Assembly (NCBI GenBank): GCA_025463135.1 | Contig: JAOAPY010000049.1 | Coordinates: forward strand, 62,001-126,000 | Length of the DNA stretch: 64,000 bases | Source: Acidobacteriota bacterium | Lineage (GTDB): Bacteria > Acidobacteriota > Blastocatellia > Pyrinomonadales > Pyrinomonadaceae | Direction of reading: 5' to 3' | Shown: positions 1-64,000 of the stretch, piece after piece | Position numbering within the stretch: the stretch's first letter is position 1 | How the letters are laid out: every line of letters starts with the position of its first letter | Made by a program: the position numbers and the translations under genes | Notes under the pieces: generated by a model | Database searches by the model: none | Seen by the model: the letters and a program-made list of their open reading frames with translations, nothing else | What the model was told of the DNA's origin: nothing

Positions 1-581
1 TCATGCTTCCGGGGGATCGAGTTATCCATGGCTGATAAGTTTTATTTAGTCATCCCCGGAAGTTAGAATTCGTCCCCGAAAATGTTTTTGACCATCCTGT
101 TCATACTTTCCGATTTGGAGTAGAGGCGCGTTAGAGGATCGAGCTGCCAGGGCGTCAAATCCAAATTCCTCCCAAGCTGCTGGTAGGAAAAGAATGGTGA
201 CGTTACGAATCTGGCGCTTTTGCGAAGCGGGTTTCGTCCCTGGTCTTCGCGACGGAAGGCATCGAGGCGACTTCTGAAAGCAGTCGTAGTTTTCGCGATT
301 AGTAGAAGTTTTTTCGCTGGGAATTGGGTACCTGACAAAAGATTAGCTTTACGAGTCAGGATTGCGGGTCTTGTAAGGTACCTAAAAAAGAACGCGGAGC
401 GCCCTGTGGGGGGAACGCCCGCGTCATGAAGAGGACGCCGCGATTGGGGGCGATAGCGGCGTCCTTCTTCTTCTTAAAAAATGACCGAGTCGTTTCTCTA
501 ATTTCGCCACAAAGGTTTTTGCAGTCTGGCGAAAAATAGCTGACCCTCGAAAAGAAGAATGTCCCTCCCATCAAATCGGCT
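1..581. other. Gene-poor left edge
   Basis: I see no convincing gene here. A minus-strand reading frame of 91 codons (63-338) shows no recognisable family and has no clear ribosome binding site. An imperfect inverted repeat (about 6-17 with 52-62) lies at the very edge. A strong hairpin at 432-465 is listed separately. No promoter for the following kinase could be picked with confidence. A GG/GC pair near 534-546 resembles a sigma-54 site but has the wrong spacing. Confidence 0.4.
432..474 (+). terminator. Hairpin, possible rho-independent terminator
   Basis: A perfect 10-bp stem (AGGACGCCGC paired with GCGGCGTCCT, 432-441 with 456-465) encloses a 14-nt loop and is followed by a pyrimidine-rich run, TTCTTCTTCTT. 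The tail is not pure T, so terminator function is inferred. It would insulate the kinase operon starting at 582 from whatever lies to the left. Confidence 0.45.
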
Positions 582-3176
582 ATGCGATCCAGGCGATTTT
601 CGCTGTCGAATATTTCTATCCAGCACCGACTTCCGCTGCTGATCGGTTTATTGTTGCTCGGCATCCTCGTAGCCTCGACCTGGGCGTCGTATCTTGGGGT
701 AAGAGATGCGGCCCTCGAAGTTGGACATCAGCGGTTACTTAATCTTACTCAGCAGTTGGCGGGTCTATCGCAGCAGTCAACCGCGCTCCACCTTGGTAAA
801 ACCGTAGCCGTAGCGAACGACCCGGCGATTGTTGCCTATCTGCAGAATCCTTCGGATGCCGGCCGGCCAGCTGCGTTGGCAATCCTGCAGCACCTCAACG
901 CGGCTCCGGATCCAAATACGCTTCAAACCGAATTGTGGAAGTCTAACAACTCTCTCGTTCTGACGAATGTAGAGGCTTCCGCCCCGATTGGCGATCTCAA
1001 CGAGGACTTCAAACTGTGCGCGGTCGAGCCCTTCAAGGTCGTCGGACCGATTCGGCTCGCTAAGAGCCTGGTCGTCTATCCCACGATCGCGGCTGTCAAA
1101 GGTGTTTCCGGAAATGCGATCGGCTTTCTTGTTAGATGGCGGCAAATTTCATCCAATCCCGAGGCTCGCAAGCAACTTCAGAATCTGGTCGGCAACGAAG
1201 CGGCCCTTTACTTTGGCAGCACACGCGGTGACATCTGGACTGATCTGGATAAGGTTGTGCCGGAGCCTCCGTCAGGTTTTCAGGCGACCCAGCAAGCGAC
1301 TCGCTTCACTCGAAGTGGAACTTCGATTATGGCTTTGGGGCGCCCAATTCACGGTACCCCTTTCTTTGTTGTCGTCGAATTTCCGGAGCGCGTCTTTCTA
1401 GCTCATGCCACAGGCTTCCTGCGACGCGTCATCGTTATTGACGTGGCCTTGATTGTCCTGGGACTGGTGGGCAGTTTTGCGCTCAGCGGCAGTATCACAC
1501 GGCCCCTTCAATCTCTGACGGTGGCTGCAAAAAGAATTCGCGGCGGAGACTATTCCCAATCGGTTGATATCCAGCAGAAGGATGAACTTGGTGAGCTCGC
1601 CAGTGCCTTCAACTCGATGGTCATACGTTTGACGGCCTCACAAGAAGATCTCGAGCGGAAGATTGATGAGCTCAAACTGGTCCAAAAGGCTGCTGTGAAA
1701 TTAGCAGCGATCGTAGAGTCCTCGCATGATGCCATCGTCGGAAAGACTTTGGATGGCACTATTACCAGTTGGAATACGAGCGCGGAAAGACTGTATGGCT
1801 ACACTGAAGCAGAAATAGTGGGGCGTTCGATCACCCTCCTGTCGCCCCCGGAGCACAACGGTCAAGTCAAAGCAATTCTGGAAAGACTCACCCAGGGTGA
1901 AATTATTGATCATTTCGAAACCGAGCGCATTACCAAAACAGGCATGCGAATCGCGGTGTCGCTGGCCATCTCTCCGATTAGGGACGAGTCGGGCGCCGTC
2001 AGCGGATGGGCAACAATCGCCCGTGATATCAGCGAGCGCAGAAGAGTGGAGAGGGCGCTGCGTACCAGCGAGGGTCTGTATCGAACGCTCTTCGACTGTG
2101 CACCGTACGGCATAGTCATTGCCGACCCCGAGAGTTACTACATTGACGCCAATGCCACCATGTGCCGAATGCTTGGGTATACGCGCGCCGAATTGACCGA
2201 GCTACACGCCTCCGACATCGTTGCCCCGACGGAAATCGAGCAGATTGGGCCGGCGCTGAGTTTGATCAAAACCAAGTCTGATTATCATCGAGAATGGCAG
2301 TTCCGGCGTAAGGACGGTTCGCACTTCGCAGCAGATGTGGTCTCGACGATGATGCCCGACGGCAACCTGCTGGGAATGATCCGCGACATCAGTGATCGAA
2401 AACAAGCCGAAGCAGCGTTACAAACAAAAGCCGATGAGTTGACCGCGGCGACACAACAGCTTTGGCAGGCGTCAAAGCTGGCCACTATGGGCGAACTCGC
2501 CGCCAGCGTGGCGCACGAACTCAACAATCCGCTCGCGACAATCTCGCTACGGACCGAGGCGCTGCTCGAACGGTTGGCAGCCGACGATCCCCGCCGTCAG
2601 GCGCTCGATGTGATCGCGCGCGAGGTCGAGCGCATGGCAAGTCTGGTCCGCAATCTGTTGCTCTTCAGTCGTCGCAGCCATCCGCAGACTTCAACGGTAA
2701 ATCTGGGCGAAGAACTGACGAACTCTCATGATTTTATTCACTACCATATGCGCAGTCGCCGCATACATGTCGTCAAAGAGTTCGACCCGGCCCTGCCCAT
2801 GGTGCAAGCCGATCGCCAGCAATTGCGTCAGGTCTTTCTTAACCTCCTGACCAACGCAAGTGACGCCATGCCGGAAGGCGGGACCCTTACAGTTCGCGCG
2901 CGGCCTGGTTTCCTTTCAAGTGGGAGAGCAGCGGCTATCCTGGAATTTTCAGATACCGGCAGAGGCATCGAGCCGGAATTCCTGCCGAAACTTTTCGATT
3001 CTTTCTTCACGACGAAACCCGAAGGCAAAGGCACCGGCCTGGGATTGCCGATCTGTCGCCGGACTATTGAAGAACACCATGGAACGATCGTGGTTGAGAG
3101 TGAGCTGGGGATCGGGACCACGGTCCGCATCGCACTGCCGATCACCGAGACGGGAGGAAGTGCCGAGGTTGAGTAA
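582..3176 (+). CDS. Transmembrane sensor histidine kinase (HAMP-PAS-PAS-HisKA-HATPase)
   Basis: This 864-aa membrane sensor kinase should autophosphorylate and pass the phosphate to one of the receiver proteins encoded downstream. A membrane segment near residues 16-38 and another near 277-297 bracket an extracytoplasmic sensor region of about 240 residues. A HAMP linker, two PAS domains (about 375-490 and 495-610), a HisKA domain with the phospho-accepting His in VAHELNNP (about residue 644) and a HATPase domain with the G-box GKGTGLGLP follow. The ligand is unknown. The ATG at 582 has no strong Shine-Dalgarno but gives a complete first membrane helix. Its end overlaps the next gene by 8 bp, so the two are probably translationally coupled. 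Confidence 0.9.
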   Translation: MRSRRFSLSNISIQHRLPLLIGLLLLGILVASTWASYLGVRDAALEVGHQRLLNLTQQLAGLSQQSTALHLGKTVAVANDPAIVAYLQNPSDAGRPAALAILQHLNAAPDPNTLQTELWKSNNSLVLTNVEASAPIGDLNEDFKLCAVEPFKVVGPIRLAKSLVVYPTIAAVKGVSGNAIGFLVRWRQISSNPEARKQLQNLVGNEAALYFGSTRGDIWTDLDKVVPEPPSGFQATQQATRFTRSGTSIMALGRPIHGTPFFVVVEFPERVFLAHATGFLRRVIVIDVALIVLGLVGSFALSGSITRPLQSLTVAAKRIRGGDYSQSVDIQQKDELGELASAFNSMVIRLTASQEDLERKIDELKLVQKAAVKLAAIVESSHDAIVGKTLDGTITSWNTSAERLYGYTEAEIVGRSITLLSPPEHNGQVKAILERLTQGEIIDHFETERITKTGMRIAVSLAISPIRDESGAVSGWATIARDISERRRVERALRTSEGLYRTLFDCAPYGIVIADPESYYIDANATMCRMLGYTRAELTELHASDIVAPTEIEQIGPALSLIKTKSDYHREWQFRRKDGSHFAADVVSTMMPDGNLLGMIRDISDRKQAEAALQTKADELTAATQQLWQASKLATMGELAASVAHELNNPLATISLRTEALLERLAADDPRRQALDVIAREVERMASLVRNLLLFSRRSHPQTSTVNLGEELTNSHDFIHYHMRSRRIHVVKEFDPALPMVQADRQQLRQVFLNLLTNASDAMPEGGTLTVRARPGFLSSGRAAAILEFSDTGRGIEPEFLPKLFDSFFTTKPEGKGTGLGLPICRRTIEEHHGTIVVESELGIGTTVRIALPITETGGSAEVE

Positions 3177-6100
3177 TCACGTTCAAGAATCGGTAGGGAA
3201 CACCTCGAAGCTAAACGGCCGGCGATCGAGCGTGGCGGTGGGCGCCGTACTGGTCGTTGATGACGAGTTGGAGCTGCGAACAATCCTCTGCGAGGCGCTC
3301 GCGACCCAGGGTTTTGAGGTCCTGGGTTGCCCAACGGGCACTCAGGCGCTTGCTGAGTTGGAACAGAAGAATTTTGACATTCTGTTGACTGACTTGATGA
3401 TGCCCGAAATGGACGGTATCGCCTTACTGAAGTCCGCGCTGGAAATCGATCCTCATCTGGTCGGCATTGTCATGACCGGTCAGGGAACTATTCAGACCGC
3501 TGTCGACGCAATGCAGCTAGGGGCCTTTGACTATGTATTAAAGCCTTTCCGAATGCAGACGCTGATGCCCGTACTCACTCGGGCCATGAACACGCGGCGG
3601 TTGCATCTGGAAAATCTTCAGTTGCGAGAAACCCTGGCCATTTACGGCCTCTCGCAGACAATCGCTTTTACCCTCGATACGCAAACAGTGTTGAGTAAAC
3701 TTGCCGATGCCGCGCTGCAACAGAGCGATGCCGACGAAGTTTCGATCCTCTTGCCGACCAATGACGGCAGCGAGTTGTATGTGGCCGCGGTTCGGGGAGC
3801 CAGGAGGGAACGCCTGCTGGGAGAGCGCATTCCGTTCGATCAGAGTATAGCCAGTTGGGTCGCGCGCGAACGGGAACCGTTGATTTTGAATGGCGAGGTC
3901 CACGACGCTCGTTTTGTGGCGCTGTGGCCGCGGCCGGATATTCGCTCTTCAATTTCGGTGCCCATGCAGGTGGCAAACAAACTTGTCGGCGTGATCAATC
4001 TCAATGTAACCAGTCGCTTGCGGCCTTTTACTCTGGGCCAGATGAAAGCGCTTACCATCCTCGCCGGAACGGCGGCGGCTGCTCTTGAAACGGCCTCGTT
4101 GTACTCCCAGGTACGAAACGCCGAAAGGAATTATCGCTCGATCTTTGAGAATGCGGTCGAGGGGATTTTCCAATCCACACCAGAGGGAAAGTTTTTGTCG
4201 GTGAATCCGTCTCTGGCGCGCATCCTGGGTCACGAGTCCCCCGCGGCAGTGATTGCCACTGTTACGGATATCGCGAATCTTCTTTATGTCGATCCCATGC
4301 GTCGCGCGGCTGCGACGGACCTCCTGGAAGAAGGCCTCGCTGTTCAGGGCTACGAGTTCGAAGCTTATCGCGCTGACGGCACAAAAATCTGGCTCTCAGA
4401 AAATCGGCGTGCCATCAGGGACGAAAACGGCACAGTCACTTACTACGAAGGAACACTGGAGGACATCACAGAGCGAAAACGGATCGGAGAGGCGGAGCGG
4501 GAAATCCGGCAGCAGTACCAGGCCCTGGTGAATTCAATCGACGGTATTGTGTGGGAGCTTGATGCCAATACTTTCAGATTCACGTTCATCAGCGATCAGT
4601 CCCAGCGAATCCTCGGCTATGCACCCGATCAGTGGCTTGCGGAACCGACATTTTGGGCCGACCACCTGCACTCCGAGGACCGCCTTTGGGCGCCCGACTT
4701 CTGTCGCCGGGCCATCGCAAAACGGGAGAGTCACCAGTTGGACTACCGGATGGTCGCAGCGGATGGCCGCGTCGTTTGGTTGCGAGACTTTGTGACTATC
4801 GATGCTCGCGAGGCCACACACGTGCGGCTGCGCGGCGTGATGGTGGATATCACCGAGCGCAAGCAGGCTGAACAGGCTTTGGCCGAAAGCGAAAGTCGCA
4901 AAGATGCAATTCTCAAATCCGCACTCGATTGTGTAATCACGGTTGATCACGAAGGAAAGGTGATCGACTTCAACCCCTCCGCCGAGCAGACCTTTGGATA
5001 TTCAAGCAGCGAGGTAGTGGGAAAGCTCATGGTGGACCTGATCATTCCTGTCCGCACGCGCCCGTATCACCAGGCTGGATTTGCCCGCTACCTGGCTACG
5101 GGCACGTCCACAATACTGGGTAAGCGCATTGAAGTAGCGGCAATGCGCGCCGATGGCAGCGAGATTCCGATTGAATTGACGGTCACCGCGATTGGTGAAC
5201 TCCCCTATCCGACGTTTACATCCTTCATTCGCGATCTAACTGAGCGCATCCGCGCCGAAGAAGGGCTGCGCGAAAGCGAAGAACGATACAAAGGTCTGAC
5301 TGATTCCGCTTTCGATGGCGTAGTGATTCACAAGGATGGGGTGATCATGAGCACCAATCGGGCCTATGCGGAGATGTTCGGCTACAGCATTGAAGAACTG
5401 CTTGGCCATGACATTCTGGAACTCACTTCGCCCGAACAGAGAGAGCTTGTGCTATCCAAGTTTTCCGGTGACGACCCGCTGTATGAAGTCGTCGGTTTGC
5501 GTAAAGATGGAAGCCTTATCAACATTGAGGTCTCGCAGACAATCTGTCTTTACGAGGGTATGCCCGCGCTGCTGGCCGCTGTACGCGACATCACCGAACG
5601 TATTCTGGCGGAATCCGCCCTGCGCTTGAGTGAAGAGCGCTATCGGGACCTGGTAGAAAATGCTCACGATATTATTTATGAGCATGACTTACTTGGTAAC
5701 TACACTTCGGCCAACAAAGCCGGCCTGGAGATTACTGGGTACTCACTGGAGGAAACTCGTCAGCTAAACATTCAACAGACCGTCGCTCCGGAGTACCTCG
5801 AACAGGCGCGCGAAATGATCCGCCGCAAGCTGGAAGGTCAAACGGTCACGGCCTATGAAATGGAAATCGTGGCGAAGGATGGTAGTCGCGTGGCGGTGGA
5901 AGTAAACACCAGGCTGGTACTTCAGAACGGAGTGCCGGTGGGTGTGCAGGGCATCGCGCGCGATGTGACTGAGCGAAAACAGCTCGAAGAACAGCTGCGA
6001 CAATCGCAGAAACTTGAGGCTATTGGCCAGTTGGCGGGTGGGGTGGCTCATGATTTCAACAACCTCTTGACGGTAATCAGCGGCTATTCCGACCTGCTTT

Positions 6101-7140
6101 TGCGCCGGCTGCCGGCCGAGAGTCCTTTTCGCAGCAACGTTTCGGAAATCAAGAAGGCGGGTGACCGCGCTTCAGGATTGACACGGCAGTTGCTGGCCTT
6201 CAGCCGCAAGCAAATCTTGCAACCGAAGGTTCTGGATCTGAACACCGTCGTTTCGGATCTCGACAAGATGTTACGTCGTCTGATTGGCGAGGATGTGGAC
6301 CTGATGACCCTGACCGATCCTCAGTTGGGTCAGGTCAAGGCAGACCCGGGGCAGATCGAACAGGTAGTCGTGAATTTGGTAGTCAATGCGCGTGACGCTA
6401 TGACCAACGGCGGTGGCAAGGTGACCATTGAAACGTCTAATGCCACCTTAACTGAGGACTATGCGCAGCAGCATGCCCAGTGCGTCCCGGGAGCGTATGT
6501 GATGCTGGCCGTCAGTGATAACGGATCAGGCATCGATGCTTTGGTCCGAGATCGAATTTTCGAACCATTTTTTTCTACCAAGGGAGCGGGTAAAGGCACC
6601 GGATTGGGCCTGTCGACGGTCTATGGGATCGTTAAGCAAAGTGGGGGTCACATCTGGGTCTATAGCGAGATCGACAAGGGAACTACTTTCAAAATCTATT
6701 TGCCGCGGGTGGACGGCGGCGCCAACGGCGCTACTGATTATGAACAGAAAGGAGTCGCACCCGGAGGGAATGAAACGATCCTCCTGGTCGAGGACGAAGC
6801 GCAGGTGCGCCAGATTGCACAACAGATTTTGGAATCGCTGGGTTACCGTGTAATCGCCGCCGAAAACGGCGAGCAGGCTTTGACTATCGCTTCAGAGTAT
6901 CCCCATAACATAAATCTGATGGTTACCGACGTGGTTATGCCTCAGATGGGCGGCCGTGAACTTGTCGACCGTCTCAGTCCGCTGCGCGCGGACCTACGCG
7001 TAATCTTCATGTCAGGTTATACCGACGACGCGATCGTCCGTCATGGTCTAATGGACGATCGACTCGAGTTTATTCAAAAGCCTTTCACAGCGGATGCGCT
7101 GGCGCGAAAGGTACGTGCCACTCTCGACGCCGCGCGCTGA
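3169..7140 (+). CDS. Hybrid histidine kinase, REC-GAF-5xPAS-HisKA-HATPase-REC
   Basis: A soluble 1323-aa hybrid kinase without membrane segments. Domains in order: receiver with [10 protein letters not shown] (about 25-140), GAF (about 165-310), five PAS domains (about 318-935), HisKA with VAHDFNNLL (His near 961), HATPase with GKGTGLGLS, and a C-terminal receiver with [10 protein letters not shown]. It could accept phosphate from the preceding kinase on its N-terminal receiver and relay it internally. I place the start at TTG 3169, inside the stop region of the upstream gene. GGAGGAAG at 3153-3160 lies 8 nt upstream, and the receiver begins shortly after. The frame is open further upstream to 2860, but that part is a shadow of the first kinase. 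Confidence 0.88.
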
Positions 7141-7149
7141 TTGTCCGTT

Positions 7150-8934
7150 ATGAAAAGCAAGTTGGAAATACCTGTTCAAAGGCCGACTATTCTGATCATC
7201 GATGACGAGGAACCTATCAGAAATCTTCTGGTGGAATTACTCCGCGCGAAATACGACTGCACCAGTGTGTCCTGTGCTGAAGACGCACTCAACGTTCTTA
7301 AGGGAGATGTGTTTGACATTGTCATCAGCGACATAAACATGGCGGATATCAGTGGACTCGAGCTTTTGCGGCACGTCCACAGCGACCGCCCGGATACCGT
7401 AGTGATAATGATTAGCGGTGGGCAGACCATCGAGTCGGCTATCGACGCAATACGCGGCGGGGCGTTTGACTACATAATGAAACCGCTGGACCTGAATCAC
7501 ATCGAAGCCGCTGTGGACCGCGCCTTACGTCATCACGTTCTGCTCACCCAAAAGCGAACTTACGAGAATAATCTCGAGGAGATGGTACGCGAGAGAACTA
7601 CTCGCATCGCGCACCTCGCCTACTATGACGACCTTACCGATTTGCCGAACCGGACCCTGTTTGTTGACCGTATCTCGCAGGCTTTGACACTTGCACAACG
7701 TCAACCGCAGCTGGTGGGTGTCATGCTGCTGTCCCTTGATCGCTTCAAAAAAATTAACGACACGCTGGGCCACCAGGAGGGCGATTTTTGTCTGGTTGAG
7801 GTTGCGAACCGGCTGCGTAAGTGCCTCAGGGAGGGCGACACTGTGGCCCGGTATGACAGCGATGAATTTGCCTTGCTGATATCTCAGGTCAAGGCTACCG
7901 AAGAGCTGGCCGATCTCTCTCTTGTGCTGGCCGAAGCGCTCAGGTCTCCTTTTTTCCTGGGAGGGCAGGAGGTCTACGTGACCGCCAGCTTCGGCATCAG
8001 CATTTTTCCGGACGATGGCACTGACGAGGATACAATTCTTAAAAATGCCGGCGCCGCCCTCTATCAGGCAAAAAAGGCCGGAGGTAACACGTATCGCTTC
8101 TACACCTCTGACATGAACGCTCGGGCAGTGAAGCGCCTGGCATTAGAGACGAGCCTGCGGAGGGCCATCGAAAACGAGGAGTTGGTTTTATTTTACCAGC
8201 CGCAGATCGACTACGAGACACACCTGGTGGTGGGCGCCGAGGCGCTGGTCCGCTGGCAACACCCCACCCTTGGATTACTTCCCCCATCGGAGTTCATACC
8301 ACTGGCCGAAGACACGGGACTTATTCTGCAACTGGGGAAATGGGTTATGCGCACTGCCTGCGCTGAAGCGTGCACCTGGCGGGCGTATGGCTTAGGCAAG
8401 ATGCGCGTTGCGGTGAACGTGTCCGCGCGCGAGTTTGGTCGATCGGATTTCTATGAAAGCATGGTTGAGATCCTGAACCAAACCGGTCTTGACGCCAGTT
8501 GCCTGGAATTAGAGTTAACAGAGACCACGATGATGCAAAACGCCGACGCCGCGGTGGAACTGCTAACCCGGATTCGCAAACTCGGTGTGAAGATTGCTCT
8601 CGATGATTTCGGCACCGGTTATTCATCGCTCAGTTATTTAAAGCGTCTACCCATCGATACCTTGAAGCTCGATCGGTCCTTTGTGGACGGATCCACCACT
8701 GATCCCAATGACGCCGCGCTGGTGGTGGCGGTAATCAAACTGGCGCATAGTTTTCGCCTTCAGGTAATTGCCGAAGGAGTGGAAACGGAGGAGCATCTGC
8801 GATTTCTGCGCCTTCTCGGATGCGATGGAGGGCAGGGCTACTTGTTTGGTAAACCTGTCCCCGCGGACGCTTTTCGGAATCTATTGGATCATGAGCTGGA
8901 CTACGCCAACGAAATACTCTTTTCAGTAACCTAG
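7150..8934 (+). CDS. Response regulator with degenerate GGDEF and intact EAL domain
   Basis: A 594-aa c-di-GMP regulator: receiver (about 12-125, phospho-Asp in ISDINMADISG), GGDEF-like domain (about 155-310) and EAL phosphodiesterase domain (about 330-580). The cyclase signature reads DSDEF instead of GGDEF (near residue 235), so cyclase activity is doubtful. The EAL domain keeps EALVRWQHP, ELTET, DDFGTGYSS, AEGVE and GGQGYLFG, as expected for an active enzyme cleaving c-di-GMP to pGpG. The gene begins within 12 bases of the previous stop. ATG 7150 is preferred over an in-frame TTG at 7141; neither has a strong ribosome binding site. Together with the PilZ gene at 11050 it suggests c-di-GMP control of the nearby polysaccharide genes. 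Confidence 0.88.
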   Translation: MKSKLEIPVQRPTILIIDDEEPIRNLLVELLRAKYDCTSVSCAEDALNVLKGDVFDIVISDINMADISGLELLRHVHSDRPDTVVIMISGGQTIESAIDAIRGGAFDYIMKPLDLNHIEAAVDRALRHHVLLTQKRTYENNLEEMVRERTTRIAHLAYYDDLTDLPNRTLFVDRISQALTLAQRQPQLVGVMLLSLDRFKKINDTLGHQEGDFCLVEVANRLRKCLREGDTVARYDSDEFALLISQVKATEELADLSLVLAEALRSPFFLGGQEVYVTASFGISIFPDDGTDEDTILKNAGAALYQAKKAGGNTYRFYTSDMNARAVKRLALETSLRRAIENEELVLFYQPQIDYETHLVVGAEALVRWQHPTLGLLPPSEFIPLAEDTGLILQLGKWVMRTACAEACTWRAYGLGKMRVAVNVSAREFGRSDFYESMVEILNQTGLDASCLELELTETTMMQNADAAVELLTRIRKLGVKIALDDFGTGYSSLSYLKRLPIDTLKLDRSFVDGSTTDPNDAALVVAVIKLAHSFRLQVIAEGVETEEHLRFLRLLGCDGGQGYLFGKPVPADAFRNLLDHELDYANEILFSVT

Positions 8935-8957
8935 CGTTGGATGCAGGGGTGAGCCGA

Positions 8958-10379
8958 ATGAAAAAAACTCTTCGCGCATTGGTAATCGATGACGATGCAC
9001 AGGTGCGCGGATTTGTGTCGGAAGTCTTACGGGGTGATGGTTGGGAAACCAGTGAAGCGGAATCGGCGGAACGGGCGTTTGAGTTGTCGCAGGAGCAGGA
9101 GTGGTCCGCGGTGTTCTGCGACGTCAAGCTGGGGGGCGCCGATGGGTTCAGCGTTCTGCACCGATTCAAAGAATACTCACCGGAAACAAAAGTCGTGTTG
9201 ATGACGGGGCACGGCAGTGCTGGTGGGGCGCTGGATGCGACGGCGTTCGGAGCGTATGACTATCTGCTAAAGCCCTTTGGCAGCGGTGAATTGGTAACTC
9301 TTTCCCAGGCGTTGCAGGAACAACTTGCCAATCGCCGCCTGGTTACGAGCGGTTCCAACAATTCCCCCGCTTACCAATCGGATATTGCGCTCGTGGGCCG
9401 AAGCGAAGTCTTCATTGAGGTGATGAAGCAGGTCGGTCGTGTAGCCGGCACCAATCTCCCGGTGCTGCTGACTGGCGAATCGGGCACGGGCAAGGAGGTG
9501 GTGGCGTCAGCCTTGCACCGTCGTAGCCGCCGGGCCGAAGAACCGTTTGTGCCGGTGAATTGTGGCGCCATCCCCGCCGAGCTGATCGAGTCAGAATTGT
9601 TTGGCCACGTAAAGGGCAGCTTTACCGGAGCGGATCGCGATCGTCGGGGCCTGTGGGAAGAAGCGGATGGCGGCACTGTTTTTCTTGATGAAATTACAGA
9701 GACTACCCCGGCTTTTCAGGTCAAGCTGCTCCGGGCGTTACAGGAGGGTGAGATTCGCCGCGTCGGCTCAAACCAGACGACACGCGTTGATGTGCGCATC
9801 ATAGCCGCAAGCAACCGCGACGTTGAGGCAGAAGTTGATGCGGGTAGATTTCGCAAAGACCTGTTCTACCGCCTGAACGCGGTCTCGATTGTTTTGCCGC
9901 CGCTGCGGGACCGGCTCGAGGATATTCTGCCCTTGGCCCGGACCTTTGCCGCGCGCGTCCATTCATTGAATCCAGTCGTCAGGTTTTCATCCGATGCCCT
10001 GATCCTGCTGGAACAGTACTCGTGGCCGGGGAACATTCGCGAGCTCGAAAACGCTATTGTGCGCGCGGCGGCAATGTGCGACGGAACGATTCGCGTGCAG
10101 GATCTGCCGGAACGGGTGCGCAGCAATGGGGTGAGTACCGGAACTGAGACCACCGCCACAGACGGCGGCGCTGTTGCAGAACAGGAGTGGCCCACCCTGG
10201 CCGTGATCGAAGGGCGGTATGTTTCGCGAGTGCTGGAGTACACCGGCGGCAATAAACAGGCCGCGGCTCGGGTCCTGGAAGTTGATCGCAAGACCCTCGA
10301 TCGCATGATCAAACGACACGGAATTGAACCCAGGAAGACCGATAGTTTGTGGACGCGAGAAAGAGCGGCGCAATCATAG
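8958..10379 (+). CDS. Sigma-54-dependent response regulator (NtrC family)
   Basis: A 473-aa transcriptional activator: N-terminal receiver (about 4-115, FCDVKLGGADG), AAA+ domain with Walker A GESGTGKE (near residue 173) and Walker B GGTVFLDEI, and a Fis-type helix-turn-helix at the C-terminus (GGNKQAAARVLEVDRKTLDR). The loop that contacts sigma-54, normally GAFTGA, reads GSFTGA. ATG 8958 is preceded by GGGGTGA at 8945-8951; an in-frame TTG at 8937 is less likely. As the last gene of the signalling set, it is the probable DNA-binding output of the two upstream kinases. Its targets are not visible; I found no good sigma-54 promoter in the window. Confidence 0.9.
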   Translation: MKKTLRALVIDDDAQVRGFVSEVLRGDGWETSEAESAERAFELSQEQEWSAVFCDVKLGGADGFSVLHRFKEYSPETKVVLMTGHGSAGGALDATAFGAYDYLLKPFGSGELVTLSQALQEQLANRRLVTSGSNNSPAYQSDIALVGRSEVFIEVMKQVGRVAGTNLPVLLTGESGTGKEVVASALHRRSRRAEEPFVPVNCGAIPAELIESELFGHVKGSFTGADRDRRGLWEEADGGTVFLDEITETTPAFQVKLLRALQEGEIRRVGSNQTTRVDVRIIAASNRDVEAEVDAGRFRKDLFYRLNAVSIVLPPLRDRLEDILPLARTFAARVHSLNPVVRFSSDALILLEQYSWPGNIRELENAIVRAAAMCDGTIRVQDLPERVRSNGVSTGTETTATDGGAVAEQEWPTLAVIEGRYVSRVLEYTGGNKQAAARVLEVDRKTLDRMIKRHGIEPRKTDSLWTRERAAQS

Positions 10380-10405
10380 AAGGCAGAATAGTTTTCCAAT
10401 GATCT

Positions 10406-10603
10406 GGCCCGAAGGGCCGGGATTCAATAGCCACGTTCGTGAGGGCGTGGAAAAGAATACCTTGCGATCGGTTGAGGGCCGAAGGGGCCGACACTTGTGC
10501 TGAGTTATCCTCCCTGTTACACACCTACCGGCGCTCACTAAATTTTTTTGAACTCATTCCACGTCCTTGCGGACGCGGCTACTGAATGCCGGCCCTTCGG
10601 GCC
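10406..10603. repeat. Palindromic element, GGCCCGAAGGGCC type
   Basis: Arms at 10406-10452 and 10557-10603 are imperfect inverted repeats. The outer part GGCCCGAAGGGCCGG is itself palindromic, followed by a shared TTCAATAGC/GCTACTGAA segment and a GGCGTGGAA/TTCCACGTC segment. The central 100 bases show no gene. It lies just after the regulator stop codon at 10379, so it may also end that transcript. Confidence 0.55.
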
Positions 10604-10651
10604 TCTAACCTTTCGGGGGCACTGATGGACTGATCGTCCGCGCTCCCTCCT

Positions 10652-10800
10652 CGCCTCGTAGAGGCGAAATGTTTATAGCACCCCATGAGTTTTGATAATG
10701 ACCGCTCCGTAGGAGCGAAATGTTTCTTCGTTGCGCTCCTACGGAGCGCAGGAAATAAATGATGCGCGCTTAGCTATAAACATTTAGCTCCTGCGGAGCG
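10652..10800. repeat. Palindromic element, GGAGCGAAATGTTTATAG family (copy 1)
   Basis: Outer arms (10652-10679 and 10773-10800) carry GAGGCGAAATGTTTATAGC and its inverse. Inside is a second pair, GCTCCGTAGGAGCGAAATG against GCGCTCCTACGGAGCGC. The same nested design recurs at 12831-13006, 18560-18742 and 53501-53655. No open reading frame is involved. Confidence 0.7.
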
Positions 10801-11049
10801 TCTGCACTAATTGAAACGATTTCACCATTAGACAAGCGACTGCGGCAAACGCACCAGTACCGGTTCACACTGTCTTTCTCCGCCTCGTTGATTTTGCGTT
10901 GGCAACTGGTCGGATTCTCATCTAAGATGGTTCTGGTATGGAAATGACCTGGTTTGTCGGCCCCTTTTGCGATTTCCTGCTGTTGATCTTGTCCCGCAAA
11001 GATTGCTTTCACTTGTCTACCCTCATCGTGAATCCTGCAAGGAGTTTCC

Positions 11050-11403
11050 ATGGACGATCGAAGATCCACCCCAAGGTTAAGCGTCAGTCTTGAAGCGGTT
11101 TGGGACAGGGAATCAGACAATCATCCGGCGCTGATAACTGATCTTTCGCTAGGCGGCTGTTACATGAACACAGTCGGTGAAATTATGAGCGGCGAGATGG
11201 TAGGTTTTCGGGTATTGCTGCCGGACGGTGATTGGTTGTATGTGGAGGGCGAAGTCCGGCATCACACGGTAGGTCGAGGCTTTGGCGTGCAATTCACCGA
11301 CCTCGATCCGGACCAGAATGAAAAGATCGAATGGTTGCTGAGGTTGGCCCAGGAAGCCGGTACGGAAGCGGACAGTATTTCAGCGAATCTGGTTGCCGAA
11401 TAA
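11050..11403 (+). CDS. PilZ domain protein, probable c-di-GMP receptor
   Basis: A 117-aa single-domain protein. The N-terminal RRSTPR supplies the RxxxR motif and DLSLGG supplies the DxSxxG motif that together bind c-di-GMP in PilZ domains. The rest is a beta-barrel pattern ending in a short helix. Start ATG 11050 is preceded by AAGGAG. It stands alone, about 670 bp after the sigma-54 regulator and upstream of the exopolysaccharide locus. A role in sensing c-di-GMP levels set by the EAL protein at 7150 is an inference from proximity. Confidence 0.85.
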   Translation: MDDRRSTPRLSVSLEAVWDRESDNHPALITDLSLGGCYMNTVGEIMSGEMVGFRVLLPDGDWLYVEGEVRHHTVGRGFGVQFTDLDPDQNEKIEWLLRLAQEAGTEADSISANLVAE

Positions 11404-11518
11404 ACATTTGTTGCGCCGGCGATTGTTTGCCCGTTGAAGCGTGGGGCACGGGCGTCCCGCCCGTGAAGGTGGACGCAGGCAAAAAGCTGCCAGCTTGTGT
11501 TACAAAAGACCTGAACGG

Positions 11519-12079
11519 ATGCGGGAACACAATGAGCAACAACTGATAAGCCTGCTGAAAATGGCCTACTCCGCGGAGTTGGCGGCGGCCTATGCATATC
11601 GTGGTCACTGGCATTCCGTACGCGACCCGGACGAAAGAGCAAGCATCAAAAGGATCGAAGACGAGGAGTGGCATCACCGCCGGCTGGTGGGCGCTATGCT
11701 TGGGAAGCTGAACGCCCGCCACAGCCGCTTTCAGGAAGTGAAGGCGGTCATGATCGGCCGAGTCCTGGGCGTACTTTGCCATCTAAGCGGTTGGCTGGCA
11801 CCCATGTATGGCGCGGGCCGGCTTGAAAGCCGAAACATACGCGAGTACGAAATCGCGGCCCGACATGCGCGAGACTCGGGACATGAATCCTTCATCGATT
11901 GTTTGCTCACCATGGCCGAGGTTGAATGGGAGCATGAAATCTATTTTCGCTCTCGGGTTGCCACGCATCGCTGGGCGCCCAGGCTTCCCCTCTGGCTGCA
12001 GCCGCCGCCGAAAGAAAGTATCCGGCATTCGTTTGAGAGAGAGACGAACGAGGTGCCAATGTCAGTACCACCTGCGTGA
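11519..12079 (+). CDS. Ferritin-like (diiron) protein, COQ7/rubrerythrin-like
   Basis: A 186-aa helical protein. A glutamate in the first helix (YSAELAAAYAYRG), the EDEEWHH motif, a later glutamate helix and EVEWEHE resemble the diiron ligands of the ferritin-like superfamily. Two hydrophobic stretches in the middle (about 80-105) recall membrane-associated COQ7 types. The reaction is unknown. ATG 11519 gives the helix start; the upstream frame is open but unlike protein. The last residues (PMSVPPA) and the TGA stop are encoded by a copy of the GTCAGTACCACCTGCG repeat, so the original C-terminus may have been replaced. Confidence 0.65.
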   Translation: MREHNEQQLISLLKMAYSAELAAAYAYRGHWHSVRDPDERASIKRIEDEEWHHRRLVGAMLGKLNARHSRFQEVKAVMIGRVLGVLCHLSGWLAPMYGAGRLESRNIREYEIAARHARDSGHESFIDCLLTMAEVEWEHEIYFRSRVATHRWAPRLPLWLQPPPKESIRHSFERETNEVPMSVPPA

Positions 12080-12090
12080 GCGGGTGAGTC
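12059..12090 (+). repeat. GTCAGTACCACCTGCG repeat (half copy, overlaps gene end)
   Basis: A single arm of the repeat found paired at 20149-20294, 53719-53754 and 57983-58241. It runs across the stop codon of the ferritin-like gene. Confidence 0.65.
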
Positions 12091-12155
12091 AACGATTTGG
12101 GAATTACGAATGCGGATGTTGGATTGCCCCTGCAGAAATCGTCCCAGGAGAGATC

Positions 12156-12764
12156 ATGATGCTCAAAAGAATTTCTTGCGTCAGCCTGCTGCTGACGCTC
12201 GCGCTTTCCTTTTCCGGTTGCGCGGCCGGCACTGGAGGCGCCTCTGCCACTGTTACCAATCCCCGGGGGGCGGGCCAAACTCCGGCGAGTGCCGCGGGTG
12301 AACTCAAATACAAAGTTCCCGCAGGCTGGGTGACGGAAGAACCGAGCTCGAAGATGCGTGTTGCGCAATTCAAGCTGGCCCGGGTTGAAGGTGACGCCGA
12401 GGACGCGTCGTTGGTGGTCTACTTCTTTGGATCGGGACAGGGCGGCGCTGTTTCAGATAATGTGGATCGCTGGGTCAATCAAATGCAGCAAGCCGACGGC
12501 AGCCCTTCGAAGGACAAAGCAAAAATCGAAACCGTGACGATTAACGGATTGAAGGTCACTACGGTTGATGTGAGCGGGACTTATACGGCCCAAATGTCTC
12601 CGGGCAGCGATGCGCGACACAACGACAGCAACCAGCGTCTGCGCGCGGCGGTGGTCGAAACGCCTAAGGGCAACTACTTTGCCAAGCTGGTGGGTCCCGC
12701 AAAAACGGTTAGTCGGTGGGATCAGTCATTTGTGGAGTATGTGAAGTCGTTCGAGTTTAAGTGA
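12156..12764 (+). CDS. Putative lipoprotein of unknown function
   Basis: A 202-aa protein with a lipoprotein signal: a positively charged start, a hydrophobic run and the lipobox FSGC, giving a lipidated Cys near residue 23. The mature part begins with a low-complexity Gly/Ala/Thr linker, followed by a compact domain containing KVPAGWVTEEPSSKMR and ending in FVEYVKSFEFK. It resembles periplasmic single-domain proteins of no assigned function. AGGAG lies upstream of the double ATG at 12156/12159; I use the first. The long open frame upstream of this point overlaps the ferritin-like gene and is not coding. Confidence 0.75.
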   Translation: MMLKRISCVSLLLTLALSFSGCAAGTGGASATVTNPRGAGQTPASAAGELKYKVPAGWVTEEPSSKMRVAQFKLARVEGDAEDASLVVYFFGSGQGGAVSDNVDRWVNQMQQADGSPSKDKAKIETVTINGLKVTTVDVSGTYTAQMSPGSDARHNDSNQRLRAAVVETPKGNYFAKLVGPAKTVSRWDQSFVEYVKSFEFK

Positions 12765-12786
12765 TCATTCGGTATTTGTGATTTTC

Positions 12787-13053
12787 GCGAATTCAAGTTG
12801 GAAGCGCAACAGAACATTGTTTGTCGCTTAGCCCCCATAGGGGCGAGATGTTTATAGCTACGGGTTCTTTCTTTACTTCCAAGCTCCGTAGGAGCGTAAT
12901 CGCTTTTGCCTGTCCCGGCGAAGGTTCCGCTGCCGGGTTTCGCTCCTAACGGAGCGAGATCTTTGGGCGGCGCTGGTAGCTATAAACATCTCGCTCCTCT
13001 GGAGCGAAAACGAATTCAACTGTTGCACTTGTAAGTTGAATTCACCAATCTCA
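12787..13053. repeat. Long palindromic element, GGAGCGAAATGTTTATAG family (copy 2)
   Basis: The core at 12831-13006 has outer arms GGCGAGATGTTTATAGCT and AGCTATAAACATCTCGC, plus inner arms GCTCCGTAGGAGCG and CGCTCCTAACGGAGCG. It is flanked by further diverged inverted arms containing TTGAATTC. The stretch from about 12815 to 13053 closely matches 18545-18780, including non-palindromic spacer sequence (for example AATCGCTTTTGCCTG), so the two are copies of one element. The whole gap 12765-13075 holds nothing else. Confidence 0.75.
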
Positions 13054-13075
13054 AATGGAAAATCGTTCCATCTTC

Positions 13076-13618
13076 TCAAGCAACCAGCTTCCGCTCCCGA
13101 TCGATAGATTGCCGATCTTCTGATCGCTGTGTCGGCGAAGGACTGGGACGCGTCAGATCAATGCGCGCGTAAAAAATCTCAGTCTGTTTGGTTTTCTCAT
13201 CCTGGGCGACAATAATCGCCAGACCTTCATCCTTATTACCGTCCTTCCGTCCGTACAAACAGACAGCGCCCTGACTCTTTTCATCCTCAGTATCGCCAAT
13301 ACAACCTTTGTCATTCGCCGTCCAGCCGGCAGCTTTCATGCGGTCGTTCGTATAGAAGTCCTTCACCTCCGCCGCACTTTTTGGAGTTGTGAAGGCAATG
13401 AAATCGATCTTGCCTTGCATCATCGCGCGTATCGCCAACCGCGGTCCCAGCGGTATTTCAAGATCCGCTTTAGTGGCGCCGGCAAAGGGAGGCACGTCCG
13501 CCCACAGGCTGCTAACTGTGCCGGCTTTCCGATTCCCGGTGAGCGATTCGGCCATGCGGCACGCCAGAACTACGCTGACCAAAAGAATCAACACCAACAA
13601 TGATTGAAGCTTTCGCAT
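13076..13618 (-). CDS. Putative lipoprotein of unknown function
   Basis: A 180-aa protein starting with a classic signal and the lipobox VLAC (Cys near residue 20). The mature domain contains VPPFAGATKADLEIPLGPRL, a FYTNDRMKAAGW segment and two cysteines (KGCIGD, AVCLYGR) that could form a disulfide. Similar proteins quantify no known ligand, and I assign no function. ATG 13618 is used; GTG 13633 is an alternative five codons upstream. It is the only minus-strand gene between 0 and 42 kb and is divergent from the polysaccharide locus that starts at 13847. Confidence 0.7.
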   Translation of the reverse strand: MRKLQSLLVLILLVSVVLACRMAESLTGNRKAGTVSSLWADVPPFAGATKADLEIPLGPRLAIRAMMQGKIDFIAFTTPKSAAEVKDFYTNDRMKAAGWTANDKGCIGDTEDEKSQGAVCLYGRKDGNKDEGLAIIVAQDEKTKQTEIFYARIDLTRPSPSPTQRSEDRQSIDRERKLVA

Positions 13619-13846
13619 CTTGTTGCGCGGCACACGGCGGAATGGATCGCGGAGAAAACTTTCGATTAGCCGTTTTCAAAGTGCCAGGTGAATGTATTTA
13701 ACGCCCGGCGGAGATTTTTGTCTACCGGTGGGCGTGTAGAGGCTATGACAGTAGCTTCAAGGAATTTGTGAAATGACTCGCCAACTACGTTTCAAATCGG
13801 AAATAGTGGCTCATTGTTCCTATAACACCTGAGCAAACTCTTTTTT

Positions 13847-15424
13847 ATGAACAACATGACCCCGATAACAAAACCCGAGCAGGCCACATTCTCGCGCCGC
13901 GATGTGGCATCAGTATGGTTTCGTCACAAGTTTCTAATCATGGTGACCTTCCTGACGATCGCCGTTGGCACAGCCGTGGTGACGTTCATGATGCCCAATG
14001 AGTATGAATCTCGGATGAAAATTCTCGTGAAGAACGTGCGTTCGGAAGTCCCCATCACTCCTGAGCGGACTACGGGCATGAACGGCGTGCCGAGCACCGA
14101 TGTTTCGGAAACTGAGATCAATTCAGAGATCGAGCTGCTGACCAGCAAGGACTTGCTGAATCGAGTAGTCACTGAATGTGGCCTGGCCAAACCAGGACAA
14201 TCCCTGATGCAAAGGCTTAGCCTGAAGGAAGCCCCGCACAACGAAGCCGGCCAGATCGAACAGGCGACCGAGCGCTTAGCGAAAGACCTGGCGATTACGC
14301 CGGTCAAAAAAGCCAACATCATCGAAGTCACCTATTCGTCATCATCACCACAAACGGCTGCCGCAGTGTTACGCAAGCTCGGGGATCTCTACCTGGAAAA
14401 GCGCGTCAAGCTGCACCGGCCGGCAGGCACTTACGAATTTTTCAAGTCGCAGGCGGATCAGTACGAACAGCAGTTGCGCGAAGCGGAGAAACAACTGTCG
14501 ACTTTTCAACAGGGCATGAACGTTGTGTCACTCAGCCAGCAGAAAGATATCACTGTGCTGAAAATGACCGAGGCGAAATCCAAGCTCTTGGAGACCGAGG
14601 CGTTTCTGAAGGAAGTCAACGAGCGTATCAACCGCCTTGAGCAACAGATGCGAACCTTGCAGCCACGCATCGTGACGCAGAGTCGCGCACTTCCCAATCA
14701 GTATTCGGCTGAACGCCTCAACACCATGCTGGTCGAATTGCAAAACCGGCGCACACAGTTATTGTCCAAGTTCCGATCTGACGATCGCCTGGTGCGTGAA
14801 CTGGATAGGGAAATCAGTACGACCAGAGCTGCACTCGAGAAGGCGAGCAAACAGACAGCGACGGAGCAGTCCACCGACCTAAATCCCCTGCGGCAGACGA
14901 CGGACGCCGAGTTGGCACGTGTCCGGGTCGATCAGGCTGGGGCCCAGGCTCGGCATTGGATTTTGGCCGGCCAGTTGCGAGACTACGAGGTTCAGCTTTC
15001 GCGCCTGGAGGGCAGCACTTCGGAATTTCAGGATCTAACCCGCCGCGTCAAAGAAGCCGAGAATAATTACCAGCTTTACGAGAAGAAACAGGAAGAGTCG
15101 CGCATCGCCGACGAATTGGACCAGAACAAAATCACCAACGTCTCGTTAGCCGAGGCTCCGGTGCAAGCACAACTGCCTTCAAAGCCCAATCGGCCATTGA
15201 ATCTGGTGTTGGGAATTGTTCTGGGTGCGCTGGTGGCCCTGGGCAGTGCCATCACCGCTGAGTTCCTGCGCGAGAGTGTAGAGACACCGCGCGAGCTCGA
15301 ACTCTCTGGCCAGGTATTGGCAACAATTCCCAAGCTGGCGCGCGGTCGCGGTTCGCTGATTATTGACAAGCGCCGGTTGTTGACCGCCGGCAGTGAATCA
15401 GCCGCCGAACTCGGAAGCACCTAG
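13847..15424 (+). CDS. Polysaccharide chain-length determinant (Wzz/GumC-type)
   Basis: A 525-aa inner-membrane protein that sets export and chain length of the polysaccharide. One membrane helix lies near residues 28-48 and a second near 452-474, with a long periplasmic coiled-coil region between (EQQLREAEKQLSTFQQG and later heptads). No fused kinase domain follows the second helix, unlike many homologues. A separate kinase-like protein is encoded next. It is the first gene of the + strand exopolysaccharide set. ATG 13847 lies after a T-rich stretch with no clear Shine-Dalgarno; ATG 13856 is an alternative. Confidence 0.9.
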   Translation: MNNMTPITKPEQATFSRRDVASVWFRHKFLIMVTFLTIAVGTAVVTFMMPNEYESRMKILVKNVRSEVPITPERTTGMNGVPSTDVSETEINSEIELLTSKDLLNRVVTECGLAKPGQSLMQRLSLKEAPHNEAGQIEQATERLAKDLAITPVKKANIIEVTYSSSSPQTAAAVLRKLGDLYLEKRVKLHRPAGTYEFFKSQADQYEQQLREAEKQLSTFQQGMNVVSLSQQKDITVLKMTEAKSKLLETEAFLKEVNERINRLEQQMRTLQPRIVTQSRALPNQYSAERLNTMLVELQNRRTQLLSKFRSDDRLVRELDREISTTRAALEKASKQTATEQSTDLNPLRQTTDAELARVRVDQAGAQARHWILAGQLRDYEVQLSRLEGSTSEFQDLTRRVKEAENNYQLYEKKQEESRIADELDQNKITNVSLAEAPVQAQLPSKPNRPLNLVLGIVLGALVALGSAITAEFLRESVETPRELELSGQVLATIPKLARGRGSLIIDKRRLLTAGSESAAELGST

Positions 15425-15526
15425 CGTGCTGCCAAAAGTGAAAGCGAGTATGCGGATTATCGAACGCAGTCGAAAAAGCGCTGAAGTAACGCGCAACGGG
15501 CGCAGACCAAAAGGGGAACAGCGATC

Positions 15527-16132
15527 GTGGAACTCTATCTCGAACTGATCAGAACAGTCTTTCAAGCGGTCGATGGCGAAGGCAAGCTGCGTAATCGCAT
15601 CGTTGCCTTTACCAGTTCGTCTCCGGGAGAGGGTGTGACTTCCGTCGTCAACACACTGGCCAAAGAAATTGCTTCCCACACTCAAAAGCGTGTGCTGGCG
15701 GTCGACTCGACTGGCTTGCAAAGTATTAGTGCTGCCGACCCGCAGCAGATCGCCGCGCAATGTTTCGAAACGCAACTGGATAATTTGCTGACCTTACCGG
15801 CCGCGGTCGGAGGCATCGTTGGTTACCACCGTCCCGCGGCTACCAGCTTGTGGCAAGCCGATCCTGAATACCGGCTCTCGTGCCTCAAGGCCCTGCGCTG
15901 GAACTTTGATTATGTGCTCATCGATTGCCCATCGTTGAAGGTCTCAGCTGCCGCCACGATGCTCGCGCCGATCGTCGACGGTGTGGCCGTGGTTGTCGAG
16001 GCCGGCCGTACGCGACGCGATCAAATTCATCGCACCAGGGGAATGCTGGAACAGGCTGGCGGCAGCTTTCTTGGGTTTGTCCTAAATCAACGCCGCTATC
16101 CCGTTCCGGATTGGCTGTATCGACGACTGTGA
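15527..16132 (+). CDS. Tyrosine-kinase-like P-loop ATPase with defective Walker A (CpsD-like)
   Basis: A 201-aa relative of bacterial tyrosine autokinases (CapB/CpsD). Normally these have SSxPGEGKST at the P loop; here it reads SSSPGEGVTSV, so the catalytic Lys is Val. The Walker A' segment is also weak (VLAVDST), while Walker B is kept (YVLIDCPSL). The C-terminus has two tyrosines (RRYPVPDWLY), not a long Tyr cluster. It probably cannot hydrolyse ATP normally and may act as a structural partner of the chain-length protein. GTG 15527 is preceded by AGGGGA at 15512-15517; the frame is closed shortly upstream. Confidence 0.8.
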   Translation: MELYLELIRTVFQAVDGEGKLRNRIVAFTSSSPGEGVTSVVNTLAKEIASHTQKRVLAVDSTGLQSISAADPQQIAAQCFETQLDNLLTLPAAVGGIVGYHRPAATSLWQADPEYRLSCLKALRWNFDYVLIDCPSLKVSAAATMLAPIVDGVAVVVEAGRTRRDQIHRTRGMLEQAGGSFLGFVLNQRRYPVPDWLYRRL

Positions 16133-16142
16133 CGGGAGCAAC

Positions 16143-16200
16143 ACGACAAGCAAGAACTAAGCACAAAGCACAAAGCACAAAGAACTAAGAATCAAGACCA
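16143..16200 (+). repeat. Short tandem repeat before export gene
   Basis: A run of AAGCACA units (about three, near 16157-16182) lies in the gap just before the export gene at 16214. It is purine- and C-rich without hairpin potential. Confidence 0.5.
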
Positions 16201-16213
16201 GGGATCAGAAACA

Positions 16214-16894
16214 ATGAAAGGTATGAATCGAAGCTACGTTATCCAGTTTGGTGTCGTCCTGCTGTTGCTTGCGTCCTGGGGCTTGGCGGCGCGCGCGCAG
16301 AGCCGGGCGCCTGTACTGACCGTGCCGCGCGAGGATCGTTACACCCTGCATCCGGGTGATGTGTTGGATATTCAATATCGCTATACCCCGGAGTTCAACC
16401 AAACCGCAACGGTGCAGCCTGATGGCTACATCTCGTTACAGATGGGCGGCGATCTGAAAGTCGGCGGCCACACGCTGCACGAAGTTCGCGGCCTGATTCT
16501 CGTCAAGGTAAGTGTGCGGCTTGAATCACCTGAAATAACGGTAATTCTAAAAGAGTTTCAGAAGCCATACGTCGTTGTGGCCGGTGAGGTTAACCAACCG
16601 GGAAAGCTGGAACTGCGTGAGAGGCTGACTGCGATCCAGGCAGTGCTGCTCGCCGGTGGTCTAAAGGAAACAGCGAAGTCTTCGCAGATTCTTGTCTTCA
16701 AGAGACTGAATGCCGATACGGCCGAAGTAAAGGTCCTGAACTTTAAGACGCTCAGACGGACCAGTGACCTCGAAAACGATATGGTCCTTCAGGCCGGCGA
16801 CATGATCCTGGTGCCACGCAATCGCATTTCCAAGGTCGAGCGCTATATCCGGTACGCGAGCATGGCTGCATATTTGACGCCGTTGCTGCCGTAA
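16214..16894 (+). CDS. Polysaccharide export outer-membrane protein (Wza/SLBB family)
   Basis: A 226-aa secreted protein. The signal sequence ends near ARAQS. A poly-export domain follows (LHPGDVLDIQYRY to VTVIL-type strands), then an SLBB domain (KPYVVVAGEVNQPGKLELR and TAIQAVLLAGGLKE). It is shorter than E. coli Wza, as is common in Acidobacteria-like loci, and lacks the C-terminal amphipathic helix region of Wza. It should form the periplasmic/outer-membrane exit with the chain-length protein. ATG 16214 or ATG 16223 are possible. Confidence 0.88.
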   Translation: MKGMNRSYVIQFGVVLLLLASWGLAARAQSRAPVLTVPREDRYTLHPGDVLDIQYRYTPEFNQTATVQPDGYISLQMGGDLKVGGHTLHEVRGLILVKVSVRLESPEITVILKEFQKPYVVVAGEVNQPGKLELRERLTAIQAVLLAGGLKETAKSSQILVFKRLNADTAEVKVLNFKTLRRTSDLENDMVLQAGDMILVPRNRISKVERYIRYASMAAYLTPLLP

Positions 16895-16959
16895 GACCGG
16901 AAACCGGAAACCGGAACACGACAGAGAGTAGAAATAAGCAACCAAGTACCAGGAACTCA

Positions 16960-17000
16960 GTACCAAGACCAAAGACCAAAGACCAAAGACCAAAGATCGA
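16960..17000 (+). repeat. Heptanucleotide tandem repeat (ACCAAAG) before sugar transferase
   Basis: About four to five copies of a 7-bp unit AGACCAA/ACCAAAG directly precede ATG 17002. It replaces a normal Shine-Dalgarno region. A GGAAACC repeat precedes it near 16899-16916. Confidence 0.65.
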
Positions 17001-17001
17001 A

Positions 17002-18450
17002 ATGACAACGCGTTACGGACAACTAGCCAACTTTGCCTCTAAGGTGACGGATCTCCTCCTGATGCTGGCCTCACTGGGTCTGGGGATTGTAATTAATTAC
17101 GCCCCGACCGCGCCTTTGCCGGTCCCTGCGTATGCTGTCGACTTTTTCTCGACCAGGATCAAGGTTGGCAACGCCTTGCTCGGCATTCTGCTGCTGGTTG
17201 TCTGGCACCTCGCATTCGTTTTCCAGGGCGTCTACCGTTCGCATCGCCTTAGCAGCCTGTTCGAAGAATTGGTGGAGGTTGCTCGCGCTGTGTTCTTTTC
17301 CTCGGCAGCGCTTTTGGTTGTAGCTCAAATCGGCAGCTGGCACACCATGACGATTTGGACGGGCGTGTGCGTAGGTCTGATCGCACTGTTGCTGGTCGGC
17401 AGCAGCCGTTTGTTGTTGCGCCTTAACCTGCGACGATGGCGCCAGCGCGGACACAACCTTAAGAAACTTGTAATTATCGGCACCGGTTCGCGTGCCGAAT
17501 GGTTCGCCAAGCAGGTCTTGAAACGGAACGACTTTGGTTATCTGCTGGTTGGGTACATTGACAGCAAGATGCGATTCAATAACAACGGTCTGAGCAAGAT
17601 ACCCTGGCTGGGAGATGTGGATGATCTGCCACGCATCATCGCCAATGAAGTGATTGACGAAGTCTTCATCGCGCTGCCCATCAAGTCGCAGTACGCCCAA
17701 ATCGAGTCCGCGATTACGCTGCTCGAAGAGCAGGGCATAATGGTGCATCTGTTCTCTGACCTATTTCCCCACAAACTGGCCCGATCCCGGGCCTGGGAAT
17801 TTGAAGGCACTCCGGTACTCTCGCTGCACAGTGGACCAACCTTGAGTTGGCGTACTGAAGCAAAGCGTGTGATCGATGTGATCGGATCCTTCCTGCTGCT
17901 AATTTTTTCGCTGCCATTATTTGTTTTGGTTGCTCTGGCCATCAAGCTCGAATCTGACGGCCCGGTTTTCTTCGTGCAGGAGCGTGTAGGCTTGAACAAA
18001 CGCCGCTTTCGCATGCTCAAGTTTCGCACCATGCGTCGGGACGCCGAAGAGCGGATGAAGGAGATCGAGCACCTGAACGAAAAAACAGGACCAATTTTCA
18101 AGATACGCAACGATCCGCGGATTACCCGTGTCGGGCGTTGGTTGCGCAAGACGAGTATCGACGAGTTGCCACAACTCGTGAACGTACTACTGGGCGACAT
18201 GAGTATCGTGGGGCCACGTCCTTTGTCGGTGCGCGACGCCTTGCGCATGGAGGAAGCCTGGCAGAAGCGAAGGTTTAGCGTGAAGCCCGGACTGACTTGT
18301 CTGTGGCAGGTTTCCGGTCGCAGCAACCTCTCATTCGAACAGTGGATGCAGCTTGATTTGGAATACATTGATCGCTGGTCGCTCGGATTGGATTGGGCGA
18401 TCCTGCTGCGCACGATACCGGCAATCCTGATGGCGCGCGGGGCCAGCTAG
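17002..18450 (+). CDS. Undecaprenyl-phosphate sugar phosphotransferase (WcaJ/CpsE type)
   Basis: A 482-aa membrane enzyme that starts each repeat unit by transferring a sugar-1-phosphate onto undecaprenyl phosphate. Four N-terminal membrane helices (about 10-130), a Rossmann-like CoA-binding domain (LVIIGTGSRAEWFAKQV) and a fifth helix lead into the catalytic bacterial sugar transferase domain (KRVIDVIGS, GPVFFVQERVG, MLKFRTM, TSIDELPQL, GPRPL). All are typical. The sugar is probably glucose or galactose; sequence alone cannot tell. It lies between the export protein and the glycosyltransferases. Confidence 0.92.
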   Translation: MTTRYGQLANFASKVTDLLLMLASLGLGIVINYAPTAPLPVPAYAVDFFSTRIKVGNALLGILLLVVWHLAFVFQGVYRSHRLSSLFEELVEVARAVFFSSAALLVVAQIGSWHTMTIWTGVCVGLIALLLVGSSRLLLRLNLRRWRQRGHNLKKLVIIGTGSRAEWFAKQVLKRNDFGYLLVGYIDSKMRFNNNGLSKIPWLGDVDDLPRIIANEVIDEVFIALPIKSQYAQIESAITLLEEQGIMVHLFSDLFPHKLARSRAWEFEGTPVLSLHSGPTLSWRTEAKRVIDVIGSFLLLIFSLPLFVLVALAIKLESDGPVFFVQERVGLNKRRFRMLKFRTMRRDAEERMKEIEHLNEKTGPIFKIRNDPRITRVGRWLRKTSIDELPQLVNVLLGDMSIVGPRPLSVRDALRMEEAWQKRRFSVKPGLTCLWQVSGRSNLSFEQWMQLDLEYIDRWSLGLDWAILLRTIPAILMARGAS

Positions 18451-18452
18451 CG

Positions 18453-18840
18453 GGAGCGAAGGGCAAAGGGCAGAGAGCAGAGAGTCATTTTCCATTTGTG
18501 GTTGGACAATTGTCATTGGTGAATTCAACTGACAAGTGCATCAAAACGTTGTTTGTTGCTTAGCCCCAGAGGAGCGAAATGTCTATAGCTTGGTGGTCAT
18601 TTCTTTACTCCTGAGCTCCGAAGGAGCGCAATCGCTTTTGCCTGCCTCGGCGACGATTCCGCTGCCAGATTTCGCTCCTGGCGGAGCGAAGATCTTTGAC
18701 GGACATTCTTAGCTATAAACATCTCGCTCCTCTGGAGCGAAAACGAAGGCACCTGTTGCACTTGTCAGTTGAATTCACCAATGACAAATGTCCTATCACA
18801 GATGGAAAATGGCTTTCCGCCCTTTGCCCTTCGCTCTTCG
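18453..18840. repeat. Long palindromic element, GGAGCGAAATGTTTATAG family (copy 3)
   Basis: Terminal inverted arms 18504-18540 and 18757-18793 match at 36 of 37 positions by my reading. A looser match continues outward to about 18453 and 18840 (CAAAGGGC against GCCCTTTG). The core 18560-18742 is the nested palindrome of the family and shares spacer sequence with the copy at 12787. The gap 18451-18946 contains no gene; its last 100 bases precede the first glycosyltransferase. Confidence 0.8.
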
Positions 18841-18946
18841 CCTCTCCCTTCGCCCTTGGCACTTCGCTCTTCGCCCGATAACTGAAAATTCACCTCGATT
18901 ACCACTCTCTATACCCTGAGCGCACAGAGACGATTCAGGGGTCCAA

Positions 18947-20128
18947 GTGTCAAAAATCGCACTCGTACACGACTATTTTATTCAAATGGGTGGGGCTGAG
19001 CGCGTGGCCATGGCTATGCATGATGCATTCCCGTCCGCGCCCATCTACACAACTGTGGCCCTGCCACATCTCCTGCCAAAAAAATTCCGCGAGGCGGACA
19101 TACGCACTTCACCGATGCAATGGCTGCCGGGCATCGAGCATCGTTTCCGGCAGTACTTCATGCTTTACCCTTTCGCTGTCGAGAACTTCGATCTCTCTGA
19201 ATATGATCTGATTTTCAGCAGCAGCTCCGGCTATGCAAAAGGAGTGCGCCGCCGCCGCAATGCAATTCATGTTTGTTATTGCCACACGCCGATGCGCTGG
19301 GTCTGGCGCTACGAGGATTACGTGGCCCGAGAACGCTTTGGCGGTCTGACGCGGTCCGCATTACCGCTGGCGCTGTGGGGACTACGCAAGTGGGACCTGC
19401 GCGCGGCACAGCAGCCAAACTTTTACATCGCCAACTCTGAGCTGGTTGCCGAGCGCATCCGAAAAATTTACGGCCGCGATGCCACGGTCATTCCGCCACC
19501 GATAGATGTCGATAGATTTCAGCCGGCGAATGAGGACGAGGTCGACGATTACTATCTGGTGTTGTCCCGCCTGGTCTCTTACAAGCGAATCGATCTGGCC
19601 ATCGAAGCGTGTAAGCGTTTGGGCCGGCGCCTGGTAATCATCGGCGATGGACCGGATCGAGCGCGCCTGGAAAAGCTTGCCGGACCCCGAACCGAATTCC
19701 TGGGACGCCAACCCGATGAACAAGTGAACTACTACGCCAGTCATTGCCGCGCCCTGCTGTTTCCGGGCGAGGAAGATTTCGGCATGGTGCCACTGGAAGT
19801 TAACGCGGCCGGCCGACCGGTCATCGCCTTTCGCGGGGGCGGTGCGGTGGAAACCGTGGTTGAAGGAGTTACGGGAGTCTTCTTTGATAAGCCGGAGAGC
19901 GACTCTGTAATCGAGGCGATGGAAAACTTTGAAAGCCGCTTGTGGTCTCAGTCCGAAGTTCGCCTGCACGCCGAGAAATTTGATCAGCGGGTCTTTTCTT
20001 TTCGGGTGCTGCAATTTCTTGGCTCCGTCGCCCCTTCGTCCTGTGCGGAAGACTTGCTGGCCTCAGCGCAATTGCTTTCCAGCGATAGTGCGCAACGCGC
20101 CTGGCCGCGATTGGCAATTGCTCGATGA
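18947..20128 (+). CDS. Glycosyltransferase family 4 (WbaZ/WcaC-like)
   Basis: A 393-aa GT-B enzyme. The N-terminal acceptor domain begins with VHDYFIQMGGAERV. The C-terminal nucleotide-sugar domain has YYLVLSRLVSYKRIDLAIEA and the donor-binding motif EEDFGMVPLEVNAAGRPV (the EX7E pair). Related enzymes are often mannosyltransferases, but donor and linkage cannot be read. GTG 18947 is the start that includes the conserved first strand. The last 40 residues are divergent and may be dispensable. Confidence 0.88.
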   Translation: MSKIALVHDYFIQMGGAERVAMAMHDAFPSAPIYTTVALPHLLPKKFREADIRTSPMQWLPGIEHRFRQYFMLYPFAVENFDLSEYDLIFSSSSGYAKGVRRRRNAIHVCYCHTPMRWVWRYEDYVARERFGGLTRSALPLALWGLRKWDLRAAQQPNFYIANSELVAERIRKIYGRDATVIPPPIDVDRFQPANEDEVDDYYLVLSRLVSYKRIDLAIEACKRLGRRLVIIGDGPDRARLEKLAGPRTEFLGRQPDEQVNYYASHCRALLFPGEEDFGMVPLEVNAAGRPVIAFRGGGAVETVVEGVTGVFFDKPESDSVIEAMENFESRLWSQSEVRLHAEKFDQRVFSFRVLQFLGSVAPSSCAEDLLASAQLLSSDSAQRAWPRLAIAR

Positions 20129-20148
20129 GCGTTGAGGAAAATAAGAAA

Positions 20149-20294
20149 TGTCAGTACCACCTGCGTAAGCGGGCGGGTGATTCGATTGCGGATTTGAGAT
20201 TTCGGATTATCTTTTTCTTGGACTTCAATCCGACGTCGATATTCGTAATTGATAAATCGTATGACCCACCCGCTTACGCAGGTGGTAACTGACA
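20149..20294. repeat. GTCAGTACCACCTGCG palindromic element (paired copy)
   Basis: Left arm TGTCAGTACCACCTGCGTAA (from 20149) and right arm TTACGCAGGTGG followed by TAACTGACA (to 20294) are inverted, with an AT-richer 80-base centre. It separates the first glycosyltransferase from the ligase gene at 20326. Confidence 0.75.
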
Positions 20295-20325
20295 GGCAAA
20301 GTTGCCGGACTGACCCGTCACTGTT

Positions 20326-21828
20326 ATGAGCAGCCATGTCCTGACAGAACGTTCCCTGCCAACTCGGCCCAGCAAACTGTGGCCGCTGGCCACTTTTCCG
20401 TTGTCAGCGATCATCGTCTGGGCCGTCAACGCGGGCGGCGAGGCATTGCGCTTTCTAACGTTGGGCGGAATAGCTTCCGCCATGGGGTTGGCTCTGGTAA
20501 TCAGCCTCGAAGCCGGCTTGATCGCGATGATGTTATTCGAACCGTTGCGAGGTTTTTTGCGGCGGGCTCAATACCTCTTCCTGCCTTACACACAAACGGA
20601 TCCGATTCACCTGGTAACTCCGCTGGTCACTATTCTGGCGCTGGCCATGCTGTTGCAGCGCCGCCGGCTGACAATCTTTCGCGCGACGCCGCTGGCGGGA
20701 TCGGTTTCCATCCTGGGCCTAATCTACCTGTTGCAGATATTCAATCCGCTCCAGGGAGGTTTGACGGTCGGCTTATCGGGAGCGCTATTCATGCTTGTGC
20801 CCGTGGCCTGGTTCTATTTCGGGCAAGCGGTAGAGTCAACCTTCGTGCAGACAGCCTTTCGACTGGTGGTGGTCTTGGGGCTGCTCACGTCACTCTACGG
20901 CGTGTATCAACTGGCCTTTGGCTTTCCCAGCTTTGAACAATATTGGATTGACAACACAGAGTTCTACAACTCGATCTCTGTCGGGAATGTGAAACGCGCG
21001 CTGGCGACGTACAGCAGTGCTGAAGAGTGGGGTCGCTACATTGAATTTGGAGCGTTGATAGCCTTTGGCTTTGCGGCCGGAGCGGCCGGCAAGCTTCGCC
21101 GCGCCGGTTGGATCATCGGGGGCGCCGGTCTGAGCCTGATGTTGTTGCTTACCGGCCAGCGTACCGCAATGTTTGGTTTGATTTTTGGCTGCCTGGTTTT
21201 GTTGCTGCTGGGGGCGCGTACATGGCGTCGTGCTGCCGGTCGACTCCTGCTGGTGCTGGCGCCGGCCCTGCTTATCGCGTTACTGGCTAAGGCGCCCACC
21301 AACGACGACATGTTGAGCCACAGCGAAGACGAGCGGATGAGTACTGTGCTTTCGCATACTGCCCGCGGGACGCTGCGTCCGACCGAAGAAGGCAGTTTGC
21401 AGGAGCGGCTCAAGAATTGGAGCTTTCTGGCGACGGAGTTGATTCCCTATCGTCCGCTGGGTATCGGACTCGGTGGAACCTCGGTGGGAGCATGGATGTT
21501 CAATACCGATCTGGATTTGCCACCCATAGACAGCTACTTCATCTCGACGGTCATCACGTGTGGACTGCCGACGGCTCTGCTTTTCATGTGGATATTACTG
21601 CGCGCCACGCGCATGAGCTGGCGTTCTTATCGCCGGGCGGCGCCGGGTTCAGCACAGGCGCGAGTGTGGCGCGTGGCCGCGACCTTAATGCCGGTGTTGA
21701 TTCTCAACAGCCTGTTTGGCAACACGTTTACGCTTTACTCGGTGGCGCCGATCGCCTGGATGCTTATCGGCTGGATCAGCGCCCAACAGTTACGGACTGA
21801 TGCAGAGCCGGCTGCACTGGAAACTTAG
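20326..21828 (+). CDS. O-antigen ligase/polymerase family membrane protein
   Basis: A 500-aa integral membrane protein with about ten to twelve hydrophobic helices and a large extracytoplasmic loop between about 330 and 385 (after LLAKAPTNDD, containing LSHTARGTLRPTEEGSLQER). That loop carries an RTEEGS-like pattern and the nearby PLGIGLGGTS typical of the Wzy_C domain. In this locus it most likely polymerises lipid-linked repeat units (Wzy role). Ligation to another acceptor is the alternative. It ends 7 bases before the deacetylase gene. Confidence 0.82.
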   Translation: MSSHVLTERSLPTRPSKLWPLATFPLSAIIVWAVNAGGEALRFLTLGGIASAMGLALVISLEAGLIAMMLFEPLRGFLRRAQYLFLPYTQTDPIHLVTPLVTILALAMLLQRRRLTIFRATPLAGSVSILGLIYLLQIFNPLQGGLTVGLSGALFMLVPVAWFYFGQAVESTFVQTAFRLVVVLGLLTSLYGVYQLAFGFPSFEQYWIDNTEFYNSISVGNVKRALATYSSAEEWGRYIEFGALIAFGFAAGAAGKLRRAGWIIGGAGLSLMLLLTGQRTAMFGLIFGCLVLLLLGARTWRRAAGRLLLVLAPALLIALLAKAPTNDDMLSHSEDERMSTVLSHTARGTLRPTEEGSLQERLKNWSFLATELIPYRPLGIGLGGTSVGAWMFNTDLDLPPIDSYFISTVITCGLPTALLFMWILLRATRMSWRSYRRAAPGSAQARVWRVAATLMPVLILNSLFGNTFTLYSVAPIAWMLIGWISAQQLRTDAEPAALET

Positions 21829-21835
21829 GAAAGCA

Positions 21836-22600
21836 ATGCACTCGATACTTGTGTATCACACTATCAGCGAGCCGGCGGTGGCCCTGCCCGGTGACATCGA
21901 TATTTCGCGCGAGAAATTCGCGCGGCAGCTGCAATGGCTTGCGCGCCGCCGCCAGGTAGTGCGGCTTGCTGAAACATTATCAGGGACCAGCAAGCGCCTG
22001 ACGGCGATCACTTTTGATGACGGCTACCGCGACAACCTCACGGTGGCGCTGCCGTTGCTGGAAAAGTTTGAACTTCCGATGACCCTGTTTGTCACTGCAG
22101 GATTTGTCGGTCGCGAAGGATACCTTTCCAGGGACGAACTGCGCGAGATGTCCCGGCATCCCTTGATAACGATTGGTGCTCACGGTCTTTGGCATCGTCA
22201 TTTCACGCTGCTGGACGCCGCCGAAGCACGCCACGAAATGATGGAGTCGCGCAGTCAGCTCGAGAGCATCACGGGCCTGGACGTGGACCTGATGGCCTGG
22301 CCCTATGGAGAGTGCAATGTCGAACTTGAAGCATTGAGCAAAGAATGTGGATACCGCGCTGCCTGGTCCGTGTGGAAGGGAAGCAACGCCCAGCACTCAC
22401 TCTGGCGAGTGCCGCTGGGCCGGCGAGACAACATGCTGCGTTTCATCGCGAAGGCTTCGGGTGCTTACTTTCCTACGAAGGTTTTGGAACAGAAGTGGGA
22501 ACGCTTTAGGAATGGAGGCGACAATTTGGAGTGCGCCGATCCATCGGCGCTTTCGCCAGGTGCGACTCGTCGCAGCCGTTCTTCGGTGGATTCAATTTAG
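21836..22600 (+). CDS. Polysaccharide deacetylase (NodB domain, CE4)
   Basis: A 254-aa enzyme predicted to remove N- or O-acetyl groups from the polysaccharide. TFDDGYRDN supplies the catalytic and metal Asp pair; AHGLWHRHF supplies the metal histidines; WPYGEC lies where CE4 motif 3 is expected. No signal peptide is evident, so a cytoplasmic or unconventional site is possible. ATG 21836 has AGGAAAG just upstream; an ATG at 21800 inside the ligase gene is in frame but less likely. The last 20 or so residues are encoded by GC-rich palindromic sequence (GCCGATCCATCGGC near 22533) and look recently acquired. Confidence 0.85.
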   Translation: MHSILVYHTISEPAVALPGDIDISREKFARQLQWLARRRQVVRLAETLSGTSKRLTAITFDDGYRDNLTVALPLLEKFELPMTLFVTAGFVGREGYLSRDELREMSRHPLITIGAHGLWHRHFTLLDAAEARHEMMESRSQLESITGLDVDLMAWPYGECNVELEALSKECGYRAAWSVWKGSNAQHSLWRVPLGRRDNMLRFIAKASGAYFPTKVLEQKWERFRNGGDNLECADPSALSPGATRRSRSSVDSI

Positions 22601-22654
22601 GGAAAAGCGCAACAGCGGACCGGGCGGTGACCGGTCACCGCACTTCAAAAGTTA

Positions 22655-23866
22655 ATGAAGATTCTTTTTTACAACCACACAGCCCAGGTGAGCGGAGCTG
22701 AGCGAGTCATGCTGATGATTTTGGCGCGGCTCGATCGCGTCTGTTTTGAGACGGTCGTGGTTTGCCCCAGTCAGGGTCCGCTGCCGGCGATGGCAGCAGC
22801 TTGTTCGGCTCGAGTGGAAACAGTTGAAGGCCTCGAAGCGCGCTTCACCTGGCGCCCGGAGCTTCTGTTTCGTTACTTGAAATCGTTTTATGACATCATC
22901 GCGCAGCTAAGGCAGAAGGTCATTGGCAACAAGCCCGACTTGATTCATGCAAACAGTATTCGATCCGGCCTGGTGGCAACCGCAGCCACCCTTGGCTTGC
23001 GAACACCGGTAGTCTGGCATCTGCACGATTTACTTCCGCGTCATCCATTGAGCACCGCGATTCGCTTTTTCGCCATGCTTTCGCGCCGGACAAGGATGAT
23101 TGCCGTCTCACAAGCCGTCGCCGTGAATTTCCGAGGCGCCTTCTTACCGCTTGAAAAGCGTATCTCAGTGATCCTGAACGCCATCGAGTTGGAGAGATTT
23201 TATCCGAATTGCGAAGCCGGTCGGATGAAACGTGCTGAACTGGGACTAAACGAATCCGAAGTCGTGCTGGGTATCGTGGGTCAACTGACACCGCGCAAAG
23301 GACAGCTCGAGTTGTTGCGCGCCTTTGCCGCAAGCTTGAATGAGGTTCCCTCGGCCACGCTGTTGATTGTGGGTGCTCCGTTATTCAACGGTGACGGTGA
23401 ATACGAAAAGCGCCTGAAGGCGACGGTGCGGGAACTTGGCATTGCGGCCAGTGTCCGAATGCTGGGCGCGCGTAGCGACGTTCCCGCGATCATGCAGTCG
23501 CTTGATCTGCTGGTAATAAATTCGTCGGCAGAGCCGTTCGGCCTGGTGGCCGTGGAAGCGATGGCCTGTGGTACGGCAGTGCTGGCCACCGCAACCGGCG
23601 GCCTTCCCGAGATTATTGATCATGACCGGACGGGCTGGCTGGTACCTGTAAAGGATGAGAGGTCGCTCGCGGCGGCCATCGTAAATCTGGCGCGCCAACC
23701 GGCGTTGCGTGCGCGGCTCGCGGACCAGGCCCGGAAAAGTGTGGGCGCGCGCTTCGACGCCGATCGGTTCATGAATGAATTACGAGCGCTCTATAAGCGA
23801 AGCGAACCTGACACGGGACGGGCAGCTGACCTGAGCGAACAAGTGGAAATAGCGAGGCTGGTATAA
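22655..23866 (+). CDS. Glycosyltransferase family 4
   Basis: A 403-aa GT-B enzyme. The N-terminal domain starts ILFYNHTAQVSGAERVML. The C-terminal domain has LGIVGQLTPRKGQLELLRAF and the donor motif EPFGLVAVEAMACGTAV. It also contains the helix VWHLHDLLPRHPLSTA in the acceptor domain. It is the second of four family-4 enzymes in the locus, so at least five sugars are implied per repeat unit when the initiating transferase is counted. Confidence 0.9.
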   Translation: MKILFYNHTAQVSGAERVMLMILARLDRVCFETVVVCPSQGPLPAMAAACSARVETVEGLEARFTWRPELLFRYLKSFYDIIAQLRQKVIGNKPDLIHANSIRSGLVATAATLGLRTPVVWHLHDLLPRHPLSTAIRFFAMLSRRTRMIAVSQAVAVNFRGAFLPLEKRISVILNAIELERFYPNCEAGRMKRAELGLNESEVVLGIVGQLTPRKGQLELLRAFAASLNEVPSATLLIVGAPLFNGDGEYEKRLKATVRELGIAASVRMLGARSDVPAIMQSLDLLVINSSAEPFGLVAVEAMACGTAVLATATGGLPEIIDHDRTGWLVPVKDERSLAAAIVNLARQPALRARLADQARKSVGARFDADRFMNELRALYKRSEPDTGRAADLSEQVEIARLV

Positions 23867-23916
23867 AAACCGAGGCAACAAGATCCAGGAGAAGAAGCGA
23901 GGTTTGCCGAAATTCT

Positions 23917-25116
23917 ATGATGGACGAGCTTTACATTTTGCAGATCACGCTGGAAATGGGCTTTGGCGGCGGCAGCGAATGCGTCGCCTACGAATTGCAC
24001 CGCGCCTGGCTATCGCTGGGTCTGGATGCACGGGCGCTTACCAGTCTGGCTACCGAATCTGAAGCCCGACAAGGTGTTACTTTTGTGACGCCCTGGTTGG
24101 CCTGCTGCGATTTGCGTTCGCGCTTCCGGCATCTGGCGACGCTCATCGCGGTCCCCTTGTTTACTTTGGCAGCCAGTTGGTCAGTCTCGCGCAGTCGCGG
24201 TTCGCGAATCGTTGTTAGTCACGGCGATGCTCTGCTCGGAGATGTGTGCGTGGTGCACGCTGTAAATAAAGCGTCGCTGGCGGCAAAGTGGGGCGCAGGT
24301 TATTACGGCTGGCTTTTGAATCCAAGCAACCTTTGGATCGCCTGGCGTGACTGGTGGATGCTCGGCGGCGGTCGTTACCAACGAGTGGTGGCGATTTCCG
24401 AGCGCGTCCGCCGGCAGTTAAAGGAGCATTACAACGTTCCCGATGAACGCATTGTGACCATTCCCAACGGCATTAATCTGGCCCGTTTCACACCTGCGAA
24501 CGCAATCTCTCGAGCTGAGGTGCGGCGCGAATTTGGTCTTGCTAAAGACGTGCCCCTGGTACTTTTTGTCGGCAATCAATTTCGCCTGAAAGGTTTGGAG
24601 TTTGCCATTCGTTCACTGGCTGAGATGAACACCGAAGCGGTCTTGCTCGTGGTGGGCGGTGACAAGCAGGCGCCATTCAAACGACTCGCCGAAGAACTGG
24701 GGTTAGGCGAACGCGTGATCTTCGCCGGCGCTCGGTCTGACCTCCCGCGGATCTATCCCGCAGCCGATGCGTTGGTGCTGCCTACGCTCTATGAAACGTT
24801 TGCCCTGGTATGTCTCGAGGCGATGGCCTCAGGGTTGCCGGTGCTCGCCTGTCCGGTGGGTGGGATTGAAGATTATTTGGTTCATGACGTTAATGGATTT
24901 CATATCAACCGCGATGCGGCAGACATCGCAGCGAGGTTGGATTTGTTATTGAGTGACCCCAGCTTAAGTGCTCGCATAAGGGAACGTGGCCTGGCCACCG
25001 CGCAGAACTACGCCTGGGAAAAAATTGCAGCTCAATATCTGAATATGTTTGACGAATTGATCGCGGAAAGAACGCAGAACTCTCACGGCTTGATAAGTCC
25101 AGGTTCCGGCATTTGA
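23917..25116 (+). CDS. Glycosyltransferase family 4
   Basis: A 399-aa GT-B enzyme with MGFGGGSECVAYELHRAW in the acceptor domain, VPLVLFVGNQFRLKGLEFAI in the donor domain and the EX7E motif in YETFALVCLEAMASGLPV. A hydrophobic stretch near residues 70-85 may associate with the membrane. Double ATG at 23917; AGGAG lies about 30 bases upstream, rather far. Its stop is one base from the open frame of the next gene. Confidence 0.9.
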   Translation: MMDELYILQITLEMGFGGGSECVAYELHRAWLSLGLDARALTSLATESEARQGVTFVTPWLACCDLRSRFRHLATLIAVPLFTLAASWSVSRSRGSRIVVSHGDALLGDVCVVHAVNKASLAAKWGAGYYGWLLNPSNLWIAWRDWWMLGGGRYQRVVAISERVRRQLKEHYNVPDERIVTIPNGINLARFTPANAISRAEVRREFGLAKDVPLVLFVGNQFRLKGLEFAIRSLAEMNTEAVLLVVGGDKQAPFKRLAEELGLGERVIFAGARSDLPRIYPAADALVLPTLYETFALVCLEAMASGLPVLACPVGGIEDYLVHDVNGFHINRDAADIAARLDLLLSDPSLSARIRERGLATAQNYAWEKIAAQYLNMFDELIAERTQNSHGLISPGSGI

Positions 25117-25165
25117 GATGAGGGAAACGATGACGGCAAGTGACCTCAAAGAAGGAGAAAAGAAG

Positions 25166-26323
25166 ATGCGAGTATTGCGTATTGCTCACTCGAGTTTGAC
25201 CCCGGCGCTGCGGCACCGCGAGCGGGCGCTCGTTAAGTGCTATCCGGATGTGGATCTCGAAGTGGTAACGACAAAACGATGGCGGGAAGCCGAAATAGAA
25301 GTCGAAGCGACCGCTGACGATCTGTTCCCGGTGAGAACGGCCCGCACTTACTTCTCAAAGCACATCCAACTTTTTGCCTACGACCCGCGGCCTGTCATCA
25401 GGGCACTGCGCGAGCATCAACCTCATCTTATCGATATCAGTCACGAGCCTTACAGCGTTGCCTGTGCCGAGCTGCTCACTCTGTGTGACTGGTTCGCTCC
25501 TGGCGTTCCCATTGTCATGCAGACCAACCAAAACATTTTTCATAAATATCCGCCACCCTTTAACTGGCTCGAGCGACGGGCCTTCCGGCGGGTGGCCGCG
25601 GCTTATGCGTGCAGTGAAACGGTCGTTGAGGTATTGCGCGCCAAAGGCTTTGAGAAGCCTGCCCCGATTGTTACGTTTGGCGTAGACATCGAGGCATTTC
25701 GTCCCCGACCGGCGGAGCTGAAACGGCCCAATGGACCACTGACCATTGGTTATGTGGGCCGCATGTTACCGGGTAAGGGCCTCAACGTGCTGGCTGATGC
25801 CCTCGACAAGATCAAAGACGAAGCATGGCAACTATTGGTCGTCGGTGATGGTTCCGAGCGTGAGGAATTTGAACGGCGCCTTGACGCCTCAGGTGTTCTC
25901 AATCGCGCGCGCTTCACGGGAGCAATCAACTTTCATCAGGTGCCGGCATATTTTCATGAAATGGATCTATTGGTGCTGCCGACCGAGACCACTAAGAGAA
26001 TTCGGGAACAGTTTGGCCGCGTTCTGGTAGAGGCAATGGCCAGTGGTATTCCCGTAATTGGCTCGACCTGCGGGGCTATTCCGGAGGTCATCGGCGAAGC
26101 CGGAATGGTCTTTCGTGAAGGTAGTGGCGAATCGCTGGCGGCCGCATTGCGTCAGGCGTTGCTCGACCAGGGCCTGCGCGAACGGATGGCCGAGGCGGGA
26201 CTGGAGCGCGTAGGAAGATATTCATGGGAGCGAGTCGCAGAAAAAACTTATCAACTTTATAAGGACGTGATGAGGATGAGGCCCGCTTCGGTTCGCAAAC
26301 CGAGTTTCGAACTGGCGGCCTGA
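25166..26323 (+). CDS. Glycosyltransferase family 4
   Basis: A 385-aa GT-B enzyme (RVLRIAHSSLTPALRHRE, then TIGYVGRMLPGKGLNVLADA). The donor site carries an insertion (PTETTKRIREQFGRVLVEAM), so the first glutamate of EX7E is moved. I place the start at ATG 25166, which has GAAGGAG at 25151-25157. The in-frame ATG 25118 would add a 16-residue charged leader without family support. Sugar specificity is not readable. Confidence 0.9.
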   Translation: MRVLRIAHSSLTPALRHRERALVKCYPDVDLEVVTTKRWREAEIEVEATADDLFPVRTARTYFSKHIQLFAYDPRPVIRALREHQPHLIDISHEPYSVACAELLTLCDWFAPGVPIVMQTNQNIFHKYPPPFNWLERRAFRRVAAAYACSETVVEVLRAKGFEKPAPIVTFGVDIEAFRPRPAELKRPNGPLTIGYVGRMLPGKGLNVLADALDKIKDEAWQLLVVGDGSEREEFERRLDASGVLNRARFTGAINFHQVPAYFHEMDLLVLPTETTKRIREQFGRVLVEAMASGIPVIGSTCGAIPEVIGEAGMVFREGSGESLAAALRQALLDQGLRERMAEAGLERVGRYSWERVAEKTYQLYKDVMRMRPASVRKPSFELAA

Positions 26324-26345
26324 GAATTCAGTCAGGATGTTTTCA

Positions 26346-26372
26346 GGAAGTTCTTCGACGCTACGCGTCGAG
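26346..26372. repeat. GACGCTACGCGTCGAGG palindrome (single copy)
   Basis: A short palindromic unit TTCGACGCTACGCGTCGAGG in the gap before the first flippase. It is identical in core to both arms of the larger element at 44372-44580. Confidence 0.6.
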
Positions 26373-26428
26373 GATCCCAAATCAGGGATTACGGAGTCTG
26401 TTCTCATTCAACGATAGGCTGTTAGTTC

Positions 26429-27775
26429 ATGTTCAAACGTAATATCCAGTTGGTCTTTAGTACGAACGCTCTGATGTTGTCTTCCGGAGTGATCACGAGT
26501 CTGCTAAGCGCGTGGGCGTTGGGACCGACTGGCCGTGGCGATCTCATGGTCGTGCTTATGTGGCCCGCTATCTTCTCCATGGTGGCACAGATCGGATTGC
26601 CGCAGGCGTATCGATTCTGGAGTGCCCGGCGGCCGGAATGCGTTTCGGCCTTGTTCTCAAATGCTGTCCTCTTCACTCTGGTGCTGGGCCTGCTCATGCT
26701 CGGTTTAGCCGAGTTGGTGATTCCGTATCTGATCGGACAACGCAGTCCCGACGTGCTGCACCTCGCCCGCATCTATTTGCTGGTGATTCCGATTCTCATG
26801 CTGACCGACTTGACGCGCGGACTATTGGAGGGGGCGCGCCGCTTTACCTGGGTCGGGGCTTTGCGTTTGATCTTGTTCGGCGTGCAGTTGGGAAGCTACA
26901 TCGTGCTCTGGCTGATAGGAAGATTAACTGTGGCCACGGCTACGTACACGATGATCGCCTCCCTGATTGCGTCTTTGCTGTTGTCGGTGTTTGCCGTTTG
27001 GCATGAACTTCGTCCTCGTTGGGAGCCACGGTCCTCGGAACTGGCGGAAACGCTTCGCTATGGCATTCGCGATTATCCCGGCGTGCTGACTGAATTTGTT
27101 AATTGGCGTATGGACTTGATGATGTTGGTGGGAATGGCATCGAGCAACGCAGTAGGACTATACGTGGTGGCGCTGCGGCTCGCCGACATAACAAGTACGC
27201 TTGCGTCCTCAGTCGGTGATGCGCTGCTGCCGGAGGTTGCCGCTTCGACTAAACCTGAAGAGGCGACGGCAGTGGTGACCAGAAGCTTGCGCCTGACGCT
27301 TACGGCTCACCTGTTGATCCTGGTGCCGCTCTGGATCGCGGCGCCTTACATACTTCGCTTTGCATACGGAAAGGGGTTCGTTCCCGTCACGAATGTTTTG
27401 CGCATGCTGATGTTTGCTTCCGTTGTCTGGAGCGCGGGCGCGATCGTTATCAGCGGCTTAAACGGGTTAGGGCATCCGGGCCTGAGCGCTATCGCCAGAA
27501 TCACTTCGGCGGTTGTGATGATAGTCGCTTTGCTCACGTGGCTGCCGACGAGGGGAATTCAGGGAGCGGCCCTGGCCTCGGTTGTCGGTTACAGCGTGAT
27601 GTTTTTGGTGGCTTTGTTCTGGTTCCTGCGTTTGCGGAAGATCAGTCTCTGGGGTTGTTTGCGGCCGCGTTGGGATGATCTGCCGAACGCGATCACGCCG
27701 GCGGTATTACGCGCGCGGTTTTCCAGAATCGCGGCTCGATCACAAACGGAAGCCCTGATGAGCAGCGTTGATTAG
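26429..27775 (+). CDS. Polysaccharide flippase (Wzx-like), paralogue 1
   Basis: A 448-aa protein with about twelve membrane helices and no large soluble domain, of the MOP/polysaccharide-transport type. It should flip the undecaprenyl-linked repeat unit across the inner membrane. Conserved blocks include TSLLSAWALGPTGRGDL, YGIRDYPGV and LPEVAAS. The same blocks occur in the same order in the gene at 29167, and roughly half of all positions look identical by eye, so the pair arose by duplication. Confidence 0.88.
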   Translation: MFKRNIQLVFSTNALMLSSGVITSLLSAWALGPTGRGDLMVVLMWPAIFSMVAQIGLPQAYRFWSARRPECVSALFSNAVLFTLVLGLLMLGLAELVIPYLIGQRSPDVLHLARIYLLVIPILMLTDLTRGLLEGARRFTWVGALRLILFGVQLGSYIVLWLIGRLTVATATYTMIASLIASLLLSVFAVWHELRPRWEPRSSELAETLRYGIRDYPGVLTEFVNWRMDLMMLVGMASSNAVGLYVVALRLADITSTLASSVGDALLPEVAASTKPEEATAVVTRSLRLTLTAHLLILVPLWIAAPYILRFAYGKGFVPVTNVLRMLMFASVVWSAGAIVISGLNGLGHPGLSAIARITSAVVMIVALLTWLPTRGIQGAALASVVGYSVMFLVALFWFLRLRKISLWGCLRPRWDDLPNAITPAVLRARFSRIAARSQTEALMSSVD

Positions 27776-27856
27776 CGTCTTATCCAATATTCATAACGCA
27801 AGACATCGAGCCTTCAACGCTCGTCGCAAACTAACGGTTTGCGTTACACGCCGCCG

Positions 27857-29170
27857 ATGACCCTCAGATTCCTAATCATCATGGTCCTGCTGCTTGCGTT
27901 GGTCGCGCCCTGCGCCGCCTGCAATCGTCAGAGTGAATGCACCTTCATGCGGGTATCCTCCGGCGCTGCTCGGGCGATTCCCGATGGCTTGGGCGTGAAC
28001 ATCCACTTCACCGATCCGCCGGCGGGTGAAATAAAGATGCTTGCCGAAGCAGGCTTTCGCTGGGTGCGAATGGATCTGAAATGGGATCTGACCGAGGCCG
28101 CAAAGGAGCAATATGATTTCGCTGCCTATGATCGCCTGCTGGGGGAACTCAAACCCTTTGGCATTCGTGCCTTATTCATTCTGGACTATACGAATCCTCT
28201 CTATGACGGTGGTGCGCCACCACGAACAGAGGCAGGGCGACAAGCCTTTGCGCGCTGGGCCGTGGCCGCGGCTGAGCATTTTGCCGGCCGCGGAATAATT
28301 TGGGAGACATACAACGAACCCAATCACGCGCAATTCTGGCCCCCGCGACCCAACCCGAAGGATTATGTCGCGCTGGCGCTGGCCGTAGCGCGCGCCTTTC
28401 GCGAGGCCGTTCCGGCGGAGCAACTGATTGGTCCGGCAACCTCAGGAATCGATTTTGATTTTCTCGAAGCATGTTTTCAGGGCGGTCTGCTCGAATACTG
28501 GTCGGCAGTGTCCATCCATCCATATCGTCGTGGGGATCCTGAGACGGCAGCACTCGACTATTGTCGATTGCGACAAATGATCGAAAACTACGCGCCCCGC
28601 ACCGCCGGCCCGGCGAAGGGAAAGAAACAGATTCCCATCATCTCGAGCGAGTGGGGGTATTCGGCGGGATGGCGAGGTTTTGACGAGGAAAAACAAGGAC
28701 AATTGCTCGCGCGGTCGTGGCTGACCAATACGGCGAATAATATCTCGCTATCGATCTGGTACGACTGGCGCAATGATGGTTTAGATATAGGGGAGCCCGA
28801 ACATAACTTCGGTACAGTCGCACACGCTTATCACGATGGTTGCGAGCCCGTCTACGAAGCAAAGCCGGCATATTTGGCAGCCAGGACGCTGACAACGTTC
28901 TTTCATGGGTACCGCTTTGAAAAACGTCTGGAGGTAGGCAGCGAGGATGACTATGTGCTTGTCTTCCGCAACGCGAATGAGTTTCGAGTGGCAGCGTGGA
29001 CCACAGAGAACCGAGTTCATAAAGTGGTCGTCCCACTCAAAGCCGGTCAATATGCCGGCGTCAGGCATACTGGTGAAAGTACAGGTAATGTCAACTCCGA
29101 TCAGAACGGTGTGGTCATCACCCTAACAACTGCGCCTGTGTACTTTCGTTCGCGAATAGACAACAAATGA
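27857..29170 (+). CDS. Secreted glycoside hydrolase, PslG/GH39-like
   Basis: A 437-aa enzyme with an N-terminal signal (hydrophobic run ending APCAAC, possibly a lipidation site). The TIM-barrel core has GVNIHFTDPPAGEIKMLAEA, the acid/base glutamate in YNEPNHAQFW and the nucleophile glutamate in ISSEWGYSAGW. The layout matches PslG-type hydrolases that cleave or trim exopolysaccharide during export. It sits between two flippase genes; its last bases overlap the start of the second (ATGA). ATG 27857 is preferred to TTG 27839. Confidence 0.85.
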   Translation: MTLRFLIIMVLLLALVAPCAACNRQSECTFMRVSSGAARAIPDGLGVNIHFTDPPAGEIKMLAEAGFRWVRMDLKWDLTEAAKEQYDFAAYDRLLGELKPFGIRALFILDYTNPLYDGGAPPRTEAGRQAFARWAVAAAEHFAGRGIIWETYNEPNHAQFWPPRPNPKDYVALALAVARAFREAVPAEQLIGPATSGIDFDFLEACFQGGLLEYWSAVSIHPYRRGDPETAALDYCRLRQMIENYAPRTAGPAKGKKQIPIISSEWGYSAGWRGFDEEKQGQLLARSWLTNTANNISLSIWYDWRNDGLDIGEPEHNFGTVAHAYHDGCEPVYEAKPAYLAARTLTTFFHGYRFEKRLEVGSEDDYVLVFRNANEFRVAAWTTENRVHKVVVPLKAGQYAGVRHTGESTGNVNSDQNGVVITLTTAPVYFRSRIDNK

Positions 29171-30483
29171 TCTTACGAAACGTCAAACTGGTTTTCGTCG
29201 CCAACGTCATGATCCTTTTTTGTGGCCTGGTGACAAGTTTGTTGAGTGCCTGGGCACTGGGACCCGCCGGGCGCGGCGATCTACTCGTGGTTATGCTTTG
29301 GCCACCGGTCTGCGCGCTGCTGGTGACTTTGGGATTGGATCAGGCGCATCGCTATTGGGTGGCGCGGGATCCGGAATGTGTTTCGACTCTGTTTTCCAAC
29401 GCTATTCTATTCGCGGCGCTTGTCGGTCCTTTAACGCTGGCCTTGTCGGAACTCATCATCCCCCATGTCGTCGGTGATCGCAGTCCGGAGACCATGTGGC
29501 TGGTCCGCATTTATCTAATCAACATTCCCGCGGCTCTCATTCAATTTCTGATGATTGGCTTGCTTGAGGGCGCACGGCGCTTTGGCTGGTCGGGAGCAGC
29601 GCGACTGATCTTCTTTGTCGTACAGGCAGTGGGTTATTTCCTGCTTTGGCTTTATGGCCGGTTGACGGTTGAGAGTGCGGCGCTGACTTTGATCCTGGCG
29701 CAATTCTGTTCGATGTCGTTATCTCTGTTCGCTGTACTTCGAGAATTGAAACCGCGTTGGCAACCGAGTTGGTCCAGGTGGAAAGAGGCCCTTGGTTATG
29801 GCGTGCGCGACTATCCGGGAATTGTGGCGGACTTTACCACGCTTCGTCTGGACCAACTGCTGCTCGGAGGCATGGCCCCGAGCGCGGCGATTGGTCTTTA
29901 TTTCGTCGCCGTGCGCCTGTCGGAGATCACCGCCGTGCTGGCTGGTTCAGTTGCCGATGCATTGATGCCGGAGGTTGCGGCCTCTGAAGTTGACCGCGCC
30001 GAACGGTTGCTCGGCAGAAGCTTGCGGCTGACTCTGTACACGCACCTGCTGGTGCTGGTCCCGCTTTGGCTGGCAGCGCCTTACGTGTTGCGCTATGTCT
30101 ACGGCGAAGGTTTCCTCGCTGCTACCGCGACCTTGCGAATTCTGCTGTTGGCTTCGGTGGTGCTGAGTGCCGCGGGAATTATGATCAGCGGGCTCAGGGG
30201 GTTTGGATATCCGGGGCTTAGCACCATTGGGCGCCTGGCCTCTGCGGTAGTGACGGTGACTGCGTTGCTTGTGCTGTTGCCGCGGCTGGGAATAGTTGGG
30301 GCAGCGATAGCCTCGCTGCTGGGTTATAGCGTCACCATGTTCATCGCCCTGTTCTGGCTGGTCCGCAAAAGAGAATTGGGAGTCTGGGGCTACCTGCGCC
30401 CGCGCCGCGCAGATCTTCCCGTCGCAGATTTGCGAAGGCTCTTAAGGCTTGATGGGTTAAGAACCCGCAACCTGGAAACGTGA
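29167..30483 (+). CDS. Polysaccharide flippase (Wzx-like), paralogue 2
   Basis: A 438-aa polytopic membrane protein colinear with the flippase at 26429 (TSLLSAWALGPAGRGDL, YGVRDYPGI, LMPEVAAS). The 4-bp overlap with the hydrolase gene implies translational coupling. Having two flippases may mean two lipid-linked substrates, for example one polysaccharide unit and one modified by the peptide system downstream; that is inference. Confidence 0.88.
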   Translation: MILRNVKLVFVANVMILFCGLVTSLLSAWALGPAGRGDLLVVMLWPPVCALLVTLGLDQAHRYWVARDPECVSTLFSNAILFAALVGPLTLALSELIIPHVVGDRSPETMWLVRIYLINIPAALIQFLMIGLLEGARRFGWSGAARLIFFVVQAVGYFLLWLYGRLTVESAALTLILAQFCSMSLSLFAVLRELKPRWQPSWSRWKEALGYGVRDYPGIVADFTTLRLDQLLLGGMAPSAAIGLYFVAVRLSEITAVLAGSVADALMPEVAASEVDRAERLLGRSLRLTLYTHLLVLVPLWLAAPYVLRYVYGEGFLAATATLRILLLASVVLSAAGIMISGLRGFGYPGLSTIGRLASAVVTVTALLVLLPRLGIVGAAIASLLGYSVTMFIALFWLVRKRELGVWGYLRPRRADLPVADLRRLLRLDGLRTRNLET

Positions 30484-30750
30484 GTTCAGGATCCAAATCT
30501 GATCAAGTGTCTTCGACGACCCCTTGATTAGAGCTCCTTATCTTAAGACGCGGCGCCCAATTCACTGCCCGGTCACTGTCCGGCCGCAAGCTCAACTGCA
30601 TCTGACCACATCTTTCAACCCAAGGTTAGGCTCACTTAACCCTTGCGTTTTCTGGCATCTGGCACGCTTTAAGACTTTTCTATCTGAGAGGAATTCCAGC
30701 GAGTGACTGCCGACATGATCCCTGAGGCCGAGGTCTAACAGTAGAAAGCC

Positions 30751-31773
30751 GTGAACAATTTTCAAATTAGCGAGAGTGACCCGAAAGCAGTTGCGGCCAC
30801 TTCAATGAAAATCCGAGTCCCCGTGCCGGAATTCGTGCGTAGTGAGTACTTGCGACCGGAATGCTCTCTGCCGCTTGTCATCAAACCAGCAGGCGCTGCT
30901 GTCGATCTGATTGCGTGGGCTCGCGCCAACCGCGAGTTCCTCGAAACCCGTTTGCTGCAGGAGGGCGCGGTGCTCTTTCGCGACTTTGACCTGCATACCG
31001 CCGAAGAATTTGAACGGTTAATTGAAGCAGTTTCCGGCAAGCTGTTGGACTACTCGTACCGATCGACGCCCCGCACAGCGGTGAGCGGCCACATCTATAC
31101 CTCGACCGAATATCCCGCCCACCAATCGATCCCTTTGCACAACGAAAATTCCTATTCCCACCAATGGCCCACAAAGGTTTGGTTCTTTTCCATGCAAGTG
31201 GCTACCGAGGGAGGAGAGACGCCGTTGGCCGACAGCCGCAAGATCTACCCGCTCATTCCGTCCGAGATCAGAGAGTGCTTCGAGCGCAAGGGATTGATGT
31301 ACGTGCGCAACTATGGCACGGGCCTCGACTTGTCATGGCAGGACGTATTTCAAACGACCGGCAAACTGGAAGTGGAAGCTTATTGCCGCACGTCAGGCAT
31401 CGACTTTGAATGGCTGGGCGAAGATCAACTGCGCACACGCCAATGCTGTCAGGTGTCCGCGAGACATCCACAAACAGGTGAGATGGTCTGGTTCAATCAA
31501 GCTCACCTTTTTCACATCTCGCGTTTGCCCGGCGAAGTGCGCGAGTGTCTACTGGCGACTTTTGCGGCAGAGGACCTGCCGCGAAATGTTTATTTTGCAG
31601 ACGGCAGCGACATTGATCCGGAAATGGTGGACGAGATTCTGAAGGTGTATGAACAGCAGGCAGTGGCCTTTGGCTGGCTCGCCGCCGACGTGCTGCTGAT
31701 TGACAATATGTTGACGGCGCACGGTCGAAACCCGTTCCGCGGAAAGCGCAAAGTGGTGGTGGGAATGTCTTAA
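30751..31773 (+). CDS. TauD/TfdA-family Fe(II)/2-oxoglutarate dioxygenase, SyrP-like
   Basis: A 340-aa non-heme iron enzyme. The iron site is LHNENSY (His-x-Glu variant of HxD, as in SyrP-type enzymes) plus the distal His in LTAHGRNPFRGKRKV, whose Arg binds 2-oxoglutarate. Enzymes of this type next to NRPS genes hydroxylate amino acids, often while tethered to a carrier domain. GTG 30751 is the likely start. It precedes the synthetase gene by 98 bases and is 267 bases after the flippase, a gap in which I see nothing notable. It may open the peptide operon. Confidence 0.87.
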   Translation: MNNFQISESDPKAVAATSMKIRVPVPEFVRSEYLRPECSLPLVIKPAGAAVDLIAWARANREFLETRLLQEGAVLFRDFDLHTAEEFERLIEAVSGKLLDYSYRSTPRTAVSGHIYTSTEYPAHQSIPLHNENSYSHQWPTKVWFFSMQVATEGGETPLADSRKIYPLIPSEIRECFERKGLMYVRNYGTGLDLSWQDVFQTTGKLEVEAYCRTSGIDFEWLGEDQLRTRQCCQVSARHPQTGEMVWFNQAHLFHISRLPGEVRECLLATFAAEDLPRNVYFADGSDIDPEMVDEILKVYEQQAVAFGWLAADVLLIDNMLTAHGRNPFRGKRKVVVGMS

Positions 31774-31871
31774 GAGAGCTCCTCATTCGTTGTTATTTCA
31801 TTATGCGGCCCCTTCGAAGGCCGAGGTCGCAAGGCCGGAATGATATTCATAGACAGTAACCAGAGGTACTG

Positions 31872-34643
31872 ATGGCGCAGGAATTGAACACTGGTTGGAA
31901 GCAGCAGATTGTCGAGACCGGACTGCGTCAAAGTGACGATCCGGCTTATCGCCAGGCGCGAACGCCGCGGCTTGCACATCAACTTTTCGAAGAGCAGGCC
32001 CGACTCGCACCGGACCGTCCAGCCATTTTTTGCCAGGGCAGGGAATTGAGCTATGGAGAATTGAACGCGCGGGCGAATCAACTTGCAGCTCACCTGCGAT
32101 CTCGCGGTGTCGGTTCCAACACGCTGGTCTCGATCGCCGTGGAGCGTTCGCTGGAAATGGTGGTGGGCATTCTCGGAGTGCTGAAAGCGGGAGGCGCCTA
32201 TGTGGCGCTTGATCCGGCTTATCCGAAAGATCGTTTGGAGTTGATGATTGCTGATTCGCAGCCGGCGATTTGTCTGACCCAAAGCGAGCTGGTTAAGCAA
32301 CTCCCACAGTGTCAGGCGCCGACTTTGTTGCTTGATGCGATCTCTTACGCGACCAGCAAAGGTCTGGCTGATGACGCCGGCCCACAATACCGCGATACCG
32401 ATCTTGCTTATGTGATTTACACTTCGGGATCAACCGGAAAGCCCAAGGGCGTGATGATCGCGCAGGGTAACCTTGGTCATTACCTGCCGTCGATGCGCAG
32501 CGCCACCGGCGTCACTTCATCTGACGTCTACTTGCACACCGCGTCAATCTCGTTTTCCTCCTCAGTGAGACAGTTACTGCTGCCACTATCGGTGGGCGCC
32601 GGCATCGTTATCGCTACCACCGACGAGATCAGAGATCCCCTCGAACTATTTGCCACGATCAAACAACAGGGTGTCACCGTCATCGACATTGTGCCGTCAT
32701 ACTGGCGCAGTTGCATCGACGCGCTGCGCAGTCAATCGGCGTCGGTGCGCGCTGAGCTATTGGACAACAATCTGCGGCTGATTTTGTCGGCCAGCGAGCC
32801 GCTGCTGTCGGATTTGCCGCGCGCGTGGAGATTTGAGCTGAACCACCAGGCTGAACTCATCAACATGTTCGGGCAGACGGAGACCGCTGGAATTGTGGCG
32901 ACCTTTCCGATCACACCGGGCAATGATGGTGCGGTGAGCGTCGTTCCGCTCGGCAGACCCATAAACGCTGCGCGAATTTACCTGCTGGATGATGGGCAGC
33001 GATCTGTAGCAGATGGCGAGTGGGGAGAGATTTGCATCGGCGGCCCTACAGTGGGTGTCGGATATTTAAATCATCCCGAGCTGACGGCGGAGCGTTTTAT
33101 GCGCGACCCGTTCGCCGCCGCGGCTGAGGCACGGCTTTATCGCACTGGAGATCTGGGACGGTTGCGTCGTGACGGCACTTTGGAATTTCAAGGCCGTATC
33201 GACAATCAGGTGAAGATTCGCGGGCATCGCGTCGAACCGGCCGAGACCGAGAGTGCCTTGCTGGAACAAAAAGGCGTTCGTGAGGTTGCCGTTCTGGCCA
33301 CTGAAAATGAGCCGGGGAATTTTCGCCTGGTGGCATACGTGGCACTGCAGCCACTGGCGGCGGTGGTGCTTGGCGGTCGCGAACGCTATCGACTGCCCAA
33401 CAACATGGCGGTGATCCAGCAGAACAAGCATGAAACGGATTTCTTCTATCAACAGATCTTTGTTGATCAGACAAACTTCAGGCACGGCATAACGCTCGAG
33501 GACGGCGATTGCGTTTTTGATGTCGGCGCGAACATCGGCTTCTTTACCATGTTTGTCCAGCAAGTGCGGCAAAACGTGCGCGTCTGTGCGTTCGAGCCGA
33601 TACCGGCGATTTTTGAGACGTTGCGCGCGAATACTTTGCTGTATGGACACTCGGAAGGAACCCGTCTGTTTCAATGCGGCCTGGCCGAAGAAGCGAAGGA
33701 AGTCGAGTTCACCTTCTATCCAAACTCAACCAGCCAATCAGGGCGCTATGGAGATGAGAGCGACGAGCGTACGGTGTTGCGTTCAATCATCGCGAACGCC
33801 AAACCGGAAAATGAGAATTCAGTTGAGCAGACGGAACAGTATCTCGACGCGCTGGTCGAGAGTCGTGTCGCCGGCGAAAAGATCAACTGCCGCTTGCGAA
33901 CGCTCTCGGAAATCATCCGCGAAGAAAGCATCGAGCGTATCGACTTGTTGAAGATAGACGTGGAAAAGAGCGAAGCCGACGTATTGGCCGGTATCGCTGC
34001 CGAGGACTGGCAGAAGATTCGGCAGATCGTTATCGAAGCACACGACGACGACGGTCAACTGGGACGGCTGGTCCAACTACTTCGCGACCACGGCTATGCT
34101 GTAGTTGCCGAACAGGATGAGTATCTGATCGGCTCGAGCTTGTACAACGTTTATGCGTCGAGGCTGGAATCCAACACACCTCTAAACGGCGCCGGTCTTT
34201 ACTATGTGCCGATGTTCTCTGACGACATTATTTCAGGCGCAGACCTGCGCCGCTGTCTGCAAACGAAATTGCCGGAGTATCTCGTACCTGCTGAAATTGT
34301 TCTCGTAGATGAACTGCCGCGCCTGCCCAATGGCAAAGTTGATCGCCAGGCCTTGAAGTCTCTCGACCGTCAGCCGCTCACGGCCAGTACGGATTCGGAA
34401 ACGCTGCGCTCTCCGATTGAAGAGCAACTGGCGCAGATCTGGTCTCAGGTACTCAAGCGCGAGACGATCGGCAGCCATGACAACCTTTTTGATCTGGGCG
34501 GTGATTCCATTTTGGTGATGCAAATTGTGGCGCGCGCTGCCAAGGCAGGCCTGCGCTTGACTCCCAAATTGATCTTCAAACACCAGACGATTGCTGAGTT
34601 GGCCGCAGTATTGACGGCGGCCTCCGCAGTCACTGCCGGATAG
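31872..34643 (+). CDS. NRPS loading protein: adenylation domain interrupted by FkbM methyltransferase, plus carrier domain
   Basis: A 923-aa protein with order A(N-part)-MT-A(C-part)-T. The adenylation part (about 20-490) has YTSGSTGKPKG, NMFGQTETAG and YRTGDLGR. An FkbM-type methyltransferase follows (about 500-770; FDVGANIGFFTMF, then IDLLKIDVEKSEADVL), then the A10 region LPNGKVDR (near 822) and a carrier domain with LGGDSI (serine near 880). Pocket residues by my alignment are S-S-R-D-L-A-M-G-I-K: the Asp that normally holds the amino group is absent, so the substrate may not be an ordinary alpha-amino acid. No condensation domain precedes it, consistent with a loading module. ATG 31872. 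Confidence 0.87.
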   Translation: MAQELNTGWKQQIVETGLRQSDDPAYRQARTPRLAHQLFEEQARLAPDRPAIFCQGRELSYGELNARANQLAAHLRSRGVGSNTLVSIAVERSLEMVVGILGVLKAGGAYVALDPAYPKDRLELMIADSQPAICLTQSELVKQLPQCQAPTLLLDAISYATSKGLADDAGPQYRDTDLAYVIYTSGSTGKPKGVMIAQGNLGHYLPSMRSATGVTSSDVYLHTASISFSSSVRQLLLPLSVGAGIVIATTDEIRDPLELFATIKQQGVTVIDIVPSYWRSCIDALRSQSASVRAELLDNNLRLILSASEPLLSDLPRAWRFELNHQAELINMFGQTETAGIVATFPITPGNDGAVSVVPLGRPINAARIYLLDDGQRSVADGEWGEICIGGPTVGVGYLNHPELTAERFMRDPFAAAAEARLYRTGDLGRLRRDGTLEFQGRIDNQVKIRGHRVEPAETESALLEQKGVREVAVLATENEPGNFRLVAYVALQPLAAVVLGGRERYRLPNNMAVIQQNKHETDFFYQQIFVDQTNFRHGITLEDGDCVFDVGANIGFFTMFVQQVRQNVRVCAFEPIPAIFETLRANTLLYGHSEGTRLFQCGLAEEAKEVEFTFYPNSTSQSGRYGDESDERTVLRSIIANAKPENENSVEQTEQYLDALVESRVAGEKINCRLRTLSEIIREESIERIDLLKIDVEKSEADVLAGIAAEDWQKIRQIVIEAHDDDGQLGRLVQLLRDHGYAVVAEQDEYLIGSSLYNVYASRLESNTPLNGAGLYYVPMFSDDIISGADLRRCLQTKLPEYLVPAEIVLVDELPRLPNGKVDRQALKSLDRQPLTASTDSETLRSPIEEQLAQIWSQVLKRETIGSHDNLFDLGGDSILVMQIVARAAKAGLRLTPKLIFKHQTIAELAAVLTAASAVTAG

Positions 34644-34654
34644 CAACGAAAACC

Positions 34655-37600
34655 ATGAGCTTTGAGCTGAGCAATCTGGCCGTTAAGGACGTGACCGCGA
34701 CGTTGGCGTCAGTTTTTCCCGCGCCCGCTGTCGAAGGCACGTTTCCCTTGTCCCCGACGCAGGCGGGAATGCTCTTTCACAGCTTGCTCGCGCCTGACGC
34801 CGGGATCTATCTGGAGCAGATAATTCTGCGTCTTGAAGGCGAATTGGATGTGCGGCTCTTTCAGAACGCCTGGCAGAAGGTGGTGGACCATCATGAGATT
34901 CTGCGGACCTCGTTCAGTTGGGAAGGCCAGGAGAGACCCGTTCAAATCGTGCATCGCCAGGTGACGATGCCGTTCCAAATTCTTGATTGGCGCGAACTCG
35001 GACAGAGCGATCAAGCGAGCCGCCTGGAATCGTTCGTGCGGACGGATCGCATAAGCGGATTCGACTTTACGGCTCCACCGCTGATGCGCATCGCCGTGGT
35101 CCGTTTGGCTGATGACGCGTATCTATTGATTTGGACCAATCATCACGCTTTGCTCGATGGCTGGTCTCAATCGTTACTTCTCAAGCAGGTATTTACCGTT
35201 TATGGGGCGCTGAGCAGCGGCAGCGAACCTGTCCTGGAACCGAGCCCCTCATATCGAAACTATGTCAATTGGCTGGCGGCGCAGGACTCCAGTGAGAGTG
35301 AACGTTTCTGGAAAGAGACGCTTAAGGGTTTCGCCGCGCCAACTTCGCTGGCGATCGATCGCCTTACGACTGACTCGCTCCGCGAAGTCGTAAAGCATGC
35401 TGAATCAGAACTGCAATTATCAAGCGCAGATACCGCGGAACTACAAGCTTTCGCGCGGAAGCATCGGATCACGATGTTCACGCTGGTGCAAGGCGCCTGG
35501 GCCTTGTTGCTGGCGCGCTATAGCGGCACGGATGATGTTGTTTTTGGCTCGACTGTTTCGATGCGTCCTCATGAGTTGCCAGACGTTGAATCGGCGGTGG
35601 GCTTGTTCATCAGCACCATTCCCGTTCGCGTGCGGCTCGGCGCTGAGACTGATTTGATTTCGTGGTTAAAAGAATTACAGCTGGACGCAGTTGAGGCGCG
35701 TGAACATCAGCATACGTCGCTGGTGGACATCCAACGATGGAGCGAAGCGCCAAACGGCTTGTCGTTGTTTGACAGCATTCTGGTTTTTGAGAACTATCCT
35801 GCCGAAGACGATGATGGTGATTCCGGGCGTAGCGTTGACATGCACCGAGAGCGATCGTTTCTCTCCAGGACCAATTATCCGCTTACGTTGCTGGCGTTCC
35901 CGGATAAACAACTGCAACTGATCGCGATCTATGACCGCGACCGTTTCGAACCTGAATCTATACAGCGACTGTTGGACCATCTCCGTACGATTTTGGGAGA
36001 AATGGCGGCCAATCCGACGCGCCGGCTGGACCAGTTTTCACTACTGACACCGGACGAACGACGGCAGCAGTTGGTCGAGTGGAATCGGACCGAGGTCGAG
36101 TATGAAAAGGAACTGCGCGTTAACCAACTAATTGAACAACAGGCTGAGCGTTCACCGAATGCCGTAGCCGTGGTTTTTGAGCGCCAGACACTAACCTATG
36201 CAGAGCTCAATGCGCGGGCGAATCAACTGGCCCACCATCTGCGCGGACTGGGCGTCGGGCCGGAGTCATTGGTTGGCATTTGCGTTGAGCGTTCGCTCGA
36301 CATGATCGTCGGGCTGCTCGGTATTTTAAAGGCCGGCGCGGCCTATGTCCCACTCGACCCCGCGTTTCCGCACGACCGCCTGGCTTTCATGATCAAGGAC
36401 GCCAGTGTCCCTGTGCTGATAACTCAGCAGGAACTTGCCAACGGGCTGCCTCCGCATCAAGCCCGGCTTGTCTGTCTGGATTCTGATTGGGACATCATCG
36501 AGCGCGAGAGCACGACGAACCCGGTTACCGCGGCAGGGAACAACGACCTTGCCTATGTGATCTACACCTCGGGCTCAACCGGTGAACCAAAGGGCGTGCA
36601 GATCGGTCATCGCGCGCTGACAAATTTTCTCTGCTCAGTGCGACGTGAGCCCGGGCTGAACGCCAACGATGTTTTAGTCTCAGTTACGACACTCTCATTC
36701 GACATTGCAGCGCTGGAACTCTATCTGCCGCTGATCGTCGGTGCTCGTCTGGTCATTGCCAATCGCGACACGGCGGCCGACGGTCATCAATTGCAAGAGC
36801 GCGTCAGAGAAACCGGAGCCACGGTAGTGCAGGCGACGCCGGCAACCTGGCGAATGTTAATTGATGCAGGTTGGCGGGGCGATAAGCGGCTAAAGGTTCT
36901 GTGCGGCGGTGAGGCCTTGGCGCGCGACCTGGCGGACCGACTACTCGAATTGTGTGGTTCGGTATGGAACATGTATGGGCCAACGGAGACAACGATCTGG
37001 TCCACCGTGTGGAAGGTCGAGCCCGGAGACGGTCCTGTATCGATCGGGCGTCCGCTCGCCAACACGCAGATCTATCTGCTTGATAAGCACCTGAGCCCGG
37101 TACCGATTGGCGTCGCCGGCGAACTACACATCGGCGGCGACGGACTCGCGCGTGGTTATCTCAACCGGCCTGAGCTGTCCGCGGAAAAGTTCATTCGCAA
37201 TCCCTTCGGCAGCGAACCTGGCTCACGGCTTTACAAAACTGGTGACCTTGCGCGCTATCTACCAAATGGAAATATAGAGTGCCTGGGCCGCAGCGACGAT
37301 CAGGTAAAGCTGCGCGGCTTTCGCATCGAACTGGGTGAGATCGAATCGGTTTTGCGCCGTCACGACCAAGTGCGCGAGAGCGTGGTAATGGCGCGTGAGG
37401 ACACGCTCGGTAACAAACGATTAGTTGCGTACGTCGTTCCGAATTTTCCTGGTCAACTCGACAACGTTGAGTTGCGAACGTACCTGCAAGCGAAGCTGCC
37501 TGAATACATGTTGCCTTCAGCGGTGATAGAGCTGGCGGAATTGCCGCTGACACCCAATGGCAAGGTGAATCGCCGCGCCCTGCCGGCGCCGGATTACGAG

Positions 37601-40600
37601 GCGCAGCTGAGAGATGCTTACGTGCCGCCGCGGACGCCGGTCGAAGAATTGCTCTGCGGTATCTGGGCCGAGGTTCTGAAAGTCGCGCGCGTGGGAATCA
37701 ACGACAATTTTTTTGAGTTGGGGGGGCACTCGCTGCTCGCCACGCAGGTAGTCTCTCGCGTGCTGCAAACGTTTGGCTCGCAATTGCCGTTGCGTGCTCT
37801 GTTCGAGGCGCCGACTATTGCGACTTTTGCGGAACGGGTCCACAGACTATCGAATGAAGAAACAGCGTCGACTTCACCGATTGCTCGCGCAGCAAAACAG
37901 GAAAGTCCACCCCTTTCATTTGCGCAGCAGCGGCTTTGGTTCCTGGACCAGCTGGAGGGCCAGAGCGGTTCTTACAACATCTCGAGAGCTGTGCGTATGG
38001 TTGGTGTCATTGATGTGCCGCTTCTCGAAGAATCTCTCTCGGCAATCGTCGCGCGTCACGATTCGCTGCGCACCAACTTCGAACTAATGGACGGCGAGCC
38101 GCTTCAGACCATTGCCGCTCCGTGGGAAATGAAAGTCTCGCTCGTCGATCTCAGAGGCAAGACTGAAGCGGCAGTGCGGCAAGCGGTGGTGCAAATTGCC
38201 GAGTGTCCCTTCGACCTGGCCCATGATCGACTACTGCGTGCCAGCCTGCTGCAGCTTGACGAACATGATCACGTCCTGTTGCTTACGATGCACCACATTG
38301 TCAGCGACGGGTGGTCCCTCAGCGTTTTGTTTCGAGAGATCGGTGTTTTGTATGAAGCTTTCGTAACTCATCAACCCTCACCACTGGCCGACTTGCCCAT
38401 ACAGTATTCTGATTTCGCATTGTGGCAACGTGAATGGCTGGAAGGCGAAGTGCTCGAGAAGCAGCTCGACTACTGGAGAACGCAACTTGCCGGCGCACCC
38501 CCTATTTTGGAGATACCGACGGACCGGCCCCGACCGCCTATCCAGACTTTCAATGGGGCCAACCATACCCTGGTCGTGCCACCGTCGTTGCGTGATTCAC
38601 TGGTTGCGCTGAGTCGTCGCACGGATACGACGCTGTTTATGACGCTACTCGCTGCGTTCCAGACACTGCTGTCCCGCTATGCCAATCAGGAGGACATCGT
38701 ACTGGGTACTCCGATCGCGAATCGTACTCGCCGCGAGACAGAGGATTTGGTCGGGTTCTTTGTGAACACACTGTTGATGAGGACGGACCTTTCCGGTAAT
38801 CCAGGTTTTCGGGAACTGCTGCGGCGCGTGCGCGAGGTGTCGCTGCAGGCTTATGCGCATCAGGATGTGCCGTTTGAAAAATTGGTTGAAGAGCTGAAGC
38901 CGGAGCGCAACTTGAGTCACATGCCGCTGTTCCAGGTGATGGTTGTGTTTCAGAATGAGCCTGAGGCAACGCTGACGCTGCCGGCGCTCGAGTTGCAGGA
39001 CTTCAATATCCAGAGCGAGATCTCCAAGTTTGATCTAACCCTCTATATCGCTGAATCACCGGAAGGGCTGCGGCTGACTTTTGAATTCAACACGGACCTG
39101 TTCAATGCCGTGACCATCGAGCAAATGGGGAGTCACTTCGCGACATTGTTGGCCGCCGTCGTTGCCAATCCCGATCAGCGTCTTGCAGATCTGCCGTTGC
39201 TGACCGATAGCGAGCGGCGCCGGCTGCTGGTGGATTGGCGCCAGCCGCAAACTCCTTATCCGCTGCGCTGCATTCACGAACTATTCGCAGAGCAGGTGAG
39301 CAAAACTCCCGATGCAACGGCTGTCGTTTTTGAGAATCATCCGATCACCTTTGCCGAGTTGGACCAACGCGCAAATCAGCTCGCACACTATCTGCAGAAA
39401 CGAGGCGTAGGCCCGGAAGTGATCGTGGCCGTTTGCCTGGAGCGTTCTATCGAGATGGTCATCGCGTTGCTCGGAGTTCTAAAGGCAGGGGGCGCGTTTG
39501 TGCCGGTCGATCCTTCCTATCCGGCTGAGCGGGTCGCTTTCCTGCTGACTGATTCACACGCGCGAATAGTACTGACGCAACAGCGAGTGCGAGAGACTTT
39601 ACCGGTTTCCAGCGCAGAGATGATTTGCCTCGACGCCGGCTGGGGCGAAATCTTGCGCGAGAGCAGGAAAGCGCCGGCTTGCGCAGCCACGCCTGAAAAT
39701 GCAGCTTATCTGATTTACACCTCCGGCTCGACCGGAATACCCAAAGGCTCCATCAGTCCACACCGGGCCTCGATCAATCGTTTTGCCTGGATGTGGAATC
39801 GTTTTCCGTTTGCTGAGGGCGAAGTGTGCTGTCAAAAGACGTCGCTGAGTTTCGGCGATTCGATTTGGGAGAACTTTGGCCCACTGTTGCGCGGCATTCC
39901 GATTGTGATCATTCCCGACGAAATGGTTAAGGACCCTCGGCAATTTGTGGCGCTGCTCAATACTCACGGTGTTACGAGGCTGGTGTTGGTGCCGTCGCTT
40001 TTGCGAGTGATCCTGGAGCAGGAAACCAACCTGGCGCAGGCACTTTCGCGCTTGAAATACTGGACCTGCAGCGGCGAAGCCTTGACTCTTGATTTGGCGC
40101 GGGCGTTCAAAGAGCGGATGCCCGATGCCGTCATGATTAACCTGTATGGATCTTCCGAGATCGCGGCTGACGTTACGTGTTACGTGGTTGATGAGCCGGA
40201 TCAACTCGCAACAGTTCCCATCGGTCGGCCCATCACCAATATCGAGTCTTACATTCTTGATCAGTCGTTCGAGCCGGTGCCGGTTGGTGTTTGTGGCGAA
40301 TTGTATATAGCGGGAGCCGGTCTGGCGCGTAGTTATTTTGATCATCCGGAACTGACGGCGGAACGGTTTCTGCCTTCTCCGTTCAGCACTGTTCCCGGTT
40401 CAAGAATGTTCCGCACGGGCGACCTGGCGCGATATCGGGAAGACGGCACGATCGAATTTCTGGGTCGCGCGGATTACCAGGTAAAGATTCGTGGCTTCCG
40501 GGTTGAGCTCGGTGATATTGAATTCGCGTTAAGCCGGCATCGAGCGGTGTGCGAGAGCGTAGTCGTCGCGCGCGAGGACGACTCGGGCGATCGGCGACTG

Positions 40601-41902
40601 GTTGCTTATGTGGTTCCCGTTGCCGGGGCAAAGGTCGATCAAAAAGAGTTGCGCGCGTTTGTGCAACAGAAGCTGCCTGAATACATGACTCCTTCGGTAT
40701 TCGTTGAGCTGGAAAGGCTGCCGCTGACGCCGAGCGGAAAAGTAAATCGTCGCGCCTTGCCGGCGCCGGAATATACCGCACAACTAACGCAGAGCTTCGA
40801 GGCGCCCGGGACGGAATTGGAAAAGTTGCTGGCGATCATTTGGGCCGAAGTATTACGAGTTACTCGCGTCGGCATCAACGACAACTTCTTTGACCTGGGG
40901 GGCCATTCGCTACTGGCGGTGCGTCTCTTTGCGAAGATTGCTAAGACCCTCGGCGTGCACCTGCCGCTCGCGACTCTTTTCCAGGCGCCGACAATTTCGC
41001 AACTCGCTCAGATACTGCGCGAGGAGGGCTGGACGGCGCCATGGTCTTCCCTGGTGCCTATTCAGCCGCAGCGTGGCGACCGGCGACCACTCTTCTGCGT
41101 GCATGCAGTCGGTGGCAACGTGATCGAGTACCACGCGCTATCGCGTTATCTCGGTCCGGACCAGCCATTCTATGCTTTTCAGTCAGTCGGTCTTGACGGC
41201 CGGCAAACACCGCTGCGAAGCATCCAGGAAATGGCAAGCCACTACATCCAGGAGATGCGGGAACTACAGCCGCAGGGACCATATCTTCTGGGTGGGCACT
41301 CGTTGGGCGGCACGATTGCGTTTGAAATGGCCTGTCAGCTTCGCGAGCAAAATGAGCAGGTTGATCTGCTGGCCCTGTTTGATGCTTACCCGTTTGGTTA
41401 TTACAAGCTGCAGGCAGAGGCGCAGTCGCGCACCTATGCGGCCCGCCGCTTCTTCAAGCGCATGAAGTGTCACCTTGATAATCTGCGGCACGTGAAAGGT
41501 AAAGAGAAATTCGCTTATCTGATGCACAAGGCGCAGTTTGCTCCGATCAAGATCAAACAGCAGCTATGGCGCCGGACTTATCGACTGCGGAGATTCAATC
41601 GTGCGTTACCGGCCACGCTGCGCAACATTGAGGGGCTGAACTTTCTGGCGGCGCGCGAGTATGTGCCACGCATCTATCCCGGCCGGGTGGCCCTGTTTTG
41701 GGCGACTGGGGATCTGACTACCAGTTTCGATTTGCTGGACGGCTGGCGCACTCTGGCCGCTGGCGGCGTCGACGTTCACGAAATTTCCGGCAACCACATC
41801 AACATCATCCAGGAACCGCACGTTCGCGGGTTGGCAGCGGAACTAAAGGCCAGCCTGAACCAGGTGCAGCAGACACCCTCAACCACTGTACGCGCCGCGT
41901 AA
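34655..41902 (+). CDS. Nonribosomal peptide synthetase C-A-T-C-A-T-TE
   Basis: A 2415-aa dimodular synthetase. C1 (about 25-465, HHALLDG), A1 (480-985, YTSGSTGEPKG), T1 (LGGHSLLA, near 1020), C2 (1085-1515, HHIVSDG), A2 (1535-2030, YTSGSTGIPKG), T2 (LGGHSLLAV, near 2080) and a thioesterase (2130-2395; nucleophile in GGHSLGG near 2213, His in GNHINII). Pocket residues by eye are D-I-L-Q-L-G-M-I-W-K for A1, close to codes I recall for glycine, and G-D-W-V-T-S-L-A-D-K for A2, close to the beta-alanine code. No epimerase domain. It starts 11 bases after the loading protein. No MbtH or phosphopantetheinyl transferase gene is in the window. Confidence 0.9.
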   Translation: MSFELSNLAVKDVTATLASVFPAPAVEGTFPLSPTQAGMLFHSLLAPDAGIYLEQIILRLEGELDVRLFQNAWQKVVDHHEILRTSFSWEGQERPVQIVHRQVTMPFQILDWRELGQSDQASRLESFVRTDRISGFDFTAPPLMRIAVVRLADDAYLLIWTNHHALLDGWSQSLLLKQVFTVYGALSSGSEPVLEPSPSYRNYVNWLAAQDSSESERFWKETLKGFAAPTSLAIDRLTTDSLREVVKHAESELQLSSADTAELQAFARKHRITMFTLVQGAWALLLARYSGTDDVVFGSTVSMRPHELPDVESAVGLFISTIPVRVRLGAETDLISWLKELQLDAVEAREHQHTSLVDIQRWSEAPNGLSLFDSILVFENYPAEDDDGDSGRSVDMHRERSFLSRTNYPLTLLAFPDKQLQLIAIYDRDRFEPESIQRLLDHLRTILGEMAANPTRRLDQFSLLTPDERRQQLVEWNRTEVEYEKELRVNQLIEQQAERSPNAVAVVFERQTLTYAELNARANQLAHHLRGLGVGPESLVGICVERSLDMIVGLLGILKAGAAYVPLDPAFPHDRLAFMIKDASVPVLITQQELANGLPPHQARLVCLDSDWDIIERESTTNPVTAAGNNDLAYVIYTSGSTGEPKGVQIGHRALTNFLCSVRREPGLNANDVLVSVTTLSFDIAALELYLPLIVGARLVIANRDTAADGHQLQERVRETGATVVQATPATWRMLIDAGWRGDKRLKVLCGGEALARDLADRLLELCGSVWNMYGPTETTIWSTVWKVEPGDGPVSIGRPLANTQIYLLDKHLSPVPIGVAGELHIGGDGLARGYLNRPELSAEKFIRNPFGSEPGSRLYKTGDLARYLPNGNIECLGRSDDQVKLRGFRIELGEIESVLRRHDQVRESVVMAREDTLGNKRLVAYVVPNFPGQLDNVELRTYLQAKLPEYMLPSAVIELAELPLTPNGKVNRRALPAPDYEAQLRDAYVPPRTPVEELLCGIWAEVLKVARVGINDNFFELGGHSLLATQVVSRVLQTFGSQLPLRALFEAPTIATFAERVHRLSNEETASTSPIARAAKQESPPLSFAQQRLWFLDQLEGQSGSYNISRAVRMVGVIDVPLLEESLSAIVARHDSLRTNFELMDGEPLQTIAAPWEMKVSLVDLRGKTEAAVRQAVVQIAECPFDLAHDRLLRASLLQLDEHDHVLLLTMHHIVSDGWSLSVLFREIGVLYEAFVTHQPSPLADLPIQYSDFALWQREWLEGEVLEKQLDYWRTQLAGAPPILEIPTDRPRPPIQTFNGANHTLVVPPSLRDSLVALSRRTDTTLFMTLLAAFQTLLSRYANQEDIVLGTPIANRTRRETEDLVGFFVNTLLMRTDLSGNPGFRELLRRVREVSLQAYAHQDVPFEKLVEELKPERNLSHMPLFQVMVVFQNEPEATLTLPALELQDFNIQSEISKFDLTLYIAESPEGLRLTFEFNTDLFNAVTIEQMGSHFATLLAAVVANPDQRLADLPLLTDSERRRLLVDWRQPQTPYPLRCIHELFAEQVSKTPDATAVVFENHPITFAELDQRANQLAHYLQKRGVGPEVIVAVCLERSIEMVIALLGVLKAGGAFVPVDPSYPAERVAFLLTDSHARIVLTQQRVRETLPVSSAEMICLDAGWGEILRESRKAPACAATPENAAYLIYTSGSTGIPKGSISPHRASINRFAWMWNRFPFAEGEVCCQKTSLSFGDSIWENFGPLLRGIPIVIIPDEMVKDPRQFVALLNTHGVTRLVLVPSLLRVILEQETNLAQALSRLKYWTCSGEALTLDLARAFKERMPDAVMINLYGSSEIAADVTCYVVDEPDQLATVPIGRPITNIESYILDQSFEPVPVGVCGELYIAGAGLARSYFDHPELTAERFLPSPFSTVPGSRMFRTGDLARYREDGTIEFLGRADYQVKIRGFRVELGDIEFALSRHRAVCESVVVAREDDSGDRRLVAYVVPVAGAKVDQKELRAFVQQKLPEYMTPSVFVELERLPLTPSGKVNRRALPAPEYTAQLTQSFEAPGTELEKLLAIIWAEVLRVTRVGINDNFFDLGGHSLLAVRLFAKIAKTLGVHLPLATLFQAPTISQLAQILREEGWTAPWSSLVPIQPQRGDRRPLFCVHAVGGNVIEYHALSRYLGPDQPFYAFQSVGLDGRQTPLRSIQEMASHYIQEMRELQPQGPYLLGGHSLGGTIAFEMACQLREQNEQVDLLALFDAYPFGYYKLQAEAQSRTYAARRFFKRMKCHLDNLRHVKGKEKFAYLMHKAQFAPIKIKQQLWRRTYRLRRFNRALPATLRNIEGLNFLAAREYVPRIYPGRVALFWATGDLTTSFDLLDGWRTLAAGGVDVHEISGNHINIIQEPHVRGLAAELKASLNQVQQTPSTTVRAA

Positions 41903-41923
41903 AGACTGGTGGATCATTAGTCC

Positions 41924-41953
41924 TGTCAGTACCACCTGCGCAGCGGCTGGGTT
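41924..41953 (+). repeat. GTCAGTACCACCTGCG repeat (half copy)
   Basis: A single arm in the 62-base gap between the convergent synthetase and hsdR genes. It may serve as the only spacer or terminator here. Confidence 0.6.
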
Positions 41954-41964
41954 CTTTCGCACTT

Positions 41965-44352
41965 TCACGCGGCCTTTTCGTATAGATACTTCTGGAAACC
42001 CGCGAAGACCTTTCCGATCTCGTCCGGTCTGCCGAGGTCGGCAACCGCATCGGAAATCGATCCGTGGTATTTAAGGCGGAGCAACGGAGGCAGCTTCTCC
42101 TGGTCGAGTTCTTCCACCCCCACACTCACATAATGCGAAAGCACGAAATCGAGAAAGACCTGATGCTTGCTATTGAAGTGAGTGTTGATCTCCACCTTTG
42201 CCTTCGCGGCGCGTTCCGCGCGACTTAAAGTTGGCAGCGCGTAAGCCACGTAGGCGAGCACATCAAAGAGATCGCTATTCTCGGCGTCGATGATCTTTTG
42301 CATCTCAGACATTTGCTCTCTGCCGAATCCCTTTTCGGCCAAACCTTGCAGCAGTCGCGCACGCGTCTCCGGCTGACTCCACAGCGCGCGGAGTTCATCT
42401 TCGTTCTTAAAGAATTCGGGCAGCTTCCCGAAAAGCATTTCCACGAATTGCGGTGCAGACATCGGCGTTCCGTCCGGGTGCCAAAAGCTCGTAGCCATCA
42501 TGTGTTGAATCGTTCGCTCTTTTCCGTCGGCGAGTTTCACCTTTGCCTTCTTCTTACACTCACAGGGCCGTTTGCCGCACTTGTCGCAGACTCCCGGATC
42601 ACACTCACAAGGTCGTCGGCCACATACGGCGCAAGGCTTCGGCGGTTTCTTCTCGCACACGCACGGACTCGCGTTGCAAGTCGGACAAACCTCTGGAGCG
42701 AGAGGCGGCCCATCCCATTCTGGATCCGCGAAGTGATCATAGGCTCGCACAAAGTCGTAAATCGTGAAGTAATCCTTCCCGTCATATAGGCGCGTCCCTC
42801 GTCCAATAATTTGCTTGAACTCAATAATTGAATTGATCGAGCGCAGGAGCACGATGTTGCGTATGTTTCGCGCGTCCACGCCGGTTGAAAGCTTTTGCGA
42901 AGTGGTAAGAATCGTCGGGATCGTCTTGTCGTTATCCTGGAACTCTCTCAAGAACTGTTCGCCACGTTCGCCATCGTCGGCGGTAACCCGCGCGCAATAG
43001 TTCGGGTCGCTGGTCGACTTCATTTGATTGATTAGATCGCGCACTGCGAGAGAGTGGTCTTGCGTGGCGCAGAAAACCAGAGTCTTCTCGTTCTGGTTAA
43101 TCTGCTCCATAAAAATCTCAACTCGTTTCTTCTCTCGTTCCTTGATCTCAATAATCTTATTGAAGTCGCGTTCCGCATAGCGCTTCCCTGCCTCAATCTC
43201 GCCTTCGACTAACGTGTCATCCGCCGTGTACACATATTCGTCAAGCGTCGTAGAAATCTGTTTCACCTTGAACGGCGTCAGGAAGCCATCATTGATTCCT
43301 GTCTTCAGAGAGTAGACGTAAACGGGGTCGCCAAAGTATCTGTAAGTGTCCGCGTTGTCTTTGCGCTTAGGCGTGGCAGTAAGCCCAAGCTGCACAGCGG
43401 GCGCGAAATAATTCATAATGTCGCGCCAGTTGCTCTCATCATTCGCGCCGCCGCGATGACACTCGTCAATAACGATGAAGTCAAAGAAGTCGGGAGGATA
43501 GTCGCCGAAGTAAGGCGCAGGCTCACCGTCTTCGGCGGTTCCGCTCATAAAGGTTTGGAAGATGGTAAAGAACACACTCGCGTTCTTTGGCACTCTTCCT
43601 TTTTTGCGAATGTCCTCGGGTTTGACTCGCGCTAGTGCGTCATCGGCAAATGCGGCGAATGATGTGAAATCGTTAAAAGCCTGCGTCGCCAGATTGTTTC
43701 GATCAGCGAGGAATAGAACTCGTGGCCTTCGCACCGGCTCGCCGCTCAAGTTCCAGCGCGTTTCAAAGAGTTTCCAGGCAATTTGGAACGCGATGGAAGT
43801 CTTGCCGGTGCCCGTGGCGAGCGTAAGCAGGATACGGTTCTCGCCTGTCGCGATGCGTTCCAGTACGCGATTCACGGCGATTTCCTGGTAGTACCGAATC
43901 AACCAACTGCCGCTCTTGTCGGGATAGGGGATGGCGTCGAATCGATCGCGCCAGACATTCACTTCCGCAAAGGTGAGATTCCAAAGTTCCTGAGGGCTGG
44001 GATATGAAACGACGTCGCCTTCAAGGCCGGTCGTCATGTCAACGCGGTAGATGGCTTGACCGTTGGTTGAATAAGCAAAGCGAGCGCCCAGCTTGGTTGC
44101 GTATGCTTTCGCCTGAGCAAGGCCGCCGGTGTAATGCTTGTCCCATGCCTTAGCTTCAATCACTCCCAACTTGTGATTGCGATACATAAGAACGTAGTCC
44201 GCGATCTCTGCCTTTGACGGGCGACCGTGTCCTTCGATTCGCCCCGGACAGATGTGCTCACGCCGTACCCTGCTGCCATCGACGACACCCCACCCTGCCG
44301 CCGTCAATGCGGGGTCGATGTGTTCGGCTCTGGTCTCGGCTTCGTTGAGCAT
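41965..44352 (-). CDS. hsdR: Type I restriction enzyme, R subunit (HsdR)
   Basis: A 795-aa restriction and translocation subunit. The N-terminal nuclease has IADYVLMYRN then GVIEAKAWDK (the D...ExK core). The helicase has Walker A TLATGTGKTS, VIDECHRGG and GLTATPKRKD, followed by QIIGRGTRL. Between the helicase and the C-terminal part is an insert at about residues 553-600 with thirteen cysteines in CxxC and PCxC patterns, likely to bind metal. It forms a complex with HsdM and HsdS. ATG 44352 gives the usual N-terminus (NEAETRAEHIDPAL). Confidence 0.92.
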   Translation of the reverse strand: MLNEAETRAEHIDPALTAAGWGVVDGSRVRREHICPGRIEGHGRPSKAEIADYVLMYRNHKLGVIEAKAWDKHYTGGLAQAKAYATKLGARFAYSTNGQAIYRVDMTTGLEGDVVSYPSPQELWNLTFAEVNVWRDRFDAIPYPDKSGSWLIRYYQEIAVNRVLERIATGENRILLTLATGTGKTSIAFQIAWKLFETRWNLSGEPVRRPRVLFLADRNNLATQAFNDFTSFAAFADDALARVKPEDIRKKGRVPKNASVFFTIFQTFMSGTAEDGEPAPYFGDYPPDFFDFIVIDECHRGGANDESNWRDIMNYFAPAVQLGLTATPKRKDNADTYRYFGDPVYVYSLKTGINDGFLTPFKVKQISTTLDEYVYTADDTLVEGEIEAGKRYAERDFNKIIEIKEREKKRVEIFMEQINQNEKTLVFCATQDHSLAVRDLINQMKSTSDPNYCARVTADDGERGEQFLREFQDNDKTIPTILTTSQKLSTGVDARNIRNIVLLRSINSIIEFKQIIGRGTRLYDGKDYFTIYDFVRAYDHFADPEWDGPPLAPEVCPTCNASPCVCEKKPPKPCAVCGRRPCECDPGVCDKCGKRPCECKKKAKVKLADGKERTIQHMMATSFWHPDGTPMSAPQFVEMLFGKLPEFFKNEDELRALWSQPETRARLLQGLAEKGFGREQMSEMQKIIDAENSDLFDVLAYVAYALPTLSRAERAAKAKVEINTHFNSKHQVFLDFVLSHYVSVGVEELDQEKLPPLLRLKYHGSISDAVADLGRPDEIGKVFAGFQKYLYEKAA

Positions 44353-44371
44353 TTGGTGTGTGTCGATTAAA

Positions 44372-44580
44372 AGTCCTCGACGCGTAGCGTCGACATGAGT
44401 TTAGCCCGGCGTTTCAACGCCGGGATCCGAACCTAGAACGGCGCTCATCGCGTCAGCGAGGAATGAAAACCAAGGTTGCATTTTCATCGCGTCGCTACGC
44501 GACGCAACCAATCAATCTTGCCTCTTACCCGGCGTTGAAACGCCGGGCTATATTTACACCGACGCTACGCGTCGAGGACC
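44372..44580. repeat. Palindromic element inside hsd operon
   Basis: Arms 44372-44425 and 44527-44580 are nearly perfect inverted copies. Each contains CCTCGACGCGTAGCGTCG and GCCCGGCGTTTCAACGCCGG or their inverse. A smaller inverted pair (CGTCAGCG, AATGAAAA with TTTTCAT, GTCGCTACGCGAC) fills the centre. It lies between the remnant of a small gene and the start of hsdR. The gap 44353-44698 contains only this element and the remnant. Confidence 0.8.
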
Positions 44581-44582
44581 TC

Positions 44583-44680
44583 GCTCTTACCAATCCAGTT
44601 GGAACGGTGACCAGGCGGAATCCATCCGGATCGCCATCGGCGACATAGATGCGTAATTCGAATGGGGGTTGGTTACTCAT
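44583..44680 (-). pseudogene. N-terminal remnant of a GIY-YIG-type small protein gene
   Basis: Read from ATG 44680 the sequence gives MSNQPPFELRIYVADGDPDG, then FRLV. A missing base shifts the frame, and RSNWIGKS continues in another frame up to 44583. Together this resembles the start of GIY-YIG nuclease-family proteins often encoded beside type I restriction genes, which I recall as beginning with VADGDPDGLRxVERSNWxG. The rest is absent and the palindromic element abuts it. The reading starts 18 bases after the hsdS stop, as expected for a former operon member. Confidence 0.65.
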
Positions 44681-44698
44681 GGAGTATCGCTGGCATTT

Positions 44699-45883
44699 CT
44701 ACAGTTCGCCGCTGAAGGCTTGGTGCAGCAGTGACTTTTTCAACGCCTCGAGCGCGGCCAGCTTTTGCCGGTAAAGCGAATCAAGGTGTTGGGTTTCGAT
44801 TGATAGTTCTTCAAACTTTAGAACGGCTTGACGTAGCACTGACAACGGTGGCAACGGAAGCTCGAATCGGGCAAGCACCTCGCCCGTGAAATGCTGAATA
44901 CCTGTTCCGCTAAAATGCTGTCTCAGCTCTCCACTCTTATCTTGAGCATACAAATAATAGACAAACCATTTGTTGTGCTCTGGCTCGTGAAATCGAACCC
45001 GATGAAGAGCCTTCTGAAAATAGACTGGATAATCTTCGTCCCAAATTGCAGCCCGTCCCGGATACCCGCCCTCGCAAATTAAGACGTCTCCTTTGATCGC
45101 TGTGTATTTTTCGGTCTCGCCCGGCAGGAATGGCATTTGTAGAAGGTCCGACAAATCGAACTTGAACCAGCGGACGTTGATGTTTCGCAGGTAAGGCCGC
45201 AACTCTCCTTTGTTTTTAGCCTTGTCTAGCATCTTGCCCAGCGAGTGCTCCGCAATCTCGCTAGTCTTCTTAACAACCCAACCGGGACCGCGCTGGATGA
45301 AAGCGGATTGGAGATGGCTTTCGAAGAGGGCGCGGGCGTTTTGGAGGTTCTTTTGGGCGTTTGCTTTGGCGGTAGCGATGCCGTCAAACGCTTCGTCGAG
45401 GATGCCGACGATCCGCTTCTGTTCGGGGAGCGCGGGGAACTCAATTGGAATCGTTTTGAGCAAGCTCGCCTTAATTCCTTGAACCGTAGCGCCAGTTCCT
45501 TGTCCAAGAATCCGATTCTGCGCCACATCAGACAGAAGGAGATATTTGAGAAACGTGCGGTCGAGGTTGTTCGCCGACGGTTGCAGCACAATGATTCGTT
45601 GCGCGAAGATAACTTTTGCGTCGGTATCGAGCTGGGCGACGTTTGCAAGCGGAGCTTCGGTTGTGAATAGCACGTCGCCTTTCTTTGGAATGCCGCGAGT
45701 CATCCACCCGTCGTAGGATTCCGGCGATACAAATTCCATCGGCGTCTCTTGCAGATATCCCATCTTCACGTTCTTGGCCGTTATAAGCCGCAATCCGCTG
45801 GCTGTCTTCTCCGGCGTCTTGCCACGGTAATCAATGAACCGGCAAATTTCCCCAAGTTGTTTGCTCTGCCACCCGTTCTTCAT
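44699..45883 (-). CDS. hsdS: Type I restriction specificity subunit (HsdS)
   Basis: A 394-aa DNA recognition subunit with two target-recognition domains, each followed by a helical spacer. The first half has LGEICRFIDYRGKTPEK and the conserved spacer start LPEQKRIVGILDEAF. The second half has GDVLICEGGYPGR-like beta structure and ends in a helix (KLAALEALKKSLLHQAFSGEL). Its start overlaps the hsdM stop (ATGA). The recognised sequence cannot be deduced. Length is normal. Confidence 0.92.
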   Translation of the reverse strand: MKNGWQSKQLGEICRFIDYRGKTPEKTASGLRLITAKNVKMGYLQETPMEFVSPESYDGWMTRGIPKKGDVLFTTEAPLANVAQLDTDAKVIFAQRIIVLQPSANNLDRTFLKYLLLSDVAQNRILGQGTGATVQGIKASLLKTIPIEFPALPEQKRIVGILDEAFDGIATAKANAQKNLQNARALFESHLQSAFIQRGPGWVVKKTSEIAEHSLGKMLDKAKNKGELRPYLRNINVRWFKFDLSDLLQMPFLPGETEKYTAIKGDVLICEGGYPGRAAIWDEDYPVYFQKALHRVRFHEPEHNKWFVYYLYAQDKSGELRQHFSGTGIQHFTGEVLARFELPLPPLSVLRQAVLKFEELSIETQHLDSLYRQKLAALEALKKSLLHQAFSGEL

Positions 45884-47472
45884 AGCAGTGCCTTGATGTT
45901 CTCCAACACCTCCGCGCTCTCGGCGTCCAGGGCGGAGATTTCGTTCATGATTGCTCGCGGGCTACGGTGCGTAATTTCTTCGCCGGCATTCGGGTTCTTC
46001 GCGGCGACGTCGAACGTTGTCTGATCGATGCTCTTGGCATCGACGCTCCAACTCTTAGGCGAGTTGGCGAAGGTCTTTTGCAGCTTCACGAATTCAACAA
46101 GGTCATCATCGTTGAGCGGATTTGTTTTCCCGAGGTTGCGGCCGGGATCGAGTTGATAGAACCAGATCTTTCGAGTCTTCGTGCCTTTCTCAAAGAAGAG
46201 CACCACGGTCTTTACGCCCGCGCCCTGGAATGTGCCACTGGGACAATCGAGCACCGTGTGGAGGCTGCAACCCTCCAAAAGCATCTTGCGCAGACTCACC
46301 GAAGCATTGTCGGTATTCGATAGAAAAGTGTTTTTGATTACGATGCCCGCACGACCGCCGGCTTTCAGACTCTTGATGAAGTGCTGTAGAAAAAGGAATG
46401 CCGTTTCGCCCGTGCGGATGGGAAAGTTCTGCTGCACTTCCTTGCGCTCTTTGCCACCGAATGGTGGATTCGCCATTACCAACTCGTAGCGATCCTTTTC
46501 CTGAATGTCGGCAAGGTTTTCGCTGAGCGTGTTGGTGTGGATAACGTTCGGCGCTTCGATGCCGTGCAGGATCATGTTCATGATCGCGATCACATAGGCG
46601 AGCGATTTCTTTTCCTTGCCATAGAAAGTTTTTGTCTGGAGGGTGACGAGGTCCCTTGTCGTCAGCTTGCCGTGAGACTTCAAGTAGTCGAATGACTCGC
46701 AGAGGAACCCGGCCGAGCCGCACGCGCCATCGTAAATCTTCTCGCCGATCTTAGGCTTGACGACTTGCACGATGGCGCGGATGAGTGGGCGCGGCGTGTA
46801 GTACTCGCCGCCGTTGCGCCCGGCGTTGCCCATGTTCTTAATCTTGGCTTCGTAGAGGTGCGAGAGTTCGTGCTTCTCCTGCTGCGAGCGGAAGCGCAGT
46901 TCATCGATGTGCTCGACAATCTCGCGCAGGTTGTAGCCACTCTGAATCTTGTTTTTGATCTCGCCGAAAATTTCTCCGATCTTGTATTCGATGGTGTTCG
47001 GGCCGGTCGCTCTTTGCTTGAAGCCGTGCAGGTAGGGAAATAGTTTCTGATTAACGAAATCTCTGAGGTCATCGCCGACCATCGCGGTGTTGTGATCGAG
47101 CTTACCCTCAGCAGTCTTGGGCGCAGCCCAGCTTTCCCAACGATACGGTTTATCCAGAATGTAGGTGTACTTCTTTCCGTCAAGTGCGGCCTCATCGGCT
47201 TTATCCTGTTCAAGACCGTCAAGGTATTTCAGGAAGAGGAGCCATGAAGTCTGCTCTGTGTAGTCCAACTCGGTAGTGCAACCGGCTTCCTTCCGCAGGA
47301 TGTCATCGATATTTCTAAACGCTTGCTCAAAGCTGGGTCCCTTTTGATTATCGCGCTGGGTACGATCTTCCGAAGTGATTTGTCGTCCGTGAATCGCCCT
47401 TCTGTTACCCCCGCCATTCGAGGATGGACTTTTGCTTGGATGTGAAATTGCGGTCTTTCTGAGTATAGGCAT
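45880..47472 (-). CDS. hsdM: Type I restriction-modification DNA methyltransferase (HsdM)
   Basis: An N6-adenine methyltransferase subunit with the HsdM N-terminal helical domain (FEQAFRNIDDILRKEAGCTT), the SAM-binding block IYDGACGSAGFL and the catalytic ANPPFGG. ATG 47472 gives 530 aa, but the first 40 or so residues are atypical, and homologues begin close to the FEQAF segment. No ATG, GTG or TTG lies in frame between them, so either this ATG is used or the 5' end has mutated. The open frame extends further up to 47670 over repeat-derived sequence, which I reject. Confidence 0.85.
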   Translation of the reverse strand: MPILRKTAISHPSKSPSSNGGGNRRAIHGRQITSEDRTQRDNQKGPSFEQAFRNIDDILRKEAGCTTELDYTEQTSWLLFLKYLDGLEQDKADEAALDGKKYTYILDKPYRWESWAAPKTAEGKLDHNTAMVGDDLRDFVNQKLFPYLHGFKQRATGPNTIEYKIGEIFGEIKNKIQSGYNLREIVEHIDELRFRSQQEKHELSHLYEAKIKNMGNAGRNGGEYYTPRPLIRAIVQVVKPKIGEKIYDGACGSAGFLCESFDYLKSHGKLTTRDLVTLQTKTFYGKEKKSLAYVIAIMNMILHGIEAPNVIHTNTLSENLADIQEKDRYELVMANPPFGGKERKEVQQNFPIRTGETAFLFLQHFIKSLKAGGRAGIVIKNTFLSNTDNASVSLRKMLLEGCSLHTVLDCPSGTFQGAGVKTVVLFFEKGTKTRKIWFYQLDPGRNLGKTNPLNDDDLVEFVKLQKTFANSPKSWSVDAKSIDQTTFDVAAKNPNAGEEITHRSPRAIMNEISALDAESAEVLENIKALL

Positions 47473-48110
47473 TTGTTTCCGTAAGTGGCCGCTGTTGTCA
47501 GCGGAAAACTTCGTATTGCTTCTCTCGGCACACCTGCGTGAGCAGATGGGTTTAATGATGCGGGCGCAGCGTGACAGAACCGTGCGACGTGATCGGGATG
47601 ACTTGGAGCTGAAGCACGAGGTGCGGTGGTCGACGTGCAAACAAAGGCATATATTGCCTGAAGTCGGCAAATAATTCTATGTGCTGGAGTTGGGGACGTT
47701 GGATGGGATCTTTGCAGCAGCGCTGCAAGAGCGTGAACCCACCGCTAAGGCAGTTGGCAGTGACAGGACTTGAGTGCAGGTTCTCTCAGTACCACCCTGT
47801 ACCGCGGGCTGCCAGGCTGCAGGTTGTGCGCAACTTTCAACTTTGTTTCCAGCACATCGGTCAGGAGGCCGGCAGCCTGCTGTACACCCACCCGCTGACG
47901 CACTGTTACCGACAGGCAGGCAGGATGCCTGCGCTCTCAGGCTCGCCGCCCGGGTTCGTTTGACGCCAACTCGCCGAATAACTTATCTTCAACACGCAGC
48001 CCGTCAAGTCCTTATGGGCAGCGATGCCGTTAATGTCCAGGATTCAAGCTCTCCCGACGCTTGCATCTGTCACTTACTATCGTCCAATCAACCCAGAGCT
48101 ATTTGTTTTT
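47473..48110. other. Intergenic region with degraded repeats
   Basis: A gap of about 640 bases between divergent hsdM and the subtilase. It contains pieces of the GTCAGTACCACC family near 47540-47555 (CACCTGCGTGAGCAGATGGG) and 47784-47815, and a further decayed piece near 47886-47900 (CCACCCGCTGACGC). No gene is supportable. Promoters for both flanking genes should lie here, but none is clear. Confidence 0.5.
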
Positions 48111-51100
48111 ATGAGAACTGCTGTTCGGAATAAATCTCGCATTCTATTGTTGACCCTCGCGCTTTCCCTCTTTCTGTTCGCGACCGGAGGCTCAGCCAAA
48201 CTAACCCCGGGCCCGCAAATCGACGCTTCGAAAAAAAGCGATGCGGCGCCTGAACCAGTCCCGGTGATTGAAGAGGCCGCTGAACTGCAACGCGTCTTGA
48301 GCTCGGCGGAGACCGCCACCGTGATCATGGAGTTGGAAGGCGAGCCCGTCGTGGTCCATCAAAAAAATCTGTTCGCTGACGAGGAACAGAAGTTCGATCT
48401 CAATTCACCACAGGCCGCCGCCTACGAGTCACAGTTGGCGGCGCAGCAGGAAAACTTCAAGGACCTGGCGCGTAAGCTCTCGCCAAACCTGCGCGTTATC
48501 GCTGAGCTGCGCACGCTGCTGAATGCCATCTCAATTGAAGCTCCCGGCACGGACCTGGCGGCTATCGCCACGCTTCCGGGAGTGAAGCAAGTTCACCTGA
48601 GGAAGCAGTATCACGTGGAGCTTAATACCAGTGTGCCCTTGATCAATGCGCCGGCGGCCTGGGCCAAGGTCGGCGGGTCCGGATCGGCGGGGCAGGGAAT
48701 TCGCATTGCGATCCTCGATACCGGAATTGACAAAAGCAATCCGCTGTTTGCCGATGCGGGCTTTACCGCGCCGGCAGGGTTTCCGCGCGGCAATCTTTCA
48801 TTCACGAATAACAAAATAATTGTCGCCAAAGCGTATTTGCAGGGCACGGGCGCGACGCCCTTGGATCAAAACGGACACGGCACGAATGTGGCCGGGATTG
48901 CCGCTGGCGATTTCAATACAAGTTCTCCGCTGGCGCCACTGTCTGGCGTTGCCCCACACGCTTTTCTCGGCAATTATCGCGTGCTTGATTCATCAGGAAC
49001 CGGCTTTGACGATCTAATCGCGAATGCTTTGCAGGATGCCCTCGCGGACGGATTCGACGTGGCTAATCTAAGCTTAGGTGGACCGGCGACAACGAGTCTG
49101 GGATTGCTCGATCAAGCGGTGGAGAACGCAGTTTCTGCCGGCATGACGGTGGTGATAGCAGCGGGCAATACAGGTGACAGCGGGCCGGGCACGATTGAAT
49201 CACCCGGCGTTGCACCTTCAGCGATCACGGTAGGCGCATCGAGCAATGCGCACGTCGTTGGACCAGGAGCCAACATCACCGTCTCAGGTTTGTCGACTAT
49301 CGGCGGCACTGTAGGTCAGGGCGGCGCCGCCTCCTCGAATCTATCGAGCACGCTGGGGCCGGCCGTATATGTCGATGCTGATCCAGCCGGTCGCGGCTGT
49401 GCGGGTCTTCCTGCTGGTTCGCTGACCGGTAAGATCGCCTTGCTCGAACGTGGCAATTGCAGCTTTGCCACGAAAGTAAGCGCCGCCAGTTCCGCCGGCG
49501 CCGGCGCTGCGATTATTTATAACAAGAGCATCAGCGAGGGCTCGGACGGGGGCGATACAATCATTATCATGGATGTCAGTGGTCCTCCCGCTGCCACCAT
49601 ACCGTCGTTGTTCGTGAGTCGCACGAATGGTCTGGCTCTGGTCAATTGGCTGGGCTCGCACGCCGGCGCGCAGGCTACTCTGACACCGGTTGCGTTGATC
49701 GATCTTTCAAACCCGGCGGACGTACTCTCGTCCTTCAGCTCGCGTGGTCCATCTTCTTTGCGGGCCCTGAAGCCCGATTTGGTTGCGCCCGGTGAACAGA
49801 TTTATTCCGGAGCCATTACTGCCAGCAATCCAGATGGTGTGTCCGACCCGAGCGGCTTTGCCGCTGTCAGCGGTACCAGCCAGGCAACGCCGCACGTTGC
49901 CGGAGCGGCCGCTCTACTCAAACAATTGCACCCAACGTGGACGCCCCTGCAAATTAAGTCAGCACTGATCAGTTCGGCAAACAATGCGGTATTTACCGAC
50001 AGCACCAAGACCGTGAATGCGGGAGTCCTCGACGACGGTGGCGGGCGCGCGGATCTTTCACTGGCGTCTTCGGTGAAGGCTACTTTCGCCCCAGCCAGTC
50101 TCAGTTATGGGTACGTGAGCGTCGGCGCGCAGCCCGTGCAGATCGGGAAGGATCTGCAGATTACCAACCAAAGCGGCGGTCCGAATACTTATGCGATCTC
50201 GTTTCAAAATCTCAATCCGGGCACAGGAATAAGTTTGAGTGCGAGTGCCAGCCCGGTGTCCCCGGCAGCGGGCCAGTCGACTACGGTAACCATTACTGTC
50301 AACGCATCCGGTGGCGCCGCTGCCGGCGACCGCACCGGATATGTCGTGATTACGGATCAGAATAGTCAGGTACTGCGCGTGCCTTATTGGGTACGCTTTC
50401 AGCCCGCGCCGAGCGTGCAATTTAACAGCGCGGTCTTCTCTATTTCTGAGGGACCGCCGGCGGCCGGAGCTACTGCCCGCACGGCTTCCATCGTCGTGAC
50501 CCGCTCTGGTGATTCCACCACCACGGTCTCGGTCGACTTTGCCACCAGCGACGGTACTGGTCCAACTCCGGCCAGCCAACGGACGGACTACACCACGGCC
50601 TCGGGCACGATTACGTTTGCGCCGGGACAGACTACTCGCAGTTTCAGTGTGCCGATTATCGATGACGGCTATGTCGAACAGACTGAAACAGTCAATCTCA
50701 GTTTGAGTAACGCGGTGGGCGCGGATCTTGGTTCACCAAACCAGGCTGTCCTCTCCATCGATGACGACGAAGAGGAGCCATCAAGTACAAATCCACTCGA
50801 TGACCCGACCTGGTTTGTGCGCCAACACTATTTCGACTTTCTTAGCCGCACGCCGGACTCTGGAGGATTTGCCTTCTGGATCGGGAAGATTACGACGCCG
50901 CCCTGCGGCGATCCCGCCTGCCTGCTGCAAAGGCGCATTTCAGTTTCAAATTCTTTCTTCTTCGAACTCGAGTTCCAACAGACGGGCGCCTATGTATTTC
51001 GCTTGTATCGTGCGGCCTATGGAAACAACCAGCCGTTCCCGAATACACGACCCGATCCGAACTTTCCCAATGAAGAAAAGAAGCTGCCGAGTTACCAGGT

Positions 51101-51626
51101 GTTCTCGCGCGATCGCGCGAAGGTGATTGGTGGATCGAATCTCGCGCAGAAGCAGTTGGATTTGGCCAGCTTGTTTGTCTCACGAGCTGAATTTCTGACC
51201 AAGTATCCGGCGAGTCTGAATACGGCGGATCTGTTTGTTAATGCCGTGCTGGCGCAAATTCAAACTGACCTGGGCGTAAACCTTGGCGCTCAGCGCGCCG
51301 GGCTGATCACTTTGTACAATTCAGGTGGCCGCGCCGCGGTCATGTATCGTCTGGCGGATGATAATGCGCAAACGAATCCGATCAACAACCGCGCGCTGAT
51401 CGACGAAGAGTACAACCGCGCGTTCGTAGCGACGCAGTATTTTGGTTATCTGCGGCGCAATCCGGATATCGCGGGCATCCTGTTTTGGTTGAACCAGGTT
51501 AACAGTGCGCCCTTGCGAGATCTGGCAAAGCAGAACGCTATGGTCTGTTCGTTTATTACGTCGGGAGAATACCAGTTCCGCTTTGCCGGCGTCGCACCGC
51601 ATTCGAACGCCGAGTGCCCGCAGTAA
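48111..51626 (+). CDS. Secreted subtilisin-family serine protease with PA, Calx-beta and DUF4214 regions
   Basis: An 1171-aa exported protease. A signal peptide (to about residue 29) and an inhibitor-like propeptide (about 60-170) precede the S8 catalytic domain with Asp203 (AILDTGID), His256 (NGHGTNVAGI) and Ser590 (SGTSQATPHVAGA). A protease-associated domain is inserted between His and Ser (about 390-520, PAGSLTGKIALLERGNCSF). C-terminal parts are an Ig-like segment, a Calx-beta repeat (about 765-880) and a DUF4214 region with FVRQHYFDFLSRTPDSGGF and YFGYLRRNPDIAGILFW. ATG 48111 gives the signal peptide; the open frame from 48024 is not supported. DUF4214 is common in secreted acidobacterial proteins. 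Confidence 0.9.
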   Translation: MRTAVRNKSRILLLTLALSLFLFATGGSAKLTPGPQIDASKKSDAAPEPVPVIEEAAELQRVLSSAETATVIMELEGEPVVVHQKNLFADEEQKFDLNSPQAAAYESQLAAQQENFKDLARKLSPNLRVIAELRTLLNAISIEAPGTDLAAIATLPGVKQVHLRKQYHVELNTSVPLINAPAAWAKVGGSGSAGQGIRIAILDTGIDKSNPLFADAGFTAPAGFPRGNLSFTNNKIIVAKAYLQGTGATPLDQNGHGTNVAGIAAGDFNTSSPLAPLSGVAPHAFLGNYRVLDSSGTGFDDLIANALQDALADGFDVANLSLGGPATTSLGLLDQAVENAVSAGMTVVIAAGNTGDSGPGTIESPGVAPSAITVGASSNAHVVGPGANITVSGLSTIGGTVGQGGAASSNLSSTLGPAVYVDADPAGRGCAGLPAGSLTGKIALLERGNCSFATKVSAASSAGAGAAIIYNKSISEGSDGGDTIIIMDVSGPPAATIPSLFVSRTNGLALVNWLGSHAGAQATLTPVALIDLSNPADVLSSFSSRGPSSLRALKPDLVAPGEQIYSGAITASNPDGVSDPSGFAAVSGTSQATPHVAGAAALLKQLHPTWTPLQIKSALISSANNAVFTDSTKTVNAGVLDDGGGRADLSLASSVKATFAPASLSYGYVSVGAQPVQIGKDLQITNQSGGPNTYAISFQNLNPGTGISLSASASPVSPAAGQSTTVTITVNASGGAAAGDRTGYVVITDQNSQVLRVPYWVRFQPAPSVQFNSAVFSISEGPPAAGATARTASIVVTRSGDSTTTVSVDFATSDGTGPTPASQRTDYTTASGTITFAPGQTTRSFSVPIIDDGYVEQTETVNLSLSNAVGADLGSPNQAVLSIDDDEEEPSSTNPLDDPTWFVRQHYFDFLSRTPDSGGFAFWIGKITTPPCGDPACLLQRRISVSNSFFFELEFQQTGAYVFRLYRAAYGNNQPFPNTRPDPNFPNEEKKLPSYQVFSRDRAKVIGGSNLAQKQLDLASLFVSRAEFLTKYPASLNTADLFVNAVLAQIQTDLGVNLGAQRAGLITLYNSGGRAAVMYRLADDNAQTNPINNRALIDEEYNRAFVATQYFGYLRRNPDIAGILFWLNQVNSAPLRDLAKQNAMVCSFITSGEYQFRFAGVAPHSNAECPQ

Positions 51627-51662
51627 AGTAGAACAGACTTCTGAAGTTTGTTTTCTGTTTGA

Positions 51663-51774
51663 GTAGGGGCGGACCTGCGTGTCCGCCCTAACCGGAACAA
51701 AGACTCTTAGCCTGAATGTGTACCCCAATCCGGTTTTGCTAACAACGAGGGCGGACACACAGGTCCGCCCCTAC
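51663..51774. terminator. Inverted repeat between convergent genes
   Basis: GTAGGGGCGGACCTGCGTGT at 51663-51682 (continuing CCGCCCT) and AGGGCGGACACACAGGTCCG at 51748-51767 (continuing CCCCTAC) are inverted, about 25 bp per arm. The unit is itself palindromic. It lies between the protease (+) and the phosphoesterase (-) and could act as a bidirectional terminator or be a further dispersed repeat. Confidence 0.55.
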
Positions 51775-51832
51775 AATGTGAAAACACTGCGCGCGGCGAC
51801 GCGAAACATCGCGCGCGTACGGTGGCCAGCCG

Positions 51833-53446
51833 TCAACTCACCTTAGTACTACTCCGCACCCTCTCTTCCATCGCGTCTAGCGCAGCAACCGCCTGCTCGG
51901 TGGTGATGATCGCGGTCAGGTCCATCAGCTCGCCCGTATGTCTCGCTACCTGCTTGGCGGCGGCGACAAGCGAGTCGCGATGCAGACCTGAAAGGGGTTG
52001 CGCGTCGCAGCCTGTAAAGAGTGGGACGGGATTCTGCATGATCGCAGGTCGGTCGAGGTCGAGATTGGGAGTCAGGACTTCGCTGATATCATTCGCTAAC
52101 TTATCGCGCTCGGTCAGAAAAACATCTTCACCCAACCAGCGGTTCTCAACGGTGCGAATAATCGAGGTGTGATCGAAAACGCTGTTACAGACTGTGCCTC
52201 GTTCAATCAGCGGCGAGACCAGCACGGTCGGCACGCGCACGCCGTAGCGTTTGAAGTTAAAGCCACTGCCGCCCGGTTCGTTAGCGGGAACTATTACGCC
52301 GTCCGGTGAGACGCAGCCGGGCATAGGCGGCACGTGATCATAGGTCCCGCCATGCTCGTCAAAGGTAATCACCAACAGCGTCTTCTTCCAATCGGGACTT
52401 TTCCTGAGCGCCTCATAAACTGTAAAAACCAGCTCCTCGCCGTAGCGCACGTCAGTCGGCGCGCCGGTGTTGGCGATGGCATAGGCCGGATGCATATCGT
52501 TCTCTGGTCCATACTTACTGCTGCATATCATGTTTGGTTCGATAAAGGTATACGCAGGCAGACCACCAGGCTTTTTGGCGTCCTCCAGGAACTGTGTCAT
52601 GTGAAAGAAATGACTGTTGAAGGGAACAAATTCCCACAGGCGATCCTGAATTATCAGGGCGTTGCAGAGCAGGAAGGGACCGCCATAGTAAATACGCCAG
52701 CTGACACCCGCCTCTTCGAGCTTGTTATAAATCGTTGGTGTTTTATTCACGAGCACATCGATGTCCCAGACATGCGTCCCGGTCTTCCACTTGTTGTAAA
52801 CGTATCCCGATGACGTAGCGGCGTGCACGAATGAACGATTCGGAAACGTTTGAGTCGGCACCGAACTGTACCAGTGATCGCAGACCGCATAAGCGTTAGC
52901 CAGACCATTGAGGACGGGCAGCCGGTCGGGCGCAAAACAATTCATGATGATGCCCGGATCGTAGGCCGTCATGCTGCCGCTCTTGAAAAGGGATGAAAGA
53001 ATCTTGCTGCATCCCTTCTTTGCTTCACCGGCTATCTTGATCGCATCGGCATAGTCGTTGACGAAGCCTTGCATCGTCGGTATGTCAGTTGTGTTGGGAA
53101 TTTTATCTTTGGGGTACACCTGATTGAACATCTGTGTGAAGACATGATCGTAGGGCTCATTGGGATCGGGAAAAGGATCCGTCATTACCGTTCCGCGGGC
53201 AGCACACGCTTCGCCGGTAACAGGAACGGATGGAGGACCGGACGACCTAAGCGGCACCGGAGGACGAGGATTACACCAAAGCTGTCCTGAAAGGCCGGCG
53301 AAGGGCTGATCGCGAGGGACCTTGTCGAAAGGCGGTTGGTTGGCCGGGTCGTACAGCCAACCGAGAACGTTGTCGAAGGATCGGTTTTCGAGCATCAGCA
53401 CCACAATATGATCGATTTGCTTTAGAAGCGGGCTGGAGTTGGTCAT
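51833..53446 (-). CDS. Phosphoesterase family protein (phospholipase C/acid phosphatase type)
   Basis: A 537-aa enzyme of the PF04185 phosphoesterase family. The N-terminal active-site block is IDHIVVLMLENRSFDNVLGW. Downstream are HWYSSVPTQTFPNRSFVHA and the metal-binding TFDEHGGTYDHVPP. The family hydrolyses phosphate esters, including phosphatidylcholine in some members. No signal peptide or Tat motif is seen at the start, so its location is uncertain. ATG 53446 is preceded by GGAG-rich sequence. It stands alone between repeat blocks. Confidence 0.85.
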   Translation of the reverse strand: MTNSSPLLKQIDHIVVLMLENRSFDNVLGWLYDPANQPPFDKVPRDQPFAGLSGQLWCNPRPPVPLRSSGPPSVPVTGEACAARGTVMTDPFPDPNEPYDHVFTQMFNQVYPKDKIPNTTDIPTMQGFVNDYADAIKIAGEAKKGCSKILSSLFKSGSMTAYDPGIIMNCFAPDRLPVLNGLANAYAVCDHWYSSVPTQTFPNRSFVHAATSSGYVYNKWKTGTHVWDIDVLVNKTPTIYNKLEEAGVSWRIYYGGPFLLCNALIIQDRLWEFVPFNSHFFHMTQFLEDAKKPGGLPAYTFIEPNMICSSKYGPENDMHPAYAIANTGAPTDVRYGEELVFTVYEALRKSPDWKKTLLVITFDEHGGTYDHVPPMPGCVSPDGVIVPANEPGGSGFNFKRYGVRVPTVLVSPLIERGTVCNSVFDHTSIIRTVENRWLGEDVFLTERDKLANDISEVLTPNLDLDRPAIMQNPVPLFTGCDAQPLSGLHRDSLVAAAKQVARHTGELMDLTAIITTEQAVAALDAMEERVRSSTKVS

Positions 53447-53500
53447 GAGGGTCTCCTCTCATTCCGGTCGTCTTGATTGCTCTGAGTTGTGCGGTGCCTC

Positions 53501-53655
53501 TTCAGTCCCGGAGGGATGAAATGTTTATAGAATCAGGAACACACAGGACTTGAAAGCTCCGGAGGAGCGAAATGTCCTGGTCATTGGGGACATTGAGCTC
53601 CGCTGGAGCTGAGGCGACTTTTTACGGAAAACATTTCGTCCCTTCGGGACTGAAT
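53501..53655. repeat. Palindromic element, GGAGCGAAATGTTTATAG family (copy 4)
   Basis: Outer arms TTCAGTCCCGGAGGGATGAA (53501-53520, continuing ATGTTTATAG) and its inverse 53628-53655 (ACATTTCGTCCCTTCGGGAC). Inner arms GCTCCGGAGGAGCGAAATG and GAGCTCCGCTGGAGCT. The gap 53447-53792 contains this and the palindrome at 53719 and no gene. Confidence 0.7.
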
Positions 53656-53718
53656 CCCGAGTGTCGTTGCCTGACAACAAGCCTTCTTATGAACGGCCTT
53701 CAACGTCGTATAGTGCTT

Positions 53719-53754
53719 TGTCAGTACCACCCGCTTGCGCAGGTGGTACTGACA
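53719..53754. repeat. GTCAGTACCACC palindrome, compact copy
   Basis: A 36-bp near-perfect palindrome: TGTCAGTACCACC, CGCTTGCG, GGTGGTACTGACA. It is the two arms of the family fused with no spacer, about 40 bases after the stop of the small basic protein gene (read on the minus strand), so it may end that transcript. Confidence 0.75.
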
Positions 53755-53792
53755 GTCTACAAGCTGGCAGCCTGCGTACTTCGGGCCAGGAA

Positions 53793-54152
53793 TTAAGCGA
53801 CAATCCGCACTTTGATGGTCTTACCGTCAGGCAGGATCGTCACCGCGCTGTATTTGGTTTTGGTCTTCATCTTGAAGTCAACGTTGACGACTTCTGGCCC
53901 TGGACCACCGAGACCCGGCCTCACAGTTTTCGTTAGCAGGAGAATGGCGGGATTAATCCCCTGTGGCACGGTCGGCTTTAGAGTTACTTTGTAGCCGTGC
54001 CTGGGAAACGTGCATTTGCCCGTGACATGAAGCGTCCAGGGACCTGGGGGCATGATGTCCAGCCACGCTTGCCATCCGGTGCACTTACCTTGTGGGGCGG
54101 CCGTCTTTGAGGCTTTCTTGGCTGCTTTCTTAGCTGCTTTTTTTGCCGGCAT
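53793..54152 (-). CDS. Small protein with lysine/alanine-rich N-terminal tail
   Basis: A 119-aa protein. Residues 2-16 are repeats of AKKAAKKA, like a histone H1 tail. The rest (about 22-119) is a compact beta-rich domain with GWQAWLDIMPPGPWTLHVTG and ending LPDGKTIKVRIVA. There is no signal peptide. The tail may bind nucleic acid or polyanions; the domain is not one I recognise. ATG 54152 has AAGGAG about 8 bases upstream, which decides against the longer frame to 54209. Confidence 0.7.
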   Translation of the reverse strand: MPAKKAAKKAAKKASKTAAPQGKCTGWQAWLDIMPPGPWTLHVTGKCTFPRHGYKVTLKPTVPQGINPAILLLTKTVRPGLGGPGPEVVNVDFKMKTKTKYSAVTILPDGKTIKVRIVA

Positions 54153-54423
54153 GAGGATCTCCTTTTTGGTTGTGGGGTTAATGAGTACGACGAGAGTCGT
54201 CTGACACAATCTTGACTGAAGACCTACTTTCGTCGCGTGAGTTCGAAGGTAAAGCTTGTCAGGCCTCCTGCCGAGGCCAGTATAGAATTCGCTTACGGAT
54301 CTAAATCAGGTTTTGGATTTGTCGCTTCTTTTTCGAGATAAGAAATCGAACCGCCAGTTGCCAAATAATCTAACCCACCCACTGCTGCGGGCGAACCGAA
54401 CGGTTACCGTGAGTGGTACCGGA

Positions 54424-54660
54424 TCAATTGACGGAATCGGTTACCGTTGTTTCTGCCTCTTCCTTCTTCTTGCGCCACATACCGGCAATTTGATTTGCCT
54501 CGGCTTCGGTCATGTTGTCATAAATGTCGGCGCTGTTTTTTACGACGCCATCTTCCAACTCACAGACTTCCCAGTCCGGCGCATTGGGATCGGTGCCGGC
54601 GCGGCCTGGCTTGACTCTGATCTGATAAGAGATTTCCGGTGCTTTCTTTTCGTCTTCCAT
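54424..54660 (-). CDS. Small acidic hypothetical protein
   Basis: A 78-aa soluble protein, acidic and hydrophilic, with YQIRVKPGR near the start, DWEVCELEDGVVKNS in the middle and MTEAEANQIAGMWRKKKEE near the end. The pattern suggests two short strands and a helix. GGAAGG precedes ATG 54660. No family recognised. Confidence 0.55.
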   Translation of the reverse strand: MEDEKKAPEISYQIRVKPGRAGTDPNAPDWEVCELEDGVVKNSADIYDNMTEAEANQIAGMWRKKKEEAETTVTDSVN

Positions 54661-54785
54661 TCTTGATGACCTTCCGGCTGTTAAAGGATGAATTGATGCT
54701 GTCTTTGAGCGCGGGCAAATCTAACATACTCTACGGCGCTTGCGGTAATGCGGCGCGTGCCGTGGATATTTCTTACGTCCCTACA

Positions 54786-54813
54786 GTTAAGCGTGAGCAC
54801 GCTCACGCCTAAC
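54786..54813. terminator. Hairpin downstream of hybrid kinase
   Basis: GTTAAGCGTGAGC and ACGCTCACGCCTAAC form an interrupted 12-bp stem just beyond the stop of the minus-strand kinase at 54818. A terminator is likely though there is no strong T tail. Confidence 0.45.
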
Positions 54814-54817
54814 TCCT

Positions 54818-56680
54818 TTACGCCCTCGTGATTTGGTCGTGGTCCACCAGCCGGGCAACCATCAGCACCAACTCCGTCGGGTCGATCGGTTTGGCCACAT
54901 GGGCCTGGAAACCGGCGGCCAGAGCGCGTTCACGATCTTCCGCTTTGGCGTGCGCGGTAACCGCCAGGGCCGTCAAGGGTTTTCCTTGCTGCGCGGCCAG
55001 CGTCCTGATCTTGCTGAGCAGTTCGTAACCATCTTCGCCGGGCATTTGAATGTCGGATACAAGGAGGTCAATCGATACGGTGCGGAATATAGTAAGCGCC
55101 TCTTCTGCTGAGGAGGCAACGTTGACCTCGGCGCCGCTTTGCTTGAACACCACCGACAGCAACTCCAGAGCATCAGGTTCGTCGTCGGTTATCAGAACTC
55201 GTAAACCGGATAGGGGCAGGTCACTCGGCCTTGCCTTAGGCCAGGCCTCATCATCGGTACCAGGCATCGCAGATCGGCCTCGACCCTTCAGCAGCGGTAA
55301 GGTCACCGTAAACGTCGCCCCGGGATTGTTTCCGTTACTCGCAGCTTCGATCGTGCCACCATGCAACTCAACCAGGTGGCGCGCTATCGCCAGTCCCAGC
55401 CCCAGGCCGCCATGCGATCTCGTAAATGTTCCGTCCGCCTGGCGAAAGCGATCAAAGACGTAGGGCAAAAACTCCGGACTAATTCCCTGACCGCTGTCAC
55501 TGACGATTATCTTCGCTTCACCGTCAATCGATCCGGCACGAATGTCGACCCGCCCCTGTCGCGGCGTGAACTTAACGGCATTGGAAAGAATATTCCAGAT
55601 GATTTGCTGCAGACGGTCGGGGTCGCCGGAGAGCGGAGCGGGAAGTGGTTCCAGCTTGACCGTAATCTGAATTTCCTTGGCATCGGCCGCAGGGCGTACC
55701 GAATTGAGCGCATCACGGATGACTTCGCCCAGATCGACGTGCCGGATTTTGAGGCTCAACTTGCCTGCCGTGATCCGGGAAACATCCAGCAGATCATCAA
55801 TGAGTTGTGATTGCGACTTGGCGTTGCGCTCAATCGCTTCCAATGCTTTCTCATAAGTACCCTCGCCAGTATTTCCCAGGCGCAACACGCACGCCCAGCC
55901 CAGGACCGCCGTGAGCGGCGTGCGCAGTTCATGCGAAACAGTGGCCAGGAATTCATCCTTCAAGCGGTTGGCTTGCTCTGATTCTTCGCGCGCGCGTTTC
56001 TCGCGCTCGAACAGCACTGCACGTTCTTCTTCCGCCCGGCGCCGCTCAGCAATCTCAATCTGCAACTCCTGGTTGGCGAGCGCGAGTTCAGCGGTACGTT
56101 CGTGGACCCTCAGTTCCAAGTCATCGTGCGCCAGCTTTAGCTCAGCTTCTGCTTCCTTCAATTCCGTAACGTCGATACCCACGCCGTGAATGAACCAGGG
56201 GCTGCCATCATCGCGATGGACCAGCTTGGCCTCGCAATGGAACCACCGGACATGACCATCGCGCGCGAGCACTCGATAGACAGACCGCAGCGGCTGATCG
56301 GAAAAGAACATGCCGGCGGCTTCCAGACTCCAGCGCGCCTTGTCCTCGGGATGTATCTGCTGGAACCAGCGGATAGGGTCGTTAAGCCATTCTTCCTGGG
56401 TGAAGCCCAGCACTGATTCAATATGCGGACTGACATAAGCTTCGCCAATGCCTTCATCCAGATAGGCCATGAAGACGACGGCGGGTATTTGTTCGACGAG
56501 GGTGCGGTAGCGGGTTTCGAGGTTTAGCGGTTCAGGAGTCGTATCGTCGTGGTTGTTTCCTGAGGTTGGCGCTGCGGGGCTATGCCACTGAAATGCTTTC
56601 GCGAGGTCCAGGAGCACACCTTCAGCCGCGGCGACCTCGGCGCCTGGGGATGGTGGTTGCGATTCGTTCAACTTACCCAT
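54818..56680 (-). CDS. Hybrid histidine kinase, PAS-HisKA-HATPase-REC
   Basis: A 620-aa soluble sensor kinase. PAS/PAC domain (about 55-180, with LVEQIPAVVFMAYLDEG and SVLGFTQEEWL), coiled coil (about 180-250), HisKA with TVSHELRTPLTAVLGW (His near 262), HATPase (YVFDRFRQADGTFTRSHGG) and a C-terminal receiver (LLVSDIQMPGEDG). No membrane segments, so it senses a cytoplasmic signal. Upstream lies a tandem repeat and then the hydrogenase-like gene, with about 120 bases between the two genes. A functional link to redox or hydrogen sensing is only a guess from position. Confidence 0.9.
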   Translation of the reverse strand: MGKLNESQPPSPGAEVAAAEGVLLDLAKAFQWHSPAAPTSGNNHDDTTPEPLNLETRYRTLVEQIPAVVFMAYLDEGIGEAYVSPHIESVLGFTQEEWLNDPIRWFQQIHPEDKARWSLEAAGMFFSDQPLRSVYRVLARDGHVRWFHCEAKLVHRDDGSPWFIHGVGIDVTELKEAEAELKLAHDDLELRVHERTAELALANQELQIEIAERRRAEEERAVLFEREKRAREESEQANRLKDEFLATVSHELRTPLTAVLGWACVLRLGNTGEGTYEKALEAIERNAKSQSQLIDDLLDVSRITAGKLSLKIRHVDLGEVIRDALNSVRPAADAKEIQITVKLEPLPAPLSGDPDRLQQIIWNILSNAVKFTPRQGRVDIRAGSIDGEAKIIVSDSGQGISPEFLPYVFDRFRQADGTFTRSHGGLGLGLAIARHLVELHGGTIEAASNGNNPGATFTVTLPLLKGRGRSAMPGTDDEAWPKARPSDLPLSGLRVLITDDEPDALELLSVVFKQSGAEVNVASSAEEALTIFRTVSIDLLVSDIQMPGEDGYELLSKIRTLAAQQGKPLTALAVTAHAKAEDRERALAAGFQAHVAKPIDPTELVLMVARLVDHDQITRA

Positions 56681-56705
56681 GCTTGTGACACAAGCTACGT
56701 TCGCC

Positions 56706-56800
56706 GATCTCAGATCTGAGATCTGAAATCTGAGATCTGAGATCAGAAATCTTAGATCTGAAATCTGAGATCAGAAATCTTAGATCTGAAATCTGAGATC
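56706..56800. repeat. Tandem repeat of AGATCTGAAATCTG units
   Basis: Alternating GATCTGAAATCTGAGATCAG units of roughly 28 bp, repeated about three times with one exact copy. The unit is partly self-complementary (AGATCT). It lies between the stop of the hydrogenase-like gene and the start of the kinase, both on the minus strand. A related but decayed stretch lies at 58241-58298. Confidence 0.7.
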
Positions 56801-56802
56801 CC

Positions 56803-57849
56803 TTACTCACTATAGCCGCTCGTCAATTCCGGCCCGGGCTTTCTCCAACTGGGTTCCTTATTAAGCGACGCCTGCGTAAATCTCCTGAGCGCATGAATCG
56901 CCCGGCCATAAGTCATTACCGCGTGCGAAGAGAGTAGCGAGCCCGGCGGCTGATTCATGAAAGGCATGAATTTGTCCGGGAACCCGGGCATGGTGCAGCC
57001 AATACAGATCCCACCCACGTTGGGGCAGCCACCAATGCCACCCATCCACCCGCGCTTGCCGACGTTGCATTGGACCACCGGACCCCAGCAGCCAAGCTTC
57101 ACAATGCATTTACGTGAACCGTATTGCTCGTCGAATTCCGCCTGCTCGTAATAACCCCCACGGTCGCATCCTTCGTGGACTGTTTGACCGAAGAGCCAGG
57201 TAGGGCGCAACGCTTCATCGAGCGGAATCATCGGCGCCCGGCCGGTTGATTGGAACAGAAGATAAAGCAGCGTCTCCATGAAATTATCCGGCTGCACGGG
57301 ACAGCCTGGAACGCAAACGATGGGAATGCCGGCCTTTGATTTCCAAGCCCAACCCAAATAGTCCGCCAGCCCCATGGCCCCGGTCGGGTTTCCGGCCATG
57401 GCGTGAATGCCGCCATAGGTGGCGCAGGTGCCGGCAGCCACCACGGCCCAGGCCTTTGGCGCCAAACGATCAATCCATTCATTGGTGGTAATCGGTTGGC
57501 CGGTGTCGGAGTTGGTTCCAAAGGCGGCCCAGTAGCCTTCACTCTTGATCTCTTCGTTGGGTATCGAGCCTTCAATCACCAGAATGAACGGCTCGATCTG
57601 TCCCTCCGCCGCGCGCTCAAAAAATGCGACAAACTCAGCACCGTTTTCATAAGCCAGGAAGGGGTTGTGGAAATTGACTTTGGGAATTCCGGGAATGCCG
57701 CCCATCAAGATGTCTTCGAGACTGGGCTGGGTCGCGGCAGTTATGGCGATTGTATCTCCATCACACCCGAGACCAGCGGTGATCCAGAGAATGTCGATCT
57801 CTTTGATTGGCTTGGGCATTTTGGTTTCGCTGATTTGGTTTGCAATCAT
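56803..57849 (-). CDS. hhyS: [NiFe]-hydrogenase small subunit, actinobacterial type (group 1h), orphan
   Basis: A 348-aa electron-transfer subunit of uptake hydrogenase. Instead of the usual CxxC, the first motif is GLGCDGDT (Cys29, Asp32), the Cys-plus-Asp ligation that I recall for group 1h enzymes. GTCATYGG and VPGCPVQPDNF give the other proximal ligands. Further clusters use VHEGCDRGGYY, GSRKCIVKLGCWGP, GGCPNVGGICIGC. No Tat signal, as in other group 1h small subunits. These oxidise atmospheric-level H2 together with a large subunit (HhyL), but none is present in the window: neighbours are a kinase and an amine oxidase. ATG 57849 or 57819. Confidence 0.88.
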   Translation of the reverse strand: MIANQISETKMPKPIKEIDILWITAGLGCDGDTIAITAATQPSLEDILMGGIPGIPKVNFHNPFLAYENGAEFVAFFERAAEGQIEPFILVIEGSIPNEEIKSEGYWAAFGTNSDTGQPITTNEWIDRLAPKAWAVVAAGTCATYGGIHAMAGNPTGAMGLADYLGWAWKSKAGIPIVCVPGCPVQPDNFMETLLYLLFQSTGRAPMIPLDEALRPTWLFGQTVHEGCDRGGYYEQAEFDEQYGSRKCIVKLGCWGPVVQCNVGKRGWMGGIGGCPNVGGICIGCTMPGFPDKFMPFMNQPPGSLLSSHAVMTYGRAIHALRRFTQASLNKEPSWRKPGPELTSGYSE

Positions 57850-57982
57850 GGGATTGATAACAAGCCGGCGCTGCCAGAGCGATTCTCAGGAGGATTTGAT
57901 CGGGCTCGCTGGCTGACAAACGCGGAACTGTTTTTCGACGGGGAAGTATAACACGCTCTGAGAGCCCGGTCGTGAGCTTTTC

Positions 57983-58241
57983 AAAGCTCAGTAGTGCTCC
58001 GTTAGCGTGTTGCTGAGAAAGATAAGGACTGCCCGGCAAGTTACTGCGAGGCAATGAGGTCAGTACCACCTGCGGTAGCGGGTGGGTTGTCGTTGGAGCA
58101 GCAATAACGCCGAGAGGATCTGGTTTGCCCAGCGCTCTTGTTCGGAGCAGACCCACCCGCTGCCGCAGGTGGTACTGACCTCATTGCCTTCGGACCGTCC
58201 CCTTTTTTGGCAACACCTTAATGGAGCACTACCCAAAGCTC
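57983..58241. repeat. Large palindromic element containing GTCAGTACCACCTGCG arms
   Basis: Left arm 57983-58085 and right arm 58147-58241 are inverted imperfect copies: AGTAGTGCTCCGTTAGCGTG against the inverse of CACCTTAATGGAGCACTACC at the outside, and GAGGTCAGTACCACCTGCGG against its inverse inside. The central 60 bases are unrelated. It fills the gap 57850-58331 with no gene. AGATCTGAGATCT-like sequence follows to about 58298. Confidence 0.8.
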
Positions 58242-58331
58242 AGATGTCAGATCTGAGATCTCAGAATCTCAAATTTGAGAGCGCAAATTTCAGATCAAGT
58301 ATCGAAGACTTAAAATCCGCAATCGCAATTC

Positions 58332-60314
58332 CTACCTGGGTACATCAAGCGCGGGGTTCCGGGCAAAGAACCCTCCCGGAATCATCTTGAAGCCAACATG
58401 CGTCACCGGCATGACGGGCCACTCTTCAGGTCGCGGAATGTGCGTGATGCCGAGCGTGTACCAGACAACCACGTCCTGCTTGTCGAGCGCTTCATTGTTG
58501 GCAACCCAACGAGGTAAGCCATCCCCGCCGCGACTTTGGTTTGGATAAACTCCGGCCGCATTCATCTCGTCAGGACTATAGCGCGTGGCCCAAAAATGAT
58601 TATTGATGAAACCGGCACGACGCCTTACTTCGGACGAGGGTGCTATGTAGGGGAGGGAATTCGGCCCAGGGACCAGGATATAACTCGTGTTGTGGCCCAG
58701 CGCGTTATGCGCCTGAGGATTAACTACAACCCAGCTGCGGGCGGTCTGCATATTCATTTGTCGCTGCGCCAGACGCTCAGTTCCCAGCAGTGTCTCCTCC
58801 ATTATCATCCCGTTCAGATTCGGATTGGAACGTCCGGGCGGGAGGGCCCGAGTGTTCATCTCATGGATGGAGTTACTGGTCCCATCGACGTCAAAGTCCA
58901 GCCTGAAATTGAAGAAGTGCTGGTGATGCGGCGCCATGACGTTAGCTGCGACCAGATGGCCGGACTGGAAATGTCCCTGGTGCACAACAGCCTTTGTTTC
59001 GCTTACGCCTTTGGGAAGCATGATCCCACTCAACGCGGCGTCAACTTCGAGCTCACCATCCTGATGAAAGATCCAATTGAGTGCATAGTCATAGTTGCCG
59101 ATGGTGGCGATGAACGAGAGCACTAACTCGCGCGCGCGTCTTGACTCGTTCTGCCCAGAATAAGTTTCAAAGTGCTTCCAGAGGAGACCGCCGTCGCGTT
59201 CGTAAATGGCGACGGCGCGCGGCAAGACGTACGGTTGCCCATCATCGCCGGCGAAGGTCGCATCGATGAGCGTGGCGTTCTCGGGCGCATCGGTTTTTGG
59301 TTCTATCGAACTGGCCAGCCGGCCGACGCCATATTCACCAACATCAAAGGCGCTACGCCAGCGCCAGTTCTGATCGGCATCGCCATACGGCACCACCATC
59401 TCTGAGAGTGAAGCGCGATAGAGTATCGGGCGCAGATGTCCTTCGTCCTCATAACCGACAGTTTGCAGCAGCAGCCCTTCGCGCGGGTGCATCGTGTATC
59501 GAAAATGCCACTTCTGCCAGGAAATCTCCTGACCATTAATCTGAAAGCCGGCGCCGTCCGGTTGTGTGATCAGGAATGGCTTTGGCGGCTCGCGCCGGCC
59601 GGTCGATTTCTCATCCAACTCCTGGCTTGCCGCCGCGATCGGAACTACACCTGAGTCCACAACCTCCAACACTTGATCGGCATTCATGTTCACCAGCGCC
59701 ACGACGCCTTCGATTGGCCGGCCGTAGAAATTGATCGAGTCGCCTTTGAGATAGGAAAGGGCGCGCAGCAGACGCATTCCCTGATAGCCGGATCGGACCT
59801 GACCCACCGCCCAGCCGTCGATCTGCACTTGCGCGAAATCCGTGATGCCGCGTTTGCGCATGGCGGCTTGCCAGCGCGGATCAGCCTTGGCGATGTCGGG
59901 CAGCACCTTGTATTCAGCATCCATAACCAGAGGCTGAATGCCTTTGGCTTCGTGCCACGAAACCACGCGTCCCGCTTTCAAGTCCACCACGGCCTCGAAC
60001 GTGTGATTGTGCTTGCGGTCGAGTATTACCGCGAACGCCTGTCGACTGAACGGCGCACCCGGTTTGTAGTTCAGCACTTCGCTCTTCAGGGGTTCTTTCA
60101 GGACGATAGTGGAAAAGAGCGCCTCTGCCGGAAACTGCGGCGCAGCGGCCAGGGCCCTGGCCGCCATCTTTATCTCCTCAGCTGTTAGTGAATCGAGTGG
60201 GTGTCGCGCCTGGCCCAACACGGTTTGTACTGCCAGAGCGATCAAGAGCAAGGCGAGGCCGCATACGAGTAACAGCAGATGAGTTCGTGGAACTCTCACA
60301 GCAGAGTAGTTCAT
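58332..60314 (-). CDS. Copper amine oxidase (primary-amine oxidase)
   Basis: A 660-aa secreted or membrane-anchored enzyme oxidising primary amines to aldehydes with release of ammonia and hydrogen peroxide. One hydrophobic segment near the N-terminus (LLLLVCGLALLLIALAVQ) is a signal anchor. The TPQ cofactor tyrosine is in TIGNYDYALNW. The copper histidines are in APHHQHFFNFRLD and near the end in VTHVGFKMIPGGFF. Length fits the family. ATG 60314 is preceded by GGAGGA at about 12 bases; ATG 60368 would add 18 residues before the anchor. Confidence 0.9.
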   Translation of the reverse strand: MNYSAVRVPRTHLLLLVCGLALLLIALAVQTVLGQARHPLDSLTAEEIKMAARALAAAPQFPAEALFSTIVLKEPLKSEVLNYKPGAPFSRQAFAVILDRKHNHTFEAVVDLKAGRVVSWHEAKGIQPLVMDAEYKVLPDIAKADPRWQAAMRKRGITDFAQVQIDGWAVGQVRSGYQGMRLLRALSYLKGDSINFYGRPIEGVVALVNMNADQVLEVVDSGVVPIAAASQELDEKSTGRREPPKPFLITQPDGAGFQINGQEISWQKWHFRYTMHPREGLLLQTVGYEDEGHLRPILYRASLSEMVVPYGDADQNWRWRSAFDVGEYGVGRLASSIEPKTDAPENATLIDATFAGDDGQPYVLPRAVAIYERDGGLLWKHFETYSGQNESRRARELVLSFIATIGNYDYALNWIFHQDGELEVDAALSGIMLPKGVSETKAVVHQGHFQSGHLVAANVMAPHHQHFFNFRLDFDVDGTSNSIHEMNTRALPPGRSNPNLNGMIMEETLLGTERLAQRQMNMQTARSWVVVNPQAHNALGHNTSYILVPGPNSLPYIAPSSEVRRRAGFINNHFWATRYSPDEMNAAGVYPNQSRGGDGLPRWVANNEALDKQDVVVWYTLGITHIPRPEEWPVMPVTHVGFKMIPGGFFARNPALDVPR

Positions 60315-60536
60315 GCGTTTTTGTTTTCCTCCACCAGCCAAGGCAATTGTACTTTGATTCTTTACCATCCCTATACAATTCTTTACAGTTGTTTACGTTT
60401 TTGCGTTCACCGGTTTGATAAACTCACGCCGCGATTTAGCAGTAGAGGCATGGACTTGAGTTTGCGAGTCCGCACCATCACAGACTGAAGTAGAGCTACA
60501 CCTGATCAAAACAACTTTATCCTGAAGGAGATTTCC

Positions 60537-61067
60537 ATGAAAAGATTTGTTCTTACTATTTCTATCCTGGGGGCCATGATATTTGCCATAGCGGTCAGCG
60601 CGGCCGCGTCCGCAAACTTTGCCGGAACGTGGAGGTTGGACAAGGACAAGAGCAAGGGGCTGGACGGCAGATTACAAAATGCTGAAAGTGTTCAGTGGGT
60701 GATTACTCAGAACGACAAACAACTTTCGATCGAGACAAAGATCACAGGCGGCCAGGACATGGGCGGCGGCGGTGGCGGCATGCGCGGTGGGGGCATGGGC
60801 GGTCCGCGCACCTACACCCTGGATGGCAAAGAAACAACCACTGAAGCCCAGGGCGGCACCTCGACCCTGAAAGCAACCTGGTCCAGCGACGGACAGGCGC
60901 TGGAGTTGGTATCGGTTCGGGCGGGCAATCGCAATGGCAATGAATTCAAGGCCACCACGAACGACAAGCTTCAACTCTCCGGAGACGGCAAGGTGTTGAC
61001 AGTCAAGCGCACCGGCGACAGTCCGCGGGGGCCAGTGGACGCGACCATGGTTTTTAACAAACAGTAA
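60537..61067 (+). CDS. Secreted protein of unknown function with Gly-rich loop
   Basis: A 176-aa exported protein: signal peptide to about residue 25 (ISILGAMIFAIAVSAAASA), then a beta-rich domain (NFAGTWRLDKDKSKG, VQWVITQNDKQLSIETK, LKATWSSDGQALELVS, LSGDGKVLTVKRTGD) interrupted by a Gly/Met-rich loop at about 76-92. The pattern of short strands beginning with GTWxLD resembles lipocalin-like barrels, without a defined ligand. AAGGAG lies 9 bases before ATG 60537. It is divergent from the amine oxidase, and its stop is 12 bases from the convergent DNA glycosylase gene. Confidence 0.75.
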   Translation: MKRFVLTISILGAMIFAIAVSAAASANFAGTWRLDKDKSKGLDGRLQNAESVQWVITQNDKQLSIETKITGGQDMGGGGGGMRGGGMGGPRTYTLDGKETTTEAQGGTSTLKATWSSDGQALELVSVRAGNRNGNEFKATTNDKLQLSGDGKVLTVKRTGDSPRGPVDATMVFNKQ

Positions 61068-61078
61068 GCTGACCCATA

Positions 61079-61978
61079 TCACCAGGCGACGCTGTTGCCG
61101 TCGTCCATCCAATCGCGAGTCATATCGCACCATAGCGCCAGGCCTCGCCAGGAATTAAAGCGTGAATAGAAACGCGCGATTTTCTTGTCCGAGGCCGGGC
61201 GCCCTTTGTTGCGCACCTTGATGAATTTCGCGCGTGTCCAGGAGTCCAGGGCGAGCCCATCATACCGGCCCACTAACTTAAGCAGGTTCTCAGCAGCGTA
61301 ATCGCCCACACCCTTTACGCCCTTCATGGTCTTGAGCAAATCAGCGGTTGCCAATTCGCTGGTCAGCCATTCGCTTACATTGAGTTCTCCAGACGCGACC
61401 CGATCCGCGAGTTCCTTTAAGTAGGCGGCACGATAACCGGCGCGGACTTCGTTGACATAAAATTTCAAGGGCATCAGGGCCATCGCTTCGGGGGTAGGAA
61501 AAGTGCGGCGGCCGTCTTTTGATTCGCGCCCCAGACTTTCAACCAGACCGGTGACCATTTTCTCGGTCAGGGCCCAGGAGCAATTGGTGGTGCAAATCAT
61601 CTTGACCAGATCTTCAAACACGGTCGGCGATCGCAGCATACGACCGGCGCCTTGATCCGCGATCCACGAGAAATCAGGATCAGCCGACATCGTGCGATAG
61701 AACGAGCTCATGTCGTCATCGAGGCGGAACATGTGCCGGACCTCGCGCATAACTTTTTCGGCGGCACCCTTGCTGAGCCGCGCCGAAGTATTAATCCGGA
61801 GTTCGCGCCGGGTGCCGCTAATCTTCACCAGCACCGGCGTGGTGTTGCCCAGGTCAATAACTCGGGCCAGCGTCCAGTTATCACGGTCAAACTCGAAAGG
61901 AAGCAGTTCAGCCCAGCCATGGCTGATCATTGTGCGTTTAAAGTTAAAGCTGCGAGGCGTCGCGATGGAAAGTTGCAT
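61079..61978 (-). CDS. HhH-GPD family DNA glycosylase (AlkA/OGG-like)
   Basis: A 299-aa base-excision repair glycosylase. The helix-hairpin-helix is MKGVKGVGDYAAENLLKLVG, followed by LALDSWTRAKF, where the Asp fits the catalytic position. The Lys of OGG1-type bifunctional enzymes is not evident before the hairpin, so it may be monofunctional. The N-terminal region resembles the AlkA N-terminal beta sheet. The substrate base is not predictable. ATG 61978 gives the full first strand. Confidence 0.85.
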   Translation of the reverse strand: MQLSIATPRSFNFKRTMISHGWAELLPFEFDRDNWTLARVIDLGNTTPVLVKISGTRRELRINTSARLSKGAAEKVMREVRHMFRLDDDMSSFYRTMSADPDFSWIADQGAGRMLRSPTVFEDLVKMICTTNCSWALTEKMVTGLVESLGRESKDGRRTFPTPEAMALMPLKFYVNEVRAGYRAAYLKELADRVASGELNVSEWLTSELATADLLKTMKGVKGVGDYAAENLLKLVGRYDGLALDSWTRAKFIKVRNKGRPASDKKIARFYSRFNSWRGLALWCDMTRDWMDDGNSVAW

Positions 61979-62490
61979 GATTGATTATCGGGTAATATCG
62001 ACGCGTCCGGTGCGCGCGGAAAATCCTGCGTGTATGGTTCGATTTAGAGTATCGGATGCAGCGGCCACTGCGCAAACGGCTCCGCTATCAAAGGCCGTTG
62101 TGTATGCTTCGATTTCGGTCAACCTGAATCTTGACATCCGGCGGTCGCACGCCTAGACTGGCTTTACTAAAAACAAGTGAATGGAAGGCTGTACTCGTGC
62201 CACCCTCTAACACTTGGGACGGGCGTGAGAGAAGAGTCCAATAACGGGACCCTCAACAGCTAGGCGGTGACTTAAGCATCGTTTCCAAAAAATGCGCCGG
62301 AGCTTTCCGGCACGCGCTCCTTCGCCCCATTGGGTATTGGCAAGGCCACCCAGCGGGGCGATGTCGTGTTTGGGACCCGGGTTTTTGGTCTTTGGTTTTT
62401 GATCTGTGATAGGAATTTCCAGCGTGGGAGATTTCCTGAAACCTTGCCAATTAACGAACGAAGGACTTTTGCAAAGACCAAAGACCTTCC
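61979..62490. other. Intergenic region without supportable gene
   Basis: A gap of about 510 bases between two minus-strand genes. I see short ACCAAAG-like repeat pieces near 62383-62398 and 62473-62486 and no conserved reading frame or strong hairpin. Confidence 0.5.
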
Positions 62491-63702
62491 TTACCTAACG
62501 TAAATCGGATTCGAAATGATCCAGGGTTGGGCGCCAGCCGGCGATGGCAGTTGCGGCAGATAGACCTCGACACGATAGATTCCTTTTTCACTCACCGGAA
62601 ATTCAATTGTGACGGCGCCGCTTTGTTCCTCTAACGCGTTGCCGTTCTTGAAGAGCACCACCCGACTGCTTAGCGGCGTGTGGACCGCCAGCCGCGTGCT
62701 GCCGGAAAGAGTTATCTCGTCACCTTGATTTTTCTTTTCGCTGCCGTTGTCGGCGGAAAAACGAAAGCCGGTGGCGTCACCAAATAAATCAAAAGCGATA
62801 AAGCAATGACCGTCTCTGAGAGCCGCCAGGAGACTTTCAGTCGTTAATTCCATCTCCTTCGGCAACTGCACATGCATCCGAACCAGGCGGAAACTTCGTT
62901 CATAGGGATCAAGTTTTATTCCGAACAGCCTCTTTCCAGCTGAGTCCTCAAGCGCCAGTCCAACGTTGGCATGGGCGTCATTGCCCGCCGTCGCTACCAG
63001 GCGCCGGCCACCTGCCGCCAGCGCCTCATCCCACAGCTTGAGGTTCTGCGACGGGCGCTGATAAAAGTTTGCGAACAAGAGATCCGGATACTTTCGATAG
63101 GACCACAAACCGTCAAAGAACATCACTACCGGATTGATGCGACGCGAATTGGTGAACAGATTGTAAATCTCCACACCGTCATAGCCATTCGCGGTCCAAC
63201 TCTTGAACTCCTGAGGATAAGCGACCAGCTCCAGCGCCCCTTTTTGTTTTTGCTGCGAGGCGAATTCATCAGTTGAAAAATTGCCGGCGCCGGCCGCTGC
63301 TTCGTCGCCCGGCAACACCAGCAGTCGATCCTGACTGGCCGTGACGACCTCGTTTCCATTCACAAAGAGGACGCCGCCGTGAATCCCTTTCAGCGTCATT
63401 GCCGCGGTGTCGAAATTCCTGGCCGGATGTTCGGTCATCACGACAAAGCTCAGGTTGTTCGCTTGTGCCCCGGCAATAATCTCTTCAAAGGTGCCCGTGC
63501 TGTGACCGCCGAGAAAAGAATGGACGTGGATGACGCCCAGGTACTCGACAAAATTTCCGGCGATGTCAGTCACACGCTGTGACTCGAGTTGTTCAATGGC
63601 GGCGCGCAGGCGCCGAAGTTTGTAGCGACGATAAGCAAACGGCAGTTGAGAAATGAAGACAAGAACCAGCAGAACCAGGACGATCTTTTTCCAGCGTTTC
63701 AT
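62491..63702 (-). CDS. Membrane-anchored PHP-domain protein (phosphoesterase-like)
   Basis: A 403-aa protein. An N-terminal hydrophobic anchor (residues 5-22) precedes a PHP metal-binding domain: IHVHSFLGGHS (first His pair), VVMTEHPARN, a GNEVVTA segment and ATAGNDAHANVGLA. These motifs bind two or three metal ions in PHP hydrolases. The C-terminal 90 residues are beta-rich (Ig-like, TRLAVHTPLSSRVVLF). It probably acts outside the cytoplasm on a phosphate or phosphodiester substrate, which is not identifiable. ATG 63702. Confidence 0.82.
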   Translation of the reverse strand: MKRWKKIVLVLLVLVFISQLPFAYRRYKLRRLRAAIEQLESQRVTDIAGNFVEYLGVIHVHSFLGGHSTGTFEEIIAGAQANNLSFVVMTEHPARNFDTAAMTLKGIHGGVLFVNGNEVVTASQDRLLVLPGDEAAAGAGNFSTDEFASQQKQKGALELVAYPQEFKSWTANGYDGVEIYNLFTNSRRINPVVMFFDGLWSYRKYPDLLFANFYQRPSQNLKLWDEALAAGGRRLVATAGNDAHANVGLALEDSAGKRLFGIKLDPYERSFRLVRMHVQLPKEMELTTESLLAALRDGHCFIAFDLFGDATGFRFSADNGSEKKNQGDEITLSGSTRLAVHTPLSSRVVLFKNGNALEEQSGAVTIEFPVSEKGIYRVEVYLPQLPSPAGAQPWIISNPIYVR

Positions 63703-63800
63703 GCTTTTGAGTCCGACAAACTTCAGTTTGTCGTGAGTAACGCAGGCTTGCTGCTTTGTATCACAGATATGGACAGGTTAAAGCTCATGGGACGCACTTT

Positions 63801-64000
63801 CTAATCCTCGAAATCCACTGACACGACATGTTCACTGATGCTGCGTCCGAAGTTCGCAACCTTCACGTGTTCGCGATGAACGGTGTAAGCCTGAAGTGCG
63901 TCGCGATCGCGGAAGGCGGCTGAAAGCCCGGTATCGTAAGAGCGGGCAAGATGCAGGACATCGAAGCCAACCGAAAGACTTTCGACCTCTTTTATGATTG
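63801..64000 (-). CDS. Dabb (stress-responsive alpha/beta barrel) protein, partial
   Basis: The reading frame runs off the right edge and stops at 63801-63803. The visible 65 residues include VESLSVGFDVLHLARSYDTG, AAFRDRDALQAYTVHREH and a final VVSVDF, which match the second half of the small dimeric Dabb family. The start is outside the window. Confidence 0.8.
   Translation of the reverse strand, partial: IIKEVESLSVGFDVLHLARSYDTGLSAAFRDRDALQAYTVHREHVKVANFGRSISEHVVSVDFED

Follow-up and report, generated by a model that had tools for sequence, protein, structure and literature searches.

The polysaccharide locus and the adjoining synthetase genes

The window, the whole 64,000-nucleotide stretch of DNA analysed here, holds on its forward strand a polysaccharide locus at 13847-30483 and, downstream of it, genes for a TauD-type hydroxylase, an A-T protein and a C-A-T-C-A-T-TE synthetase. 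The original prediction had described a dioxygenase, a loading protein and a synthetase at this place, and our profile search of the window open reading frames confirms their coordinates, strand and domains.

The locus opens with a Wzz-like chain length/export protein (13847-15424; PF02706, 7e-10; 69% to that of G009), a tyrosine-kinase-like ATPase, Wze (15527-16132; PF13614), a Wza-type Poly_export/SLBB protein (16214-16894; PF02563, 2e-16) and a polyprenyl-phosphate sugar transferase, PGT (17002-18450; PF02397, 5e-69). Glycosyltransferase GT1 (18947-20128; PF00534) is followed by a Wzy-like polymerase/ligase with several hydrophobic stretches (20326-21828; PF04932, 3e-9) and a polysaccharide deacetylase of unsure true start (21716-22600; PF01522, 3e-26), in which a hydropathy scan gave no transmembrane-like stretch and which may be cytosolic. 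Glycosyltransferases GT2-GT4 (22655-23866, 23917-25116 and 25118-26323; PF00534) precede flippase Wzx1 (26429-27775; PF13440), a GH5/39-like glycosidase with an N-terminal hydrophobic stretch (27839-29170; PF00150) and flippase Wzx2 (29167-30483; PF13440; 71% to G009). With PGT, glycosyltransferases, Wzx, Wzy, Wzz and Wza all present together, the locus is predicted to make a Wzx/Wzy-dependent polymer, the Wzy call resting on PF04932, which also covers ligases.

The gap between Wzx2 and TauD is 267 bp, second in size only to the 496 bp between pgt and GT1, and leaves room for separate transcription of the NRPS genes. The next two gaps are 98 bp (TauD to A-T protein) and 11 bp (A-T protein to synthetase). 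Scans for sigma-70 promoters and terminators returned promoter-like and terminator-like matches no more often than chance. A sigma-54 promoter was considered and dropped, its 55 matches being at chance level against a shuffle mean of 60. A sigma-54 activator gene is located upstream.

The synthetase (34655-41902) is modular. Its first module consists of C (34730-36064), A (36125-37624) and T (37631-37852), and its second of C (37895-39244), A (39290-40804) and T (40808-41029) with a terminal TE (41060-41854). The core motifs GGDSI/GGHSL and GHSLGG are intact, HHALLDG, HHIVSDG and the A3 motif SGKVNR were read by eye, and the A, T, C and TE domains all keep their motifs. The pocket code of A2, DILQLGMIW, we take as Gly. 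That of A3, GDWVTSLAD, is presumably a variant of the beta-Ala code, and its paralogues within the same genome read VDWVVSLAD, ADWVVSLAD and VDWVISLGD. The order Gly then beta-Ala, as first proposed, is plausible on this reading of the codes.

The hydroxylase and the FkbM-interrupted A domain

The TauD-type Fe/2-oxoglutarate hydroxylase (30751-31773; PF02668, 8e-41) starts with GTG, an ATG at 30805 being a possible alternative. It keeps the HNE motif and the distal His-Arg, and its identity is 71% to the G130 protein, 66% to G126, 64% to G009 and 59% to both G014 and G067.

The A-T protein (31872-34643) matches AMP-binding, FkbM methyltransferase (PF05050) and PP-binding profiles. Its A core (31977-33371) is followed by the FkbM domain (33417-34181), the A C-terminal part (34149-34388) and T (34407-34631). 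Alignment with A2, A3, G067, G009 and L009 puts the insertion after the LVAYV strand and ahead of motif a9, in the a8-a9 interval, and shows that the A C-terminal part is kept. The original name of A-MT-T loading protein needs correction, as the methyltransferase sits inside the A domain. The FkbM domain has the SAM motif DVGANIGF and found no relatives among solved structures at E 0.001. YTSGSTG occurs in all three A domains, NGKVDR in A1 and NGKVNR in A2.

The A1 pocket code is SSRDLAMGI. Ser occupies position 235 in place of the usual Asp235, so an ordinary alpha-amino acid substrate is not expected. A1 belongs to a clade with the code SSRD(L/V)AMGI, and the tree made from the 30 best matches places the SSRD-like A domains in one group with support of 100/99. 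A literature search for the code gave no match in print, and a search of the open-access literature gave no paper title on FkbM-interrupted A domains.

Recurrence in relatives

The marker of the locus type was the window-type flippase, Wzx2, which 12 of the 162 genomes in the class carry. NRPS genes lie within this locus type in the window genome, in G009 and G130 (genus g10), in G113 (g9) and in G144 (g3), and across a contig break in G067 (g6). Those of G144 belong to a different type, A-T/P450/C-A-T-TE, which is enclosed by two locus arms and is non-SSRD by the strict DNA pattern. The G067 order is wzy-MT-TauD-[C*-A1(FkbM)-T-TE]-PPTase, while its wzz..pgt-wzx part ends at the edge of another contig.

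Four other genomes have NRPS genes elsewhere than the polysaccharide locus. In G145, G146, G147 and G149 (all g3), the SSRD-type NRPS and the locus are on different contigs. Even so, the synthetases are not always apart from polysaccharide genes, the outcome that had been named as speaking against the link. The sole condensation domain of G148 is outside the locus, and G002 has the locus with a PPTase and no condensation domain found genome-wide. The stretch in G126, with GH, half of a TE, TauD, a broken A, T and PPTase, resembles a decayed remnant or, alternatively, an assembly fault; the G126 genome yielded no condensation domain.

In G113, a single frame of 2169 aa encodes a whole Wzx followed by A(SSRD type)-T-C-A-T. 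This frame was found in that genome only; the A protein could instead start at an inner ATG, and the frame may also be an assembly fault.

Eleven genomes were tested for an Sfp-type PPTase, with G061 (wzx at the contig edge; no PPTase match over the 10 kb read) and G146 (contig ending in wzx) set aside. All but one have it within the locus, and 8 of these 10 genomes show no second match with a frame above 240 aa. Among the 12 relatives it is in the locus of 10, and the remaining two have short or edge contigs. The one exception among the genomes tested is the window's own, where the Sfp-type PPTase is on contig C6.

Other members of the SSRD group occur as a single A-T-TE module in a G016 locus with Wza, Wzz-kinase and NeuB, and as another between two glycosyltransferases on an Anaerolineales contig. 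They also occur in siderophore-like clusters of Nostoc and Trichormus adjoining TonB receptors, so the domain is not specific to polysaccharides.

Several candidate partners were rejected. A deacetylase is not obligatory, with no match in the G009 and G130 stretches, and neither is a FemAB-like gene, with no match in the window. The second flippase had been suggested as a peptide exporter, an idea we discard since it is uncorrelated with the NRPS: G009, G130 and G144 have an in-locus NRPS with one Wzx. The TE does not mark attachment either. Its clade (100/99) includes the SSRD-cluster TEs of the window, G009, G130, G067, G145 and G147, but also those of the non-SSRD cluster C52 of the window genome and of second clusters in G147 and G149, while the G016 and L011 TEs fall outside, so the clade is not specific.

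Statistics of the linkage

The A1 pattern is present in 9 of the 162 genomes, Wzx in 12 and both in 7 (Fisher 5e-8; 0.004 by genus), in tests that count related genomes as independent and use a strict DNA pattern that misses G113 and diverged members. In 21 genomes, a Poly_export gene lies no more than 20 kb from 4 of 8 SSRD clusters versus 1 of at least 64 other NRPS clusters, a lower bound in a comparison where many contigs are short. G067 was scored as not near, because its contig has no Poly_export gene. When only clusters with over 20 kb of sequence to their left are counted, the result is 4/5 for SSRD and 1/19 for other NRPSs. The 19 controls were chosen by hand under a single rule, namely that the C domain listed first lies over 20 kb away from the start of its contig.

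Discussion

The NRPS link to the polysaccharide locus is well supported. That the NRPS is part of the locus, as originally predicted, is supported by the recurrence across genera, the in-locus PPTase and the flippase/A-domain open frame, while its separation in the four g3 genomes stands against the claim. The recurring linkage, like the genes, domains, motifs and FkbM insertion point, is read directly from the DNA. As the best explanation, we favour with moderate confidence a polysaccharide locus equipped with a dedicated NRPS, whose short tailored peptide would be joined, while still in the cytoplasm, to the repeat unit of the sugar chain. The identity of the first unit, X, the tailoring order, the TE transfer, the acceptor, the attachment and the chemistry are what we infer.

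In the proposed mechanism, the interrupted A domain would load an unusual acid X onto T1. The pocket lacks Asp235; X is possibly a dicarboxylic amino acid activated via its distal carboxyl. TauD would hydroxylate the carrier-bound X and the FkbM domain would O-methylate the product. Addition of Gly and then beta-Ala would give a hydroxylated, O-methylated starter-Gly-beta-Ala peptide, which the TE would pass to the undecaprenyl-linked repeat. The accepting group would be a hydroxyl or an amine, in the latter case perhaps one exposed by the deacetylase. Wzx would then flip the unit, Wzy polymerise it, and Wzz/Wza export the decorated polymer.

The tailoring steps have precedents. In the AMB synthesis of Pseudomonas aeruginosa (AmbB-E), 2-oxoglutarate-dependent TauD enzymes hydroxylate Glu bound to the carrier of an A-MT-T unit, whose MT O-methylates the new hydroxyl (PMC10880069). 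Almost all FkbM enzymes from characterised clusters are assigned to the O-methyltransferases (PMC9259500). The window carries genes for a hydroxylase and for an A/MT/T unit, whose MT may O-methylate. AMB differs by its two hydroxylases, Glu-activating A domain, dehydrating C domain and free product (PMC10880069), whereas the window has one TauD, an SSRD pocket, an FkbM insertion, and Gly and beta-Ala modules in a C-A-T-C-A-T-TE rather than a C-T-TE, in a polysaccharide locus. Known interrupted A domains share with the window protein a methyltransferase inserted between a8 and a9; the window protein differs in the FkbM type of the insertion and in its SSRD pocket.

The Dlt system transfers carrier-bound D-Ala onto teichoic acids. 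There too, a glycopolymer receives an amino-acid substituent by way of an adenylating enzyme with its carrier protein. By contrast, the NRPS of the window is multimodular and comes with a hydroxylase, a methyltransferase and a TE, its proposed transfer is cytosolic, and no DltB/DltD-like family, hence no DltB-type acyltransferase, was found among the 33 window ORFs scanned.

A rather unlikely alternative, though the strongest, is that the NRPS product stays free: a small peptide resembling an antimetabolite or a signal (compare AMB), produced alongside the matrix and leaving via a flippase or another exporter. The linkage would then reflect co-regulation and not attachment. The TE is normally a release domain, which speaks against attachment. 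The nearest tailoring precedent yields a free dipeptide pro-drug (PMC10880069), and the four g3 genomes keep the SSRD NRPS and the locus on separate contigs. However, the PPTase is in the polysaccharide locus even where the NRPS lies elsewhere, the G113 frame joins Wzx to A, single-module A-T-TE units occur in other sugar loci, and no exporter gene of their own was seen among the TauD, A-T and synthetase genes (30751-41902).

Chance neighbourhood or a shared insertion hot spot, in NRPS-rich genomes with frequently exchanged surface loci, is very improbable. In its favour, the host has 26 condensation-domain matches over six contigs, the NRPS architectures beside the locus differ among genera, and common descent accounts for part of the sharing of the locus type. 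Against it stand the two Poly_export comparisons and the NRPS-poor genomes, whose condensation domains seen nevertheless sit in the locus: 2/2 found genome-wide in G113 and 1/1 in G144, both of those listed among 3 matches in G130 and among 4 in G009 (3 C domains seen in each of these loci), and one C* seen in G067, whose 1 match has no position among the matches listed. Also against it, TauD, which marks NRPSs in general, is not enriched in Wzx genomes (3/12 versus 36/162 overall).

A metallophore of the beta-hydroxyaspartate kind is the least probable. In its favour, TauD and the SSRD A domain have relatives in Nostoc and Trichormus clusters with FAAL-like starters, C* domains and TonB receptors. 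Against it, the window has one hydroxylase only, an FkbM that, if O-methylating, would mask the hydroxyl, no C* domain in its proteins and no TonB receptor or other siderophore transport gene among the 33 ORFs scanned. Such metallophores are marked by a canonical Asp A domain (DLTK..) and a C* interface beside TauD, in place of which the window has SSRDLAMGI. We take L009 and L038 to resemble cyanochelin clusters. The Nostoc and Trichormus clusters, like the window, place a Gly-type module after the SSRD A domain. Cyanochelin-type beta-OH-Asp lipopeptide clusters share the TauD family with the window (PMC12971057); the window differs from them also by having no FAAL-like starter and by the FkbM insertion and the polysaccharide linkage.

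Polysaccharide matrices are usually viewed as sugar polymers with simple acyl substituents, and we found no paper on an NRPS in a polysaccharide locus in the open-access literature. Building on peptide attachment to the repeat unit, we tentatively propose a peptidyl-polysaccharide class, with a dedicated NRPS, a new A-domain clade and its own hydroxylase and O-methyltransferase. Its TE would hand the peptide to the lipid-linked repeat at the flippase, and the Wzx-NRPS frame of G113 may be the physical form of this coupling. If the proposal is true, cluster-mining tools, reading such NRPSs as makers of free products, can misjudge their role, and the bacterium could put designed non-ribosomal peptides on its matrix.

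Results

The polysaccharide locus (13847-30483) encodes Wzz, a kinase, Wza, a PGT, four glycosyltransferases, a Wzy_C protein, a deacetylase, two flippases and a GH5/39-like protein. TauD (30751-31773) lies 3' of it on the same strand, as do an A(FkbM)-T protein (31872-34643) and a C-A-T-C-A-T-TE synthetase (34655-41902). The intergenic gaps are 267 bp from the flippase Wzx2 to TauD, then 98 and 11 bp down to the synthetase, and catalytic motifs are found in the NRPS-region proteins. A type I restriction-modification system (HsdR, HsdS, HsdM; 41965-47670) is on the opposite strand, tail to tail with the NRPS. Ahead of the locus (582-10379) are two PAS histidine kinases, a GGDEF-EAL response regulator and a sigma-54 activator, regulators that suggest biofilm-type control. 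A NiFe-hydrogenase small-subunit-like gene and a copper amine oxidase occupy 56803-57849 and 58332-60368. The host genome (G000) has 6.48 Mb in 56 contigs, and the window spans C18:62001-126000 in it.

By alignment, the FkbM methyltransferase sits within the loading A domain (A1), with the LVAYV strand on one side and motif a9 on the other. The insertion recurs in a single-module protein of the relative G067, whose identities to the window are 65% for FkbM and 54% each for A and TE. The A1 pocket code is SSRDLAMGI, with Ser instead of Asp235, while residues 239 and 278 are Arg and Asp. A tree of the 30 best A-domain matches has one group (support 100/99) that unites domains with SSRD(L/V)AMGI or the near variants SSRDISVGV, SVRDLVVGV and ALRDVIIGV. 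Members of this SSRD group come from genomes within the window's family, from a single genome in another family of the class, and from three Cyanobacteria, one Thiotrichaceae MAG and one Anaerolineales MAG. As a guess, the substrate could be a dicarboxylic amino acid that is activated at its distal carboxyl, with Arg239 and Asp278 gripping its alpha-carboxylate and alpha-amine. The later codes are DILQLGMIW (A2), which we take to be a Gly code, and GDWVTSLAD (A3), presumably a beta-Ala code variant, with VDWVVSLAD, ADWVVSLAD and VDWVISLGD in paralogues from the host genome.

Several relatives combine an NRPS with this locus type. G009 and G130, of a single genus, read on one strand throughout GH-wzz-wze-wza-pgt-wzx-wzy-GT-GT-PAP2-NHL-[A1-T-C-T]-[C-A-T]-[C-A-T-TE]-TauD-[A-T]-PPTase. 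G067 has wzy-MT-TauD-[C*-A1(FkbM)-T-TE]-PPTase on one contig, C* being our label for a weakly matching C-like domain, and deac-GTs-FemAB-wzz-wze-wza-pgt-wzx up to the end of another; we infer that the two adjoin. In G113, [C-A-T-TE]-PAP2-NHL-[Wzx-A1-T-C-A-T]-PPTase faces wzy-pgt-wza-wze-wzz-GTs. Its Wzx and A domain share one stop-free open frame, a junction seen in one of the 162 genomes of the class set, and an inner ATG at residue 439 is a possible separate start of the A protein. G144 carries [A-T]-P450-[C-A-T-TE] on the opposite strand, nested between two arms of the locus; a pattern search does not class this NRPS as SSRD-type.

The SSRD-type NRPS and the locus are on different contigs in G145, G146, G147 and G149, and the sole condensation domain found in G148 is also away from the locus. 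Six SSRD clusters, those of G009, G130, G113, G145, G147 and G149, also have a PAP2 lipid-phosphatase-like membrane protein; the window's has none. In genus g3, large proteins and PA-IL-lectin-like proteins lie 3' of the SSRD NRPS (L202:5641-11100 and L205:8454-13710, from G145 and G147), one large protein having weak MAM/fibrinogen-like matches. G126:C161:3704-9742 (L167), with GH, half a TE, TauD, a broken A, T and PPTase but the middle missing, looks like a decayed remnant.

The window-type Wzx (E 1e-60 or better) occurs in 12 of the 162 genomes and the SSRD pattern, which misses G113, in nine; seven have both (Fisher 5e-8; 2e-4 without genus g3; 0.004 by genus). TauD is in 3 of the 12 Wzx genomes versus 36 of all 162, so this NRPS marker is not generally enriched there. 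Four of eight SSRD clusters lie <=20 kb from a Poly_export gene versus one of at least 64 non-SSRD clusters among the matches listed (p 3e-4). With long left flanks only, the counts are 4/5 versus 1/19 (p 0.002), or 3/4 genera (p 0.009). These p values are rough because many contigs are short, the genomes are related and the control clusters are those among the matches listed. The single control near Poly_export, on contig C6 of the window's genome, is itself flanked by polysaccharide-type genes. Phylum-wide, a narrower SSRD pattern hits 3 of 396 genomes, all in the window's family.

That C6 cluster (G000:C6:63537-129454; L177-L179, L210) is a giant NRPS in which two TauD accompany A domains of the DLTK and VDWV types. 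Its 3' end has an ABC transporter containing Wzt_C, and its other side a PPTase together with Wza/PGT/kinase/Wzz-like genes; this is perhaps a second NRPS-polysaccharide association. Elsewhere in the genome, a lantibiotic dehydratase N-terminal-type protein (G000:C24:29085-31700; L176:9085-11700) lies 3' of the C24 NRPS cluster.

An Sfp-type PPTase is in the locus in 10 of 11 tested genomes (G002, G009, G067, G113, G130, G144, G145, G147, G148 and G149). Eight of them, all but G144 and G147, have no second match with a frame >240 aa genome-wide. The eleventh, the window's genome, has none in the locus and its Sfp-type PPTase on C6. The test left out the flippase carriers G061 and G146, whose contigs are short or have wzx at one end and show no PPTase in the parts read. 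The G002 genome, 100% complete, has the PPTase at G002:C15:195636-196418 and no condensation domain by genome search.

Discussion

The SSRD A domain serves more than one purpose, as it occurs both in other sugar loci and in cyanobacterial clusters beside TonB receptors. G016 has A1-T-TE beside Wza, Wzz-kinase, NeuB, epimerase, PPTase and an ABC-2 exporter. In the Anaerolineales contig L011, a related A-T-TE is flanked by two glycosyltransferases, and a kinase protein that matches Wzz weakly is nearby. The Nostoc and Trichormus clusters combine the SSRD domain with TauD, C*, Gly-type modules and a FAAL-like starter, so named by us from a weak A-domain match, and adjoin the receptors.

The window TauD is 71% identical to that of G130, 66% to G126, 64% to G009 and 59% to G014 and G067. 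Its nearest paralogue in the same genome (55%) is on C6, ahead of a C*-A module with the code DLTKVGHVG. Asp and His beta-hydroxylases are among the TauD-type hydroxylases of NRPS clusters (PMC12971057), carrier-bound Glu is the substrate of hydroxylases in AMB synthesis and is O-methylated by the MT of A-MT-T (PMC10880069), and nearly all FkbM proteins in known clusters are classed as O-methyltransferases (PMC9259500). By analogy with these precedents, the starter acid of the loading domain would likely be hydroxylated and then O-methylated.

The polysaccharide locus and the NRPS very probably belong together functionally. The main rival to a joined product is a free peptide made alongside the matrix. 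By a hydropathy scan, the deacetylase and TauD lack any TM-like stretch and the synthetases have single ones only inside A domains, so all these enzymes should act in the cytosol. Wzx is the flippase of lipid-linked repeats. Attachment of the putative NRPS product to the polymer is thus the simplest account, given the cytosolic enzymes, the single-module units recurring in other sugar loci, the flipping of lipid-linked repeats by Wzx and the PAP2 protein of six SSRD clusters other than the window's.
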